A stretch of 64,000 nt of DNA, from the NCBI GenBank assembly GCA_030407315.1, contig JALQPE010002090.1, forward strand, positions 1 through 64,000. The letters run 5' to 3'. The translations under genes and the position numbers were made by a program. The notes under the pieces were generated by a model, which searched no databases, was not told the origin of the DNA, and saw only the letters and a program-made list of their open reading frames with translations. Below are positions 1 to 64,000 of the stretch, piece after piece. Source of the stretch: Asparagopsis taxiformis (Eukaryota; Rhodophyta; Florideophyceae; Bonnemaisoniales; Bonnemaisoniaceae). Each line of letters begins with the position of its first letter. The stretch's first letter is position 1.

Positions 1-7
1 GCCAATT

Positions 8-250
8 AGACACCCTGATTTGAATTAAAATTTGGGCTATTCTCAAAAACATGCACATGTGAACATGTTTTTGAGATGGGGGTGTGCCGTACGGCACAAT
101 CGACCGCCCAAATCGTGTTTTTTTTGCAATATTTTTTTGCCCTGAATTGTAGAGTTTCTGGGCTGGCCAGCAATGCATCTGAGCTGGACATCCACCGGAC
201 GTCCATTTCAGGTTGATCGTGTATCGTGCACGTCCACCCATTACCGGAAG
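8..250 (+). repeat. Hairpin/palindrome repeat module, copy 1
   Basis: First of six copies of a ~200-bp module. It starts near ACACCCTGATTTGAATTAAA and contains a perfect hairpin with 12-bp arms CTCAAAAACATG / CATGTTTTTGAG (42-53 and 64-75). This is followed at 84-97 by the perfect 14-bp palindrome GTGCCGTACGGCAC. The far end reads GAGCTGGACATCCACCGGAC and continues into sequence resembling the inner end of the inverted repeats at 4691-5021 and 10776-11090. This copy could therefore be the left end of an element that begins before base 1. Confidence 0.85.
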
Positions 251-529
251 CAGTAGGCGATGAAGCACGTACAAACCCATTGTTCTGCTGCTATTTCTAC
301 ATAGACCATCGAGTCTAGAGATGTGAGGGAATCGTCCTGGAAATCATGCTCCAACCCACGAGGGAATGGACATCTAGTTTGAAAGCATGGAACGGAAGTA
401 CATTATACTAGTTCATAGATTGAAGTGATAAAGGAGATGATTATATTCTCGATAATTGTTTACCAAAGTAGTAGTTGTTAAGCTATCTAGCCGTCGGAAA
501 ATTTGTTCTCTCGTCTTCGTCTCACTATT

Positions 530-3500
530 TCAGGATCTCCCGGCAGAATAGGCGTTATCGGCAACTGTGGAGTTGAATAGCTCAAGATGAATTTTTGACA
601 CCCGGTGTGAGGGTTCTCTTCTTGGGAGCTTCTCTGTCGTCTTCATCCGCATGATTCCGAGTTGCCCTGTCTTCGGCCTACGATCTTTCTTGACCGGGAT
701 GGGAACAACTGTCTTGTGGCGAACATTGACAGGTGCCGGTTGACTTTGCCTGGCAGACCGGCGCGGAGCATTGGCGATTACTTCTTCTTCGAATCCCACC
801 GCCTGATGAAACCAACGAAACATTGTCGGGAATCGGATACGACGCATTCCTGAAATACGTGGTACCTCGTTGTCGTGTGTGACACACTCTGTCGACATGC
901 CCTGCCTGCCGGCATGTTGTACATGGCCGTGACCGATGAAGACTGAACGTGGCGGAACGATTACCTTCTTCAGCTTCATCGTCTTGGCGTACATATCTAA
1001 TTCCAGCGCTTTGGAAAAGACGTACTTGTGGGACCCTGGACACACCCAGATAGGGAATGGGTCATCTCCGTTGGCAATAACAAAGTAACCCGGAAGTTGA
1101 TCTTTGCGGTCGCGAGGAGGAACAGGGAAATCATTGTGTGGGACCTGCCGAGGACACCCCTTTCCCGTTATCAAAAACCGTCCCCCAGATGCCGGCATGA
1201 CAAGTTTTTCTCTCCGGTAAACCGCACTCCTCCAGCCCTATCAGCCGGACAAGGATTCCCAACCACACATCCAGCAGGGCTCGCCGCGTCACAAACTTGA
1301 ACCGGTCGATATGCGTCTCATCGTTCTCGGCATAGTCAACCAGGCAGTGGCGCGTAGACGTGAAGCGAGCCCTCCCCTCATTCCGGTTCTTCTCATCTGT
1401 TTCATCATCGTCCCCCGTATTGACAATGGGACTCCACAGCTGCCGGTTCCCAGGGTCCTTGTGCACCTCTCCCCCTCCCACGTTCCCAAAAGTACCGAAA
1501 CAATTCCTGGTTAGGAATTTCTTCCATGAGACCCAAGTCAAATGGGAACTTGTCCGACGCATCGAGGTAGCTTACATCCGCGAAATTGTGCATCACCGTA
1601 TACCCTCGCTCGTTGATTTCCGTTCGGCAATTGTGGAAGTACGCCATACCAGTGCCGGCCTCATACGAATCCTTCCAGCTTGTAGACATTCGCGCAACCT
1701 GGGCGAAGTCCAGCCTCGAGGGTAGAAACGTCGATGTAGGCTCACACATCGCCTTGGCAGCCATCTTCCACGCTGCGAAAAACATCGGATAGATGGTGTC
1801 GATCTCGAAAACAAGATGACGAGCCCGATGTTGTTCCGGAATATGCAGCCCCTCAACACAGGGTCCATCGCCACTTGCTTCAAATACCTCACCTCTCTGC
1901 CCTCCTCATCGATTTCCACACTCTCCAATAACAACCTGAGCTCAATCGGGGCAGACAGCCAACCCTCACCGATGCGATGACGTCCGCGGGACGCTGCGCC
2001 AGATGATGCCCTTCGCTCGGTCTTTGACTTCGAAATCGTCGGAAGAGATGGCATCCGGTCGTCGAACAGGAGGTCGTGTTCAGAAGGAGAGTCACGAACG
2101 ATGTAACCGTCTTCATCGACTTCCACTCCTTCCGGAACAGTGAATGTAATTGTCACTTCGCGGACCCCCTTGCTTTCGACTTGGCCCTCGTCTGCACCCT
2201 GTTTGTCTTCCTCGTCCGAAGCGGTATGGACAGATTCTTGGTTGGAGGGAGTCGCACCAGCACGTTGGTTATCTTGGGGGACAATCTCAACGGCAGAATC
2301 GGGGGAACGGGCGGAGTCTTCGTCAACCTCATCACCGGAAGCAGTGGCTTGTTGTTGATCGGTGGGTTTATCAACAACGGCCTGCTCTTCTTCCCCGGCG
2401 GATTGTTGTACCACAACCGGCTCTTCTTCCTCGAGGCGTGTGCTCCCCGTCGAGCGAAGTCGCTGTGAACGGCGGCGGATGCCATGCGAAGCAGGCTCAT
2501 GTTCGACATTCCGCTGCTTCTTGTGAGTGAGTCTCACATTGGCAGCAGAAGGGCGGCGTTTGCGTCGAGCCTTAGTCTTCTTCTTCAATGTCGGATTGAA
2601 AAACTCTTTCAAGTTCGTTTCCAAATCCTGTAAACGCGTGGTTCTCCGTCGCATTCGAACCTCACTGCTCCGGTCGTCCCCTCTATACATTGCAATGGCA
2701 TTGGTGAGATGCCATTGCAACTCCTTCGGCTGCTTAACCGACCCAATTGCCATCTCTGTGCTCAGAAATGACTTGCGCATAATACTCTTTGGGCGCCCAT
2801 ACGCAGCGTACAGAGAATTTGCTATTGCAGTCACGCGACGGACGTATGTATAGAAGTCGTTCACGTCAAAGCGTCCATCCGGACGTCCACCATGAGCAGG
2901 GTTCAAGTACTCCGAAAGACCACGCAAGACGAAGACAAAGTTTTCTTCCAGCAACTCGCGCACTATCTTGTGGTCCAGGTGCGTTATCCCAATCTCGTTG
3001 CGGCGCTCGGAATTGTTCAGCTCACGCAACACTTCGTCGAGAACAGGATGCTTCAGCGTTGCTATAGCCAAACGCGTCCACCGCCGGGCCGTGTTCGTTG
3101 AATTCATCATCCCCATGAACTGCGCCTCGAACAATGTTCGGATGACATCAGACTCACGCAAGTCGCCAGCGTTTTCCACGTTATTTGCAACAGCAATCGT
3201 ACGGATGAACTGCTGGATGGACGACAAGATTCGAACCAGGGAGCGCTCCGTCAGTTGCGTCCCAGTCGTATGGTTCGACTCTGCACTCTTGTGGATGATC
3301 TCATGAGGCTGAAGATCACTGTCGTCCTTGCGGCGAAGGTAGTACACATCCAGAGGCTGAGTAACCCAGCGCAAGCGGTTTGCGTCCTGTGGCAGCTTGG
3401 TTCTGTGCATACGGGTGAGGCGCGTGAAGTCATCGCAATGCTATGCATAGCATTGAGACGATGCAGTCCGTCGATCACGGTCACGTTCGCATTGGCATGG

Positions 3501-4440
3501 AATTTGCCATTCTGGAACAGACGCGTGTCGGCGGGCAGATGCGTGTTCTGCGACCTCAGCACCGTCACAGTGATACGCGAAGAGCTCACATACCCCACAG
3601 CCAACATATTGTTGCGCAGGTCCTCCACGTGGTCTTCTTTCACATCCCGAAGGGTCACGGCCGGTTCCACTAGCTGCCTCACCAACACAGTCGCTCCTTC
3701 TCCGACGTAATCCGACGTCACAAACTTGGGCACCGTAATTTGCGTCCCCTGCTGCTCACGAATGCTTTCCGCCACCTCCGGTTCGTCGTCCACCTCGGTT
3801 ACGTCCTGCGTAGTAGCTTCGGTGACGTTGGAGCGAGCAGGGTGCTTCGTGCCTCCACTGGAGGGTCTTGCAGAGCGAGCAGGGCGCTTCGTGCCTCCCG
3901 AAACCGGACGGAGCGTGCTGGATGCTTCGTACCCCCCGAACCAGTGATTTCGCCTGCCGGACCGGTACTGGGCATCCGTCCCGAGCTGGCCTGGTTCGTC
4001 GCTGCGTTGAAGTTTGACGCTGCAGCAGGGGTACGAATGTCGCTAGGGCCATCCTCCGCAGCGGGGCGCATCATCCGAGTATCCCAAGGGTAAAACGCCG
4101 CGGCGTATGCTCCACCCATCGTCTCCGGCGGTCCCTCGGCGCCATCAAACATGTACGGGAACGGGAGGTCCTTGAACTTGTCCTTAGTCGCAATGTTGCG
4201 CACGACGATATAGTCGGCCTCGTCGGTTTCCGGCAGCTTGTGGTTGTGCAGCGTGCGCGGAAGGCCAACATCGCCACCAGCAGTGCTCACCGAAGCCGTC
4301 CCAATATGCACAGCCGCACCGTCCACGTCCGCAAACAAATTGACATCGACGCCGCGCTTGAGTCCGCGCGACTCCGCTGACGCGCTCACTTGATCGCCGC
4401 AAACCGTTGAAAACAAACTGCTGAAATGCGTATCCGCCAT
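530..4440 (-). pseudogene. ParB-like domain / 2OG-Fe(II) dioxygenase-like protein, frame-disrupted
   Basis: Several minus-strand frames read as one protein of roughly 1,300 residues. A start at 4440 (MADTHFSS...) leads through a short repeated segment (SGGTK-H/R-PARS), where the frame shifts. The next frame holds a ParB-like core ending in VTVIDGLHRLNAM, the family's DG-x-HR signature. The frame then changes near 3410 into a helical region and a long acidic, disordered linker, and again near 1800, 1500 and 1170. The last piece contains QVPHNDFPV (HxD), WVCPGSH and GHGHVQHAG (distal His), the layout of a phytanoyl-CoA-dioxygenase-like 2OG-Fe(II) fold. ParB-like domains bind or cut DNA and sometimes bind CTP; 2OG-Fe(II) enzymes oxidise nucleic acids, proteins or small molecules. 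The substrate here is unknown. About five shifts, several in homopolymers, suggest a pseudogene, but assembly indels would look the same. No intron boundaries fit the shifts. Confidence 0.6.
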
Positions 4441-4690
4441 GATTGTTGAGTTGGAAAGTAAAAGAGATGGTTGACGTTGACGTATTCGAGTGATGTGGAT
4501 GGTAGGTTTCACGTTGCTTGAAGAATGGTCGTGAACGCCAATCGCTGGAAATAATAACACAATACAACCGAAATTTTGTTAGGTACACACCTATCGTGAC
4601 CGCTGGAATGCAAGACAGGCAATCGAGATGTGAGTGTCCGTTCGGAACGGGCCCGAGTCGGGCTCTCGAAACCTGACGAGGTGGCGTGAA

Positions 4691-5021
4691 GCAGGCAGTG
4701 TCCTTGATGTGTAATGTGTTAAAATTACAGCTGTCAAGCTAGGCGGCTTTTGGGGCGGCTGCGAGCACCCCTTTATCCGGGAACACCCTGATTTGAGTTA
4801 AAATTTGGGCTATTCTCAAAACATGCACATGTGAACATGTTTTTGAGATGGGGGTGTGCCGTACGGCACAATCGACCCGCCCAAATCGTTGATTTTTGCA
4901 AGATTTTTTGTGCCCGAAATTTTAGAATTTCTGGGCTGGCAGCAGTGCAATCGAGCTGGACATCCACCGGACGTCCATTTCAGGTTGATCGTGTGCTGCC
5001 TACATCCACGCATTGCAGTAA
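4691..5021 (+). repeat. Left inverted repeat with hairpin module (copy 2)
   Basis: This is the inverted partner of 10776-11090. It contains the AATTACAGCTGT block, the GCGAGCACCCC block, the hairpin (one arm lacks one A here) and the GTGCCGTACGGCAC palindrome. Relative to the right copy it has an extra ~15 bp (around 4744-4760, gcttttggggcggct). Confidence 0.65.
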
Positions 5022-5830
5022 CTAAGCAGGCGGGATCACTACTAATTAAAGTGCACGGAATATGAGTAACGTGATGGGTGAGTGTGTTTGTGTTGAGGGA
5101 GTAAGGCGGGACCATTATGAACACGGAAGAAGATGCGTACCTAGCATAACTTAGGCTTGAAGCCTGGAATCGACCCATCTTTCGGCGCCATTTAGCCTTA
5201 CAGTTAGTGCTTACAGAAGCCAGTGATGACCCCGCTCGGGCGGCGGCTCCGGTTCCTGGGGCCGTTGTGGCCAAATTAGACACCCTGATTTGAATTAAAA
5301 TTTGGGCTATTCTCAAAAACATGCACATGTGAACATGTTTTTGAGATGGGGTGTGCCGTACGGCACAATCGACCGCCCAAATCGATGATTTTTTACAATT
5401 TTTGTGCCCGAAATTTTAGAATTTCTGGGCTGGCCAGCAGTGCAATCGAGCTGGACATCCACCGGACGTCCATTTCAGTTGGTCGTGAGAGAGTGAGGCG
5501 GGACCATGATGGAACAAGGACCAAGACCTGTCCCGGCGTATTGAGCCTGAATTGACCTTCGTCAGACGCCATTTAGCCTTACAGTTAGTGCCTACAGAAG
5601 CCGTGACAACCCACTCGGGGCGGCGGCCGGTGCCTGGGGCCGTTCTGGCCAAATTAGACACCTGATTTGAATTAAAATTTGGGCTATTCTCAAAAACATG
5701 CACATGTGAACATGTTTTTGAGATGGGGGTGTGCCGTACGGCACTTTCGACCGCCTAAATCGATAAAATTTTGCAATTTTTTCCTGCCCGAAATTCTACA
5801 AGTTCTGGGCTGGCCAGTAATGCATTAGCT
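5021..5830 (+). repeat. Tandem array of hairpin modules (copies 3 and 4) with conserved spacers
   Basis: Modules start near 5278 and 5655 in the same orientation as copy 2. They are separated by a related spacer that shares GGCGGGACCAT, CGCCATTTAGCCTTACAGTTAGTGC, GGGGCGGCGG-type and GGGGCCGTT(G/C)TGGCCAAATTAGACAC motifs. The repeating unit is therefore module plus spacer, about 380 bp. No reading frame in it looks like a gene. Confidence 0.75.
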
Positions 5831-6849
5831 ATCTCCTCTAAACCGATTCTAACAAGCAGAAAGAATCCTCTCCTTCATGACGATGCTCTCCATCGTCTTT
5901 TCGAAGCCATTTCCGTACGAAAAATAATCGAAAAACATATTTGACTTTAACCTAACAGCTATCGCGAGCACCGTACTCAGCTATATTTCCTCTGTAATTT
6001 CCTTCCTCCAACCAATCAATAGCCGCTTGGTCACAGGCTTAAAAGCCTTCCACTATCTGTCCTATCCATCGAAGACCCTCGGAGGGTTCGATCCAGGCCT
6101 TGATCACCATGATGGGTGTGCAACCCGAGAAAATGAAAATGGAACATATTGCGACAGGGACGAGATATCATTCCATGAAAGAGAACTTCTCTTTCGTTTA
6201 CTTTTTTCTAACAAGATTCTAAACGTCTACAAACCCTATGTCGTCCGTCCGTTTTCATCCCGGAGAGATGTGGATGTGAGGTAAGACGCAGTGGTGATGT
6301 TGTGTTGATTCCCACAGACGGAAGTGGAGGAGGTGGCTACGGAGGAAGCCTGGAGAACTTGTCCGGTACTGACATCTCACATGTTGCCATTAACGGAGGT
6401 GGTGGAGGAGGCTATGGTGCAAGCCTGGAGAACATGTGACTCACATCTCGCAGATGTCAGTACCCATGGATGAGAAGAAAAGCATGTTGAGGTGCGGTTC
6501 GGATATTCGATCCATTAACGGAGGTGGTGGAGGAGGCTATGGTGGAAGCCTGGAGAAGAATAGAGTAGTCCTATACCCATGGATCACAAGAAGACGTTGT
6601 TGGGCTCCTTTTCGAAGCCCATTCGTCTCTTGAATAAATTTAGCACCCAAATCATATACGATTGCCGAGTTGACACCCCGTATGTCTCGTTGGTAGAAAT
6701 AGCAGGGGTTCCACCACTCAGCTGGCGGGAAGTAGTTACTGATTATATGAGATATGGCTTAGCTCCCGCCAAAACCGATAGCTCTGGGCTCAGGTTCTCC
6801 AAATGTGGTTATACGAATGTGTTCTGACAATGCTAGAAGACGAATATCT
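5831..6849. other. Non-genic stretch with three Gly-rich-coding repeats and a 13-bp inverted repeat
   Basis: No gene is supported. Three copies of a ~40-bp unit coding for Gly-Gly-Gly-Tyr-Gly-Gly-Ser-Leu-Glu-type peptide lie at about 6321-6357, 6389-6431 and 6513-6557. A perfect 13-bp inverted repeat GGTACTGACATCT / AGATGTCAGTACC (6365-6377 and 6452-6464) encloses the second copy. These look like remnants of a glycine-rich coding sequence. Confidence 0.5.
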
Positions 6850-7045
6850 GCATCCTGATTTGAATTAAAATTTGGGCTATTCTCAAAAACATGCACATGT
6901 GAACATGTTTTTGAGATGGGGGTGTGCCGTACGGCACAATCGACCGCCCAAATCGATGTTTTTTTGCAATATTTTTGCTGCCCGAAATTGTAGAATTTCT
7001 GGTCTGGCCAGCAATGCATCTGAGCTGGACATCCCCATGTCCAGT
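6850..7045 (+). repeat. Hairpin/palindrome repeat module, copy 5
   Basis: The hairpin arms and the 14-bp palindrome are intact. The far end diverges after GAGCTGGACATCC into CCATGTCCAGTGG, unlike the other copies. It lies ~340 bp upstream of the methyltransferase-SET start codon. Confidence 0.8.
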
Positions 7046-7384
7046 GGCCGTCCGGATGTCGCTCACCTGGTAAGCGTGATGCACCTGTGACAACCTATGT
7101 GACTGCAGTCACAGCCGCCATGGCGGCCGTGCAGTACAACCCTCAAAGACAGGGAATCACAATCTTTTTAAAATTTTTGTCTACCACGTATCCGTCACAA
7201 CTTATTACCTACACCGGTTACGGGTTTCAAGACCTTTCCAGTGCTGTGTACCCGTATACTCTGTTCCGTTCGATATCAACCAGTGTTCCTCACGAAAGAG
7301 TGCAAACGTCACGAGATACGTCGTCAAATTTGACTGTCTCGCCGAGCGGTCGCCATCCTGTACCGAATTTCCACTCATTCCATT
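7046..7384. other. Upstream region of the methyltransferase-SET gene; nothing recognised
   Basis: 339 bp between module copy 5 and the ATG at 7385. No TATA box, repeat or coding segment is recognisable. It presumably holds the promoter and 5' leader. Confidence 0.3.
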
Positions 7385-10300
7385 ATGACGAATAAGCGCA
7401 GGCGCAACAGCAATCCGATCGTTGACGACGCAACCGTGCCAATTCTGCGCGAACCCGCTAGCCCTTGGGAGGATTCTAGTGACATGGGTACACGTCGAAA
7501 CGTAGGTCGCGCCGCCCGCGAAACTACTCTCGCTGGCAAAGACTTCCTCCGCCTCTTGCTGGATTTGTTCGCCCACTCAAGTTTCGCAGACTTGACGGAC
7601 AAGCCGGGAGGTTTCACATACGCGGACCTTGGCGCTTGGGTTGCGCAGGGCACGGAAGAAAAATTTTGGCGCTGCAAGGTCGACTCAGCATGGCCTTCAG
7701 CGGTCGTTCGAAGAATGCTGGAGTCGAGGCGGATGTTGCCGAAATCGTCATGGCAGAGATGAACGTTGAGCGAGCCAAGCAGATTGTTCGTCTGGCATTA
7801 CCGATTGCCGAGTTTTCAAGACAGGATGAGCGTATCGGGCAATGGGTTGAGCACTGCATCCTTTCTGGGATCGTGCCGCAGACCTTCCTTATTGGATGTA
7901 ACATGCTTCCTTCGCCACTACAGGCGCCGCAGCGCGGGGAACCAAGCGCCTTCGTTCTTGCTCCACCGGAAACGTTCGAGGTATTGATGTATTTCCAAGC
8001 GTTGTCTATCATCCGAAATCACAACAAGAACCTGCCGCGTCGCCGAATAGGCGACGCGGCCGAGGAGGGGAACGAAGCCGCACGCGTCCCAGCCCATCGG
8101 AAAAGCACTAATCGAGCTTGTTACGTGGTTCAAGTTTTATACCATGCTTGGACCGATGTGGCCTTCGCCGCAAAGTTTTCCAGCTTCGAAGAGTTGATGG
8201 CGCCGTACATCATTTTCGACAGCAGTGAGCATTGGTTTGACGTGCTCGATGAAGGTCTATTCGCACCGATAGAGCAGAAGCTAGATCTCTACCACGACAA
8301 AGCTCCCCTATCTCATCCTGATGGATATGGTGGAAAAGTAGAGACAAGAACCAGTGCGCAGCACAGTGTATTTAGGGACCTTGTGAGGAAGTTCTTCGAC
8401 CGGTTGCAGTTTCTTATCGTCAACCCGGACCTGTACACCTGGCCGGAGTCCGACCGCTGGGGGGCGCTGGAAATATACTTGTCAAGCGGAAATCCGGACA
8501 AGCTGCCAGCGTACTTTGACACCCTCGACGAAGACGTTATGGCTGTCCTCCGCCCGGCACCACAAGCCGCGGACGCAGAAAAGGTCCCCAAGCCGGTTGA
8601 TGACACTCCCACTCGTCGCAACACAGGAGGGAGAGGTTTGGTTCCGTCGACAAGACACACAACCAGGCTTCAACTTGGACCTGGGAGGACCAGTCTTACT
8701 GCCCAAGGGCCGTCTCCCCCGTCACCGTCACCCCATGCGACAGAAGAGCAGGAAAGTGAAGGGCAGGCTCTCGCAAAGGACTTTCTTTCGAAAATGAGTC
8801 AGTATTGCCGGGTGTACGACGTCCCTTTCGAAGATTTGGTCAGTGCCGACGAGAGCCGAGAACACGTGCCCATCACGGGCAACGTTCAGCTCATTCTGAC
8901 TGATCCGCCCTACAATGTTCGTCGTAAGAGGAACGATTCCAACTCTTCGTACGACAGGCTAACTGCAGAAGATATGCAGGCTAGCATCGAAGTGTTTGAC
9001 GAGCTGTTGCGCCCCGGTGGCCACGGCATCGTGTTCTGCTCCGTTTTGCAGTTCTACGAATGGTTCCATTACTTGGAAACGTACAAAGGACCGCAGTCAG
9101 AAGGCCCAACCGATGCTGCTGCCAGTGATGACGGGTCGGATGAAGAAGAGGTTACGTCCATGAATTCGGACTCCGAAGCATCGCAGCACAGTGGCGAAGA
9201 AAGTGCGGATGAGGAGGAGGACGAGGAGGAGGAGGACGTCGTTCGGAATTCAGTTTTCTTCGTTGACGAGGTACCTCTGTTGTTTGTCCGACTACCTGGG
9301 CACCTCTATCAAATGCCGGGGCGGAAGAGGTACCAACGCATGAACATGGCAGAGGTCGCTATCCACTTCTGGAAGCGAGGTGTTCCGTTCAAGACTGGAA
9401 GCGAGATGGTGGCCTATAGGAACCACGGATACATGGACGGCACGTACCCGGCGTGGTGCAACGTCACCATCAATATGCCCGCCATCGATTCGAATGAGAT
9501 GGTGTGGCGAACAAGGAGCACAACCGGTGCTACGGTCAGAGTTCGTGCAGAGCAGAAGAGCGTCGCTCTCATGATGGAGTTGATCAGCCAGCATTCACAG
9601 CCTGGTGATATTGTTGTCGATCCATTCTCTGGCACTTTCGCAACGGGAAAAGCAGCTATGAGCTTGCCTGAGCACCGTGTTTTCGTTGGCAGTGACATGG
9701 ACAAATTGTGTGTGGCACGATCGCTTCCAAAGCTGTGTGCAGTCATGTCACGTGTAATTCTTTCAAACAACACTGACATGAGGGTCACGACAGAAGCGAA
9801 ACAGAGTGCTGAGAAGTTCTTGGCGTCCCCCTCTGTCACGATGCGTACGCAGAGGGAACGCAGGATCATCGAACCCCCACCTGGCCTTCCCCTGTACCAG
9901 AGGTTCCCGAAATATATTCGGCAGTACCTCTGGCAGCTGTGCCCAGAGTCGATTGCGTCGCACGAGCACATGGAAAAACCGGTACATTATTGGCCACCTT
10001 CCCTGCGCCGCTGGTTGCAAACTGAAAACCCTCGCGTGATGCGGGCACACGATTGTGTTGCGAAAAAATTGAGCGTTCGACCATCGCTGATTAAGCATCC
10101 AAATGCAGGAAGAGGGCTCTTCGCTGAACAGACATTTAATGTTGGCGACGAAGTATGTGCATACTACGGAACTGTTGTGTACTCTGATATGAGCAAGGAG
10201 TCGATGAGGTTCGCGTACGGAGAGGGTCACATGGCGATAACGAAGGAAACATTCTTGATGTATGCCATCAAGCTGTATGCAACAGCGGAGGACGACGAAA

Positions 10301-10581
10301 ACATCGAGCATCCAATTTGGATTGTTCCGGCTCCGTTCTGTTCGGCGCAGTTCATCAACGACCCGCGGTATTTGCGAGGTGAGGACACTCCGGCGGAAGA
10401 CACCAGGCGGATGGCCAACGTCGAGTTTGTCGAGAACTACAGCAGCGGTTCGACGGGGAAGAAGCTCAAGGCGAAGGACCTAGAAAATCCGAAGATCATT
10501 GTAGTACGTGCAATCCGCGATATCCGTCCGGGGCAGGAGCTCTACGTTCATTATGGGACAGCGTTTAGAGCATGGAATTAG
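7385..10581 (+). CDS. Beta-class DNA N4-cytosine/N6-adenine methyltransferase fused to a SET domain
   Basis: The protein should start at the ATG at 7385 (MTNKRRRNSN). One base-level frame change within 7636-7762 leads into a 981-codon frame ending at 10581. Counting from the codon at 7636, LTDPPYN (motif IV, DPPY at 423-426) precedes VDPFSGTFATG (motif I, 662-671). That order is the circularly permuted beta class of amino-methyltransferases. An acidic Asp/Glu/Ser insert (~495-540) sits between them. The C-terminal ~170 residues form a SET domain: NAGRGLFAEQTF, VCAYYGTVV, QFINDPRY, then ANVEF and ELYVHYGTAF. It has no pre-SET or post-SET cysteine cluster. Such a protein could methylate DNA bases and lysines, coupling two chromatin marks; activity and targets are inferred. 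AATAAA follows at 10613-10618. The gene sits inside inverted repeats beside the ParB/dioxygenase gene. The single shift may be a mutation or an assembly indel. Confidence 0.8.
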
Positions 10582-10775
10582 GGTCACGAAAGATGTTTTC
10601 ATTTCGACTACAAATAAAGCTACGTTCCAGAGTTGAAGTATATCATATAATGCAGCATGTCCAGCCACCATTACTCCAGGGTGAAACCTATTGAGCAGTA
10701 CTCGCCTGTCAAAAACCAATCGTTCACACTCTAGATGCACTTCGTCCGAGCAGTGAACCTGACTGCTTGGATGCT

Positions 10776-11090
10776 GTTATGCGTGCAGATGCAAAATACA
10801 CGACCAAGTTGAAATGGACGCCCGGTGGATGTCCAGCTCAGTTGCATTGCTGTCCGGCCCAGAAATTCTACAATTCAGGGCAGAAAAAAATATTGCAAAA
10901 AACATCGATTTGGGCGGTCGAAAGTGCCGTACGGCACACCCCCATCTCAAAAACATGTTCACATGTGCATGTTTTTGAGAATAGCCCAAATTTTAATTCA
11001 AATCAGGACGTCTTCCGGACATAGGGGTGCTCGCGGCCTAGCTCTACAGCTGTAATTGTACCTCATTAAATACTGTTGATGACTGCCTAC
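10776..11090 (-). repeat. Right inverted repeat with hairpin module (copy 6)
   Basis: This is the reverse-complement counterpart of 4691-5021. It has the hairpin, the GTGCCGTACGGCAC palindrome, the GGGGTGCTCGCGG block and the ACAGCTGTAATT block. It is the only module copy in minus orientation. Confidence 0.65.
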
Positions 11091-11240
11091 CGTATACAAT
11101 CTGGGCTGTTGGCGTATTATCCGGTACTTGACCTGACCTGAACGTTCATCGCAGACCGTTGTGGTTACCGACACTATACAGCAATCTTTTTTGTATCTCG
11201 TGCAACTCAATCGTTCCATCGCTTCCGGGAAAGCTTCATT

Positions 11241-13526
11241 ATGCCGCCGCGTATTGCGAAGAAAGCTCCAAAGCCTCCGGGCCTCCAGAAAACCCGGTCA
11301 GCAGCTGCTGTATCGAGTGCCCGACAATCCCGTGCGAAGAAGCGGTCTGGGCCTACCGGCAGCATTGAACCGCGGTCCGGTAGTCGCAAGACGGACCGGC
11401 GCAGAACTGGGGATCCGCAGCGAGAAAGTGAGGAAGGAGGAACGGCGCGGAGAGAGATGGGGCTTGACCGAGGCAAGCGTGCTCGCAGGGACAGTGAACA
11501 TCATGATGATGACATGATAGTGGCTCAAAACATGTTGGAATTGCGGCAGAGTGCTATGGCAAAGGTAGTTCCTCCCGGGTTGGCAGATGCGGAGGTGCTG
11601 CAGACGGAGTCCCAGCCGGGGGCTTCCGACACACTGGAGGCTGTGACCCCCACTGCGCCAACTATGCCGAGTACATCAGCCCCAGCAGGTAATGCAGTCA
11701 GGGACCCGAGGATAGCGGCAAGGGATGTTGTTTCTGAGCAACGTTCACAGGATGCCAACTATCATCGGCGGTCAGGTGGTACTGAGGGGAGAGAGCAGCC
11801 GGAGTGCGGGCCTCGTCACAACAGAGTGTCATTGGTGCCAAATATGCGCGTAACGCCCCCGCGACGTCAGGCTATTGGCGATGGAGGACATCATATTCCC
11901 GATAGCGTGGGAGATGGGGGGACGGTGAGGGCAGAGAGGTTGCATCCGCCGGAATCCATCGATTTAATGGCGAGTCGCATCAATGCGCAGAAGAAGAAGA
12001 TCGCGGAGCTGGAAAAAAAAGTGTTTAGCCAGGACATAGCAAACAAGGCGCTCACCACGGAGATTGTTGCGTTGGAGGCTAAGGTGAAGACTCTGCAGGC
12101 GGAAAATGCCAGCCTTACTGCAATTGCGAGAACAGGTAGAATCAGTGATCACGGTGGCGGTAAGTCGAAAATACAGAAAGCCATTCCTGTGAAATACCTT
12201 GGAGTTCTTAGGGCGGTTGAGGAAAACCTGACAAAGTGGTGCAAGAACGAGACTATGGAGCTGGACCCTATAGCGGAACAAACGCAGAGACGTTGGACTG
12301 GACGTACCATCGAGGTAGAGCCGGTAGAAGGGGCACTTTGGAGCGAAAACGGTGTAGGATATATTGCTACCCCTCCGGGCTATATCATCAAGAATCTGCA
12401 GTGGTATACACCTTCGTACAGAGACGAGAGTGATCTGCTGAATGACTTGGTGCGACACGTACTGCGTCAAAGTCCGTGGTGTGATGTGTTTTCCGATGAG
12501 GAGCAGCGTGTGTGCTGTCAAGAGGCTGTGGCGGGGAGCAAGGAATTGAAAGTGAAGGTGACGCAGAAACTGTCCGACGTGATGAGTGCACGGAAGCGTA
12601 ATGCGAGGGACAGATTGTTCGGTTCGCTGGGGTACACGAAATTAATGTCTAGATGCACGATGCTGACGACGCGAGCTGAGATGGACGAGCGAGAGGAACA
12701 AAAGCGCGAAGCGTCTGAGAAGCTTTTGAAACGGGAAAGTAACGGTGATTTGGATATGGGGAGGTGGCGAACGGCACCGTTCTCAGAGCTGCGATACAGC
12801 AAAGGCTTGGTTCCTGACAGCTTCGAAATGGAAGTGAATGGTGATGCATGGTTTAACAACCGAGTAGCTGTGAATGTGCTGGACATCTTCAGGGGTTATT
12901 CGATACGACCAGAACAAGTAATGGACATAGAGACGAGCATACTAACGCTGGCGCGCCTGGATGCTTGGCTAGTGACTACTGTGGAGTGTTTGGATGAACC
13001 GAAGGGGAAAGGAGGTGCACGGCAGAAGGAGTTTACAAGGCGGTACAGTCAATATGTGGGGGTAGCTTTTCAGCAATTAGTTGGTATGGTGGTGTACTGC
13101 ATGTCTTGTCTCCAAGGCTCGCAAGCAAGGGAAGAAACGGACGTTGTCGAGAGCGAACAGCGGACTAGTGCACAGTCACGGCATGTGTTTGCAAGCCGTA
13201 CTGTGACGAGAGAGGCTGTTGAAGTGTGGCAAAGCGGAGAGGGGTCTGGAATTGTTCATGTCGTTGATGATGTAAACCGCTGCTCATCACTTGTTCTAGT
13301 GTCCGAGGATTGGATTCAATCGCATATTACGTCAAACCTCGGTGCTGTAATGGATTGTGTGATTGCGCAAGGACTAATTGGCGCAGAACTTTTCGTCGTT
13401 GACCCATATGCTGGACACCTGACTGCAAACCTGAATGTCGAAATCAATGCCCCACAGTATGGGGGCATGGAGCGGCGCCATGCAGCCACTGCTGATAACG
13501 GTTTTGGCGTAATGGAGGATGGTTGA
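11241..13526 (+). CDS. Unrecognised 761-aa coiled-coil protein, convergent with the Plavaka-like transposase
   Basis: The ATG at 11241 (MPPRIAKKAP) opens an uninterrupted frame. The first ~230 residues are basic and Ser/Pro/Arg-rich and look disordered. Residues ~235-290 form a heptad coiled coil (INAQKKKIAELEKKV...LEAKVKTLQAENASL). The rest is a globular region of ~450 residues with several Trp/Cys-containing blocks (KYLGVLRAVEENLTKWCKN, LRQSPWCDVF, SILTLARLDAWLV). I recognise no catalytic motif. It ends 77 bp from the stop of the facing transposase, so the two may be partner genes of one DNA transposon, the coiled coil mediating oligomerisation. That is inference from position; a host gene is equally possible. 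Confidence 0.6.
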   Translation: MPPRIAKKAPKPPGLQKTRSAAAVSSARQSRAKKRSGPTGSIEPRSGSRKTDRRRTGDPQRESEEGGTARREMGLDRGKRARRDSEHHDDDMIVAQNMLELRQSAMAKVVPPGLADAEVLQTESQPGASDTLEAVTPTAPTMPSTSAPAGNAVRDPRIAARDVVSEQRSQDANYHRRSGGTEGREQPECGPRHNRVSLVPNMRVTPPRRQAIGDGGHHIPDSVGDGGTVRAERLHPPESIDLMASRINAQKKKIAELEKKVFSQDIANKALTTEIVALEAKVKTLQAENASLTAIARTGRISDHGGGKSKIQKAIPVKYLGVLRAVEENLTKWCKNETMELDPIAEQTQRRWTGRTIEVEPVEGALWSENGVGYIATPPGYIIKNLQWYTPSYRDESDLLNDLVRHVLRQSPWCDVFSDEEQRVCCQEAVAGSKELKVKVTQKLSDVMSARKRNARDRLFGSLGYTKLMSRCTMLTTRAEMDEREEQKREASEKLLKRESNGDLDMGRWRTAPFSELRYSKGLVPDSFEMEVNGDAWFNNRVAVNVLDIFRGYSIRPEQVMDIETSILTLARLDAWLVTTVECLDEPKGKGGARQKEFTRRYSQYVGVAFQQLVGMVVYCMSCLQGSQAREETDVVESEQRTSAQSRHVFASRTVTREAVEVWQSGEGSGIVHVVDDVNRCSSLVLVSEDWIQSHITSNLGAVMDCVIAQGLIGAELFVVDPYAGHLTANLNVEINAPQYGGMERRHAATADNGFGVMEDG

Positions 13527-13603
13527 AATTAGTGCAGTAAATGTGACGTTGACTAGAAGGTTTATCATGTAGTACATTATCAATAGAGTGCTGCGATTTA
13601 GAT

Positions 13604-16600
13604 TTATTCTTCTTCATTATCATCTGTGAATTGGTAATCAGTGTTGGTGTAGAAGCGGTTGAGATAGAAACGGTGGTCCGACCAGTGCATTTGTTTCGTA
13701 AATGGCTTGACTGGAAAGTTACTTCGTACGATGTGCACGGTGCCAGATATAGTAGATGCAGGAATGAGGTCAAACCAAGGACCACCTGCACTGTGGGATG
13801 CAGTGTCATTGCTGTCAACGGATCCGTTGTCCGGGTCCCATGTGGACCACTTTAAACAAATGCACCCAAGTGATTTTTCCACAGCGGTTTTTGGGGCAAA
13901 GCAGGTCATATACTGAACGAAAGCGAGTTCTACAGGTTGAAACAGGTTTGGAGACTGCAGGCGTACCAGTGCCAGGACGCGCCCTACCCATATGGTTCTG
14001 TAGTCATCGGCAGTTCCGGAGATGACGACAAAGGAGTACTGCGATCTCTTTGCGGGGCCGAACGATGAAGTTGCAAAGACGCGCTGCTGCTTGTGCCTCG
14101 ACACGTTTGTGGGGCGAAGCATGCCACTGTGCGGGTCAAAGTCGTCGGCATCTGGGACGTACCCTCCCATGACGTAGGCGGACTTTACCACGGTGACGGA
14201 AATGTCCATGTCATGTATTGGAGGGCCTTCTGCCGTGGCGCGCAGTCTAGCGAGGGTGAGGAACGCTTGTGCAGCTGTGTCACCGAGTTGCTGGAATAGC
14301 GTTATGGTGCCAGACGGGAACGAGGAGTTGTGCAGCGGCAAAAGAGTGGCAGGATCGGGCTGTCCGTCGATATCTGCAACGAGGAGGGTTGCATCGGGCA
14401 GCAGGGAGGCAAAGTCGTGCAGTGCAACGGTGAATCCGTCGCGAACGAGTACTGCACCGTCTGTGGGCGATATCATGCGTGCGTTTCCCAATGTGTTCGA
14501 TGGGGTATGACCAGTTGGAGTGGCCAAGGAGAATTCCATGTGGCGAATAGTCTCTTCCATGGCTGTGGAGCGCCTTCGAGAGGTTTTCCTATAACTCTGT
14601 TTGAACAGAAGATGCGAGTGTTCGTAGGGGCCTGCATCAATGTGTTCCAGGGCGCCATATCTCTGCAAGTCACCGGGAAGATGGTCTAGAAGATGGAACT
14701 TGAAAGTTTTGAGACCTGTGGTGTGGAATGGGCCGAGGGTGGAGAGCATTGATTGTTTGAAATAGGAAATGGAGTTCTGGAGGCTTTCTAGTTCGGCGGC
14801 AGTCCAGTGCTTGATGCGACCGCGTTTCATGACCCATGCGACGAGGTCAGAGTATTGCGTGCAGATGGAAGTGAGGGGGGCTGTATCTACTTCGTCACAG
14901 CATGTGTCAATGAATGCTGCGATGAAAGGGAACACCATGTCGACATGGTGATAGTCTTTGGCTGCGAGCATGCCGCGTATGCCGTCCTCCGTGAAGAGGC
15001 CGTTCAAATTGGTGCCCTTCTCACCCTTGGAGAAGTCGACATGAAGACCGGTGATGTAGTAGTCGCGTTCGATAGCGGACAGAATGCTGTTTGAGCCGGC
15101 GAGGATGGATTTTTTCACCTTCTTGAAGGTGCGAGGTGTCCCGGAATGGGAGGCAGTGGTGGTGAGGTCTGGGGAGCTGAGGCGGTGGACAATGCACTGT
15201 TTGATGAGCTTTGAGATGCCGAGGTGGAGATTGTGCAGAGGCTCGAAGGAGAAAATGTTGTAGGGGTCTAGGGGACTGTTGGTGGGTAAAAGAGCGGTCG
15301 ATTCGAGGACAGAGTGTTGTTCGAGGAGGGAGAGAGCTTCGAGCGGAGCAGTTGTATGCTCCTGAGCGCTCTCTTGGCGTGCAGAGCGTGTATCATCGAG
15401 GGAGCGGGGCTGGTGTGGCGCGCTGGATTCAAGTTGAGTGGCGGGGATGTAGCAGCGGTGGCAGGGATGTGTGGTGGTAGTGCTGTTGCGAGTGCATGAC
15501 AGCTCTTTGGCCTCTGGAAAGTCGCAGCAATAATTGGCTAGGATGGGAAAGCATTGGCGGGCAGTTGCAGTGGAGTCTGTGCAGGGGAACCCGGAAGAGA
15601 ACGCGGTGGATAGGGACGAAAACACTTTTTCGAGTGCTTTATGAAGAATATCAATTTTGCGAGCGCGACTAGCAGAACTAGAGGTTGTCGGCATTTCATC
15701 ACCGAACAAGGCGTTGGACGAAGGGTTAACAATGTACGGAAGATACCCGACGATGGTGAGGCCGGTACGGATGCAGTGGCGACGGAGGGGGGCGGAGAAG
15801 TTGAGCAGTGTGACGTGTATGGGGTATGCGACGATTGCGGAGCTCTTGAGGCTTGTGCTGCTCTTGTCGGAGTACACTTGGAGGAGGCCGGCAAAGGAGG
15901 AAGCGGTGGGATCATTTTCCTCTGCCCATACGACCTGTGGATCTTCCGAGAGCTGCACGCGCTGTCTAGTAACCTGGTGCAGCGTTTTCGCGAATTCTGT
16001 GTGTAGGGGATGAGAAAATATTGCGGTGCCGTCTGGGGCGGTCTGTGGGGAGGGGTGGAAGAGAGTATTTTGGTCGTTAGCCAGTGCTAACTGCCTGCGG
16101 AGCATGTCGACTGGGTCGCGGAGGTACAGCTGTGCCGAGTACTTACCAGTTTTGTCTGGAATGATGTGGCTCTTGTAACCTTCGGTGCGGAAATGTGTTT
16201 CGACCATGGAAGCGGTAACGTGGCGACATTCTTCTACGGTGCGAACGGCGCTGTTGAACTTTTCTAGGGAGAATGCGGGGTCTTGTAGGATGGTGATGAC
16301 TTCGCTCACGCGGCCAGCGCCGGCCTTGTACTCGAGGGTTGTGAGACTGGCGGCGAGGGATTGCACGAGGAGGTCTGCGCGGGAGGGGGTTGAGGTTGGT
16401 GGCAGTGAAGCGTCACAGGGTGAGTCGCTGGAGGAAGCACGACCAGATTCTGGGTCTGGGGAGCTGGGTTGCGGGGAATCATGGTCGCCGTTTCGAGCAG
16501 GCTCATGGGTGACGGCAGGGACACGAGCGTTGTTGAAATGTTGGGGAGAGGGGTTGAAACGGTAGCGACACGTTCGCTCATGCAGCGCGAGCGCATAAGC

Positions 16601-16642
16601 ATCTACGCAGTAGTAGAAGCACCCTTCATACTTGCATTCCAT
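13604..16642 (-). CDS. Plavaka-like (KDZ/CACTA-type DDE superfamily) transposase
   Basis: A 1012-aa intact frame from the ATG at 16642. Residues 3-25 form an N-terminal C-x4-C-x12-H-x3-C zinc finger (C3, C8, H21, C25), followed by a Ser/Pro-rich linker. Around residues 250-310 lies the family hallmark SDKSSTS...YPIHVTLLNF...TIVGYLPYI, with the first catalytic Asp in SDK. Further on, DPYNIFSFEPLHNLHLGISK and KTFKFHLLDHLPGDLQRYG...YEHSHLLFKQSYRKTSRR match the C-terminal half of these transposases. Such enzymes cut and rejoin DNA at inverted termini. The intact frame suggests recent activity. I found no matching terminal inverted repeats or TSD at 11.1-11.2 or 16.7-17.2 kb, so the borders are unknown. 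Assignment is by motif, not alignment. Confidence 0.65.
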   Translation of the reverse strand: MECKYEGCFYYCVDAYALALHERTCRYRFNPSPQHFNNARVPAVTHEPARNGDHDSPQPSSPDPESGRASSSDSPCDASLPPTSTPSRADLLVQSLAASLTTLEYKAGAGRVSEVITILQDPAFSLEKFNSAVRTVEECRHVTASMVETHFRTEGYKSHIIPDKTGKYSAQLYLRDPVDMLRRQLALANDQNTLFHPSPQTAPDGTAIFSHPLHTEFAKTLHQVTRQRVQLSEDPQVVWAEENDPTASSFAGLLQVYSDKSSTSLKSSAIVAYPIHVTLLNFSAPLRRHCIRTGLTIVGYLPYIVNPSSNALFGDEMPTTSSSASRARKIDILHKALEKVFSSLSTAFSSGFPCTDSTATARQCFPILANYCCDFPEAKELSCTRNSTTTTHPCHRCYIPATQLESSAPHQPRSLDDTRSARQESAQEHTTAPLEALSLLEQHSVLESTALLPTNSPLDPYNIFSFEPLHNLHLGISKLIKQCIVHRLSSPDLTTTASHSGTPRTFKKVKKSILAGSNSILSAIERDYYITGLHVDFSKGEKGTNLNGLFTEDGIRGMLAAKDYHHVDMVFPFIAAFIDTCCDEVDTAPLTSICTQYSDLVAWVMKRGRIKHWTAAELESLQNSISYFKQSMLSTLGPFHTTGLKTFKFHLLDHLPGDLQRYGALEHIDAGPYEHSHLLFKQSYRKTSRRRSTAMEETIRHMEFSLATPTGHTPSNTLGNARMISPTDGAVLVRDGFTVALHDFASLLPDATLLVADIDGQPDPATLLPLHNSSFPSGTITLFQQLGDTAAQAFLTLARLRATAEGPPIHDMDISVTVVKSAYVMGGYVPDADDFDPHSGMLRPTNVSRHKQQRVFATSSFGPAKRSQYSFVVISGTADDYRTIWVGRVLALVRLQSPNLFQPVELAFVQYMTCFAPKTAVEKSLGCICLKWSTWDPDNGSVDSNDTASHSAGGPWFDLIPASTISGTVHIVRSNFPVKPFTKQMHWSDHRFYLNRFYTNTDYQFTDDNEEE

Positions 16643-17239
16643 GTCGAGTTTTGACGCAAAAGGGAGGATTGCGAGCTGAACAGGGGAGACTGTGCCGTCC
16701 AGATGCGACCAATTTTATTTTTGTGGTGCTTTCGAGACTTGGAATGTAACGTGTTCGTAGTTTTTTGGGTAGTAGTTTTGTGCTCACTCCAGCTGACATC
16801 CCAACGGTGGAATTTAACCGAGAGTTCAATCATTTCCAACTGTTACATCACATTGCGTGCTGGCAACGTGTGCATGGAAGGACGAACGACTGCCCTGGGA
16901 GATGAATTTTCAATTAATTCATTTGTAATAATAAACTTTTTTATTTCCAAACTTCGTGGAATCTGAATGTGCTTTACAGCGGATATGCCACAGATCATGT
17001 AAGGAAAGCAAATGGATTCTCATATATATGATTATATGTTTATATTCGTTGTTCTCGATCCGGATCTCTTTGTTCGGGGAATCAGAGACCATGGCTTGGG
17101 CCATACTCAATCTCACTGCCGGCGATGATTTCGAGTATGCACAGCAAGACTTAAGCGGACGCAGAAAGCTGTCCGGTCGACGCCGCAGGCTCCACTCCGC
17201 CCTCATCACCGACTGATCTTCTTTGACCGACTTTGCTTT
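16643..17239. other. AT-rich flank of the transposase; nothing recognised
   Basis: It contains the transposase's upstream region and an AT-rich stretch. A short plus-strand frame ending at 17216 could be a fragment of an exon (it ends ...SGRRRRLHSALITD) but matches nothing I know. No terminal inverted repeat was found. Confidence 0.3.
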
Positions 17240-17277
17240 GTACGTGCGCGAATCTTGATCAAGATTCGCGCACGTAC
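17240..17277. repeat. Perfect 38-bp palindrome
   Basis: Arms GTACGTGCGCGAATCTTGA / TCAAGATTCGCGCACGTAC meet at TTGATCAA with no spacer and no mismatch. It abuts the start of the diverged repeats that follow. It could be a cruciform site or a junction of head-to-head fragments. Confidence 0.95.
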
Positions 17278-17279
17278 CT

Positions 17280-18440
17280 TCGTTCCATCCTCTACCCTCG
17301 AGGGTATGCGTTGAGGGAAGCGTGGGTTTTGAGTCTGACTATTTCCGTTGATGCGATATTTTTCATGGGAAGCCTGTTGACTGATGGTGTGTATTGAGCG
17401 GAGGATGGAAGAGAGGTACGTGAAGTTTTGAAAGTATGCTGTGAGGGAAGGTTGATTTTGAGTCTGACTGTTGTGGTTGATTCCGATGTTGTGTAGATGA
17501 TGCAGGAATGTTGATGACGGAAGGTAAGTTTCATTGAGTGCCAAGATGTGCTTTGCGAAGATATGGACTGCTGACTATGATTATTGTTAATTGCAAGGTT
17601 TTTGGATCATGGTTTGTATTGTGTGTAGGATGGATGAGAGGTACATTTGCGAGTTCTCAGGGTATGTAGCGAGGGAAACGTTGGTTTTCAATCTGACTGT
17701 TGCGATTGAATCCGATGTTGCGTAGGTGATGGAGGAATAGTGATGACGGAAGGTAAGTCACATTGGGCGCCCAGACCGGTTGTGCGAAGATGCGGAATGC
17801 TGACTACTTTTCTTGGCTACACGATTACGTGATTTATGGTTTTTATTGTGTGCAGGATGGAACAGGTAAAGTAAGTGTGCGAGTTTTGAAAGTAAGCAGC
17901 GAGGGAAGGTTGGTTTTGAGTCTGACTATTTCCGTTGATGCGATATTTTTCATTGGAAGCCTATTGAGTCATGGTGTGTATTGTGTGGAGCGAAGGTAAG
18001 TGTGCGAGTTTTGAAAGTATGCTGTGATGGAAGGTTGGTTTTGAGTCTGACTGTTGTGGTTGATTCCGATGTTGTGTAGATGATGCAGGAATGTTGATGA
18101 CAGAAGGTAAGTTTTACTGAGCACCAAGACTTGTTTTGCGAAGATATGGACTGCTGACTTTGATTATTCATTGCAAGGTTTTTGGATCATGGTTTGTATT
18201 TTGTGTAGGATGGATGATTCAGTCATCCTCTCGGAGAGGTAAGTAAGGGAGTTTCTAGGATATCTGTCGTGGTAAGCGTTGCTTTTGAGTCTGACTGTTG
18301 TGGTTGATTCTGATGTTGTGTATGTGATGCAGGAGTGGTGAAGCAGGAACGGCAGGACTGAAGGAGAGTGAAGAAGGGATGTAGGAAGATGGGGAATGAA
18401 GCTGTGAGGTGTTTCTGGTATGTGTATATTTTGGGGCATA
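17280..18440 (+). repeat. Diverged ~130-350-bp repeats with splice-like motifs
   Basis: The core TTTTGAGTCTGACT (or close variant) occurs near 17326, 17454, 17687, 17912, 18038 and 18282. It alternates between two continuations, ATTTCCGTTGATGCGATATT and GTTGTGGTTGATTCCGATGT. Most units also carry GAAGGTAAGT (a 5'-splice-like word) and TGTGTAGGATGGA (a 3'-splice-like word). No open frame spans it. It could be satellite-like non-coding DNA, a repeated spliced non-coding RNA locus, or tandem copies of an intron. Confidence 0.7.
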
Positions 18441-18716
18441 CGATAGAAGTGAGAGTGCGTTTCAAGTGGTGTAAGATTTTGCTGACCATGTTCGTGTTTG
18501 ATGTCTTGATGATTTAATGGGCTGGGGTGGTGTCGAGGAAAGCGGGGATGGTATTGGGAAGGAGCGTATTTTTTGTAATCTAGGTCGTGAGGGTTCTTGC
18601 AGTATGTGCGGATGGTGGTGCATGGCGTTCGGATGGTAGGGAGAACGCGATAGTGAGGGAGATGGGTGATCGACGATATGCTGACAGGTATTTTGTATTC
18701 TGGCTGGATACGTATT

Positions 18717-18800
18717 TCCTATTCTAACCGGGTATTTATTTCCTATTCTAACCGGGTATTTATTTCCTATTCTGACCAGATATGTATTCCCTATTCTAGA
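18717..18800 (+). repeat. 24-bp tandem repeat, about 3.5-4 copies
   Basis: The unit is close to TATTCTAACCGGGTATTTAT plus TTCC. Two internal copies are identical and the outer copies are diverged. Confidence 0.8.
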
Positions 18801-18921
18801 GAGACGTATTGTATACGAGCAGTTTCCTAAATGAGAGAATAAAATACGGTCCGATATGGGCCCTGAATTTACCATCCGCTGTAATTTCTTCCCTCCCGGT
18901 TTTCGCTGATATATTGTATAC

Positions 18922-19265
18922 TGGATGTCGGGTCCTAGTATTCCGCCATATGTACTAGAGAAAGTGGATGTCGGGTCCTAGTATTCCGCCATATGTACTA
19001 GAGAAAGTGGATGTCGGGTCCTAGTATTCCGCCATATGTACTAGAGAAAGTGGATGTCGGGTCCTAGTATTCCGCCATATGTACTAGAGAAAGTGGATGT
19101 CGGGTCCTAGTATTCCGCCATATGTACTAGAGAAAGTGGATGTCGGGTCCTAGTATTCCGCCAAACGTACTAGAGAAAGTGGATGTCGGGTCCTAGTATT
19201 CCGCCATATGTACTAGAGAAAGTGGATGTCGGGCCCTAGTATTCCGCCATATGTACTAGAGAAAG
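18922..19265 (+). repeat. 43-bp minisatellite, eight copies
   Basis: Eight head-to-tail 43-bp units start at 18922, 18965, 19008, 19051, 19094, 19137, 19180 and 19223, each beginning TGGATGTCGGGTCCTAGTAT. Only copies 6 and 8 have clear substitutions, so the expansion is recent. There are no spacers between units. Confidence 0.97.
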
Positions 19266-19407
19266 TGGACGTCCGCATCCAAAAAATTTTTATTTTTTTT
19301 GGACGCGGACGTTCATTTGTTCTAGTAAATCTCGGGGCCGACTAGGACCCGTACTAGAGAGACTGGACGTCCGCGTCCACTTCCGAAAACACAGACGTAG
19401 CGATTGA
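19266..19407. repeat. Inverted repeat ending the minisatellite
   Basis: TGGACGTCCGCATCC (19266-19280) and GGACGCGGACGTTCA (19301-19315) pair at 13 of 15 positions around an A/T-rich loop. An inverted copy of the minisatellite core (ACTAGGACCCG) and a second GGACGTCCGCGTCCA follow. This looks like the decayed end of a foldback-type element from whose edge the 43-bp array was amplified. Confidence 0.6.
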
Positions 19408-20867
19408 AACATTACAGAGCGAAAATCGCGCTGCGCCGTACGTGGTGACATAATGAAGCCTGGAATCCATTACAATCCAGATGACACAGCCACATTTGCG
19501 GCAGACAAAGCCACCATCCGTTTCTTACTCTGCCACGCATTAGCCCACCAATTGCCAACTGAGCACTTTGACATCTCATCAGCTTTTCTTCACGAACCAT
19601 TCCAACATAGCACCCCTGTCTATGTCCGTCAGCATCCTCTCTTCGACGGAACTTACGCTCACGAAGAATCAACAGGCCAACTCCGCGGCAACCTATATGG
19701 TACTCACCAAGCAGGAAAAACTTTCTGTGACGGAGCGCGCGCATTCCTGCTCCACCATGGTTTCACTCAAACGAAATCAGATCCCTGCCTATTTCTCAAA
19801 TTAGAACCCCCCTCCAAACTCTTGTCGCCGTCACCATCGACGACTTTCTAGCATGCCCTTCAACACCACAGCTGCTTACTAAACTTTACAGCGCCCTTTC
19901 CACGAAATATAACATCAAACGCCTCTGCCGCAACACCTCCTACCTCAACTGGAAGATCGAACACCTTCCAAGCGGCATAAAAATTTCACAACCGCACATC
20001 GTCCACTCGGTCATTGCAAAAACCCAAATGACAAACGCCAAACCCCTCTCTAACCTATACTCCGATGGAATCGACATGTCACCCCCTTCCACCTCTGAAA
20101 CTATAGACGAAACAATTGCCACCACATTCCGCGAAACAGTTGGTGAGCTCCGCTACCTTACTGACTTGACCCGCCCCGACATACACTTTTACGTCAACTC
20201 ACTCGCACGAGCCAATCACAAGCCTACCCAGCGGCACTGGAAGCTCCTCAAACGACTAATCCGCTTCCTCAAGTACACACCCACCACAGGAATAACCTTC
20301 CCTACGTCCCCGCTCCATGACCCGCTTACAGCCTTCAGCGACTCGGACTTCGCCAATAACCCTCAATCCCGCAAATCCATATCAGGTATATTACACACAT
20401 ACCACGGTGCTCCTATTAACTGGGCATCCCAGCGACAATCCATAGTCGCACTAAGTACATGTGAGGCCGAGCTCATCGCTACAGCTGATACCACTCGCCT
20501 CACCAATTGGCTCTCTGGCATGCTCAAAGAGCTCGACATCATTCCAGCCAATCACACTACTATCACATACACCGATTCCCAATCAGCAATCCAGGTCGCT
20601 ACCCAAACCGCACCAACCAAGCGACGCAAATTCATTGACCTCCGCTTCCATTACATTATCGACTGTGTACAACAAGGCTTAATTAAGCTCGTCTACATGC
20701 CTACACATGAGATGCTGGCCGACATCTTTACCAAGCCCATCTCCACCGAAGCATTCAACCACCTCTCATCACAACTACATCTTACCCCTACGCCACCAAC
20801 CATACCTCGCCCCCTAGACCTAACCGCTACAGACGCTAGACTCGCCGACCCTTGGCGACAGGGGGGG
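19408..20867 (+). pseudogene. 5'-truncated Copia (Ty1) pol fragment: reverse transcriptase and RNase H
   Basis: Coding similarity starts abruptly near 19408 inside the reverse transcriptase (ITERKSRCAVRGD) and runs to SPLHLTP-type C-terminal sequence. It includes the VTIDDF catalytic motif (DD), TRPDIHFYVNSLARAN, the RNase H signatures FSDSDFANN and LSTCEAELIA, and the typical MLADIFTKP end. The frame shifts near 19805 in a run of six Cs. Gag, protease and integrase are absent. A G-rich polypurine tract at 20858-20867 leads into the 3' LTR. Confidence 0.85.
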
Positions 20868-21041
20868 TGTCAGGATATCAACTCAGCTACAATGTCGCCA
20901 AGAGCCGACTCGCCAAGTAGTCAGAATATCAACTCAAGACAGCTGTCCCAAGCTGTCAATCCGCCGGCGACAGAGAATAGAAAAGTATATAAAGACAAAC
21001 AGAAGGAAGTAAAGAAGAGGTAACGGACTACCGTTCTAACA
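20868..21041 (+). repeat. Probable 3' LTR of the truncated Copia
   Basis: It begins TGTCAGGATATCAACTCAGC directly after ACAGGGGGGG and contains a TATATAAAG box near 20986. I place the end at TTCTAACA (21041) because it closes with CA. No second copy exists in the window, so the right border is tentative. Confidence 0.5.
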
Positions 21042-21154
21042 TTGGCAGAATTGGAACTAATCGTTAATTTTTTCAATTTGAACTACGGCTGTAAAAAGTG
21101 GCCTCATACGAGGCCACTTGTCCGATAGACACTAAATTAAATTTTAGTGTGGAA
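21042..21154. other. Pre-insertion flank with two hairpins
   Basis: AAGTGGCCTC / GAGGCCACTT (21096-21105 and 21110-21119) has 10-bp arms and a 4-nt loop. ACACTAAA / TTTAGTGT lies at 21129-21136 and 21143-21150. The Copia element inserted directly after the second hairpin. Confidence 0.6.
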
Positions 21155-21159
21155 GTACT

Positions 21160-21376
21160 TGGTATTGCCGTGAAGACCTTTTTTATTTGACCCTCTCTCA
21201 CTATTGCTGCTCCTTAAGTAAGACTCTCGAGGTCGGCGGCGTCCGCACTGCTGTGCGTTGACAGCCTGTCGTGGTTAATGCCACTGGCACAGTGAGCGTA
21301 GTGGCAAGCACGAGGGTGCAGCTGATTCTCCGAGCGGAGCAGTTTACCGCTTCGTCTGATTTTCAGCGTAGTGGCA
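21160..21376 (-). repeat. Copia 3' LTR (left, 217 bp)
   Basis: On the minus strand it runs TGCCACTACG...GGCAATACCA and follows the polypurine tract AAGCGGGGGGAC (21388-21377). It carries two GCGTAGTGGCA words 70 bp apart (plus strand), where the right LTR has one. Confidence 0.9.
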
Positions 21377-21424
21377 GTCCCCCCGCTTCGTAAGGAGGAT
21401 TAGCTGCACACGTGTGTTCGTGTC

Positions 21425-23181
21425 TTACTCGTGGAGTGCATCGCATAAGTGAAGGAGGGTTTTGAGGTTTGAAAATGCCTTACCTTGGAGGGGTTTCGTG
21501 AGTATGTCAGCAAGCATTTTGCTGGATGGGGTGTGTTGTAGGGTAATATTTCCCTTTTGAATGTGTTCGCGCAAGTAGTGATGCCGCAAGTCTATAAACT
21601 TTCGTTTGCGGGTTGGCGCTGTGTTGTTCGCTATGGAAATAGCAGCTTGGTTATCGATGTATAGGGTAGTTGGTTTGCGCGGTAGAGCTTGGAGTTCCGC
21701 TAGTATGCGGCGTAGCCATTGGGTGCATTGGACGGCTTGTGCAGCAGCAATATATTCCGCTTCGCATGTTGATAGGGCTTGCATGGATTGTTTGATGGAG
21801 AGCCATGAGATTGGAGATCCGTTGATTAGATGGACGGAGCCGCTTGTAGATTTTGAGTCTAGACGGTCTCCAGCGTAGTCTGCGTCTGTGTAAGTTTCCA
21901 AAGAGATTGAATTGGTGGGGGACTTTAAGTATAGTATGCCACTGTTTAGGGTGCCTTTCAGGTATCTGACAAGGTGCTTGAGGTGATGCCAGTGTCGTTT
22001 GGTTGGACACTGGTTGGCGGCGGCTAGTTTGCTTACGAAAAAGCCAATATCGGGCCGTGTGGAATCAGCTACATATCTGAGGGTGCCTATGACTGCCCGA
22101 TATACTTCTGTGAGTTCGGGGATGGGTGTGTCTGTTTTGTCCGGGGCGTGGAAGGGTAGGCCGTCTGCATATGGCCGAGAGCTGGGGTTGGTGTTGGTTT
22201 GACGCATGTCGGATAGGGCCTGTAGTATGTATTGGGGGCTTGAGATGTGGATTCCGTCGTTTCTGTAAGTGATGGTCCATCCCAGGTATTTTGTAGGCCT
22301 GCCAAGGTCCTTGATTTTATAACGCTGCGAGAGGGTTTTGTATAGGTTGGATATTTGTGTCTGGGAGGAGCCGACGACTAAGAAGTCGTCGCTGCTTATT
22401 GCGACTATGGTGAAGTCTTGTGGGTTTTTGATCTGGTAGAACAGGCAGGGGTCCTGTTGGCTCTGCTTGTAGCCTTTGGTGGTCAGGAATTTGGTGATGC
22501 CTTGTGTGTAGTAGAAGCCGCCAGAGGGGTTACCGTAGAGGTTACGGGTGAGTATACCGTATTTTCCGGGGTGCTTCATTGTGCCATTAAATTGTGGGAA
22601 TTGCCTCACGTAGACTGGTTTGTCGAATTGATATTTTTCGTGGAGATACGCCGATGTCATGTCAAAGTGAGCGATTGCGTGTGGACCTGAGGCCGCGGCG
22701 GCGAAGAGGAGGCGTATGGTTGTCTTGTCAGCCATTGGGGCTGCTGTGTGACTTGGGTTAAAGTGCACGTTTGGTTTCATCAAGTCGCCGCGAATGGCGC
22801 ATCTAGCCTTGCGCTCTGTAATTTCCCCGTTTTCTGTGCGTTTGTACCTGTATGTCATTGTCATGGGGATAGTTTGGGTGTCCGGCGGGACGTCGGTGTC
22901 GGGGATCCATTGTATGGTGTTGTTTAGGTCGAGCTTTTCAAGTTCTAAGTTGTGCGCTTCTTCCCATTCCGGGCTGTCAGGATATCTACAAGCTTGTTTG
23001 TGGGAGCACGGAGCTGCTGTATTGTCTCCGATGAATGCAGGGTCTGGGTGTGGTATGTGTGATTTCCGTGCAGTTGTAACGGTACGGACGGGGTCCTGTT
23101 CGGGGGTATAGGGGTGAAAGTCTGTCGTGCGCACTCTGTTGTATTCAGATGCTGACAATGTTCGGACCATTAGGTGGTTAG
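21425..23181 (-). pseudogene. Copia pol, C-terminal part: reverse transcriptase and RNase H
   Basis: The piece opens at the Gypsy A junction (frame ...HLMVRTLSASEYNRV) and continues without stops to 21425. Motifs in order: RCAIRGDLMKPNVHF, YGNPSGGFYY, the catalytic AISSDDFLVV, TRPDIGFFVSKLAAAN, the RNase H words YTDADYAGD and LSTCEAEYIAAA, and MLADILTKPLQGKAF. Its first 40 bases upstream (23182-23220) are Gypsy LTR, not Copia, so an open frame from 23215 is misleading. DDF replaces the usual DDM/DDL after the catalytic pair, as in the plus-strand Copia fragment nearby, so both come from one clade. It is inactive because pol is split. Confidence 0.9.
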
Positions 23182-24014
23182 TGTGGGACAAAAGCTGAAA
23201 CGGGCGAGCACTCAATGCATCCGCCAGTAGCTATCGTTTCTCTCCAGCTGTTTCCTTGCGTAATTTGGAAATTTTCGAAATTGTGTAGAATTGGCGGGCG
23301 CACATGCGAGCATGACGAGCGCCACGTGTAGGGTTATTGGTCGTAATACACGTATTGCAATACCACTGCGGCCGCCGGCACGGCCCGCCCCATTGGGCCC
23401 TCGGGACGGACCGCTCGGCCCGGTACGCAATTACAAGTAGTGACCCTTCTCCAATGAGTAAAAGGTAACAAACCCCCTCTAAGGTACCGATCCAAGTCAA
23501 TCCTAGAGGTGACGCATTGTTTTCGACACTTGTGTCTATCGTTTCCGTCTTAGGGATTGTTCCGTTCCGCATCACGGCGTGGGTGCGTAACGTACCGTGG
23601 TCCCCGGGTTGCCACGGAACGCCAACACGACGTCTACGCGTGTGAGGCTGATCAAGGTCAACGGTTTCGTCTAAGCGTGAGTGCTCGGAACCGACATACA
23701 CTGTGTGTCGCGCCGTCCGTTCTGAGTTGACTAACCGCTAAAACGCCCGCCTGTTTCCGTGATCCGACCTAGCCACCGTTGGCTCGTGTGTCGCCCTGGT
23801 GGATTTTCCTCTAAGGGTGATCAAGATCCTTCCGATTCAAACCGCTCTACCACCTACCGAGTCGAGGCCAGTGGACGGTCGTCGGCAGTGCGACTACGCT
23901 TTACCGCTTCGGGTTAACAAAAGCCAGGAGTGCGAAGCCGCCTCTCCGGCGACTACTCGAGACGTTTGGACGACTACCCAAGTCATTACGTCTAAACGCC
24001 AGTTAAGTCCTACA
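23182..24014 (+). repeat. Gypsy A 5' LTR (833 bp)
   Basis: It starts TGTGGGACAAAAGCTG and ends TTAAGTCCTACA. I see no clear TATA box. It is nearly identical to 37033-37865. Confidence 0.95.
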
Positions 24015-24017
24015 TTC

Positions 24018-24037
24018 TGGTCTCTCGACCTAGAATC
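24018..24037 (+). other. Gypsy A primer-binding site, probably tRNA-Tyr
   Basis: TGGTCTCTCGACCTAGAATC begins 3 nt after the LTR. Its complement ends ...CTAGG-TCGAGAG-A-CCA, which reads as T-stem, acceptor stem, discriminator and CCA. The acceptor 5' strand would be CTCTCGA, with the C1-G72 pair typical of eukaryotic tRNA-Tyr. Confidence 0.7.
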
Positions 24038-24299
24038 CGGAAGGATCAAGTTACACAAGTTGCAAGAACATTTCGCCGAGTGGGCTTGATACACCGCTTA
24101 TCAGCGTGAAGATCGCGTATCAGCGTGAAGATACAAATTCCTTACCAATTAGGAAAATTGTGAGTAAGCCGATCCACCTAGGTTGGATCGCAGGTCACCG
24201 TAAATCGACCACGCGTCGTAGTGATAACCGTCGACAGACGTAAAACCCTTGGAGAAGAATAACCTCAACAAGTCAATTGCGTTCTAACGCAAAATAGTT

Positions 24300-26524
24300 A
24301 TGTCACCGAACGTGAATCGCCCTACGGCCAGCTCGTTGGCCAAGGCGAAGGAAGCGTCGTCATCAAAGACGGCGCAAACTAGCGGAAAACCGAGAAGGGG
24401 ACCCGCAAGCATTCCGCCCATGCGCTCGCCACGGATGCGCTCGCAGCGAAGGGCAGCATCGGCCGCGTCGTCGAAAAATTCGCCGGAATCCGGTAACGGC
24501 AACCCGGTGCAACGATTGGAGTTCTCATCCCCGAAGCAGACGGAGGTGAAGTCCGATCTTCCGGTCAGGGTGGACCTGACCACGGACCCGCGCTCCACTG
24601 TCGGTCAGCCGAGCGCATCGGCGGGACCAGAAACGGGGGTGCCAGTAGCCATGGAACCCGCCGTCACGGTCGGATCATTACCAAATTTGGAGATAGAATC
24701 GCTGCCGTCGATTTTTGCCTTTCCGGATAAGCCTCCGAAAAAGCCGTCTTCCGCAATGGGAAGGGGCAGGGAAAGAAGTTCGGAATCCGTCAACGTCAAA
24801 CAAGCGCGAGCAATCGCCAGAGAAATCGCTCGCGAGGAGATAGATCAAGAGGCCCGGGTCAACCCCCGGCAGTCCTACGAAGACATGAAGGCATCACTCG
24901 TAGCGGAGATACTACCTATCCTCTTAAGGCAACTGGAGCCCGCGGTCATGCGGTGGGCACGCAGGGAAATGGAATCAACCCTATCGGAGGAGGTTGCGCG
25001 CCTCGTGCAAGAGACGCTAGCAATTACTCGGGTCGAAGAATCAGTGCAAGCGTCACCACAGGAGGTGACGAAGGAACCGCAGCAGGAGCGCATTGCCGCG
25101 CCAACCGAATTACCCAAATTGGTAATGGACCAAGAGCACGAAGACACCCGCCGTTGGTTGAATCTCATGCGAGAAGCCTCGGGTGTCACCCAAGAAGTAC
25201 CCTCGCCGCATGGGGGTACCCTTGGCGACGACGTGTATACGGGCCTGGTCGAACTGAAGCCGCTAAACGAACGCTTCACCAAGGTTTTATCGTACCGTAC
25301 TTACCGCTTACGCAAGCGCGATAGTCGATATGATGACGAAGTGGCACAGGGCTTGTCCAAGACAGCTCGCCAACTCAAGCATGTCATGACGGTACCCATA
25401 TTTACCGGTGAGGACCCGATCGCCGTACTAGCTTTCCTCAAAAACTTTAAATTCGCATGTGACGAAACGGGCGTGGCCGAGGGTGCTGCCCTGCCCCTCA
25501 TGAAATACTTCATGGGAGGCGAAGCCCGGGAGACAATGCTATCATATGTGGGCCGTGGCACTGGCTTCGAAGACGCCCGCCCCGGGGTGGATGTGATCTA
25601 CTCTTACCCCGAGGCCGTTAATTGGCTACTTCTCGCTTATGCGAAGGAATCGGTCCTGCAGGCATCTTTCCGAGAAGTCACGCAAATGCGTCAGGTCGTC
25701 GGTGAAAGCGAAGACCAATTTGCTTTCCGCCTCAGGAAAGCGGCACTCCGTTGCGGGGACGCATTCCAAGAACGTTCACTGATGGCCGCATATATCGACG
25801 GGCTTTCGTCATATTCGCAGCACGTGGTCCGCGACGATGTCGCGAGGAACCCCCGGCATGTCATTTCAAGATGTAAGAATGAGAGCCCAGAGTCTCGGCG
25901 ACACCGCTCGGGAAACTCACCGCATTCATAACCGTTTTCGGACGAACTTGCCGCCAGTCAAAAGCGCAAGGCGAGTTAACACCATTTCGCTGGACTCCGA
26001 GGACTATCCCATGGGTAACGAAAATGCGATACTAACAGTAGGCATGGGTACCGGCACTCCGGCATCGTCGGAGTCGCCGCCGACAACGGCACCTAGGGAC
26101 CCGGGAGACAACGGGTTACGCTAAGACGAGATACCCGCAAGACAGCCGAAGCCCGTGAATTTCGCCGAACAGGGCGGGGCTTATAATGGCGTGAGTTTCG
26201 CGCGTCGCCCAAGCCAGCAAAAGGAACACGCTCGCCCGGGCTACCCGCCGAAACCGCGGGGGGCGCCACCAGGCCGCCGTTAAAGTGTCTCATTTGCCGC
26301 AAGATGGGCCACGTGATGACCCAATGTCGGATGCTGCCACAAGAGTTACGCATGGCAATAAGAGATGCCCAGGCGAAGGAACCGTACAACCGACAAGAGC
26401 TCGCGTTTTTGCGCGCTCTCACTATCCAAGAGGAGGAAGGGGGTGCCGAACAGGAGAACTTCGGTAGCGGGTCCTCCTCCGACTCTCTCGCGTTGACGGA
26501 AAACGACCAGCCGGAGAACCAGTA
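24300..26524 (+). pseudogene. Gypsy A gag, frame-disrupted
   Basis: The ATG at 24300 opens a 543-codon frame: Ser/Pro-rich N-terminus, helical region, then a retrotransposon-gag core (PIFTGEDPIAVLAFLKNF, FREVTQMRQVVGESEDQFAF). Near 25855, in a CCCCC run, the frame shifts to one ending at 26124, and then again. The last part carries the zinc knuckle CLICRKMGHVMTQC (C-x2-C-x4-H-x4-C) at ~26289-26330 and stops at 26522-26524. Gag packages RNA and forms the particle. With at least two shifts this copy is probably dead, although pol is open. Confidence 0.8.
26498..26504 (+). promoter_or_regulatory. Degenerate gag-pol frameshift site in Gypsy A
   Basis: GGAAAAC in the gag frame (G GAA AAC) lies 17 nt before the gag stop. 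It occupies the place of the canonical G GGA AAC of Gypsy B and is followed by the same ACGACCAG-type context. Pol is open in the -1 frame from here. One base away from the XXXYYYZ rule, it should slip less well. Confidence 0.5.
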
Positions 26525-26542
26525 GGGGAGGGGGCTCCGGCT

Positions 26543-29500
26543 ATGGTGACTCAGGAAGAGATAGGGGTCACCGAGGGGGGCGAGGATTCGCCGGCGACTC
26601 GTCCTCCTATCCCCACCACACAGGACCAAGAGGTTGCCATCTCATCCGATGCATCGCCTCGGACTGATGTTCCTGTCCTAGCCGTCGGAACAAAGAACTA
26701 CCGCGTGGACGTCCTTTTCGCTCTCAAGAGTGAAAAATACGCACACGTACCAGCAATTCTGGACACTGGTGCTAGCTTGAGCGTGTTCAAGGAGTCATGC
26801 CTACCGGCAGACTGGAAAGAACGCTATCCGTTGGATTTATTACCCGCAGGGGTGCACGTCCTGGACGCTAATGGGAAGCGCATGCCGCCGATCGCGTTAG
26901 CAACAATACCAATCCAAGTCGGAAGATCGTCTCTGCGTCAACGTTTTATCGTAGTGGAGCAGCTATCAGTGTCCTGTATCCTGGGCTGCGACTTCATCAA
27001 CGCAGCCGTCGAAGCCATACTACCAAAACAGAAGGTAATGGTACTGCAGCGGACTCAAGAACGGGTGCCGATAGGGTGGACGAAGCGCCCAGAACGGCTA
27101 AGGCCCAATACTGCAAGGACGAGAAACGACGGTGTTGACAGGACAATACGAATCGCCAAGAGGACTCTCCTGCGCCCTGGAACCGCCACAAGAGTACCAG
27201 TCGTTGCCCGCACGGAGGGACTCCAAGTCATGGTGCCCTATAAGGAATTATCGGATAACCGCCAAGTCCAAATGCTCAATGGCATCGCAACCATCCGGCC
27301 ATTGGTGCCCTTTGGAGTGCAGGTTATGAACTTCGGCGGCCGCGACGTATGGCTACCGAAAGGGATGGTCATGGGACATACTGATGGTCCACCACCTGCC
27401 ATACTCACCCTACAGGGCCAGAAACCCAAAGGAAATCCAGCTCCAGACGAGCAGCCGAAGGAAACCTCTAGGCTAGGAAAGCCGAATGATGCAGATGACT
27501 GGGAACAGAACCTACTCACCGACATGGAACTGAAGGACAGATCATTGAAGAACCGTATCCTCCAAATGCTGCGGCGGCACTCTACCATGTGGAGCGGCCA
27601 CCTGGGAGAAATAGCCGCCACGGAGCACCGCATTCAGCTCCACGCCGGTGTCCGCCCAATTCGCCAGGCACCTTACCGAGCCGGTCACAAAAACCGGGAG
27701 GTGATTTCCGCCCAGATACAAGAAATGCTCGATGCCGGAGTCATCGAACCGGCGCAATCAGAATGGGCTAGCCCGGTGGTGGTGGTGCCCAAAAAGGATG
27801 GATCCTCCCGCTTTTGCGTCGATTACCGGAAACTAAACTCCGTTACGGTGAAAGATGCATACCCCATACCCCGGATGGATGACTGCATCGATGCGCTTGG
27901 AGAAGCATGCATTTTCACAACCTTGGATTGCAATAGCGGCTATTGGCAAATCCCTGTCGCGCCGGAAGACCGTGAGAAGACTACCTTCACGGCCCACGTT
28001 GGGTCCTACCAGTTCCTCCGAATGCCTTTCGGACTAACTAACGCACCTGCGACCTTCCAAAGAGCGCTGGATATACTGCTCTCGGCGGTAAAATGGCGCT
28101 TTTGTTTGGTCTATCTGGATGATGTTATCATCTTCTCCCGCTCAGAGGATGAGCACCTGACTCATGTAGACGAGATACTAACGATATTACGAAAAGCGGG
28201 AGTGACCTTGAAGTTCAAGAAGAGCGAATTCTTCAGGCGCAAGGTCGACTACCTAGGCCATCGCATCCGACCCGGACGCCTAGAAGTCTTGTCACAGGGC
28301 TTGAATGCGATACAAGGGGCAGAGTACCCCACCACGCAGACTCAACTGAGAAGTTTCCTGGGTTCTTGTAATGTATATCGCAGATTCGTGAAGTCTTTCG
28401 CTAAACTCGCCGCCCCGCTGACAGAATTGCTGAAGAAGGGAGCTCCAACTAGCCTAGGGGTCCCATCGGTCGAACAGCAATGTGCGTTCAACGCACTGAA
28501 GGAAGCGCTAATATCCCCGCCGATACTATGTTTACCGAAACCGGGAATGCATTACACCCTCGACGTGGATGCTTCGGATTACCAGTTGGGTTGCGCGCTA
28601 CTCCAGGAGCAAGAAGACAAGGTTCTCCACCCGGTTGGTTACTGGAGTAAAACCATGAATGACGCGCAAAGAAGATACTCTACAACGGAGAAGGAGTGTC
28701 TGGCGGTATTCTGGGCCATATCACTACTGCGCCCGTACCTCGAGGGGACAAGGTTCACCGTCAGAACGGATCACAACGCCCTGACGTGGATCCTATCTAT
28801 CACCCCCTCAGAGGGGAGGCTCGCTCGATGGAGGTTACGCCTAGCCGAATTCGACTTTGACATCGAATACCGTCCAGGCGTCAAGAATGTAGTCCCCGAC
28901 TCACTCTCGCGCTTACGGACAACCGGAACGGATAAGTACCCCATCGAAGAGGAGATTCCAACCTTCCTGATCAACGAGCAATTGGACGCAGGTGCGTCCA
29001 ACAGCGAAGAATGGGGAGAAGAGATGTATCCCGCACTGTTGCGTGAATCCGTTCCGTGTTTTGTAAATCTCACACAGGCCCTACCAATCGCTATTTCACG
29101 CGACGAATGGGTAGTCGAGCAAAGCAGAGACGACCTATGCCAGACCATCCAGGGAAGGATGGAACGGGGAGAACGAACCGAATACGCTTGGACGACAGAA
29201 GGGGTGCTGGTTCGCACCCACCCGAGGACCCGAAGCGTTCAAGTCGTGGTCCCAGAAACACTTCGCCCTCGCTTACTCAAGGCTTACCATTTTTCGGCCA
29301 TTGCAGGACACCCTGGGATACGGCGAATGTACGAAACCCTTAAGCAAAACCTCTACTGGCCGTCAATGATCGTTGAAGTGTATGCGACTGTGAGGGGTTG
29401 CGAGACATGCGCCAGAGACCGTGTCCAATTGTCGCGGCATACCAACCCGCTGCAGTTATTTCCAGCGACATATCCCTTGGAGGAGATCGCAATTGACATA

Positions 29501-31114
29501 CTAGGACCGCTCCCTAGGACTACAAAGGGAAGATTACACGTCCTTGTCATAATGGACCGATTCTCGAAGTTGTGTCGCCTGGTACCGATGGCGTCCATCA
29601 AGTCTCATCTAGTGGCGAAAGCCTTTGTGGAGGAATGGGTGTTTGTATACGGAGCGCCGAAATCCATTTTATCCGATAACGGCCCGCAGTTCACGTCTAA
29701 ACTATTTTTAGACATGTGTCGCATGCTGAACATCAAGCCGATAACCACGACTACCTACCACCCGCAGACAAACGGGCAGGTAGAGCGGTTTAACCGCACG
29801 CTCGCATCAATGTTACGACATTACGTTTCAGAAGATCAGAAAAACTGGGACGAGTATCTCGCTATGCTCGCATATGCGTACAACCGATGCGTTCATCGGG
29901 CAACAAATACTACTCCCTTCGAGTTGACGCTAACACGAGCCCCACCGAGTCTGGGTGTGGAGGACCTCCAATTGGAGGAGGACCGCAACGCTTGGACGAG
30001 AGAAACCTGGAGGGGGCGTTTCGGAACGATTCTGGCAAAAGCAAATCGCTCTCTGAACAAGGCTCAGGAGCGCTACAAGAAGGACTTCGACAAAAAGGTC
30101 CGCTCACCCAATCGGAATTTACGCGCAGGGGATCAAGTGTATCTAGACCTGAAAGGAACCTCCCAGGAGATGAAGATTCTGGGACGTGCTCGCAACAAAC
30201 TGGACTTCCAGTCATTCGGGCCATATCCGGTAATAACCAACAACGGTCATACGCTGGACATCCTCATAGACGATATCCCGGAACGGGTCAGTTCCGACCG
30301 TGTGAGGCCAGCCCCGAATCCCCTTACAGACGCAATGGTTACGAAGCCTGAAAGGGACGAGGTAACGAATCCCACAAGGAATGAGGCGGACAAGAAACCG
30401 AAGAGCGCTGTGGATATCTACCATGGCCCAAATGGCATTACTCACGAAGAACTGAGCCCAAAAGGCTTGAACAAAGCGGAGGGCCCAAATGACTTTTCTA
30501 TGGGCTCGGGAGATCACCAGCATTTTACCACCTTGGGAGCGTCGCGGGTGAACAGCCGAGTCGAACGAGACACCATAATAGATAAGGAGATTGCGGAAGT
30601 ACCTATCCCTACATGTCCATCTTTGACCACAATGGGGGAAGAATTGTCCAAAACCTCGAAGGGTAACTTGAGCTCCGAACTCGAGCGTTCGCAGGCCAAC
30701 AAACACGAAGAAGGCAGCGCACGGCGAAGCCCTCGGAATATTGTGCGACAAAACACACCGTTGCGCCGGAGCGCTCGCACAGGCAAGTCGCAAAAGAGGA
30801 CTTCGCGGCCCACAAAAGGTGTTAGTAAGGCCCCTACGGGACGCAGCGGAAGCCGTCGCTCAGAAACTGAATATCCGATAGAGAGGCTCTTGGAAGAGAG
30901 AAAGGGGGAACAAGGTGAAAACCTGTTCAAGGTGCGGTGGTACGGTTACACGAAAGCTGATGATACCTGGGAACCCGCAGCTAGCATCCCGCCGGCATTT
31001 GTGGCTCGCTTTCGCCGCAAAAAGCGTAATCAAGAAAAGTCGCGCCAAAAATTGCGAAGCGAGAATAAGCGGAAAGTTGGGTTTTCTCTCGTATCGACGA
31101 TGAAAGAAGCGTAA
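26543..31114 (+). CDS. pol: Gypsy A pol polyprotein: protease, RT, RNase H, integrase, chromodomain
   Basis: An intact 1523-codon frame from the ATG at 26543; the frame is open back to ~26500, so expression is probably as a -1 frameshift fusion with gag. Aspartic protease AILDTGASLS (D74-T-G). RT with DYRKLNSVTVKDAYPIP, LDCNSGYWQ, MPFGLTNAPATFQ and the active site YLDD at 524-527. RNase H DVDASDYQLG and YSTTEKECLAVFWAI. Integrase with an H-x3-H/C-x2-C zinc domain (ATVRGCETCARDR) and the catalytic triad D985-D1045-E1081 (DD35E). A GPYPV motif follows, then a low-complexity segment, and a C-terminal chromodomain at ~1440-1490 (VRWYGYTKADDTWEP). Chromodomains on integrases steer insertion to marked chromatin. 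All catalytic residues are present. Confidence 0.97.
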   Translation: MVTQEEIGVTEGGEDSPATRPPIPTTQDQEVAISSDASPRTDVPVLAVGTKNYRVDVLFALKSEKYAHVPAILDTGASLSVFKESCLPADWKERYPLDLLPAGVHVLDANGKRMPPIALATIPIQVGRSSLRQRFIVVEQLSVSCILGCDFINAAVEAILPKQKVMVLQRTQERVPIGWTKRPERLRPNTARTRNDGVDRTIRIAKRTLLRPGTATRVPVVARTEGLQVMVPYKELSDNRQVQMLNGIATIRPLVPFGVQVMNFGGRDVWLPKGMVMGHTDGPPPAILTLQGQKPKGNPAPDEQPKETSRLGKPNDADDWEQNLLTDMELKDRSLKNRILQMLRRHSTMWSGHLGEIAATEHRIQLHAGVRPIRQAPYRAGHKNREVISAQIQEMLDAGVIEPAQSEWASPVVVVPKKDGSSRFCVDYRKLNSVTVKDAYPIPRMDDCIDALGEACIFTTLDCNSGYWQIPVAPEDREKTTFTAHVGSYQFLRMPFGLTNAPATFQRALDILLSAVKWRFCLVYLDDVIIFSRSEDEHLTHVDEILTILRKAGVTLKFKKSEFFRRKVDYLGHRIRPGRLEVLSQGLNAIQGAEYPTTQTQLRSFLGSCNVYRRFVKSFAKLAAPLTELLKKGAPTSLGVPSVEQQCAFNALKEALISPPILCLPKPGMHYTLDVDASDYQLGCALLQEQEDKVLHPVGYWSKTMNDAQRRYSTTEKECLAVFWAISLLRPYLEGTRFTVRTDHNALTWILSITPSEGRLARWRLRLAEFDFDIEYRPGVKNVVPDSLSRLRTTGTDKYPIEEEIPTFLINEQLDAGASNSEEWGEEMYPALLRESVPCFVNLTQALPIAISRDEWVVEQSRDDLCQTIQGRMERGERTEYAWTTEGVLVRTHPRTRSVQVVVPETLRPRLLKAYHFSAIAGHPGIRRMYETLKQNLYWPSMIVEVYATVRGCETCARDRVQLSRHTNPLQLFPATYPLEEIAIDILGPLPRTTKGRLHVLVIMDRFSKLCRLVPMASIKSHLVAKAFVEEWVFVYGAPKSILSDNGPQFTSKLFLDMCRMLNIKPITTTTYHPQTNGQVERFNRTLASMLRHYVSEDQKNWDEYLAMLAYAYNRCVHRATNTTPFELTLTRAPPSLGVEDLQLEEDRNAWTRETWRGRFGTILAKANRSLNKAQERYKKDFDKKVRSPNRNLRAGDQVYLDLKGTSQEMKILGRARNKLDFQSFGPYPVITNNGHTLDILIDDIPERVSSDRVRPAPNPLTDAMVTKPERDEVTNPTRNEADKKPKSAVDIYHGPNGITHEELSPKGLNKAEGPNDFSMGSGDHQHFTTLGASRVNSRVERDTIIDKEIAEVPIPTCPSLTTMGEELSKTSKGNLSSELERSQANKHEEGSARRSPRNIVRQNTPLRRSARTGKSQKRTSRPTKGVSKAPTGRSGSRRSETEYPIERLLEERKGEQGENLFKVRWYGYTKADDTWEPAASIPPAFVARFRRKKRNQEKSRQKLRSENKRKVGFSLVSTMKEA

Positions 31115-31117
31115 TAG

Positions 31118-31635
31118 GCAGAGTCGCCTGCCAAGGAAGAAACCGCTGGTGCCCCACTTTTAAGTCATTCTTACGACCGTCGGGTAGGTCTCCGCTTTTG
31201 CTTCCTCGATGCCGGGAATTGAAGAAACATTCAAATGAAGTTTGATGTGTTCCATTTTGGTGGTCGACGCCAGAAAACTGCTGTCAGATGCTCCATTGAG
31301 TGTCTCTGTAATTGATCTCTTTCTCTCTCCAGATCCGCCCCGTGTCACACGTTCCGCATCGCCTGCCCTTGTGTTTGGATGCTCAGAGTGAAGCACCTTA
31401 ATACTGGTCAGTGATTGGATAGACTCCAGAATTTTTCTTTTGTTTTTAATCGTTGTTTTGCGGTTGCAACTGTCACGCCCGTATCGCTCGTCGACCGCAA
31501 TACGTCATCCAATTCACTTCCGTTCACACTTCGTTTCGGAATCTCAGACTACTCGTTCGTTTCGAGTCTGTCGTGTGGCGCGGCCTCACGTCCTGCAGAC
31601 TATGCGAGTCGCAGCCATGACTTCACCGTCACCTT
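31118..31635. other. Post-pol region of Gypsy A; nothing recognised
   Basis: 518 bp between the pol stop and the first cargo remnant. A short minus-strand frame (31396-31160) resembles nothing I know. It may be the native 3' untranslated part or the start of captured DNA. Confidence 0.3.
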
Positions 31636-33301
31636 CTAAACTCGTCCCGAGTTGCACTGCATCTGCTGAAGACCTTTGCCCCCTGTCAATGTACTCCATG
31701 CAAAATCTCCGACGCGATCAGTCTTGAAATTCATCACTTTCGCAACCAAGCAAGTTCCATCATGATTGAAGCGCATTGCGGTTGCACGAAGTGGTTCAGC
31801 CGATTGCTCGTCCTGGCCTGCTTTCACTGCTTGCAACCGATTGTCCAACATTTGTAGACGCTGAGCTGTCGCTCCGTTGCGTTCATCCACGACGTAGATC
31901 GCTGAGTTCTCGAAGTACAGCGTGTACGCTATGAGAGCCTGACCGTCCGACACAGCGATTTGGTGAACGCCACTGTTTTCCGTCTTCAGTTTGAACTCTG
32001 CGATCACATGGTTCCTCATTTTACATGCATCCTCTGCATCGTGCAATTTTACTTGTATAGAAGATTCACAATGCGTGACCAAGGTCGAACCATTTGCAGA
32101 CACTCCGGACGCTGTTACGTTTTCCAAGAAACCAGCGTAAGATTCTTTGAAATCGCTGCATATATGCATCCGTCGCTGCGTTCGCCGGGCGAATACAATA
32201 TCGCTGGGATGTGAGAATTGGAACAGTTCGGATTCATCTCCGCCAAGTAACAGCGAAACTACTCTGGTCATGAGATGATTCCGTAATCAATGCATGAGAT
32301 CGGCGCCGTTTGACGGGTTGCTCACATTCCAGACGTTTATGACGCGAATTTTGTATCTTGCTCTATTGAAATGTCTCGTCTTGACAAACGAATCGAGGTT
32401 CAAATGTCCTTGGTACATATCTGTACCCAATTCGCGACAATATTTTTCAACAATCATTGCACGCCAATGACGGTGCCTTCGTTCTCCACGGCTGGAACTG
32501 TGCAAACCTCATGCACAAGGTCGTGTAATCGCAAACCTTTTGCATTGCCATCATCGCTAAACTCGCATGAACAAAGGTTATTATCAGCAAGCAGATCGAG
32601 GATGCTCTCCGCACGCGAGTGATCGACATGCCACATTATGGCGAGATCATCCAACGGGATCCACATTTGCTTCTGGAGTACACATGGCGACGAGACGACT
32701 TGTCGAATTGCGATTTCTGCACTGCCGCGTTTGCTGGCCAGAAATTGTACGCTGGATTTGAGCGATGCGAACAATCCATCATGATCGGGTCCAACGGCAT
32801 TTCCAAGTTGTGCAATGTTTCTTCGCAGACTTGAGCATTATTGCACCCAGAAGTTCTGTTCTTGGTTTTTGCGCTGCTGCGTGATTCCCAGACAAACAGA
32901 GGTTCCAGCAACTGCAAGCGCGAGTGGGAGACAGTGGCATCTGGCTATAATGTCGTGAAATGCTTCCCTGGTTGTTGGAGAAAAATCGTCAGTAGCAGAT
33001 ATGTCAATCGCAGCATAATGGCAGAGAATTTTCCTGGCGGTCTCGTGACCCACTGACGCATTGACGTCTACAATCTTGTCGTGGATAGTGTTGAGAATGA
33101 CTTGAACGGATCTGGTAGGTGTGAGAACTTTGAAACGATTTGTGCGTAATGAGCACACCTGCGAGCAGAACTTGGCCACGAGTTTGTAAACGCAGTTTCG
33201 GTCATCGGCGACATTTCGAAAATGACGATAAAATGCTTAGCTGATAGAAGGTCGACCAGGTCGATAAGCAGGGTTTCGTGCTGCCCCTCCGACGCGTCCA
33301 T
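31636..33301 (-). pseudogene. NB-ARC/WD40 (NLR-like) gene fragment captured in Gypsy A
   Basis: Minus-strand segments parallel the gene at 60058, block for block. Near 33260 LLIDLVDLLSAKHFIVIFE corresponds to the kinase-2 region but has lost LDDVW. Next RCHCLPLALAVAGTSV is the GLPL motif, then FASLKSSVQF and IPLDDLAIMWHVD...LRLHDLVHEVC the winged helix/MHD-like region. Finally VHQIAVSDGQALIAY and AMRFNHDGTCLVAKVMNFKT correspond to late WD40 sequence. The P-loop, most WD40 blades and the TIR are missing. There is an in-frame TAA at 32838-32840 and several frame changes. Similarity to the nearby intact gene is moderate, so a different paralogue was captured. It lies antisense to gag-pol. It cannot encode a working receptor. 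Confidence 0.8.
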
Positions 33302-35240
33302 CTGTTCAAAATGTGGAAACCAGCGTGGGAAGGTACGCTAAACTACTGCACGGAAATGAAGGAGAAGAGATTGTACGGTGGCGTCCTGTCCGAGCTGAAT
33401 GAACCAGATGCCGCGTTGAGACTAAGAGCAGATTTGAAGCAGACGAGCAAGCTGTCTGAGACGTGTTGTTTTGCCTCCACCGCCCTTGCTAATGCCGCCG
33501 CAGCTTCTGCAAGACAGACAATCTCGCGCGGCTACACTAGTATGCAGATCGTTGACAGGGAGGCTCTGAGCACCGCAAGTCGACGCGGCACCCTGGAAAT
33601 GCCCGTCGACCGACCGTACGAGGAAACAGTCGAGGATGAATCGCAACCTCGCGCCGGCACTAACAGAACTTCTTCCACTATGCTCACTAAAAAGCGTCCA
33701 GCCAGTCTCTGTCCATCGCAAACAGAGCGCCTCGCCCCGAGATGGCATCCTCTCTCTGCAAACCGTTTTTACCACTGGTGTTGATGTTGATGCAAACCCT
33801 CCAAACAAGAGGCAGGGAACCGCTGCACCGTTTCAGAATAATGTATGCGTGTCGCCCGCAATTCACGATCTGCAACAGCACCACAAGCAAATCGAATTCG
33901 ATCAAATTCCCGGCGTTCTTCGTCGTGAGGTTTCTTAACAACTGCCCAATGCTAGGGGAAGAGCAGCACAATTGACTGCCCAACAACGCCAAAAAGCAAT
34001 GGCGCAAGTAGCTGACCGAGGAAATGGCTCGAAATTTCTACCGCAACATGCCGGAGCTACGAAACCCTTGTCGAGAAATGGCCTGCGCTACTTACCCAGG
34101 CAGGGTTCACGGCAAAGTCGAGCGCCGCTGCGAGGCTAGGACAATCGGCGGCGGGACAATATTTCGCATGCGCAAAGTGTCCAACTGAAGGCGGTCGACA
34201 AATATTGCGATTTCTCAGACAGGTTCTGCACAGATTCCGGCTGGCAGTAACACAGTCGGGGAAGGTATACCAGGGTATGCTGACACTGCGAGAGACAAAC
34301 GAGGGTATGTTGTACATGCTCCGTAATAAAATTGAGCATGTTCAGCTATGGCAGGACGGAAACAGTTCGTTGCCAATTGGACAAATGTCTACCAGTGCAC
34401 CTGGTGGCAAGAAGCCGCATGGGAACGTGCAGTCGTCAAGGGGCGGATCGAAAGATGAGCTTGCTGCCAACAACCCGACCGAGAAAGAAAAACAGGTGGA
34501 CGGTGCGCAAATGACCGAACAGATGCATCGCGATACCCAGCTACTTTTGGAGAGATCGGGAATGAAGGACGATGCTGCGCATCGTCTTCGACAACCGTGT
34601 GTCAGGGAGGATTTACAGAAACAAGCTGGAACGCTGCGCATGAATGACAAAGATATCTCCCTCATTCCGGATAAATCTGGCAAGATTGGGGACGGTGCAA
34701 TGCGGCAGAATGGCAATGAAGGCAATGGAAACAGTGGCAACCCTAACCGCACAATGAAAAACTATAGAAACTGGCGGTGGCTCACATACTCGAGAGTCTT
34801 CTGAGGTACCCAATGGCAAACCTTCAGGATTCCCACCACCGCGAGCATGTACCCCTCAGGACACTTATGGATCAGGTACAACTACTGCCAAGCGTGATAA
34901 AGGTAGCAGTGAAGACTTGGATAATCGGTCTAAGAAAAGCGACCCTCTGGCTTCGCGAGGAGGCGGCACTCGGTCCCAAGAAAGCACTGCGTCTGGTGGC
35001 AGCGGTTCGATCGATAAGCGTACATCACAGGGAACGTCATCAGCGGCACCTCGTCGCGGTCGCTGGCAATCTCGTGTTAGAGAAACAGAAGGTGAGCTCA
35101 GCTTTTGTGTGTTCCAGTTGAGGATTCACACCGTTTCTGCAAATACAGCGTCAAGAAAGAGGCCAGATGTCACAGCTTCCGTATTAGAAATTCTAGCTGG
35201 AACCCGCGCACCCACACGTTCGTTTGAGGACTTTTGAAGT
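33302..35240 (+). other. Possible decayed coding region of unknown origin in Gypsy A cargo
   Basis: Several plus-strand frames have low-complexity, disordered composition, such as 34205-34804 (Lys/Gln/Asp-rich) and a frame ending at 35237 with RGGGTRSQESTASGGSGSID. No single frame spans the region and no domain is recognised. It may be a broken host gene encoding a disordered protein, or chance open frames. Confidence 0.25.
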
Positions 35241-35385
35241 GTTTTCAGAAGCTGGTGTACCTGAGGTCACCAACGTTCTACTCAAGTTTTACGCGGAATT
35301 CGTGTTCAAGAAACCTCAAAAGATTGTGTTTGATAGTTCGTCGCCAATTGCATTTTACTGTTTCGCGAGACTTCGAAAATCCTGG

Positions 35386-36370
35386 TCACTTACTGCAACC
35401 ATACTCGGCAAAATTGGGAAAGGGTTGGAGGAGCGGCCGTGGTCGAAAAGAACTCTTCCTCTTCTGACACAGATACACAGCGAGCTGCACATAGGCCTGA
35501 ATCTGCGAAGTTCCGTAGACGATTTTGTGCACCAACACAGCCGTTGATAGTGAATACTCCCTGCTAACGCTGGTGGCTCGTTCACACAGACGTATCGCAC
35601 AAGTGGTGTCTCTTGCGACACCAGGAGTGCCGCTCAGAAGGATTTCCGCGAGTTGTATCATTGCATCTCAGTCGTCCAATCGTTCCTTGCATGTCTGTAG
35701 CAAGCACGCAGCTAGTGCCGCGTTTCGTGGGAGATTGGAAGATCCGTACATCAGCTCGTTGCATATTTCGATAATCGGCATCGGCTCTTCACACAGCTCG
35801 ACGTACATGGTGAACAGACGATTTGCGCGCGACACATCGCGTTTCGGCCGCAGGATATCAGAGATTAGTAATCGAGCGAGCCAGAACATTGCCTCCAGAT
35901 GTTGGCCGACGTCAATGCTCATTTGATAATGGTTCATCGCTCGCAAGGCGTCCATTGGAACGTCTTTCTCGCCGACGTCGTAGATCATTTCCAGCTTGAA
36001 AATCGTTCACGCGTCATTGTCTAGTTGTGCGGCGCGTTGATACAGATCGACGGCTCGTAAGGAATCCTGCTCGCAGAACTTACCGTCGGAATACATGTGT
36101 TCCAGATCGAACATGGCGCCGGGATGGTTGCCTTCGACGACGCAGTGTTGGAACAGTTGCATGGCGCGTCTGCTGTCGAGCATGTTTTCGGAGACGCGTA
36201 GAATGGTTGCGAGACGATACATGGCTCCGATGTGGTTCTACTCCTCGACACAGCGCTCGTATAATTGCTCGGCGGCGTACATGTCGGTTGCGACGCGCAG
36301 ATTGTCGCCGGGACAACTGTACAGCTGCAGTCTTTCCGCTATGGAAAACATGGTGCTTGCACGCTGGCCA
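35386..36370 (-). pseudogene. Sel1-like repeat protein fragment with three in-frame stops
   Basis: One continuous minus-strand frame carries consecutive Sel1/TPR-like units: AEQLYERCVEE, GAMYRLATILRVSENMLDSR, GAMFDLEHMYSDGKFCEQDS, AMFWLARLLISDILRPKRD and AMIQLAEILLSGTPGVARD. It is broken only by stops at 36238-36240 (TAG), 36007-36009 (TGA) and 35668-35670 (TGA). The A-x-x-x-L-(A/G)-x-x-Y spacing and ~36-residue period fit Sel1-like repeats, which form helical solenoids for protein binding. No frame changes are needed, so decay was by point mutation. It lies antisense to Gypsy A gag-pol and is truncated at both ends. Confidence 0.75.
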
Positions 36371-36434
36371 ACGATTGCGCGGCGTTGCTTTCGTCTATTT
36401 GGCATCGTTTCAACATGATACTTGTGCAGTTGAT

Positions 36435-36720
36435 ATGGTCGGGATCGATGCAAAAATGTATTTCGACGATGCAGATCCGGAAACGGGTACGATGATTGCC
36501 AAACCACGCGAGGTGACTGGAGATGAAATCATTACCGCTAATGAACTTGCCAATGCGCATACGTTCACCACCCGACTACCTGAGGGCTATGATCATATGC
36601 TTGGAGAGCGCGGTGCAATGCTCAGTAAGGGACAAAAAGAAACGTATTTACATTTCCCGAGCACCTGTTTGCAACAAGTGTCGAATATGCATCAAAAGCA
36701 ATCGGCTGAAGTATTGGAGA
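36435..36720 (+). pseudogene. ABC transporter (ABCB/MDR-like) nucleotide-binding domain fragment
   Basis: ELANAHTFTTRLPEGYDHML followed by GERGAMLSKGQKE matches the segment before and at the ABC signature of MDR-type exporters, normally ...GERG-x-x-LSGGQ(K/R)QR. The signature is LSKGQ here. After it the expected RIAIARA continuation appears only in another frame. Walker A and B are absent. It is a short captured fragment with no function. Confidence 0.7.
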
Positions 36721-37020
36721 GCGATGTTCGCCGCCACTCGCTGTTGTTACACCCATTCAGAGAACCACGCGGTAACTCTGCACGCGCACAAAGGGAGTGT
36801 GATTTGAGAGCACATAGCTGCGGTTGGTCAACCCTTGCAATGGATAATCGCTAGTCCGCGGACGTTTCCGAAGAAGCGGTTGCGAACCAGGATGAAAGGC
36901 CGGAGTCATGGTGGAATAGACGCCAGTGGTGTGTGACGTTGGCAGTTCTGAGAAAGATTAATGGTGATGATGAGCGGGAACTACGAGGGACTGGCATGCA
37001 CTCGCAGTAGCTCGAAGACT

Positions 37021-37032
37021 AGGAAGGGAGAA
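37021..37032 (+). other. Gypsy A polypurine tract
   Basis: AGGAAGGGAGAA abuts the 3' LTR. This is the plus-strand primer for reverse transcription. Its position shows the cargo lies inside the element. Confidence 0.85.
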
Positions 37033-37865
37033 TGTGGGACAAAAGCTGAAACGGGCGAGCACTCAATGCATCCGCCAGTAGCTATCGTTTCTCTCCAGCT
37101 GTTTCCTTGCGTAATTTGGAAATTTTCGAAATTGTGTAGAATTGGCGGGCGCACATGCGAGCATGACGAGCGCCACGTGTAGGGTTATTGGTCGTAATAC
37201 ACGTATTGCAATACCACTGCGGCCGCCGGCACGGCCCGCCCCATTGGGCCCTCGGGACGGACCGCTCGGCCCGGTACGCAATTACAAGTAGTGACCCTTC
37301 TCCAATGAGTAAAAGGTAACAAACCCCCTCTAAGGTACCGATCCAAGTCAATCCTAGAGGTGACGCATTGTTTTCGACACTTGTGTCTATCGTTTCCGTC
37401 TTAGGGATTGTTCCGTTCCGCATCACGGCGTGGGTGCGTAACGTACCGTGGTCCCCGGGTTGCCACGGAACGCCAACACGACGTCTACGCGTGTGAGGCT
37501 GATCAAGGTCAACGGTTTCGTCTAAGCGTGAGTGCTCGGAACCGACATACACTGTGTGTCGCGCCGTCCGTTCTGAGTTGACTAACCGCTAAAACGCCCG
37601 CCTGTTTCCGTGATCCGACCTAGCCACCGTTGGCTCGTGTGTCGCCCTGGTGGATTTTCCTCTAAGGGTGATCAAGATCCTTCCGATTCAAACCGCTCTA
37701 CCACCTACCGAGTCGAGGCCAGTGGACGGTCGTCGGCAGTGCGACTACGCTTTACCTCTTCGGGTTAACAAAAGCCAGGAGTGCGAAGCCGCCTCTCCGG
37801 CGACTACTCGAGACGTTTGGACGACTACCCAAGTCATTACGTCTAAACGCCAGTTAAGTCCTACA
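37033..37865 (+). repeat. Gypsy A 3' LTR (833 bp)
   Basis: Same length as 23182-24014. By eye it differs at one base (37757). The TSD GTTAG follows at 37866-37870. Confidence 0.95.
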
Positions 37866-38071
37866 GTTAGGGGACTCAGCATACATGTACTGAACTGGTA
37901 TACCCTTTCCTTCGAGTTTCGAGCGCGGTCTTCGGTATGGTATAGGGCCGATGGTTCCAAATGGGTGTAAGTCGGTGATGTTGGGAGGTTGGACATGCCA
38001 GAGTGTGTAAGGGAGTTCGCCGGTGGCTGAGTGCATTGTGATGTTGTATTTAAATGCAGCATCGCGGACGG
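37866..38071 (-). pseudogene. Copia pol, middle piece between Gypsy A and Gypsy B
   Basis: 201 bp of Copia plus one TSD copy. It codes for DAAFKYNITMHSATGELPYT, LWHVQPPNITDLHPFG and the RSKLEGKG segment found just after the integrase core in Copia elements. The frame is in register with the pieces at 55729-56532 and 21425-23181. Confidence 0.9.
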
Positions 38072-38729
38072 TGTGGAACCACGTTAGTTCTAGATAGCTG
38101 GTACGAGCTACGGACACGCTGTCCTTACGAAACGAAACGAGCAGTCCACCCGCTGGTGTTTGACTGTATGTTAGGTAGAAAGGTAGAGATAGGTTAGCGA
38201 GTAGACACGAGCGTCACGACGCAACAATCCACGTGAGGATTACGTTCGGTAAACGAGGTGGCACGTCACCGGAGGCGCTCTCAACCAAGCCCGGAGGCAC
38301 TACACGCAATCAGCCTTACGTGCGGCGATGGGTAGGGAGTACGCAGCTCGACGGAGACGAGGCCTCGTTAGGCAAAACGTAAACGTAAACGTAGAAGTCA
38401 GTCGTAGACTAGAGCCGTTGCTCGATCGTTGTCTTGTCCCCTTTCCCTCCCGGCACGATGCCAATACCTATATAGCCACGATGGCATCGCTTTACAGTGT
38501 AAACACTGCTCGTAACGTCCCCGAATGGGAAGGGACCTTGTGGGTCACACGTAGGGACCCGTTGGTCCGTTGGCCGTTGCCAATACGTTCGTTGCACACG
38601 TGTGCAGGTTGCGCGCGCGCATGCGCCAGCAATGTTCGTTCATTGCTGTCGCCGGTCGTATCCGGCGAAATTCGAATTCCGCGGAAAAACGTAAATATTT
38701 GCAATTTCGGAATTGCCACGTATACTACA
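38072..38729 (-). repeat. Gypsy B 3' LTR (outer left, 658 bp)
   Basis: It runs TGTGGAACC...ATACTACA on the plus strand. I found no difference from 55071-55728. Next to it (38730-38745, plus) CAGCCCCACCCCCACA is the minus-strand polypurine tract. Confidence 0.95.
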
Positions 38730-38745
38730 CAGCCCCACCCCCACA

Positions 38746-39324
38746 CGTGGACGTCCCGGCCACGCGAGGCCCGTCAGGACGCGCCTGAGACACGGGGCCG
38801 TGGCGCCTTTTCGGGTACAACTGCGGACGTGGCAGTTGTCCCGAAAAATCTCGTTGAAACGTACATGGCCCGGTTGGCTGATCGAATCGCCACGGCGCCG
38901 GAGCGCGCGCGTGCGCTCCGGCTCTTTCGTAATCATCGCGGCCCGCCCGTTGGCGTCGTACGTCAATGCCTCGCTTAGGCGTTTTCCTGCAACGGATGCA
39001 GTGTCCAATTCCACCACGCGGGTGTGCTTCAATTCAGCGCGATACGAGCGCAGGCCGCGGCCTTTTCGTGAATCTGCCAGCGGGCATGTCGACAACGGTC
39101 GTCCGAAGGATATTTAAGCGGCGGCTTAACGTGATAGCGATCGTCGCTCACCCTTCCTCTCACCATCGTCATCCAGGCCGTTGCCTTTCGTTCTCCCTTA
39201 TCCTCTTCCCCCGCTGGGTACTACTACCTCCGTTCCTTTCGTTCTCTTGTTCCGTTTAGCCCGCGTGGCTCTCGTCGTCGTGCTCGTTGCACTCGTCGTA
39301 ATTATCGTGTACAGCGTAACCACG
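38746..39324. other. Leader of antisense gene copy 1
   Basis: It contains ATATTTAAG at 39110-39118, a possible plus-strand TATA box ~215 bp before the ATG at 39325. It is conserved in the second unit (43293-43301). No other feature is recognised. Confidence 0.35.
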
Positions 39325-41553
39325 ATGGTTACGACTCGCAGTACCGATGCTAACACCCCGCGGCCCGCCGGCTCTGCTGGAGGTGGGGCGAGAAACCCTT
39401 CGCAGGGCGCGCCCTCCCTCGTCGGGGCCGGTGCGCCGCCAGCGACGGAAGCGTCCGTCGCGCCCGCCCCATCCGTTAGGGCGGGAGAAGCCGTTGCTTC
39501 GCAGGCCGTCGCCTCTTCGTCTCGCCCGATGGCTCCGTCTCGCCTAGTGGCTTCCGTGACGCCTGCCGAGGCTGCTAGGGCCGTCGCCCCACGTGATGAT
39601 GACGCAACGGCGTCCGACTCGGGGAATTCGTCACCCGTCATTCCGGATGCCGCGGTCCCTTCGATGGGTGTAGCCGCGATGGCAGCGGCCGCTCGTTCGC
39701 GTCGTGCTGTGGCGGCGGCCCGCACGGGCGTGCCTCGTCGTGATGGCTCGCCGCGTTCTCCTCGCCAGGACCCCTCGCCGGAGGGTGGTGACCCCGTTGG
39801 GACAGTCGGCACCGCCTCACGTGGCGGTGCGGCGCTAAACGTAGGCGTCCTGACCCACGCGTGGGCTGCGTTGCCCCGCGTGGGTATCACGGATGACGAT
39901 CTCGCCACGTTGGCTAGAGATCGTCTGGACGCCCGCGCGGTCGTCGACTATATGCGTTCCGCCGAAGATACGTGGGGGCGAGCAGCCGGGCGTCGTTTCG
40001 CCAACGGGCCGCCGGGATCGGAACGTTACCAGATCCCGGCGTCGATACGTTGCGACCGCTCGTGGTTGCGTGACGTCAACGACGCGATCTACGTCGACCG
40101 TATGGACGCATACTTATGGAAGGGGACGCCCGAGGAACCGCCGTTCATCTCGGTGTCGTCCGTATTCGTATGTCCGCGGACACTTTCCGAAAGGCAACGT
40201 GCCGAATGGAAGACTGCTCTCTCGTTGAGCGTCATCTCCAAAAGCGTCGTGTCGTACGATGACCACTTCGCTCTCCGCCACGTGAACGCGGACGACTATC
40301 GTGTGTCGCACGCGTCAGCTCCGTGGGTCGTCCCGAGCGAGCTCTACTTCCCGCCGTTGCCGGATGTAGTAGAGGAGTTTCCGTACCCCCGTGGGTCGTC
40401 CACGTTATTACCACGCGTGGTACATTATTTCACCGATGCCGTGAAGGACGCGCCTGCCCCCGTGAAGGAACGTTTCCTCATGGCCGTGGACATCGAACAC
40501 GCAGCGATGCTCGCGTGCTCGCTATTCGTGGAACGTCGTGTGTTCGGGCGCGCGTGCCTACTGCCGGAGTCCACGTTGGACTTCCTGGCCGATTACGAGA
40601 TGCTTCGTGCAATCCCGGTTGACGGTTCCGACACGTTTGTCTCCGTCACCAGCGCGTTGGCTGAGGTTCGCGGCGCCCTTGCATTGGGGCCGGAGTATCG
40701 GGTTATACGTCCCGATTACGCAAGCGGCGATAACCAGGAGTTCGTCTCCGTTCGTAGCGATGGGGCTTACGTGCCGCGGGTCGCTTCCCGTTCCGAACGC
40801 CGTCGTGGCAATCGTGCCGGTTATTTCGGCGGCCTCGGGGGCAACGAGCGCCCCCGAGGGACACGTTCTGGCCGTCGTGGCCGTCAAAACGAAGCGCCGC
40901 GTGCGCCGGAACCTCGAGAGGTCGTGCCACGCGAGGCTACGGAACAGGGCAACGTTGCCCAGGTCGGTCGTCCGAATGTGGCCACGCCGGCCGAACGCGC
41001 GCCACGCTTCGTGAGCCTGGACGACCGCGTCTCCGATGAGGATGCCCGTCGGCTTCTCGGTACGTCGATGTCCGCTCCGCCTCGTGCGGACGGCTGGGTT
41101 ATCCGTTCCCTCATCTCGTCCGTGGCTCGCGCAGCCGAAGAGTTCAGGGCCCAGACGTTGGACCTGACTGCCCGCTTGGCAACGGAACGCGCGATTTCGG
41201 AGCGTCTCGCCGCGGCGACTCGTAGTTACGCGCCGCCCGTTGGCGTTCGTAATGAACCGTACGGTTACGCGAGTGGCGGCGGCTTCGGCGACCCCGTCGG
41301 GTATGGTCACGCAGCGGCGTACCTGCCACGCGACCCCGCTCCGGCGCGCCCTTCGGATACGCGCAGTCACGGGACTGCGGATCCTTACGCTAGGGATCCC
41401 GCGTCTCGTCGCGAGCGAGCCCCCGTGGTCACGCAGACCGTCGATCCGTACGCGCCGGGCTTCGTTCAGCCCACTCGCAGCCGCAGCCACGATAGCCGCG
41501 GCGAAGGCCCTGGTCCGTATGACCCTGCGGGCAAGCGTTCTCGTCGCTACTAG
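39325..41553 (+). CDS. Antisense gene of Gypsy B, copy 1 (742 aa, unknown function)
   Basis: The ATG at 39325 (MVTTRSTDAN) opens a 742-codon frame running opposite to gag-pol. Residues ~1-165 are Ala/Pro/Ser-rich and disordered. A probable globular domain follows (~165-455) with blocks such as LTHAWAALPRVGITDDDLAT, SIRCDRSWLRDVNDAIYVDR, MDAYLWKGTPEEPPFISVSS and ADYEMLRAIPVDG. Next come an Arg/Gly-rich stretch (SERRRGNRAGYFGGLGGNER), a short helical segment and a Tyr/Pro/Arg-rich tail ending in KRSRRY. The basic stretches could bind nucleic acid. I recognise no family. The near-identical copy in the next unit supports it as coding. A chance open frame in GC-rich DNA is possible, but the length, start and composition argue against that. 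Confidence 0.7.
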   Translation: MVTTRSTDANTPRPAGSAGGGARNPSQGAPSLVGAGAPPATEASVAPAPSVRAGEAVASQAVASSSRPMAPSRLVASVTPAEAARAVAPRDDDATASDSGNSSPVIPDAAVPSMGVAAMAAAARSRRAVAAARTGVPRRDGSPRSPRQDPSPEGGDPVGTVGTASRGGAALNVGVLTHAWAALPRVGITDDDLATLARDRLDARAVVDYMRSAEDTWGRAAGRRFANGPPGSERYQIPASIRCDRSWLRDVNDAIYVDRMDAYLWKGTPEEPPFISVSSVFVCPRTLSERQRAEWKTALSLSVISKSVVSYDDHFALRHVNADDYRVSHASAPWVVPSELYFPPLPDVVEEFPYPRGSSTLLPRVVHYFTDAVKDAPAPVKERFLMAVDIEHAAMLACSLFVERRVFGRACLLPESTLDFLADYEMLRAIPVDGSDTFVSVTSALAEVRGALALGPEYRVIRPDYASGDNQEFVSVRSDGAYVPRVASRSERRRGNRAGYFGGLGGNERPRGTRSGRRGRQNEAPRAPEPREVVPREATEQGNVAQVGRPNVATPAERAPRFVSLDDRVSDEDARRLLGTSMSAPPRADGWVIRSLISSVARAAEEFRAQTLDLTARLATERAISERLAAATRSYAPPVGVRNEPYGYASGGGFGDPVGYGHAAAYLPRDPAPARPSDTRSHGTADPYARDPASRRERAPVVTQTVDPYAPGFVQPTRSRSHDSRGEGPGPYDPAGKRSRRY

Positions 41554-42242
41554 GTCGTTCCTAGGTTAGTTCGTAGGCCACGTCGGCTCTAGCATCGTAT
41601 TGCTTCGTAAACTTCGTCTTGTTTCTTTGCGTAATCGCATGGCTCCGTTGAGCTTCGTAATTTGCGTTTGGCAGGTCGTCTGCAGGAGAGGAGGGGTTTA
41701 GCGTTAAGCCCCTCCCCACAATTTTTTTGTTGTGGCGTCTACCCCGTCGGGTGTCGTATGGCTTACGTAGCCCGTGCTTCGAGTTCGCGGCGGCGCGTGC
41801 CCGTTGGCAGGTTCGTATCACACGCAATTATTCGGCAAAGCGGCGGCGCGTAGCGGCGGCTTTTCACTGCGAGTGGTACGTTAACCTCGGTCTTAGAGCC
41901 CGTTGGCGCGCGTATCATTTAGTAACTAACTCAGGAATCGTTTTCGCCGTCGTTTCTCGTTCGAATAACCCCGTCGGGTGTCGCATTTCGTTGAGCATTC
42001 GAGCTCCTAAGCGCGTAGCACATCGGTGCCGATTTTAATTTTGCTCCGATGAGCTTGGCGGAAAATTCGTCGAACGTCAGACCGACGTGCGCGTGAGTCG
42101 GTTTGACGTTCTACGCCGCGGCGTGTACGCAGTAATTCGTCGCAGTACGTTGCGGTTTCGTTGACGACGTGGTGGCCGGCGGGCTTGGCTTTTCGTATAG
42201 CCGTTGACGTCATTAGCGCCGTCGCGCTTCGCGTTGCCGCGG
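41554..42242. other. Spacer after antisense gene copy 1
   Basis: It matches 45738-46426 closely and ends exactly where LTR b begins, at the sequence GTTGCCGCGG. No gene is recognised. Confidence 0.7.
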
Positions 42243-42912
42243 TGTGGAACCACGTTAGTTCTAGAAGTAGCTGGTACGAGCCAGTGGACACGCTGTCCTT
42301 AACGAAACGAAACGAAACGAGCAGTCCACCCGCTGGTGTTTTGACTGTATTGTTAGAACGGTAGGAAGGTAGAGTGGTTAGCGAGTAGACACGAGCGTCA
42401 CGACGCAACAATCCACGCGAGGATTACGTTAGCACACGAGGTGGTACGTCACCGGAGGCGCTCTCGACCAAGCCCGGAGGCACTACACGCAATCAGCCTT
42501 ACGTGCGGCGATGGGTAGGGAGTACGCAGCTCGACGGAGACGAGGCCTCGTTAGGCAAAACGTAAACGTGAACGTAGAAGTCAGTCGTAGACTAGAGCCG
42601 TTGCTCGATCGTTGTCTTGTCCCCTTTCCCTCCCGGCACGATGCCAATACCTATATGGCCACGATGGCATCGCTTTACAGTGTAAACACTGCTCGTAACG
42701 TCCCCGAATGGGAAAGGACCTTGTGGGTCACACGTAGGGACCCGTTGGTCCGTTGGCCGTTGCCAGTACGTTCGTTGCACACGTGTGCAGGTTGCGCGCG
42801 CGCATGCGCCAGCAATGTTCGTGCATTGCTGTCGCCGGTCGTATCCGGCGAAATTCGAATTCCGCGGAAAAACGTAAATATTTGCAATTTCGGAATTGCC
42901 ACGTATACTACA
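42243..42912 (-). repeat. Gypsy B internal LTR (670 bp)
   Basis: It has the same ends as the outer LTRs (TGTGGAACC...ATACTACA), but several small insertions (for example AGAAGTAG for AGATAG, and an extra GAAAC unit) and substitutions. One of these turns the TATATAG promoter word into TATATGG. It is followed by the same polypurine tract (42913-42928, plus). Confidence 0.95.
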
Positions 42913-43507
42913 CAGCCCCACCCCCACACGTGGACGTCCCGGCCACGCGAGGCCCGTCAGGACGCGCCTGAGACACGGGGCCGTGGCGCCTTTTCGGGTA
43001 CAACTGCGGACGTGGCAGTTGTCCCGAAAAATCTCGTTGAAACGTACATGGCCCGGTTGGCTGATCGAATCGCCACGGCGCCGGAGCGCGCGCGTGCGCT
43101 CCGGCTCTTTCGTAATCATCGCGGCCCGCCCGTTGGCGTCGTACGTCAATGCCTCGCTTAGGCGTTTTCCTGCAACGGATGCAGTGTCCAATTCCACCAC
43201 GCGGGTGTGCTTCAATTCAGCGCGATACGAGCGCAGGCCGCGGCCTTTTCGTGAATCTGCCAGCGGGCATGTCGACAACGGTCGTCCGAAGGATATTTAA
43301 GCGGCGGCTTAACGTGATAGCGATCGTCGCTCACCCTTCCTCTCACCATCGTCATCCAGGCCGTTGCCTTTCGTTCTCCCTTATCCTCTTCCCCCGCTGG
43401 GTACTACTACCTCCGTTCCTTTCGTTCTCTTGTTCCGTTTAGCCCGCGTGGCTCTCGTCGTCGTGCTCGTTGCACTCGTCGTAATTATCGTGTACAGCGT
43501 AACCACG
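42913..43507. other. Leader of antisense gene copy 2
   Basis: Near-identical to 38730-39324, including the TATA-like ATATTTAAG at 43293-43301. Confidence 0.5.
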
Positions 43508-45737
43508 ATGGTTACGACTCGTAGTACCGATGCTAACACCCCGCGGCCCGCCGGCTCTGCTGGAGGTGGAGCGAGAAACCCCTTCGCAGGGCGCTCCCTC
43601 CCTCGTCGGGGCCGGTGCGCCGCCAGCGACGGAAGCGTCCGTCGCGCCCGCCCCATCCGTTAGGGCGGGAGAAGCCGTTGCTTCGCAGGCCGTCGCCTCT
43701 TCGTCTCGCCCGATGGCTCCGTCTCGCCTGGTGGCTTCCGTGACGCCTGCCGAGGCTGCTAGGGCCGTCGCCCCACGTGATGATGACGCAACGGCGTCCG
43801 ACTCGGGGAATTCGTCACCCGTCATTCCGGATGCCGCGGCCCCTTCGATGGGTGTAGCCGCGATGGCAGCGGCCGCTCGTTCGCGTCGTGCTGTGGCGGC
43901 GGCCCGCACGGGCGTGCCTCGTCGTGATGGCTCGCCGCGTTCTCCTCGCCAGGACCCCTCGCCGGAGGGTGGTGACCCCGTTGGGACAGTCGGCACCGCC
44001 TCACGTGGCGGTGCGGCGCTAAACGTAGGCGTCCTGACCCACGCGTGGGCTGCGTTGCCCCGCGTGGGTATCACGGATGACGATCTCGCCACGTTGGCTA
44101 GAGATCGTCTGGACGCCCGCGCGGTCGTCGACTATATGCGTTCCGCCGAAGATACGTGGGGGCGAGCAGCCGGGCGTCGTTTCGCCAACGGGCCGCCGGG
44201 ATCGGAACGTTACCAGATCCCGGCGTCGATACGTTGCGACCGCTCGTGGTTGCGTGACGTCAACGACGCGATCTACGTCGACCGTATGGACGCATACTTA
44301 TGGAAGGGGACGCCCGAGGAACCGCCGTTCATCTCGGTGTCGTCCGTATTCGTATGTCCGCGGACACTTTCCGAAAGGCAACGTGCCGAATGGAAGACTG
44401 CTCTTTCGTTGAGCGTCATCTCCAAAAGCGTCGTGTCGTACGATGACCACTTCGCTCTCCGCCACGTGAACGCGGACGACTATCGTGTGTCGCACGCGTC
44501 AGCTCCGTGGGTCGTCCCGAGCGAGCTCTACTTCCCGCCGTTGCCGGAAGTAGTCGAGGAGTTTCCGTACCCCCGTGGGTCGTCCACGTTATTACCACGC
44601 GTGGTACATTATTTCACCGATGCCGTGAAGGACGCGCCTGCCCCCGTGAAGGAACGTTTCCTTATGGCCGTGGACATCGAACACGCAGCGATGCTCGCGT
44701 GCTCGCTATTCGTGGAACGTCGTGTGTTCGGGCGCGCGTGCCTACTGCCGGAGTCCACGTTGGACTTCCTGGCCGATTACGAGATGCTTCGTGCAATCCC
44801 GGTTGACGGTTCCGACACGTTTGTCTCCGTCACCAGCGCGTTGGCTGAGGTTCGCGGCGCCCTTGCGTTGGGGCCGGAGTATCGGGTTATACGTCCCGAT
44901 TACGCAAGCGGCGATAACCAGGAGTTCGTCTCCGTTCGTAGCGATGGGGCTTACGTGCCGCGGGTCGCTTCCCGTTCCGAACGCCGTCGTGGCAATCGTG
45001 CCGGTTATTTCGGCGGCCTCGGGGGCAACGAGCGCCCCCGAGGGACGCGTTCTGGCCGTCGTGGCCATCAAAACGAAGCGCCGCGTGCGCCGGATCCTCG
45101 AGAGGTCGTGCCACGCGAGGCTACGGGAGGGGGCAACGTTGCCCAGGTCGGTCGTCCGAATGTGGCCACGCCGGCCGAACGCGCGCCACGCTTCGTTAGC
45201 CTGGACGACCGCGTCTCCGATGAGGATGCCCGTCGGCTTCTCGGTACGTCGATGTCCGCTCCGCCTCGTGCGGACGGCTGGGTTATCCGTTCCCTCATCT
45301 CGTCCGTGGCTCGCGCAGCCGAAGAGTTCAGGGCCCAGACGTTGGACCTGACTGCCCGCTTGGCAACGGAACGCGCGATTTCGGAGCGTCTCGCCGCGGC
45401 GACTCGTAGTTACGCGCCGCCCGTTGGCGTTCGTAATGAACCGTACGGTTACGCGAGTGGCGGCGGCTTCGGCGACCCCGTCGGGTATGGTCACGCAGCG
45501 GCGTACCTGCCACGCGACCCCGCTCCGGCGCGCCCTTCGGATACGCGCAGTCACGGGACTGCGGATCCTTACGCTAGGGATCCCGCGTCTCGTCGCGAGC
45601 GAGCCCCCGTGGTCACGCAGACCGTCGATCCGTACGCGCCGGGCTTCGTTCAGCCCACTCGCAGCCGCAGCCACGATAGCCGCGGCGAAGGCCCTGGTCC
45701 GTATGACCCTGCGGGCAAGCGTTCTCGTCGCTACTAG
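43508..45737 (+). pseudogene. Antisense gene of Gypsy B, copy 2, frameshifted near its start
   Basis: It is the same gene as 39325-41553. One extra C in the run at 43579-43582 (CCCC versus CCC in copy 1) shifts the frame after ~25 codons. The rest stays open to 45737 with only scattered substitutions (such as GGGNVAQ for EQGNVAQ). Unless the insertion is an assembly error, this copy makes only a short peptide. Confidence 0.75.
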
Positions 45738-46790
45738 GTCGTTCCTAGGTTAGTTCGTAGGCCACGTCGGCTCTAGCATCGTATTGCTTCGTAAACTTCG
45801 TCTTGTTTCTTTGCGTAATCGCATGGCTCCGTTGAGCTTCGTAATTTGCGTTTGGCAGGTCGTCTGCAGCAGAGGAGGGGTTTAGCGTTAAGCCCCTCCC
45901 CACAATTTTTTTTGTTGTGGCGTCTACCCCGTCGGGTGTCGTAAGGCTTACGTAGCCCGTGTTTCGAGTTCGCGGCGGCGCGTGCCCGTTGGCAGGTTCG
46001 TAACACACGCAATTATTCGGCAAAGCGGCGGCGCGTAGCGGCGGCTTTTCACTGCGAGTGGTACGTTAACCTCGATCTTAGAGCCCGTTGGCGTGCGTAT
46101 CATTTAGTAACTAACTCGCAAATCGTTTCCGCCGTCGTTTCTCGTTCGGATAACCCCGTCGGGTGTCGGATTTCGTTGAGCATTCGAGCTCCTTAGCGCG
46201 TAGCACATCGGTGCCCATTTTAATTTGCTCCGATGAGCTGGGCGAAAATTTCGTCGAACGTCAGACCGACGGGCGTGTGAGTCGGTTTGACGTTCTACGC
46301 CGTGGCGTGTATGTAGTAATTCGTCGCAGTACGTTGCGGTTTCGTTGACGACGTGGTGGCCGGCGGGCTTGGCTTTTCGTATAGCCGTTGACGTCATTAG
46401 CGCCGTCGCGCTTCGCGTTGCCGCGGCTTCACGTTGGCCAGTGGCGTTATCATTTTGTAACTATCTCGGAATTCGTTTCCGCCGTCGTTCCTCGTGCGGA
46501 TAACCCCGTCGGGTGTCGAATTCCGTTGAGCATTCGAGCTCTCTGGCACGTAGCACGTCGGTGCCAATTTTAATTCGCTCCGGTGAGCTGGACGGAAAAT
46601 TCGCTAAGCGTCAGGCCGACTCGCGCGTGAGTTGGCTTGACGCTTCACGCCGTTGCGTGTACGCGGTAGTGCGTCGTGGTGCGTCGCGGTTCCGTAGACA
46701 ACGTTTTTGCCGGCGGGCTTGGCTTTTCGTATAGCCGTTAACACCGTTAGCGCCGTCGCGCTTCACGTTCCCGCGGCTTCACGTTAGCCG
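45738..46790. repeat. Gypsy B spacer with two 350-bp tandem repeats
   Basis: The word TAACCCCGTCGGGTGTCG recurs at 46151 and 46501, exactly 350 bp apart. The surrounding ~350 bp are repeated with moderate divergence (~46080-46430 and ~46430-46790). The partial spacer at 41554-42242 contains only the first unit and stops at its end. Confidence 0.8.
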
Positions 46791-48039
46791 GTGGCGCAAT
46801 CGTTGCGCTAGTCCGCTTCGTGTGGTGGCGTCGTTCGCCGCGGCGTCCGAGGAGCGTTTCGTTAGCTCATTCGTTATGTGGTGCGACGTGCACCTGGGCA
46901 TACGTAATGCTCGCCCTCTACGCCGTTGCGTAATTCCGTTTATTCGACTTGCGAACCCGACGGGGGCGCGATTGACGCAGTCGCTTCGCATGCCCGCGGG
47001 CGTTTGAGGCTGTTACGTGAGCCAACTTTTCGTCGGCTTGTTGCCTTCAGCTGTGCCGTTTACGTTGGCTACCAGCTTGTACGCCGTTGCGTATTCGTGT
47101 TTCGTTACGTGCGTTCGACTGGCCGGCGGGCTTTTCGCTTTCGCGCGTCGTTCGTTATGCCCGCGTGGCAGGACACCGTTGTGTCGTTCCGTGGTTGCCG
47201 TACGTGGCTACCGCGTTCGGCGTCGTGCCTCACGATGGCGATACGGTTCGCCGTCCGTCGTCGCGGCCTCGTTGGCTCGTCTTTCGCACGCTTTACTCGC
47301 GCGCTTCGTGCGCTGAGACCCGTTGGTCTAATTCGTCGGCTAACGTATAGCTTCGTTCCGCTTCGTGCGGGGAGTTTCGTAATGAGGCCGTTGCCATCTT
47401 CGCTGGGGACGCGTCCGTCCTACGTCGTTTCTCCGCCTACCGGCGTCACGTTGCCGTTAGCTCGCGAGCTGTTTGGCGTTGACCTCGTTGGTCGATGCGA
47501 CTCGTTGTCAGCGGTTGTCCACGGGGACGTACGATGGCTCACGTGACATGCCAAAATTACGAAATTTTCGGGGCACGCGTGTCCCGAGATTTGGCCGGAT
47601 TAGCGCACTGTAATCGGCCCGATTTTTCGTACCGTGCGTCCATGGCCCGCTGGCCCAAGTATAATTTTTCGCGCGAAAAATCTGACGTGTTGTCCGTCCG
47701 TGGCCCGTGGTGTCGTCACCTTTGCCCGTGGGACGGTCAACACTGTCGAGCCAGTCGTGGCTCTTCACATCGTGTGAATCGTCCGCGCGTGGACTCGTCG
47801 TCCAATCTTTCGTTGGCGCTCGTGCCTCCACCAACGTATGGTGTCGAAAACGAAAAGAGCGACGGCTCTAGCACGCATCGCGCCCCCCCCCAACGCAAGG
47901 GTGGACGTCCCGGCCACTCGTTGTGCCTTCGCTTCTCGTTCGTGCGGCTCGTCGCCTTCGTTTGTTGCATCGTGCAACGTCGCGCACGCGTGCGCTTAAC
48001 CCGACGCTCGTGTGCGTTTTCGGGGGCCGTCGTGGCCTT
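46791..48039. other. Gypsy B region between the tandem repeats and the pol stop; nothing recognised
   Basis: GC-rich, CGT-rich sequence with only chance-looking open frames. It contains an 18-bp perfect palindrome ATTTTTCGCGCGAAAAAT at 47664-47681. Confidence 0.4.
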
Positions 48040-51000
48040 TCACGTTGTTGCTCGTCGCACGCGTGCGAAGTATCGAGAGACGCTCTCTTCAGATACGTTC
48101 CGGCGGGGTTCCCACGTAGGGTTACGATACCCGACCCACTTCACGAGGAAGTCTAACGTTCCGTCCTCGTTCACGCGGTGGTTGAGTAGGTCGTCTACTA
48201 CATACGCTGGACCGTCGCGGTTCTTGTCGAGGTCTGCCTCGGTGGCATCGTATGGCTCCGGCGGGGGCGCGTTCGCCGGCGTTGGCGCGTACGCAACGCG
48301 GTCCGAGTTGACACGTTCAACTACGTCTCCTCGTTGGATGACGAACGTTCGTACGTCGTTACGTAGTACGCGGAACGGTCCCAACGCGTGGTTGCCGAGC
48401 TTCGTGCCCTTCGTGGTCCCGTCCGTCGGGTCGATGAATACGTATTCTCCCGCGCGGATGTTTCGATTCGAGACACGGACTCGTTTGTCGAAATTTCGTT
48501 TATAACGTGCCTGCGCGGCCTTCAGCGTTCGATACGCGTTATCCATCGTTGTGGCGAGCTCACGAACGTAAGTGGCTCGCCCTCCCCCGTCGGGTAGTTC
48601 GCGGTTCGTTACCGACGTGTGTAGCGCCAACGGTGGCGGTGGATTCGTGAGAATCAAGTCGAAGGGCGTCGTGCCCGTGCTCGAATGCACATGCGTGTTG
48701 TACGCAAACGTTAACGCCGATGCGTATCGATCCCAGTCGTTCTGGTTTTCGTTCACGTAATTGCGCAGCATCGCCAGGATCGTCCTGTTGTAGCGCTCCA
48801 CCTGCCCGTTCGTTTGGGGGTGGTACGTCGACGTAAAGACGTTCGTTACGCCAATCTCGTTGCAGACGCGCTGGAAAAACTTAGCAGCGAACTGCTTTCC
48901 GTTATCGCTTATGAGCGTCCGTGGGGGTCCATACGAGAAGACCCACGCGTTGACGAACGCGCTCGCCACGTTGGCGGAATCGATATTTCGTAGAGGTACG
49001 ACTCTAGTCAGCTTCGTGAAGCGGTCCGTTATCACGAGAATAAATCGGTTACCACGCGTGGTCTTCGTAAGCGGACCTAGTATGTCGATACATAGGTCTC
49101 GCAGCGGCTCCGTAGCCGGAAATAAACGTAACGGGTTCGTCCGTTTGCGAAGCTTCACGCGGTTCTTCGCACATCCAACGCAGTTTCGTACCGTTGCGTG
49201 GATGTCGGCGGCCATCGCGGGCCAGTAGTACGTCCTCCGTAGGGTATAGTACATACGCGTTTGCCCGGGATGTCCAGCGAGGACGTGGTGGTGCGTTAAC
49301 TCCAGCAGCCGCGGCCGTAACGAAGCCGGCACAACGATTTGTGTACGTTCCTCATCGTGAGGGTTCCGGCGTCGGAGTAGGCCATCGTGGCCTTCGAAGA
49401 ATGCAGCGTCCTGCGTCTCGGACTGTCGTGTCAGTATCGTTTGACAGAACGCGTCCTCGCGTTGAGCTTCGATAAGCTCGTCCCTCGTAATGGGAAGCTG
49501 AACGTCAGCTGGTGGCACGCGTGCCGAATCGTCTTCAGCAGCGCGCTGTTCGTCGAGGAAATCCGGTTCCTCGTCAAGAACGTCATCGAGCGACGCGTCG
49601 CGGTTGAACTCGAGGCCATCGTGGCCAGCCGTCGTGGCTGATGTTCGTTCATCACGAGTCTCGTTCGACGGGTCGTCGTGACCCCTGGCATTCGTTGCCT
49701 TTTTACGTACGGACGTCGTTCGTCCTTGCCCATTTCGTGTGGGTTGTCGCCGACTGCGAGTCGTCACGAGGACCGCGTCCCCGTACGATGGTACGTCATC
49801 GTCGACGGGTCGACCGTCGTCATACGTAGATATCACACGTGATAAAGCGTCAGGTACCTGGTGCACGCGCCCAGGCCTGTACGTGACTTCGAAATCGAAT
49901 TCGGCAACGCGTAGCCTCCATCGTAGTAGTCGTCCGGACGCGTCCGTTAACGTCATCAGCCAACGTAAGGCTTCGTGGTCCGTACGTACGGTAAATCGTT
50001 GACCCTCTACGTAGGGTCGGAGCGACGTTATCGCCCAAACGACGGAGTAGCACTCGCGCTCCGTTGCCGAGTAACCGCGTTCGGTTTCGTTAAGGGTCTT
50101 CGACCAGTACCCAATCGGCACCCATTCGTTGGGCTTATCTTCGTTTTGCTGCTGGAGCAACGTAGCTCCCAGCTGATACGCCGACGCGTCGGTATCGATC
50201 ATGAACGGACGTCCCGCCTTCGGAAGGTGCAATACTGGTGGCGACACCAGTATTGTCTTCAACGTTTCGAACGCATTCGTTTGCGCGTCCGTTGGGTTCG
50301 TCCAATCGGGGGAAGCGTCCTTCTTCAACATCGTGTTGAGTGGCCGAGCGATCTCGGCATACGCCTTTACGAAACGGCGGTAAACGTTGGCCGCGCCCAA
50401 AAACGATCGACATTGCGTCTTGTCGCGTGGGAACGTAGCCGTACGAAAGGCTTCCTTGTTCCGAGCTGCGACGTGCAGCTTCCCTGGGGTAATCACGTGC
50501 CCCAGGTAGTCAACTCGTGGTTGAAAGAACGAGCACTTCGTGAGCTTTAACGTTACTCCCGCTGCGCGTAGCAGGGAAAGCACCTGGTCAACGTGACCCA
50601 GGTGAGACTCGAGGTCTTTCGAAAAGACGATTACGTCGTCTAAGTAGACCAGGCACGATTGCCAACGTACTCCGGAGAGGATGATGTCCAACGTCCGCTG
50701 AAACGTAGCGGGGGCATTTCGTAGCCCGAATGGCATTCGCACGTAGCGATACGTTCCCATGAAAGACGTAAACGTTGTCTTATCACGGTCCTCGGCGGAG
50801 ACGGGCACTTGCCAGTAACCGGCGTTACAATCGAGTGTCGTGAAGATGGCGGCGTCGCCCAACGAATCAAGGCAGTCTTCCATACGAGGAAGCGGGTACG
50901 AATCAGCGATCGTTTTCGCGTTCAAACGCCTGTAATCGACACAGAAACGTAAGGATCCGTCCTTCTTCGGCACCAACACGATTGGTGACGCCCATTCGCT

Positions 51001-52629
51001 GGACGCGGGTTCGATAACCCCTTCGTTGAGCATCTTCGTGATCTGCTCCTCGGCTATCGTACGTAAAGCCGGACCCTGACGATAGGGCATTGAACGTATG
51101 GGCCGCGTGCCCGGTTCGAGTTCGATTCGATGCTCCGTAGCATTGATTTCGCCGAGGCGTCCGCTCGTCCACATTGACGAATGTGTAGCTAGCATCTCGT
51201 TGATGCGCTTTCGTAAATCCTCGTCGTCGAGGTGCGACAAATCGATTGTCGACTGCCAATCCGTGGCGGGGTCGTTCCCCTTTTCGTTGACCAACGGGTC
51301 TGGCGTTTCGTCGCCCAACCCGTTCGTATTCGTCCGTGTCGTCGCGTCGACTAGCGGTAGGTTCAAAACCTTCGCGAGGGCTTCGCCGCCCTCACGCTTG
51401 AGTGGGACGATTCCCAGCGGGGAGCGTACCGCGTACGCAATCGTTGCGCCTTTCGGCAATTCGCGGTCCTTCTTCGTGAAGTTCGACACGATGATAGAGA
51501 ACGTCTCTCTCGGTCCTACGTCGACCACTCCGTTGGCTATGCGCAGCCCATGCCGGAATTGCACCGACGCTTTCGGTTCGAGGAACACGAGTCCGGTCGC
51601 ATCCGTCGTCACGTTGACGGTCCGTTGCGACATCGCCGGTACACGCGTGTACTTCGTCAGGCGAACCGAGAACGTTCGGCTCGGCCTATTCGAGGCCGCG
51701 TTACGCTCGCGGCGTTTCGGGGGCTCCACGTTTGGATTCGTCTCCTCCCCCTCCTCGTACGGAGTCGTCGTATCGCCCTCCGCGATAATGGGTATCGTAT
51801 CCCCCCGATGGAGGTCGATTGTCTGCGCTCGACAGCGTATAGCATCGACATGCTTCGACATGAACGACGTGCCCATTATAACGGGGACAGCCAGCGTGTT
51901 GGCTACGAAGAATTTTACGCGGAACAGCGAGTTCCCCAGCCTGACACGAAGCAGGATGGCGCCTTCGATAGGCAAACGTCGCCCGTTGGCGTCTCCGAGC
52001 TTCGGCAGCTCTTCGTCACGTAGACAGCGGTCGACCCAGTCGTAGGGTAGTAAACTTGTTCGTATCAAGTTGTAGCCGCTGCACGTATCCATCGCGATGG
52101 TAATCGCCCTCATCACGTTGAGGTCTAGTCCGATCGTTCCGGACACGATATAATGCTTCGACGCAAGTAGGCACGTATGCCCGTCGAGGACCAACGGTTC
52201 GGTCCTGACCGGCGCGCGGTCTACGTCTTCGCTAGCGGTTCGTCGCTTCATCGTGTGAGCCCGTATGGCTTCTTTTGCGTCGACACGCTTCGTATAAGCC
52301 GCGTGCTTGGCTTTCTCGCGCTCGGAAGCGTCGTGCTTCCGGGTAGCGCGTCTCGCTCGTCTGCGAGGCTTCCTCTTCGTGTGAGGTTCGTTCGTCCCGT
52401 CGGACTTCGTTTCTTCCCCCACGTCGGGTGTCGTGTGACTCGAGTTGGCCTTCGCGGCCGTGAGCTTTACGTAACTCTCGTTCATCGGTGAGCCTGCGGA
52501 GGACCAATCATCGACGTCGGTCGTCCCCCTTTTACGTAAGGGTTCAGGCGATGTGGGTGGCTCGTGACCTACATCGCCTGGTCGTTTCCCGGCGCGGGGC
52601 CGTTCGACACGTTGTCGTCGTGAGCCCAC
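48040..52629 (-). CDS. pol: Gypsy B pol polyprotein: protease, RT, RNase H, integrase, chromodomain
   Basis: The frame has no ATG at its head; the first codon counted here (52629) is GTG inside gag, and expression is expected by -1 frameshifting at 52584-52590. The protease active site reads AMDTCSGYN (D181-T182-C183), a departure from DTG. RT has DYRRLNAKTIADSYPLPRME, LDCNAGYWQ, MPFGLRNAPATFQ and YLDD at 662-665. RNase H has DTDASAYQLG and YSATERECYSVVWAI. The integrase zinc domain ends VRNCVGCAKNR; the catalytic core has CIDILGPL, ISDNGKQF and NGQVERYNR. The last ~55 residues are a chromodomain (LVKWVGYRN-PTWEP). All other catalytic residues are intact across 1529 codons. Confidence 0.96.
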   Translation of the reverse strand: MGSRRQRVERPRAGKRPGDVGHEPPTSPEPLRKRGTTDVDDWSSAGSPMNESYVKLTAAKANSSHTTPDVGEETKSDGTNEPHTKRKPRRRARRATRKHDASEREKAKHAAYTKRVDAKEAIRAHTMKRRTASEDVDRAPVRTEPLVLDGHTCLLASKHYIVSGTIGLDLNVMRAITIAMDTCSGYNLIRTSLLPYDWVDRCLRDEELPKLGDANGRRLPIEGAILLRVRLGNSLFRVKFFVANTLAVPVIMGTSFMSKHVDAIRCRAQTIDLHRGDTIPIIAEGDTTTPYEEGEETNPNVEPPKRRERNAASNRPSRTFSVRLTKYTRVPAMSQRTVNVTTDATGLVFLEPKASVQFRHGLRIANGVVDVGPRETFSIIVSNFTKKDRELPKGATIAYAVRSPLGIVPLKREGGEALAKVLNLPLVDATTRTNTNGLGDETPDPLVNEKGNDPATDWQSTIDLSHLDDEDLRKRINEMLATHSSMWTSGRLGEINATEHRIELEPGTRPIRSMPYRQGPALRTIAEEQITKMLNEGVIEPASSEWASPIVLVPKKDGSLRFCVDYRRLNAKTIADSYPLPRMEDCLDSLGDAAIFTTLDCNAGYWQVPVSAEDRDKTTFTSFMGTYRYVRMPFGLRNAPATFQRTLDIILSGVRWQSCLVYLDDVIVFSKDLESHLGHVDQVLSLLRAAGVTLKLTKCSFFQPRVDYLGHVITPGKLHVAARNKEAFRTATFPRDKTQCRSFLGAANVYRRFVKAYAEIARPLNTMLKKDASPDWTNPTDAQTNAFETLKTILVSPPVLHLPKAGRPFMIDTDASAYQLGATLLQQQNEDKPNEWVPIGYWSKTLNETERGYSATERECYSVVWAITSLRPYVEGQRFTVRTDHEALRWLMTLTDASGRLLRWRLRVAEFDFEVTYRPGRVHQVPDALSRVISTYDDGRPVDDDVPSYGDAVLVTTRSRRQPTRNGQGRTTSVRKKATNARGHDDPSNETRDERTSATTAGHDGLEFNRDASLDDVLDEEPDFLDEQRAAEDDSARVPPADVQLPITRDELIEAQREDAFCQTILTRQSETQDAAFFEGHDGLLRRRNPHDEERTQIVVPASLRPRLLELTHHHVLAGHPGQTRMYYTLRRTYYWPAMAADIHATVRNCVGCAKNRVKLRKRTNPLRLFPATEPLRDLCIDILGPLTKTTRGNRFILVITDRFTKLTRVVPLRNIDSANVASAFVNAWVFSYGPPRTLISDNGKQFAAKFFQRVCNEIGVTNVFTSTYHPQTNGQVERYNRTILAMLRNYVNENQNDWDRYASALTFAYNTHVHSSTGTTPFDLILTNPPPPLALHTSVTNRELPDGGGRATYVRELATTMDNAYRTLKAAQARYKRNFDKRVRVSNRNIRAGEYVFIDPTDGTTKGTKLGNHALGPFRVLRNDVRTFVIQRGDVVERVNSDRVAYAPTPANAPPPEPYDATEADLDKNRDGPAYVVDDLLNHRVNEDGTLDFLVKWVGYRNPTWEPRRNVSEESVSRYFARVRRATT

Positions 52630-54971
52630 GAAGCTCGTTCGTCATCGTGACTCGTTTCCACCTCGAGTGGTGTTTCGTCAGCGGAGGTCGTCACGTAGAC
52701 TCCGCTGCGGCCATTACGCTGGCCATTTCGTTCGTTCGCCCACGGGCGGGGGTCACGTCGGTCATTACGAAAGTCGCCGCGGCGCCTGTCGAAGGGCCTT
52801 CCCCCGTCACGATTGGGGTTTCGGAGTATCGTAGGCGGCGTGCCGTACCTCCGCGGGGTCACGTTCCCTCGCTCATCAGGTCGTTCCTGGTTACGTTTGG
52901 CCATTCGTTGGCGGAAGTACTCAGCCTGACGTGGGTTGCTCTTCACGTGGAAGAGGTAGTACTTGTACGCGAAAAAGATCCGTTGATCTGGCGTCAGACG
53001 CGGACACGTAAACGTCGAGTGGCCATCTTCGCGGCATGACCAACACGACAGCGTCCAGTAATCATTCGGGATTACGGAGTGCGCCAATTGCGTCTGCTCG
53101 CTCGTGAGCTTCGGCACGTCCTCGCATGGACGGTTCAATCGAGCTTCGAGCTCGTCCGGCTTTTCGTTTGCCGTTTTCGTATCGTTGGGCGGCGGCCCGT
53201 TCGTGAAGAGGATCGCCTCCAAATTCTCGGCAACGTGAACCGCAGCGAGCGACACGTCGTCGTCGTCCCTCGCGGGGATGTTCGGGTTACCATCGTGGTA
53301 ACTGGGCTCGTTAGCCCGTTCATTACGTAAGTACGCGGACTCATCGTAGTCCGCGAACTTCCTCGACTCGTGGTCGGAAATAGCCAACGTAGGCTTCACC
53401 GGAAACCGCACTTTCGGTTTCGCGGCTGACGCGACAGCTGCCGTACGTGCACGGAAGGTCGTTCCTTCGGCCGTCGCCAATCGTCTCACAACGGTGAGGT
53501 CGTTCCTCTCTCGTTCGGGGAGTGACCGGAGTCGTTCCGTCACTGCTGCCCGCGTCGAGGGCAGCAAACCACGTACGTAGTGGTGAACGAGGAGTCGATC
53601 CGTAAACACGTAGTTACACGCCCGCGTGGCGGTGTCGAGTCTATCAGCGTACTGATTCTCGTCCTCGTTAGGACTCTGCGTGATCATCGTGACCTTTTCG
53701 TAGGCCTCCTGCAGCACGTCGTCTTGCAGGTATCGTTTGATCAACGCGTTGATTACGTGAGGCCACGAGAACCTCTTCGTCGGATCAGTCGTGATCACAC
53801 CAGTCGTACACTGGGAATCGTAGAACCGTCGGGCGTCCCCTTCGAGGAAGAAGTGCAGCGCACGTACTGCCACTCCCTCGCACACTCCGAGTGTGCTGAA
53901 CCCATCACGTATTTGGGCGAGGAATCCGAGTAACGTAATCGGATTCCGGCCGGAGAACGGCTTTAACGTAGGGAAAAGTCCCTCCAGCTCACGTTTGAGC
54001 TTATGTACGCTTTGACTCTCGTTCACGTAGAGATGTTCACGTACATCGTTAAGTCGGTACATGCGGTACGACACCACGTTCGCAAATGCGTCGAGCATTG
54101 TCGTGTGCTCTGCCAACGCGTGGCAAACGGGTCCGAGGGCGTTCCCTGGTAAGCGTACCGCGTCGGCACGTTCGTTTTCGTGGACTCGCGTGTCCGTCGT
54201 GCCGAACGTACCCAGCCACGGAATGTACGTTTCACGTGGCGGGGGAGCTCTCGTATCGAATTGCGCAGCACGTGCTGCGTCCGCCGACCGCGCGTGGTCT
54301 GGCGTATCGTTAAAACGTAATTGCCTTCGTGGCGTCTCGTCGGGGTGGGCGATGGCTCGTTGCACTGTCGCCCCCCTTCCGTACGTTGTCGGGGTCGTCG
54401 GACCGGGTGTTGGTGGGTATCCTCCCGGAACGGCCGGGGAGGATTGCGAGTTATAGGCGCGCGAGCCTTCGTAATTCGGATCGCTTCCGCTCGGCGGAGC
54501 GGAACGTCCGGCGACGATTTCGTTGAATACTACGACAAACGAGTCGAGTCTTCCCTCCACGGCGGAGAGGCGGTTTCGTAAACCTTCGTTTTCCCGTTCG
54601 AGGGTCGCTGAGCGTTCACGTAACGCACGAGCTTCGCGCTCCGAGACTCCGAGTCTCTGCCTTACGGCTTCGTCGACGGCCGCGTCGCTCGCCCTTTCGA
54701 TGTGACCTCGAAGGTCTTCGTACACTACGCGTAGTGCCGTGGGAGTCACGTTCCCTTCGTTGAGCTGACCGCGCGTTGCGGGGTCCATACTCACGGACTC
54801 AAACGGGCTTACCGTACGTGGTAGCTGGCCGATCGCCTCGATATCCGGCGGGATAGATCGATCAGTCGCGAAGATCGCTTCTGCTGACAAGGCCACGTCG
54901 GCTTCGGCGTCCGCTGACGTTGGCAACGGTTGCCTGGGCGACGCGCTGGAATTCGACACAGCGTAATTCAT
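52569..54971 (-). CDS. gag: Gypsy B gag (800 aa)
   Basis: An intact frame from the ATG at 54971. The N-terminal third has a coiled coil (REARALRERSATLERENEGL) and a Pro/Ser-rich linker. The middle is the retrotransposon-gag core (TLKPFSGRNPITLLGFLAQI, YEKVTMITQSPNEDENQYAD). Near the C-terminus is the zinc knuckle CWSCREDGHSTFTC (C-x2-C-x4-H-x4-C), then an Arg/Asn-rich tail. It is homologous to the broken gag of Gypsy A. Gag forms the particle and packages RNA. It ends at TAG 52571-52569, overlapping pol. Confidence 0.93.
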   Translation of the reverse strand: MNYAVSNSSASPRQPLPTSADAEADVALSAEAIFATDRSIPPDIEAIGQLPRTVSPFESVSMDPATRGQLNEGNVTPTALRVVYEDLRGHIERASDAAVDEAVRQRLGVSEREARALRERSATLERENEGLRNRLSAVEGRLDSFVVVFNEIVAGRSAPPSGSDPNYEGSRAYNSQSSPAVPGGYPPTPGPTTPTTYGRGATVQRAIAHPDETPRRQLRFNDTPDHARSADAARAAQFDTRAPPPRETYIPWLGTFGTTDTRVHENERADAVRLPGNALGPVCHALAEHTTMLDAFANVVSYRMYRLNDVREHLYVNESQSVHKLKRELEGLFPTLKPFSGRNPITLLGFLAQIRDGFSTLGVCEGVAVRALHFFLEGDARRFYDSQCTTGVITTDPTKRFSWPHVINALIKRYLQDDVLQEAYEKVTMITQSPNEDENQYADRLDTATRACNYVFTDRLLVHHYVRGLLPSTRAAVTERLRSLPERERNDLTVVRRLATAEGTTFRARTAAVASAAKPKVRFPVKPTLAISDHESRKFADYDESAYLRNERANEPSYHDGNPNIPARDDDDVSLAAVHVAENLEAILFTNGPPPNDTKTANEKPDELEARLNRPCEDVPKLTSEQTQLAHSVIPNDYWTLSCWSCREDGHSTFTCPRLTPDQRIFFAYKYYLFHVKSNPRQAEYFRQRMAKRNQERPDERGNVTPRRYGTPPTILRNPNRDGGRPFDRRRGDFRNDRRDPRPWANERNGQRNGRSGVYVTTSADETPLEVETSHDDERASWAHDDNVSNGPAPGNDQAM
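52584..52590 (-). promoter_or_regulatory. -1 ribosomal frameshift heptamer G GGA AAC
   Basis: In the gag frame GGGAAAC sits as G GGA AAC, the X XXY YYZ pattern, 12 nt before the gag stop codon. Slipping back one base after AAC continues directly into pol (...GKRPGDVGHE). The same heptamer drives gag-pro shifting in several retroviruses. I did not verify a downstream pseudoknot. Confidence 0.85.
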
Positions 54972-55051
54972 AGACCGTCGTCTGTAGCACGTAGCTTTTC
55001 GTTAACGTAAAAGAGCTCAACCTCGTTGGTTGTCGTTATGCTCGTAGCAAC

Positions 55052-55069
55052 TTCTAGGTCGAGAGACCA
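55052..55069 (-). other. Gypsy B primer-binding site, probably tRNA-Tyr
   Basis: On the minus strand TGGTCTCTCGACCTAGAA follows the 5' LTR after one base. The first 18 bases equal the Gypsy A primer site, so both use the same tRNA. Confidence 0.75.
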
Positions 55070-55070
55070 G

Positions 55071-55728
55071 TGTGGAACCACGTTAGTTCTAGATAGCTGG
55101 TACGAGCTACGGACACGCTGTCCTTACGAAACGAAACGAGCAGTCCACCCGCTGGTGTTTGACTGTATGTTAGGTAGAAAGGTAGAGATAGGTTAGCGAG
55201 TAGACACGAGCGTCACGACGCAACAATCCACGTGAGGATTACGTTCGGTAAACGAGGTGGCACGTCACCGGAGGCGCTCTCAACCAAGCCCGGAGGCACT
55301 ACACGCAATCAGCCTTACGTGCGGCGATGGGTAGGGAGTACGCAGCTCGACGGAGACGAGGCCTCGTTAGGCAAAACGTAAACGTAAACGTAGAAGTCAG
55401 TCGTAGACTAGAGCCGTTGCTCGATCGTTGTCTTGTCCCCTTTCCCTCCCGGCACGATGCCAATACCTATATAGCCACGATGGCATCGCTTTACAGTGTA
55501 AACACTGCTCGTAACGTCCCCGAATGGGAAGGGACCTTGTGGGTCACACGTAGGGACCCGTTGGTCCGTTGGCCGTTGCCAATACGTTCGTTGCACACGT
55601 GTGCAGGTTGCGCGCGCGCATGCGCCAGCAATGTTCGTTCATTGCTGTCGCCGGTCGTATCCGGCGAAATTCGAATTCCGCGGAAAAACGTAAATATTTG
55701 CAATTTCGGAATTGCCACGTATACTACA
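55071..55728 (-). repeat. Gypsy B 5' LTR (outer right, 658 bp)
   Basis: Minus-strand TGTAGTATAC...GGTTCCACA. It contains a promoter-like CTATATAGG with TATATAG at about 55468-55474, ~255 bp into the LTR. Confidence 0.95.
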
Positions 55729-56532
55729 GACGGCATCTTCCCAGAATATGAGCGGCAGGTTGCTGTGAAATAGTGCGGCTCGTGCTGCGCTGATAAGCGT
55801 CGAGTTGATGCGTTCGGCGATCCCATTTTCTTGAGGCGAGTATGGAATTGTGAGGCGGTGTTGTATGCCGAGTGAATCGTAGAGAGATTTGCATTCTTTG
55901 GATATGTATTCGCGGGCGTTGTCTGTGGTGAGAATTTGGGGTGTGAAACCGTGCTGGTTCTGGACCGTTCGGATCAGCTTATCCATGGTTGACGGGAGTT
56001 GTTTGCGATTTGGGAGGAAATCCACAGTGACATGACGAGATGTTGTGTCGACCATGGTGATGAAGTAGGAATTTCCGTGGATAGATTTTGGTGATATCGG
56101 ACCACATACGTCGCTTGAGAGTGCTATTCCGACGCTGTGGTTGTGTTGTGTAGGTTTTTGTGGCTTAGGTCGCATCTTTCCGTGTTGACATCCTGAGCAT
56201 GTTATTTTGGGGAGGCGGGGTTTTGGAGTTGTGGTCCATGTTGAGATACCAAATCTTTGTGGGTATTTGTTGGTGTGGCCTGGTTCGCCGAAGGTTTGGT
56301 GTTTCCGTTTGGTGGTTTTGATGGGGACGGTTCGGGATGAGAAGGCGTGTGATTTGAGGCGGTATGAACCGTTTATGAAAGGTGCTGTACATACGATACG
56401 CGGTTTATTGTCTTTCGTGTTGATGATGTATGCGGTGGTTTTGTCGAAAGCGACGACGCCGCAATGGGCCGCTAGAGATTGTACAGAGAGGAGATTTGAG
56501 TTGAGGGATTTGTTGTATACTGCTGGGCCCAT
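55729..56532 (-). pseudogene. Copia pol, N-terminal piece: pre-integrase and integrase
   Basis: The ATG at 56532 lies inside the primer site. The frame begins at the pre-integrase segment (YNKSLNSNLLSVQSLAAHCG) with no gag or protease before it. The zinc-binding region includes ITCSGCQHGKMRP. The integrase catalytic core has SDVCGPI, TTDNAREYIS and ENGIAERINS, supplying Asp, Asp and Glu. The piece ends at IFWEDAV, where Gypsy B inserted; an open frame continuing into the LTR is an artefact. It continues in register at 38071. Confidence 0.9.
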
Positions 56533-56536
56533 AACC
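56523..56536 (-). other. Copia primer-binding site: initiator tRNA-Met half-tRNA type
   Basis: GGTTATGGGCCCAG (minus strand) directly after the 5' LTR is complementary to the anticodon arm of initiator tRNA-Met (CTGGGCCCATAACC). This is the internal-tRNA priming used by Drosophila copia. Confidence 0.85.
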
Positions 56537-56679
56537 TGATATTGCCGTGAAGACCTTTTTTATTTGACCCTCTCTCACTATTGCTGCTCCTTAAGACTCT
56601 CGAGGTCGGCGGCGTCCGCGCTGCTGTGCGTTGACAGCCTGTCGTGGTTAATGCCACTGGCACAGTGAGCGTAGTGGCA
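56537..56679 (-). repeat. Copia 5' LTR (right, 143 bp, internally deleted)
   Basis: It matches 21160-21306 except for a 4-bp indel and substitutions, and then ends. The 70 bp between the two GCGTAGTGGCA words of the left LTR are missing, as expected from deletion between short direct repeats. Confidence 0.85.
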
Positions 56680-56681
56680 GT

Positions 56682-59273
56682 TAGGGGTGTTCACGGTCCT
56701 GGTTAACCGTGGTTCGGACCAGTTTGGAAGTAAATGACTGGTCCCCGTAACCGTCACTCCTATGCGAAGAAAAGTCCTGACCTATTGCTCGTAATATTCA
56801 GTCCAGCCCTTACCAAGGATTTCAGATTTCCAGTCTCAAAGTAAAGACACCTTACGGTCCGTGGTCCGGTCACACAAACACGTTCATCGCAGTGGTCTTC
56901 ATTCGGTCCGAAACAGGATCCTGCCATTCAGAATCTTGTTCCGAATTCGAAACTTTTGAATCCGGGTTTGCAGATTTGAACCGTGGCGTCATTCAGCATT
57001 CCCCTCCTGTCCGTCGCTGGTTTGAACCCAATAACAACAAAAACACCTTCTCAAACTACGCGTTGATCGAAACCTGTCCAGGCTAGAACCCATTCTTGAT
57101 CAAAACCAATATGGTCACGGACGACTCTGCGAACCAACTCGATGAAACAGCAAACACGCCACTCAGTTCAATACCAACTGAAGTCGCACCTCGCCTCTCA
57201 ACCAAACGTCGAAAAAGCGCTGTTTGGGAGTACTTCAAATTCAATCAGACGGATAACAAGACCGAGTTGAAATGTATCATCTGTTCCAAAATATTCAGCG
57301 TCAATAGTGGAACAAGTACTCTCAAGCGCCATGCAAAAGTACACGGTTTCATGCTAGAAAGTGTACAGACGACAATGAGCGTGGATGGTAATCTTCTTAG
57401 CGCAGGATCGAGCTCTGTGCCAAGAGTTGAATTCAATGAACGGATTACTAAGCAGCTTTGCCGTTGGGTTGTATCGAATTCTCTCCCTTTCTCTATTGTG
57501 CAACACAGTGAGTTCATCAAGTTTGTTAAACTGCTTGATAGCGAATACAAGATACCAAGTCGGGTTACAATGCAACGTCGGATTGTCTCAGAAACTGAAC
57601 AAGCGAGAATATTGGTGCAATCTGCTATTAAAAATGCACCCGGAATGATTTCAATGACCACAGATGCATGGTCATCCAGGACATTCAAGGGGTATATGTG
57701 CGTCACTGCACATTACATTGATGATAATTGGAACATGAAGGGAATTGTTCTGGACTTCTTGCGTTTCCAAACACCGCACACAGGAGAATCAGCTTCCAAC
57801 TTACTTCTAGAAGTTATGGAGAAGTGGAATTTGAAGTCCAAAGTTCGTGCAATCACCTCCGACAACGGATCTGATATTGTGGCTGGAATATCTCATCTAT
57901 ACCAACGTGTTTTCACTAGCGGAAGTCATAGATCTATACGAGATTTCCATGTACGGTGCATTGCTCATGTTGTGAACCTTGCGGTAAGGGAGTGCCTTTC
58001 ACAAGTTCATAGCGAGATTCAAGCGATCAGAGCACTTCTGAACTCAATACGGAGCTCTACGAAGCGGAGAGATCTGTTTGAAAGAGTTAGAGATGAAATG
58101 GGAGAGGTTCATACGCACTGCCCCGGTCTTGATGTTGTTACAAGGTGGTCGTCAACTTTTAATATGATACAAGACGCCTACAACGCTCGGAATGTGCTAA
58201 ACAGTGTTTCCAGTAGGCTTCCAGAACTTTCCTCGCATGTTATATCTGAAGAAGAGTGGGAAAGAGCAAAATGCATATGTGATTTCCTAAAAACGGCTGC
58301 CAGCATTACTGAGAATCAGTCCGGACAAAATTATGTGACGATTAGTATAAGCTCTATGGCATACAAATTACTCATGCAAAAGTGCCAGTCTCGTATTGAC
58401 TCAAATGACCAGGCCACCAAGCCTATTGCCAGTACAATGCTCCGTAAGTTGAAGTCTTATGAGTCAATAATATGCTCTGACATGGCCATCTTGGCAAAGG
58501 TCGTTGATCCTCGTATTCCGAATGATGTACTTCGAGATAGTGATATTTTGTATAAGTGGGTTGATCTGCCGGATAATGGAGAATTGGAAGTAATACACAG
58601 TACAGAACAAGGTTCCGGGACTAAGTCTCTATTTGATTTGGTTTTGGAGAATGAACAGACTCCGTTACGTGCAGACAGTAACGAAATATCTATGTTTCTA
58701 AGGGCAACAGCACTTGGTGATTACAATGCAGATCCTTTACAGTGGTGGAAGGCAAACCAAAATCGCTTCCCAAACATTGCCAGGGTTGCAAGGGATGTGC
58801 TTGCTATTCAGCCATCCTCAGTTGCCAGTGAATCTGTGTTCTCCTGTTCCGGAAATATTGTTACAGCGCAGAGGACGCTGCTTAGTGATTCTTCAATTAT
58901 TTCGTGTATTCTTCTCCAGTCCTGGAATAAGTTTCTAAGCTAGTGTGCGATTAAACATGGTTCGGTTCGCAGTCCGGAACATGATTCTGGGTAGTTCCAG
59001 TCCTCATAATTTCATAACAGTTTATGATTTCAAATCAGAACGCGGTTCTGGTCCAGTCTGCTACTTCTGCCAGTTATTCTAGTCCGGATACCTCCGTGTA
59101 ATAAACGGTTTTTGGTCCAGTTATGAGGGGTTGGGAGAATTCCTGAGTTCCAAGTATGGTGCAGCTTGGAAGAATGGTGTGCAGTCACGTTACCTGTCAC
59201 ACAAATGGTGGGCAAGTCTAGAACGGTCAAAATTTGGAATTTGAGGACCAAAAGGGGACTGTGAACATCCCTA
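56682..59273 (+). mobile_element. hAT DNA transposon (2592 bp)
   Basis: The perfect 8-bp TSD GTGGCAGT lies at 56674-56681 and 59274-59281. Imperfect terminal inverted repeats are TAGGGGTGTTCACGGTCC (left) and TAGGGATGTTCACAGTCC (right, inverted). Many GGTCC/GGACC words in both subterminal regions resemble hAT subterminal repeats. It inserted at the outer edge of the Copia 5' LTR. With an intact transposase it may be autonomous. Confidence 0.95.
57111..58943 (+). CDS. hAT transposase
   Basis: The first ATG of the frame is at 57111 (MVTDDSANQL), giving 610 residues. Residues ~35-75 form a BED zinc finger (AVWEYFKF...LKCIICSKIF...LKRHAKVHG). The RNase H-like core has MISMTTDAWSSRTFKGYMCV with the first catalytic Asp, AITSDNGSDIV with the second, and the family's CIAHVVNLAV. 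The C-terminal dimerisation region has DPLQWWKANQNRFPNIARVA and SSVASESVFSCSGNIVTAQR. It is uninterrupted and of normal length. It binds the element ends and catalyses cut-and-paste transposition. Confidence 0.95.
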   Translation: MVTDDSANQLDETANTPLSSIPTEVAPRLSTKRRKSAVWEYFKFNQTDNKTELKCIICSKIFSVNSGTSTLKRHAKVHGFMLESVQTTMSVDGNLLSAGSSSVPRVEFNERITKQLCRWVVSNSLPFSIVQHSEFIKFVKLLDSEYKIPSRVTMQRRIVSETEQARILVQSAIKNAPGMISMTTDAWSSRTFKGYMCVTAHYIDDNWNMKGIVLDFLRFQTPHTGESASNLLLEVMEKWNLKSKVRAITSDNGSDIVAGISHLYQRVFTSGSHRSIRDFHVRCIAHVVNLAVRECLSQVHSEIQAIRALLNSIRSSTKRRDLFERVRDEMGEVHTHCPGLDVVTRWSSTFNMIQDAYNARNVLNSVSSRLPELSSHVISEEEWERAKCICDFLKTAASITENQSGQNYVTISISSMAYKLLMQKCQSRIDSNDQATKPIASTMLRKLKSYESIICSDMAILAKVVDPRIPNDVLRDSDILYKWVDLPDNGELEVIHSTEQGSGTKSLFDLVLENEQTPLRADSNEISMFLRATALGDYNADPLQWWKANQNRFPNIARVARDVLAIQPSSVASESVFSCSGNIVTAQRTLLSDSSIISCILLQSWNKFLS

Positions 59274-59284
59274 GTGGCAGTACT

Positions 59285-60057
59285 GTGCGAGTCGATTTTT
59301 TTCGGGGCGTGACGTCACTCCATACATCACGTCTCCTGTGTCGTTCACGGTGCTCATCACATCGCAACCGAAGTCCCGGGGCGAGACGACGCCAGCAATG
59401 TGCTCAAGCGATACATCGGCACTTTTATGACTGCCAGGCCTGTCGTAGATGAATAAATGTCCGTCCTGCGGAATATCTCTGGTATGACAACAACGAGAGA
59501 ACTGACACATGTAAAATACGTAATTGGCTCGAGTGAGCGCTCGTGTATGATACACGAGATACACGGTGCATCTCAGATATTGCATTCATGTCCGCCTGTC
59601 GTACAACGACAAGTGTTGCTCGTCGCCTCGACTCTCGTTTCATTGCTGCCCCCAACGCACTGTCTCACAAATGTTAACTAGAACCAATGTTGTGCCTGCG
59701 CTAACACTGGAGATACGAGAGCTGGTTATAAGGATGTCCCAACATCAAACAAATCACTCGTCGTAACACCATCTCCAACGCGCGCTGACATTCCACCGTT
59801 CTTTACTTTTACGCCCCACACTTGCCAAACTCACTCAATCTGCAGCCAACTCCACTCCCGCCCCTGCTCTCGCCCGTTCCTGAAACACTTGGATCCTGTA
59901 CTGTGTGCAACCGCCCACCAACCGCAGGTTCTCCCCACTCTGTGCAAGTCTCCCAAATCCCACGGTATTCTCCTGCCCACATCGATTTCCATACACCGCA
60001 ATAACCACAGTCAGACATCGCCAATAGCAGCTATTCATTCCAATATTCACTCACACA
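59285..60057. other. Intergenic region upstream of the NLR-like gene
   Basis: This is the pre-insertion sequence to the right of the nest. No gene, repeat or TATA box is recognised. A minus-strand frame ending at 59271 (with DGHLFIYDRPGSHKSADVSL) is open for ~100 codons but matches nothing I know. The region presumably includes the promoter of the NLR-like gene. Confidence 0.3.
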
Positions 60058-63000
60058 ATGGGATCGTGCTTGTCCGCCCCTCGCATCCATACCCCTCCAA
60101 CTGCTGAACAGCCTTCCCAACACACCATCCATCAACCAATCCCGGAACCTGTTCCTCGTCCAATCCAACATCACCCCACCCAATCAGCTCGAAAACCTCA
60201 CGCGTTTCACGTCCCTAGAAACCTCGCCGCCGTCCTCGACTTTTCCCAACAATCCCAAACTCCAGAGAGTAGAGCCAAAGAACAACTTCTCTCGCGCCAA
60301 CGTGGACATAACACCGTCGCCCTCGTCGGTATGGGCGGCGCCGGAAAGACAACCATTCTCAACGAAATCGGTCATGACAGAGACATCTGGGCGAGATACC
60401 CCGACGGCATATGGTTCATTTCGCTTGGCCAGGACGCAGACGTTTCGAAATTCATGACCGAGCTAGAAGAGTTTGTTCGTGCAGCCTGTCCAGAATTTGT
60501 GCAAGAGTTTTTGCGCATATCCACCTCAAAAAAACCACCAACTGTGCTGGTCGAAAAACTACTCAATCAGCTGCAGCACAAAAACATTTTGCTCATCTTG
60601 GACGATGTATGGGATGTTTCCAAGAAGCTGTTTCAATTGTTCGTTACCATCTGCGCCGGTGTTCGTGGCCTTCCCTCAGCGTCTCTCAAGATACTCACTT
60701 CAACGAGGGAGGATGGTGTGGGCCGCAAGCCACTTCATGATGTGCAAATCAGTGTGATTCCAGACGCCTCAGATACTCAAACAGCAAAGAGAATTCTGTG
60801 CTACTACGCCGATGCAAACTTATCTGAACTGGCGAGCCTCTCCATCAGAAATAGGGAGGCCGTCGGAAATATTGTAAAGACTTGTGCCGGTCTACCACTA
60901 GCACTCAGTGTTGCAGGTAGATCCGTCCTTCGTGAAAAGGATCAACTTGCTGACGGTTCCAAAGACGCAGCATGGATTCGGTACTGGCACGCACTGCAGC
61001 ATAACGTGCAGCAACTCGGTGAGACCAAGAGTTTGGAACACCTGGGTTTGTACGCCTCCTTGCAATCGAGTTTGAACACAGTAGAGAAGAAATGGAAGGT
61101 GGAAACGGTTTGCCTCACAAAACTGTTCCAATCGCTCAGTGTGCTCCAGAAGCAGTCTTCCATACCGCTGACCACACTCCAGCATCTCTGGGGCCTGTCT
61201 TACAAGGATGTCAAGCACGGTATGGATCTGCTGATCGAAGGGAACATTGCATCTGCAGCCACTGTTGGTGAGAGTACAAATGCCGCATTAGCCGTTCATG
61301 ACCTGGTTCATGACTATGCAGTGCATCTGACTGAAGGAGATGAGGTGCAAACGTACCACGCCAGCCTTGTAGACCAGTTCTACTCGACATCTGAATCCTC
61401 TACATCCACTCCCAAATGGCAGAAGTTGTCAGATGAGGCATATATGAGTGAGAATATTGTGTACCACATGCTCGGCGCCAGACGGGCCACAGATGCATTG
61501 CGCCTTCTCATCGACTATTCATGGATGCAATGGTTGAACAAGGACGAGAAACGGGTGCCGTTCCGCAAGATCATGTCCGACCTAGCAATGCTGCGCAATT
61601 ACATTGAGAGAAATGAGAGTGGCGACAACCGAGGCGCACTCATAGAAGACATCGAGACTCTGATAGAGACGATGCACAAGTGCATAGTCCCGTTCTGCAT
61701 GAATAATCGCAGAGAGTGTTCGTTCCAACTTTATGGGCGGCTTGCTTCACTGCGAAGCGACTCGAGTGTCATCCGACGAGTGATGTGGGGTATTGAGAAA
61801 CACAGTGCTCGACCGTGGGTGCGGGCTGGTGCTGGTGTGTTGAACAGTGTCGACAGTGAGCTGAAACGTTTGCTCGCAACGAAAGCTAAGATTACCCGCA
61901 TGGATTTGGGTGTAGAAGAAGAGGAATTAGTGATTGGTGGCCGTGGAGGGGAAGTTCGTGTCATTGGATGGAATGATGGCAAGGAACGATGCATATTAGA
62001 TGGTCCCAAAATTGTGGTAGGGATCTGCATTGACAGGAGAGGAGAAGCAATGAGATCTACTCATGTTCAGCTGATGGGACTGTGAATGTATGGAAGAGAT
62101 CGCATCATCGATCATTCAAGGTCAAGCTGAAGAACAATGAATTTCTGCAGAGTGCCGTTCTGCTGCCAACACGTGGAGTACTCGCTGTTGGGTCGTCAAC
62201 TGGTTACATGCGATGCGTGGATGCGACAAGTGGACGCGTGTTGAAGTGTGTTGGCGCGCACAGTGCTTGCGTATCGTGTTTGGCTGTTGGGAGGAGCGAG
62301 AACGTGTTGGTCTCTGGATCATGGGATCGAACACTTCGAATTTGGGACGTGGACACGTGGACAGCGAATAGAAAGGCGCTCACAGGACACACAGACAAAA
62401 TATTGTGTGTTGCGCTGAATGCCGACGAAAGTATCATCGCGTCGGGATCTGACGACAATAGTGTACGATTGTGGAGTGTACAAAATCGGCGACAAGCGCT
62501 GATTAGACACTACTGTAGAGTTCGTTCAGTTGTGTTCAGCAGTCATGCAAATTTGTTGTACTCTGCAGGGGAGGCAAGAATTATTGTGTGGGACGTGAAA
62601 AGTGTCTCGAATGGCGGCGTTTCCATGATACACCGATTCAACGACTCACGAATGATAATGCCACATGCGATTGTATTGAACAAAGATGAATCTCAGTTAT
62701 TTGTGGGCGACTTCATCGATAGAAACGTGTATGTGTGGGACACGACGCGTGTTGGAGATGCCAACACGCGTGTCGCCGAAGATTCGTTCGTCAGTGACAT
62801 CGAAGCGTTTGGGATATCGTGTGATGACACATTCATGGCTGTGTTCAACAGGAGATCGAGAGAGATTGCGGTGAGAAGAGTTGAAGATGTCGCTGAAGGG
62901 AAAGGGGATGTGATCAACAAGTTCAAAACCGATCACCACGTTCATCGAGTTGCAGTGTGTAGTGGTGGAGGACTGGTTGCGTATTGTGGCTACCCCGAGT

Positions 63001-64000
63001 TGACTGTATTCATTGTTGATATTTCAAGTGGTAAGACGGTGCACACATTTCCGGATGTGGAGGACTGGGCGGAAACGCTCGAAAATCGCCAAGGTATATG
63101 CTTACCACCAAGAGTGTTCCGTTTATATTTCAATGCAGAAGAAACTGTTCTTAGTGCTGAGGCTTTGGCCCAACCTGAATTTTATGGAGAAAAAGTGAAG
63201 AAGTCGATTTCATGGAATGTCAACCTATCCACCATGCGATACCAAACTGTGGTTGAAAATGATCAGGAATCGGCAAATGACATTAGAAACTGTCGTTCGC
63301 GCCTGTTCTGCAATCCAGCAGAGAACTTTGTCTTCTGTTCAGGAGCCATTCAGATGGAGCATAATAACAGCACCAGCATTGTTGCCACACTAGATTGCTT
63401 ACCCTGGGACGTGAGTTACTCCCCTGCAACACATCGCTTCTGGGCTTCAAAGGGTTATGGAGGACTACAGTATGTACAACTGGTGGCAGAGGACACCAAG
63501 CTAGAAGAATGGGATGAACCACAACTACCCGCTCTCTCGAAAACCACAAGTACTGGCACACAACGACAACCTTCCGATAGCAACAGCAGCAAGCAAAAGA
63601 AGAAAGGCAAGGTATTCATTAGTCATGCCGGCCCGGACAAGGACACCATTGCGCAAGTTGCTTACGACAAGCTGACCGAGCTGGGATTCGAAGTGTTCTT
63701 CGACAGAGAGGAATTGAAACCTGGGCAGAACGCACCAAAGAAGATGGATGAGGAGATGGAGTCTGCTTCCATTGTTATTGTAATATTATCACCTGAATTT
63801 CCAGCGCGAAAATGGACCATGCGAGAGTTGTTATGCTTCCTGAGGCGGTTTGCAGAGTATGGGGAACGTGGTGTGATTATCATCCCCGTATTCTATCGAC
63901 TGGGACTGGCAGAATGCCGGGACGTGGAGACGCTGCTGAATATTACGGGTGAGACAGGAAGGAATGTATTTGAAGAAGAGGGATATTGGATTCGACAAGC
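60058..64000 (+). CDS. NLR-like protein: NB-ARC, WD40 repeats and C-terminal TIR (partial, one frameshift)
   Basis: The ATG at 60058 begins MGSCLS, fitting Gly2 myristoylation with Cys4 palmitoylation. The NB-ARC ATPase follows: P-loop GMGGAGKTT (91-99), kinase 2 LLILDDVW (178-185), LTSTRE (213-218), GLPLAL (278-283), then a winged helix with AVHDLVHDYA. A helical linker leads to WD40 sequence. The first frame stops at 62085; the protein continues in another frame, entered between ~61990 and 62065 and open to the window end. It carries WD40 blades (SGSWDRTLRIWDV, ASGSDDNSVRLWSV) and, from ~63600, a TIR domain (GKVFISHAGPDKD, FEVFFDREEL, RKWTMRELLC). The Glu of MRELL aligns with the NADase glutamate. 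NLRs oligomerise on sensing a trigger; the TIR would signal or hydrolyse NAD+. The shift may be a mutation or an assembly indel. The 3' end is off-window. Confidence 0.85.

Follow-up and report, generated by a model that had tools for sequence, protein, structure and literature searches.

A predicted DNA methyltransferase–SET fusion as cargo of a giant amplified DNA transposon in the red alga Asparagopsis taxiformis

We analysed a window of 64,000 nucleotides, the first stretch of contig JALQPE010002090.1 of the red alga Asparagopsis taxiformis (assembly GCA_030407315.1). The window contains a methyltransferase–SET gene (7385..10581, + strand), in which an intronless 981-aa frame (7636–10581, +) holds the methylase and the SET domain together. 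The preliminary description had read the gene as one frame over its full length; the window copy is broken near the 5′ end, with the start of the long frame listed at TTG 7636 and ATG 7385 lying in another frame of 125 aa (7385–7762). Based on a DNA search, 30 genomic copies including that of the window were compared: in 26 the gene was uninterrupted over 1065 aa from the counterpart of ATG 7385, two had frames of 1083 aa, and two (the window copy and L032) were interrupted. Since 26 of 30 copies read as one frame, we take the fusion as real, and the window copy as a broken version of it.

The 981-aa frame was matched above the Pfam cut-offs by both PF01555 (N6_N4_Mtase; residues 417–690, window 8884..9705, +, E 2.4e-15, 57.5 bits against a cut-off of 26.7) and PF00856 (SET; residues 825–974, window 10108..10557, +, E 8.6e-7, 29.8 bits against 22.4, profile positions 1–105 of 105). 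The profile search that had been proposed as a check thus supported the joining of a beta-class DNA amino-methyltransferase to a SET domain in one protein, the C-terminus falling within SET. The permuted (beta) motif order was also confirmed, the catalytic LTDPPY at 8896 lying upstream of the SAM-type DPFSGTFATG at 9619. In the predicted structure of the protein (mean pLDDT 62), CcrM was the best fold match among the matches listed; the VIA matches listed span residues 471–792, the methyltransferase part alone, and have no bearing on the SET part. By its DPPY motif, the putative methyltransferase domain is likelier to form N6-methyladenine (6mA) than N4-methylcytosine (4mC).

Within the SET domain, GRGLFA was located at 10108, FIND at 10351 and GQELYVHYG at 10531, and a Foldseek search with the model matched SUV4-20 (E 2.5e-4) and MLL1 (E 2.9e-4). 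The SAM-contact motif of SET domains is usually NH, which is frequent in active enzymes although the fold does not need it. The window protein lacks NH and reads ND (FIND), as do three of its relatives (P0002, P0003 and P0007), in which the GxG-F, IND and ELxxxYG motifs are kept as in the window protein. Because of FIND in place of NH, we claim a SET domain and consider the lysine methyltransferase only putative. The low score of this domain (29.8 bits) and the mean pLDDT of 62 of the model count against reading the protein as a putative writer of two marks.

Relatives were sought among 5.8 billion predicted proteins, with 7999 candidates scored. Eight relatives were obtained by a single-sequence search (about 8000 candidates scored), namely P0001 at 98% identity and seven others at 25–33%, compared with P0001 alone by an alignment-based family search of the same scale. 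Both domains were detected in three of the seven distant relatives (28–30% identity), and SET exceeded the Pfam cut-off in four of all eight (P0001, P0002, P0003 and P0007). Together with the 26 of 30 open copies, these observations indicate that the fusion is no artefact of gene prediction. Some members of the protein family may do without the SET domain, because the C-terminal stretch of P0005, P0006 and P0008 aligns with no SET call and P0004 stops early. The idea that the full-length protein came from a phage or prokaryote was rejected: P0001 had no tblastn match among 50,697 phage records, and the listed viral matches (at least 19 loci on viral contigs) and prokaryote matches (the best 80 of at least 92 relatives) are confined to the methylase part (query residues 467–823).

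Among 27 open 1065-aa copies, 20 of them distinct, the distinct changes numbered 19 at nonsynonymous and 17 at synonymous sites. The site-corrected nonsynonymous/synonymous ratio was 0.33 (binomial P 0.001), which is a limited test because the copies compared were the closest to that of the window and may not all be independent, some perhaps being alleles or one insertion assembled twice.

Three further genes lie beside the fusion. On the opposite strand is an open frame of 1012 aa for a Plavaka transposase (13604..16642, −; PF18759, E 1.6e-24, 87.2 bits against a cut-off of 26.3), and between the two lies the gene for a 761-aa protein (11241..13526, +) with coiled-coil matches that were all sub-threshold. 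The latter was present in this position in the copies read that far, namely the window, L040, L041 (as broken frames) and L046. To the left of the fusion, a 1358-aa protein is encoded by an open frame at L039:1069–5145 (−) and is broken in L042 and in the window (530..4560, −; frames 530–1198, 1593–3410 and 3799–4560). Searches of Pfam, PHROG and NCBIfam up to E 1 placed this protein in no family, and it had no relatives at E 0.001. It shares an invariant DGxHRxxA motif with the N-termini of P0003, P0004 and the methylases L003 and L006. ParB profiles scored E 0.09 at best, with phrog_1033 for P0003 and with Pfam DndB for one of the five N-termini, and a profile of the five DGxHR N-termini searched against structures gave no ParB, its sole matches being mS31 (E 0.055) and an engineered protein (0.75). 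We took the C-terminal stretch of the 1358-aa protein to resemble 2-oxoglutarate dioxygenases; we do not claim this identity, the best match of a PDB sequence search being an antibody at E 2.1 and the model having a pLDDT of 32.

The pairing of the fusion with the transposase was analysed in 123 of 1208 candidate Plavaka hits and 150 of 1661 candidate SET hits, leaving out 10 SET hits that scored at least 50 bits and resemble host genes. Forty-three contigs hold both among the scored hits, and 37 of them show one of two near-fixed spacings: opposite strands and 4641–4838 bp apart, like the window, in 28 contigs, and the same strand and 8722–9093 bp apart in 9. The six unpaired contigs were C41, C49, C69, C388, C430 and C476. 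In L046 (C480), the same-strand type corresponds to an inversion of approximately window 5278–11013 between internal repeats; in 9 of 37 paired copies, the methyltransferase–SET segment is reversed with respect to the remainder of the element. The segment could be invertible, or the reversed copies could form a subfamily. Among the sites listed in comparison with 30 window-type copies, none was private to the single reversed gene that was read, and the inversion may be old or ongoing.

Similarity between copies extends far past the fusion gene. The right end of the element was located at window 19397, where end comparison revealed a 33-bp terminal inverted repeat (19365..19397, −), followed by a TA (19398..19399) that flank comparison identified as the right copy of the target-site duplication. 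Subterminal tandem repeats with a period of 43 bp (18836..19351, +) were detected by a repeat scan. The window's contig stops short of the left end, which was located at L047:4945 (C1666:61444). The 33-bp repeats at the two ends differ by 2 mismatches, and the termini read CGTCTGTG..CACAGACG. Both ends abut TA in all three copies of which the two ends were fetched, on C503 (23,155 bp), C364 (23,005 bp) and C52 (20,044 bp), and TA was present at 18 of 20 right ends fetched, a sample chosen by match score, which favours TA. These 20 right ends had 18 distinct flanks, three of them sharing one flank. Insertions at sites other than TA were found at the right ends of L041 (TT), L066 (AA) and L067 (GA) and at the left end of L072 (AA). 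The copy on C503 is inserted in another repeat, and its flanks joined by a single TA gave 261 genome matches with up to 3 mismatches, one exact match being among those listed, against 0 for the reversed control. Since the empty site was found 261 times with a control of 0, both borders and the TA duplication are fixed for this copy.

According to PMC12730594, Plavaka transposons have terminal inverted repeats and a duplication of 2–3 bp; the 33-bp repeats, the TA at both ends and the empty site are ends of this type. The fungal subgroups PlavakaA and PlavakaB are described there as having TGT..ACA or CATCA..TGATG termini (PMC12730594). The termini of the red-alga element are unlike these, and we therefore place it in neither subgroup.

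The window copy has the same right flank as C364, and C364 and C1666 resemble each other in their left flanks; judging from these flanks, the window, C364 and C1666 copies may represent a single insertion that was assembled repeatedly. A first look gave 1251 candidates for the gene, 946 for the left end and 1088 for the right end (40 of each scored), numbers that stand for contig stretches rather than proven separate insertions because flanks recur. The 30 fetched 6.2-kb loci all differ in sequence. The phycobilisome linker family had 13 matches in the genome, which points to a red alga, with contamination or a different phycobilisome-bearing alga as less likely sources. As far as sequence evidence goes, the methyltransferase–SET gene is cargo of a giant, highly amplified DNA transposon of 20–23 kb. 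The transposase, terminal inverted repeats, TA duplication, empty site and near-fixed spacing bear out the mobile-element origin that had been proposed; the inverted repeats flanking the gene, from which that proposal started, are not its termini.

These flanking repeats are real. One arm lies upstream of the gene (6853..7034, +) and the other, 92% complementary, downstream (10827..11008, −), but both belong to a set of six or more related repeats that lie within the larger element. Their role as termini was ruled out, since homology between copies continues through both sides. The internal repeats contain a 14-bp perfect palindrome, GTGCCGTACGGCAC, at 84..97, with further copies at 4856..4869, 5353..5366 and 5731..5744 and in the two arms at 6924–6937 and 10924–10937; at these six positions GTGCCGTACGGCAC is a candidate protein-binding or methylation site. 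The sequence GGGGTGTGCCGTACGGCAC was free of mismatch in all six window repeats (0 expected from shuffles), and the 19-bp surround of the palindrome was exact in all six. The repeats themselves are approximately 91–94% identical when gaps are allowed, ungapped values of 70–88% exaggerating the divergence. The idea of a specially constrained site is therefore weakened, and the conservation of the palindrome is a mere hint of constraint.

In the 141-Mb genome, GTGCCGTACGGCAC occurs at 8237 sites (reversed control, 0), and we infer that the repetitive element accounts for most of this count. The pieces of the C1666 element that were read contain 10 palindromes (3 in L047, 6 in L039 and 1 in L040). 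On the assumption that an element typically holds about 10, a rough estimate gives about 800 element equivalents, or about 19 Mb and 13% of the assembly. It is a speculative suggestion that GTGCCGTACGGCAC serves as a docking site for an element protein.

The genome contains other methylases. Of 2605 candidate N6_N4_Mtase hits, 150 were scored, 27 with the profile span of the methyltransferase–SET family and 123 without it. Further methylase families were observed at L001–L008 and at L042:7977–9890, those of L004–L008 ending in a Cys-rich stretch, and the DGxHR motif is present in the methylases of L003, L006, L007 and L008. A Pfam scan for SET in the DGxHR methylases of L003, L006 and L042, all partial frames, detected none. 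Several methylase families thus appear to lie in repeated sequence of this genome, with SET apparently joined to one among those scanned.

Elsewhere in the window we observed Gypsy-like polyproteins (26543–31114 and 48040–52629), the C-termini of which presumably resemble chromodomains; two adjacent, near-identical frame blocks (38328–41553 and 42511–45737), an apparent duplication; a 615-aa hAT transposase frame with a BED finger (57096–58943); and an open 675-aa frame (60058–62085) with NB-ARC and APAF1 helical-domain matches above the cut-offs.

SETMAR is a known case in which a SET lysine methyltransferase is tied to a transposon. The HarbingerS and MuDR transposons of Phytophthora resemble the present element in carrying a SET gene (PMC12730594). 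Both these and SETMAR have other transposases, and the source text available mentions no DNA methyltransferase on one chain with their SET domains. Fungal transposons carrying TET/JBP, Plavaka included, likewise place an epigenetic enzyme on the same transposase family; their enzyme is an oxidase of 5-methylcytosine, whereas that of the red-alga element is a putative methyl writer with SET (PMC12730594). The N4CMT of bdelloid rotifers has a chromodomain where the present protein has SET, and is presented as a horizontally gained host gene, in contrast to a transposon cargo (PMC8885841). The giant repeats of Amoebidium are similarly giant, Plavaka-linked elements with intron-poor genes (PMC11244446). 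Their recombinase genes are said there to have sole database hits in distant lineages, red algae and dinoflagellates among them, and the cargo named in the part available consists of tyrosine recombinases, with no methyltransferase–SET protein (PMC11244446). In the ParB-methylases of phages and conjugative elements, an adenine methylase is joined to a ParB-superfamily domain; the L003 and L006 methylases recall these through the motif of their N-termini alone, and in the portion consulted the ParB-methylases are prokaryotic and without SET, unlike the present protein (PMC5512222). Within the open-access literature, that is, outside subscription papers and Repbase reports, the material accessible to us contained neither a methyltransferase–SET fusion nor a red-alga Plavaka element with a methylase.

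We propose, with a probability of roughly 0.6, that the transposon cargo is a dual writer that marks both the element's own DNA and a lysine. The CcrM/HpyAVI-like domain would put a methyl group on DNA, most likely on N6-adenine, and the SET domain would methylate a lysine of a histone or other protein. If both marks fall at the element's own DNA, the resulting private chromatin state would let the element escape or tune host silencing. Such self-marking against silencing is favoured because transposons of other lineages carry TET/JBP or SET genes (PMC12730594). It is favoured also because the fused enzyme has been kept intact in most copies read. In a more specific and decidedly tentative form, coupled 6mA and lysine marks would be nucleated by the GTGCCGTACGGCAC palindromes, perhaps with the DGxHR protein as partner, giving a heritable private chromatin state over perhaps a tenth of the red-alga genome.

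Dam methylation acts as a transposition switch for Tn10 and IS50, and CcrM is a cell-cycle methylase. Methylation of the ends or internal repeats could similarly time excision to replication, with SET serving only as a chromatin tether. The travelling of gene and transposase together at near-fixed spacing, the fold match to CcrM and the deviation of the SET motif from NH agree with such a switch, but the GxG-F, IND and ELxxxYG motifs kept in four proteins would be superfluous for a mere tether, and we regard it as unlikely. Less probable still is the marking of self against rival elements, in which a modification arm and a DGxHR/ParB-like nuclease, the 1358-aa gene product, would form a restriction-modification-like weapon among transposons. 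The invariant DGxHRxxA, the other methylase families of the genome and a nicking ParB domain reported in a bacterial ParB-methylase (PMC5512222) are in line with this idea; however, ParB lacks profile support, the nuclease is merely putative, and the SET domain is left unexplained. That the fusion is decaying cargo carried passively by the transposase is very improbable: the interrupted copies (window and L032) and the broken 1358-aa genes are outweighed by the 26 open copies, the depletion of nonsynonymous changes and the presence of both domains in relatives of 28–30% identity.

Whether 6mA or 4mC are working marks in eukaryotes is disputed, and bacterial methylases may be spread by mobile elements. 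An amplified element with an intact methylase–SET fusion offers many near-identical targets in one genome together with a defined enzyme, making the question of eukaryotic marks directly testable. If the self-marking dual-writer reading is true, the protein would be a natural example of DNA and lysine methylation coupled within a single polypeptide. It would also add a dual writer to the epigenetic tools borne by transposons, beyond the oxidases (TET/JBP) and the SET genes that occur on their own.
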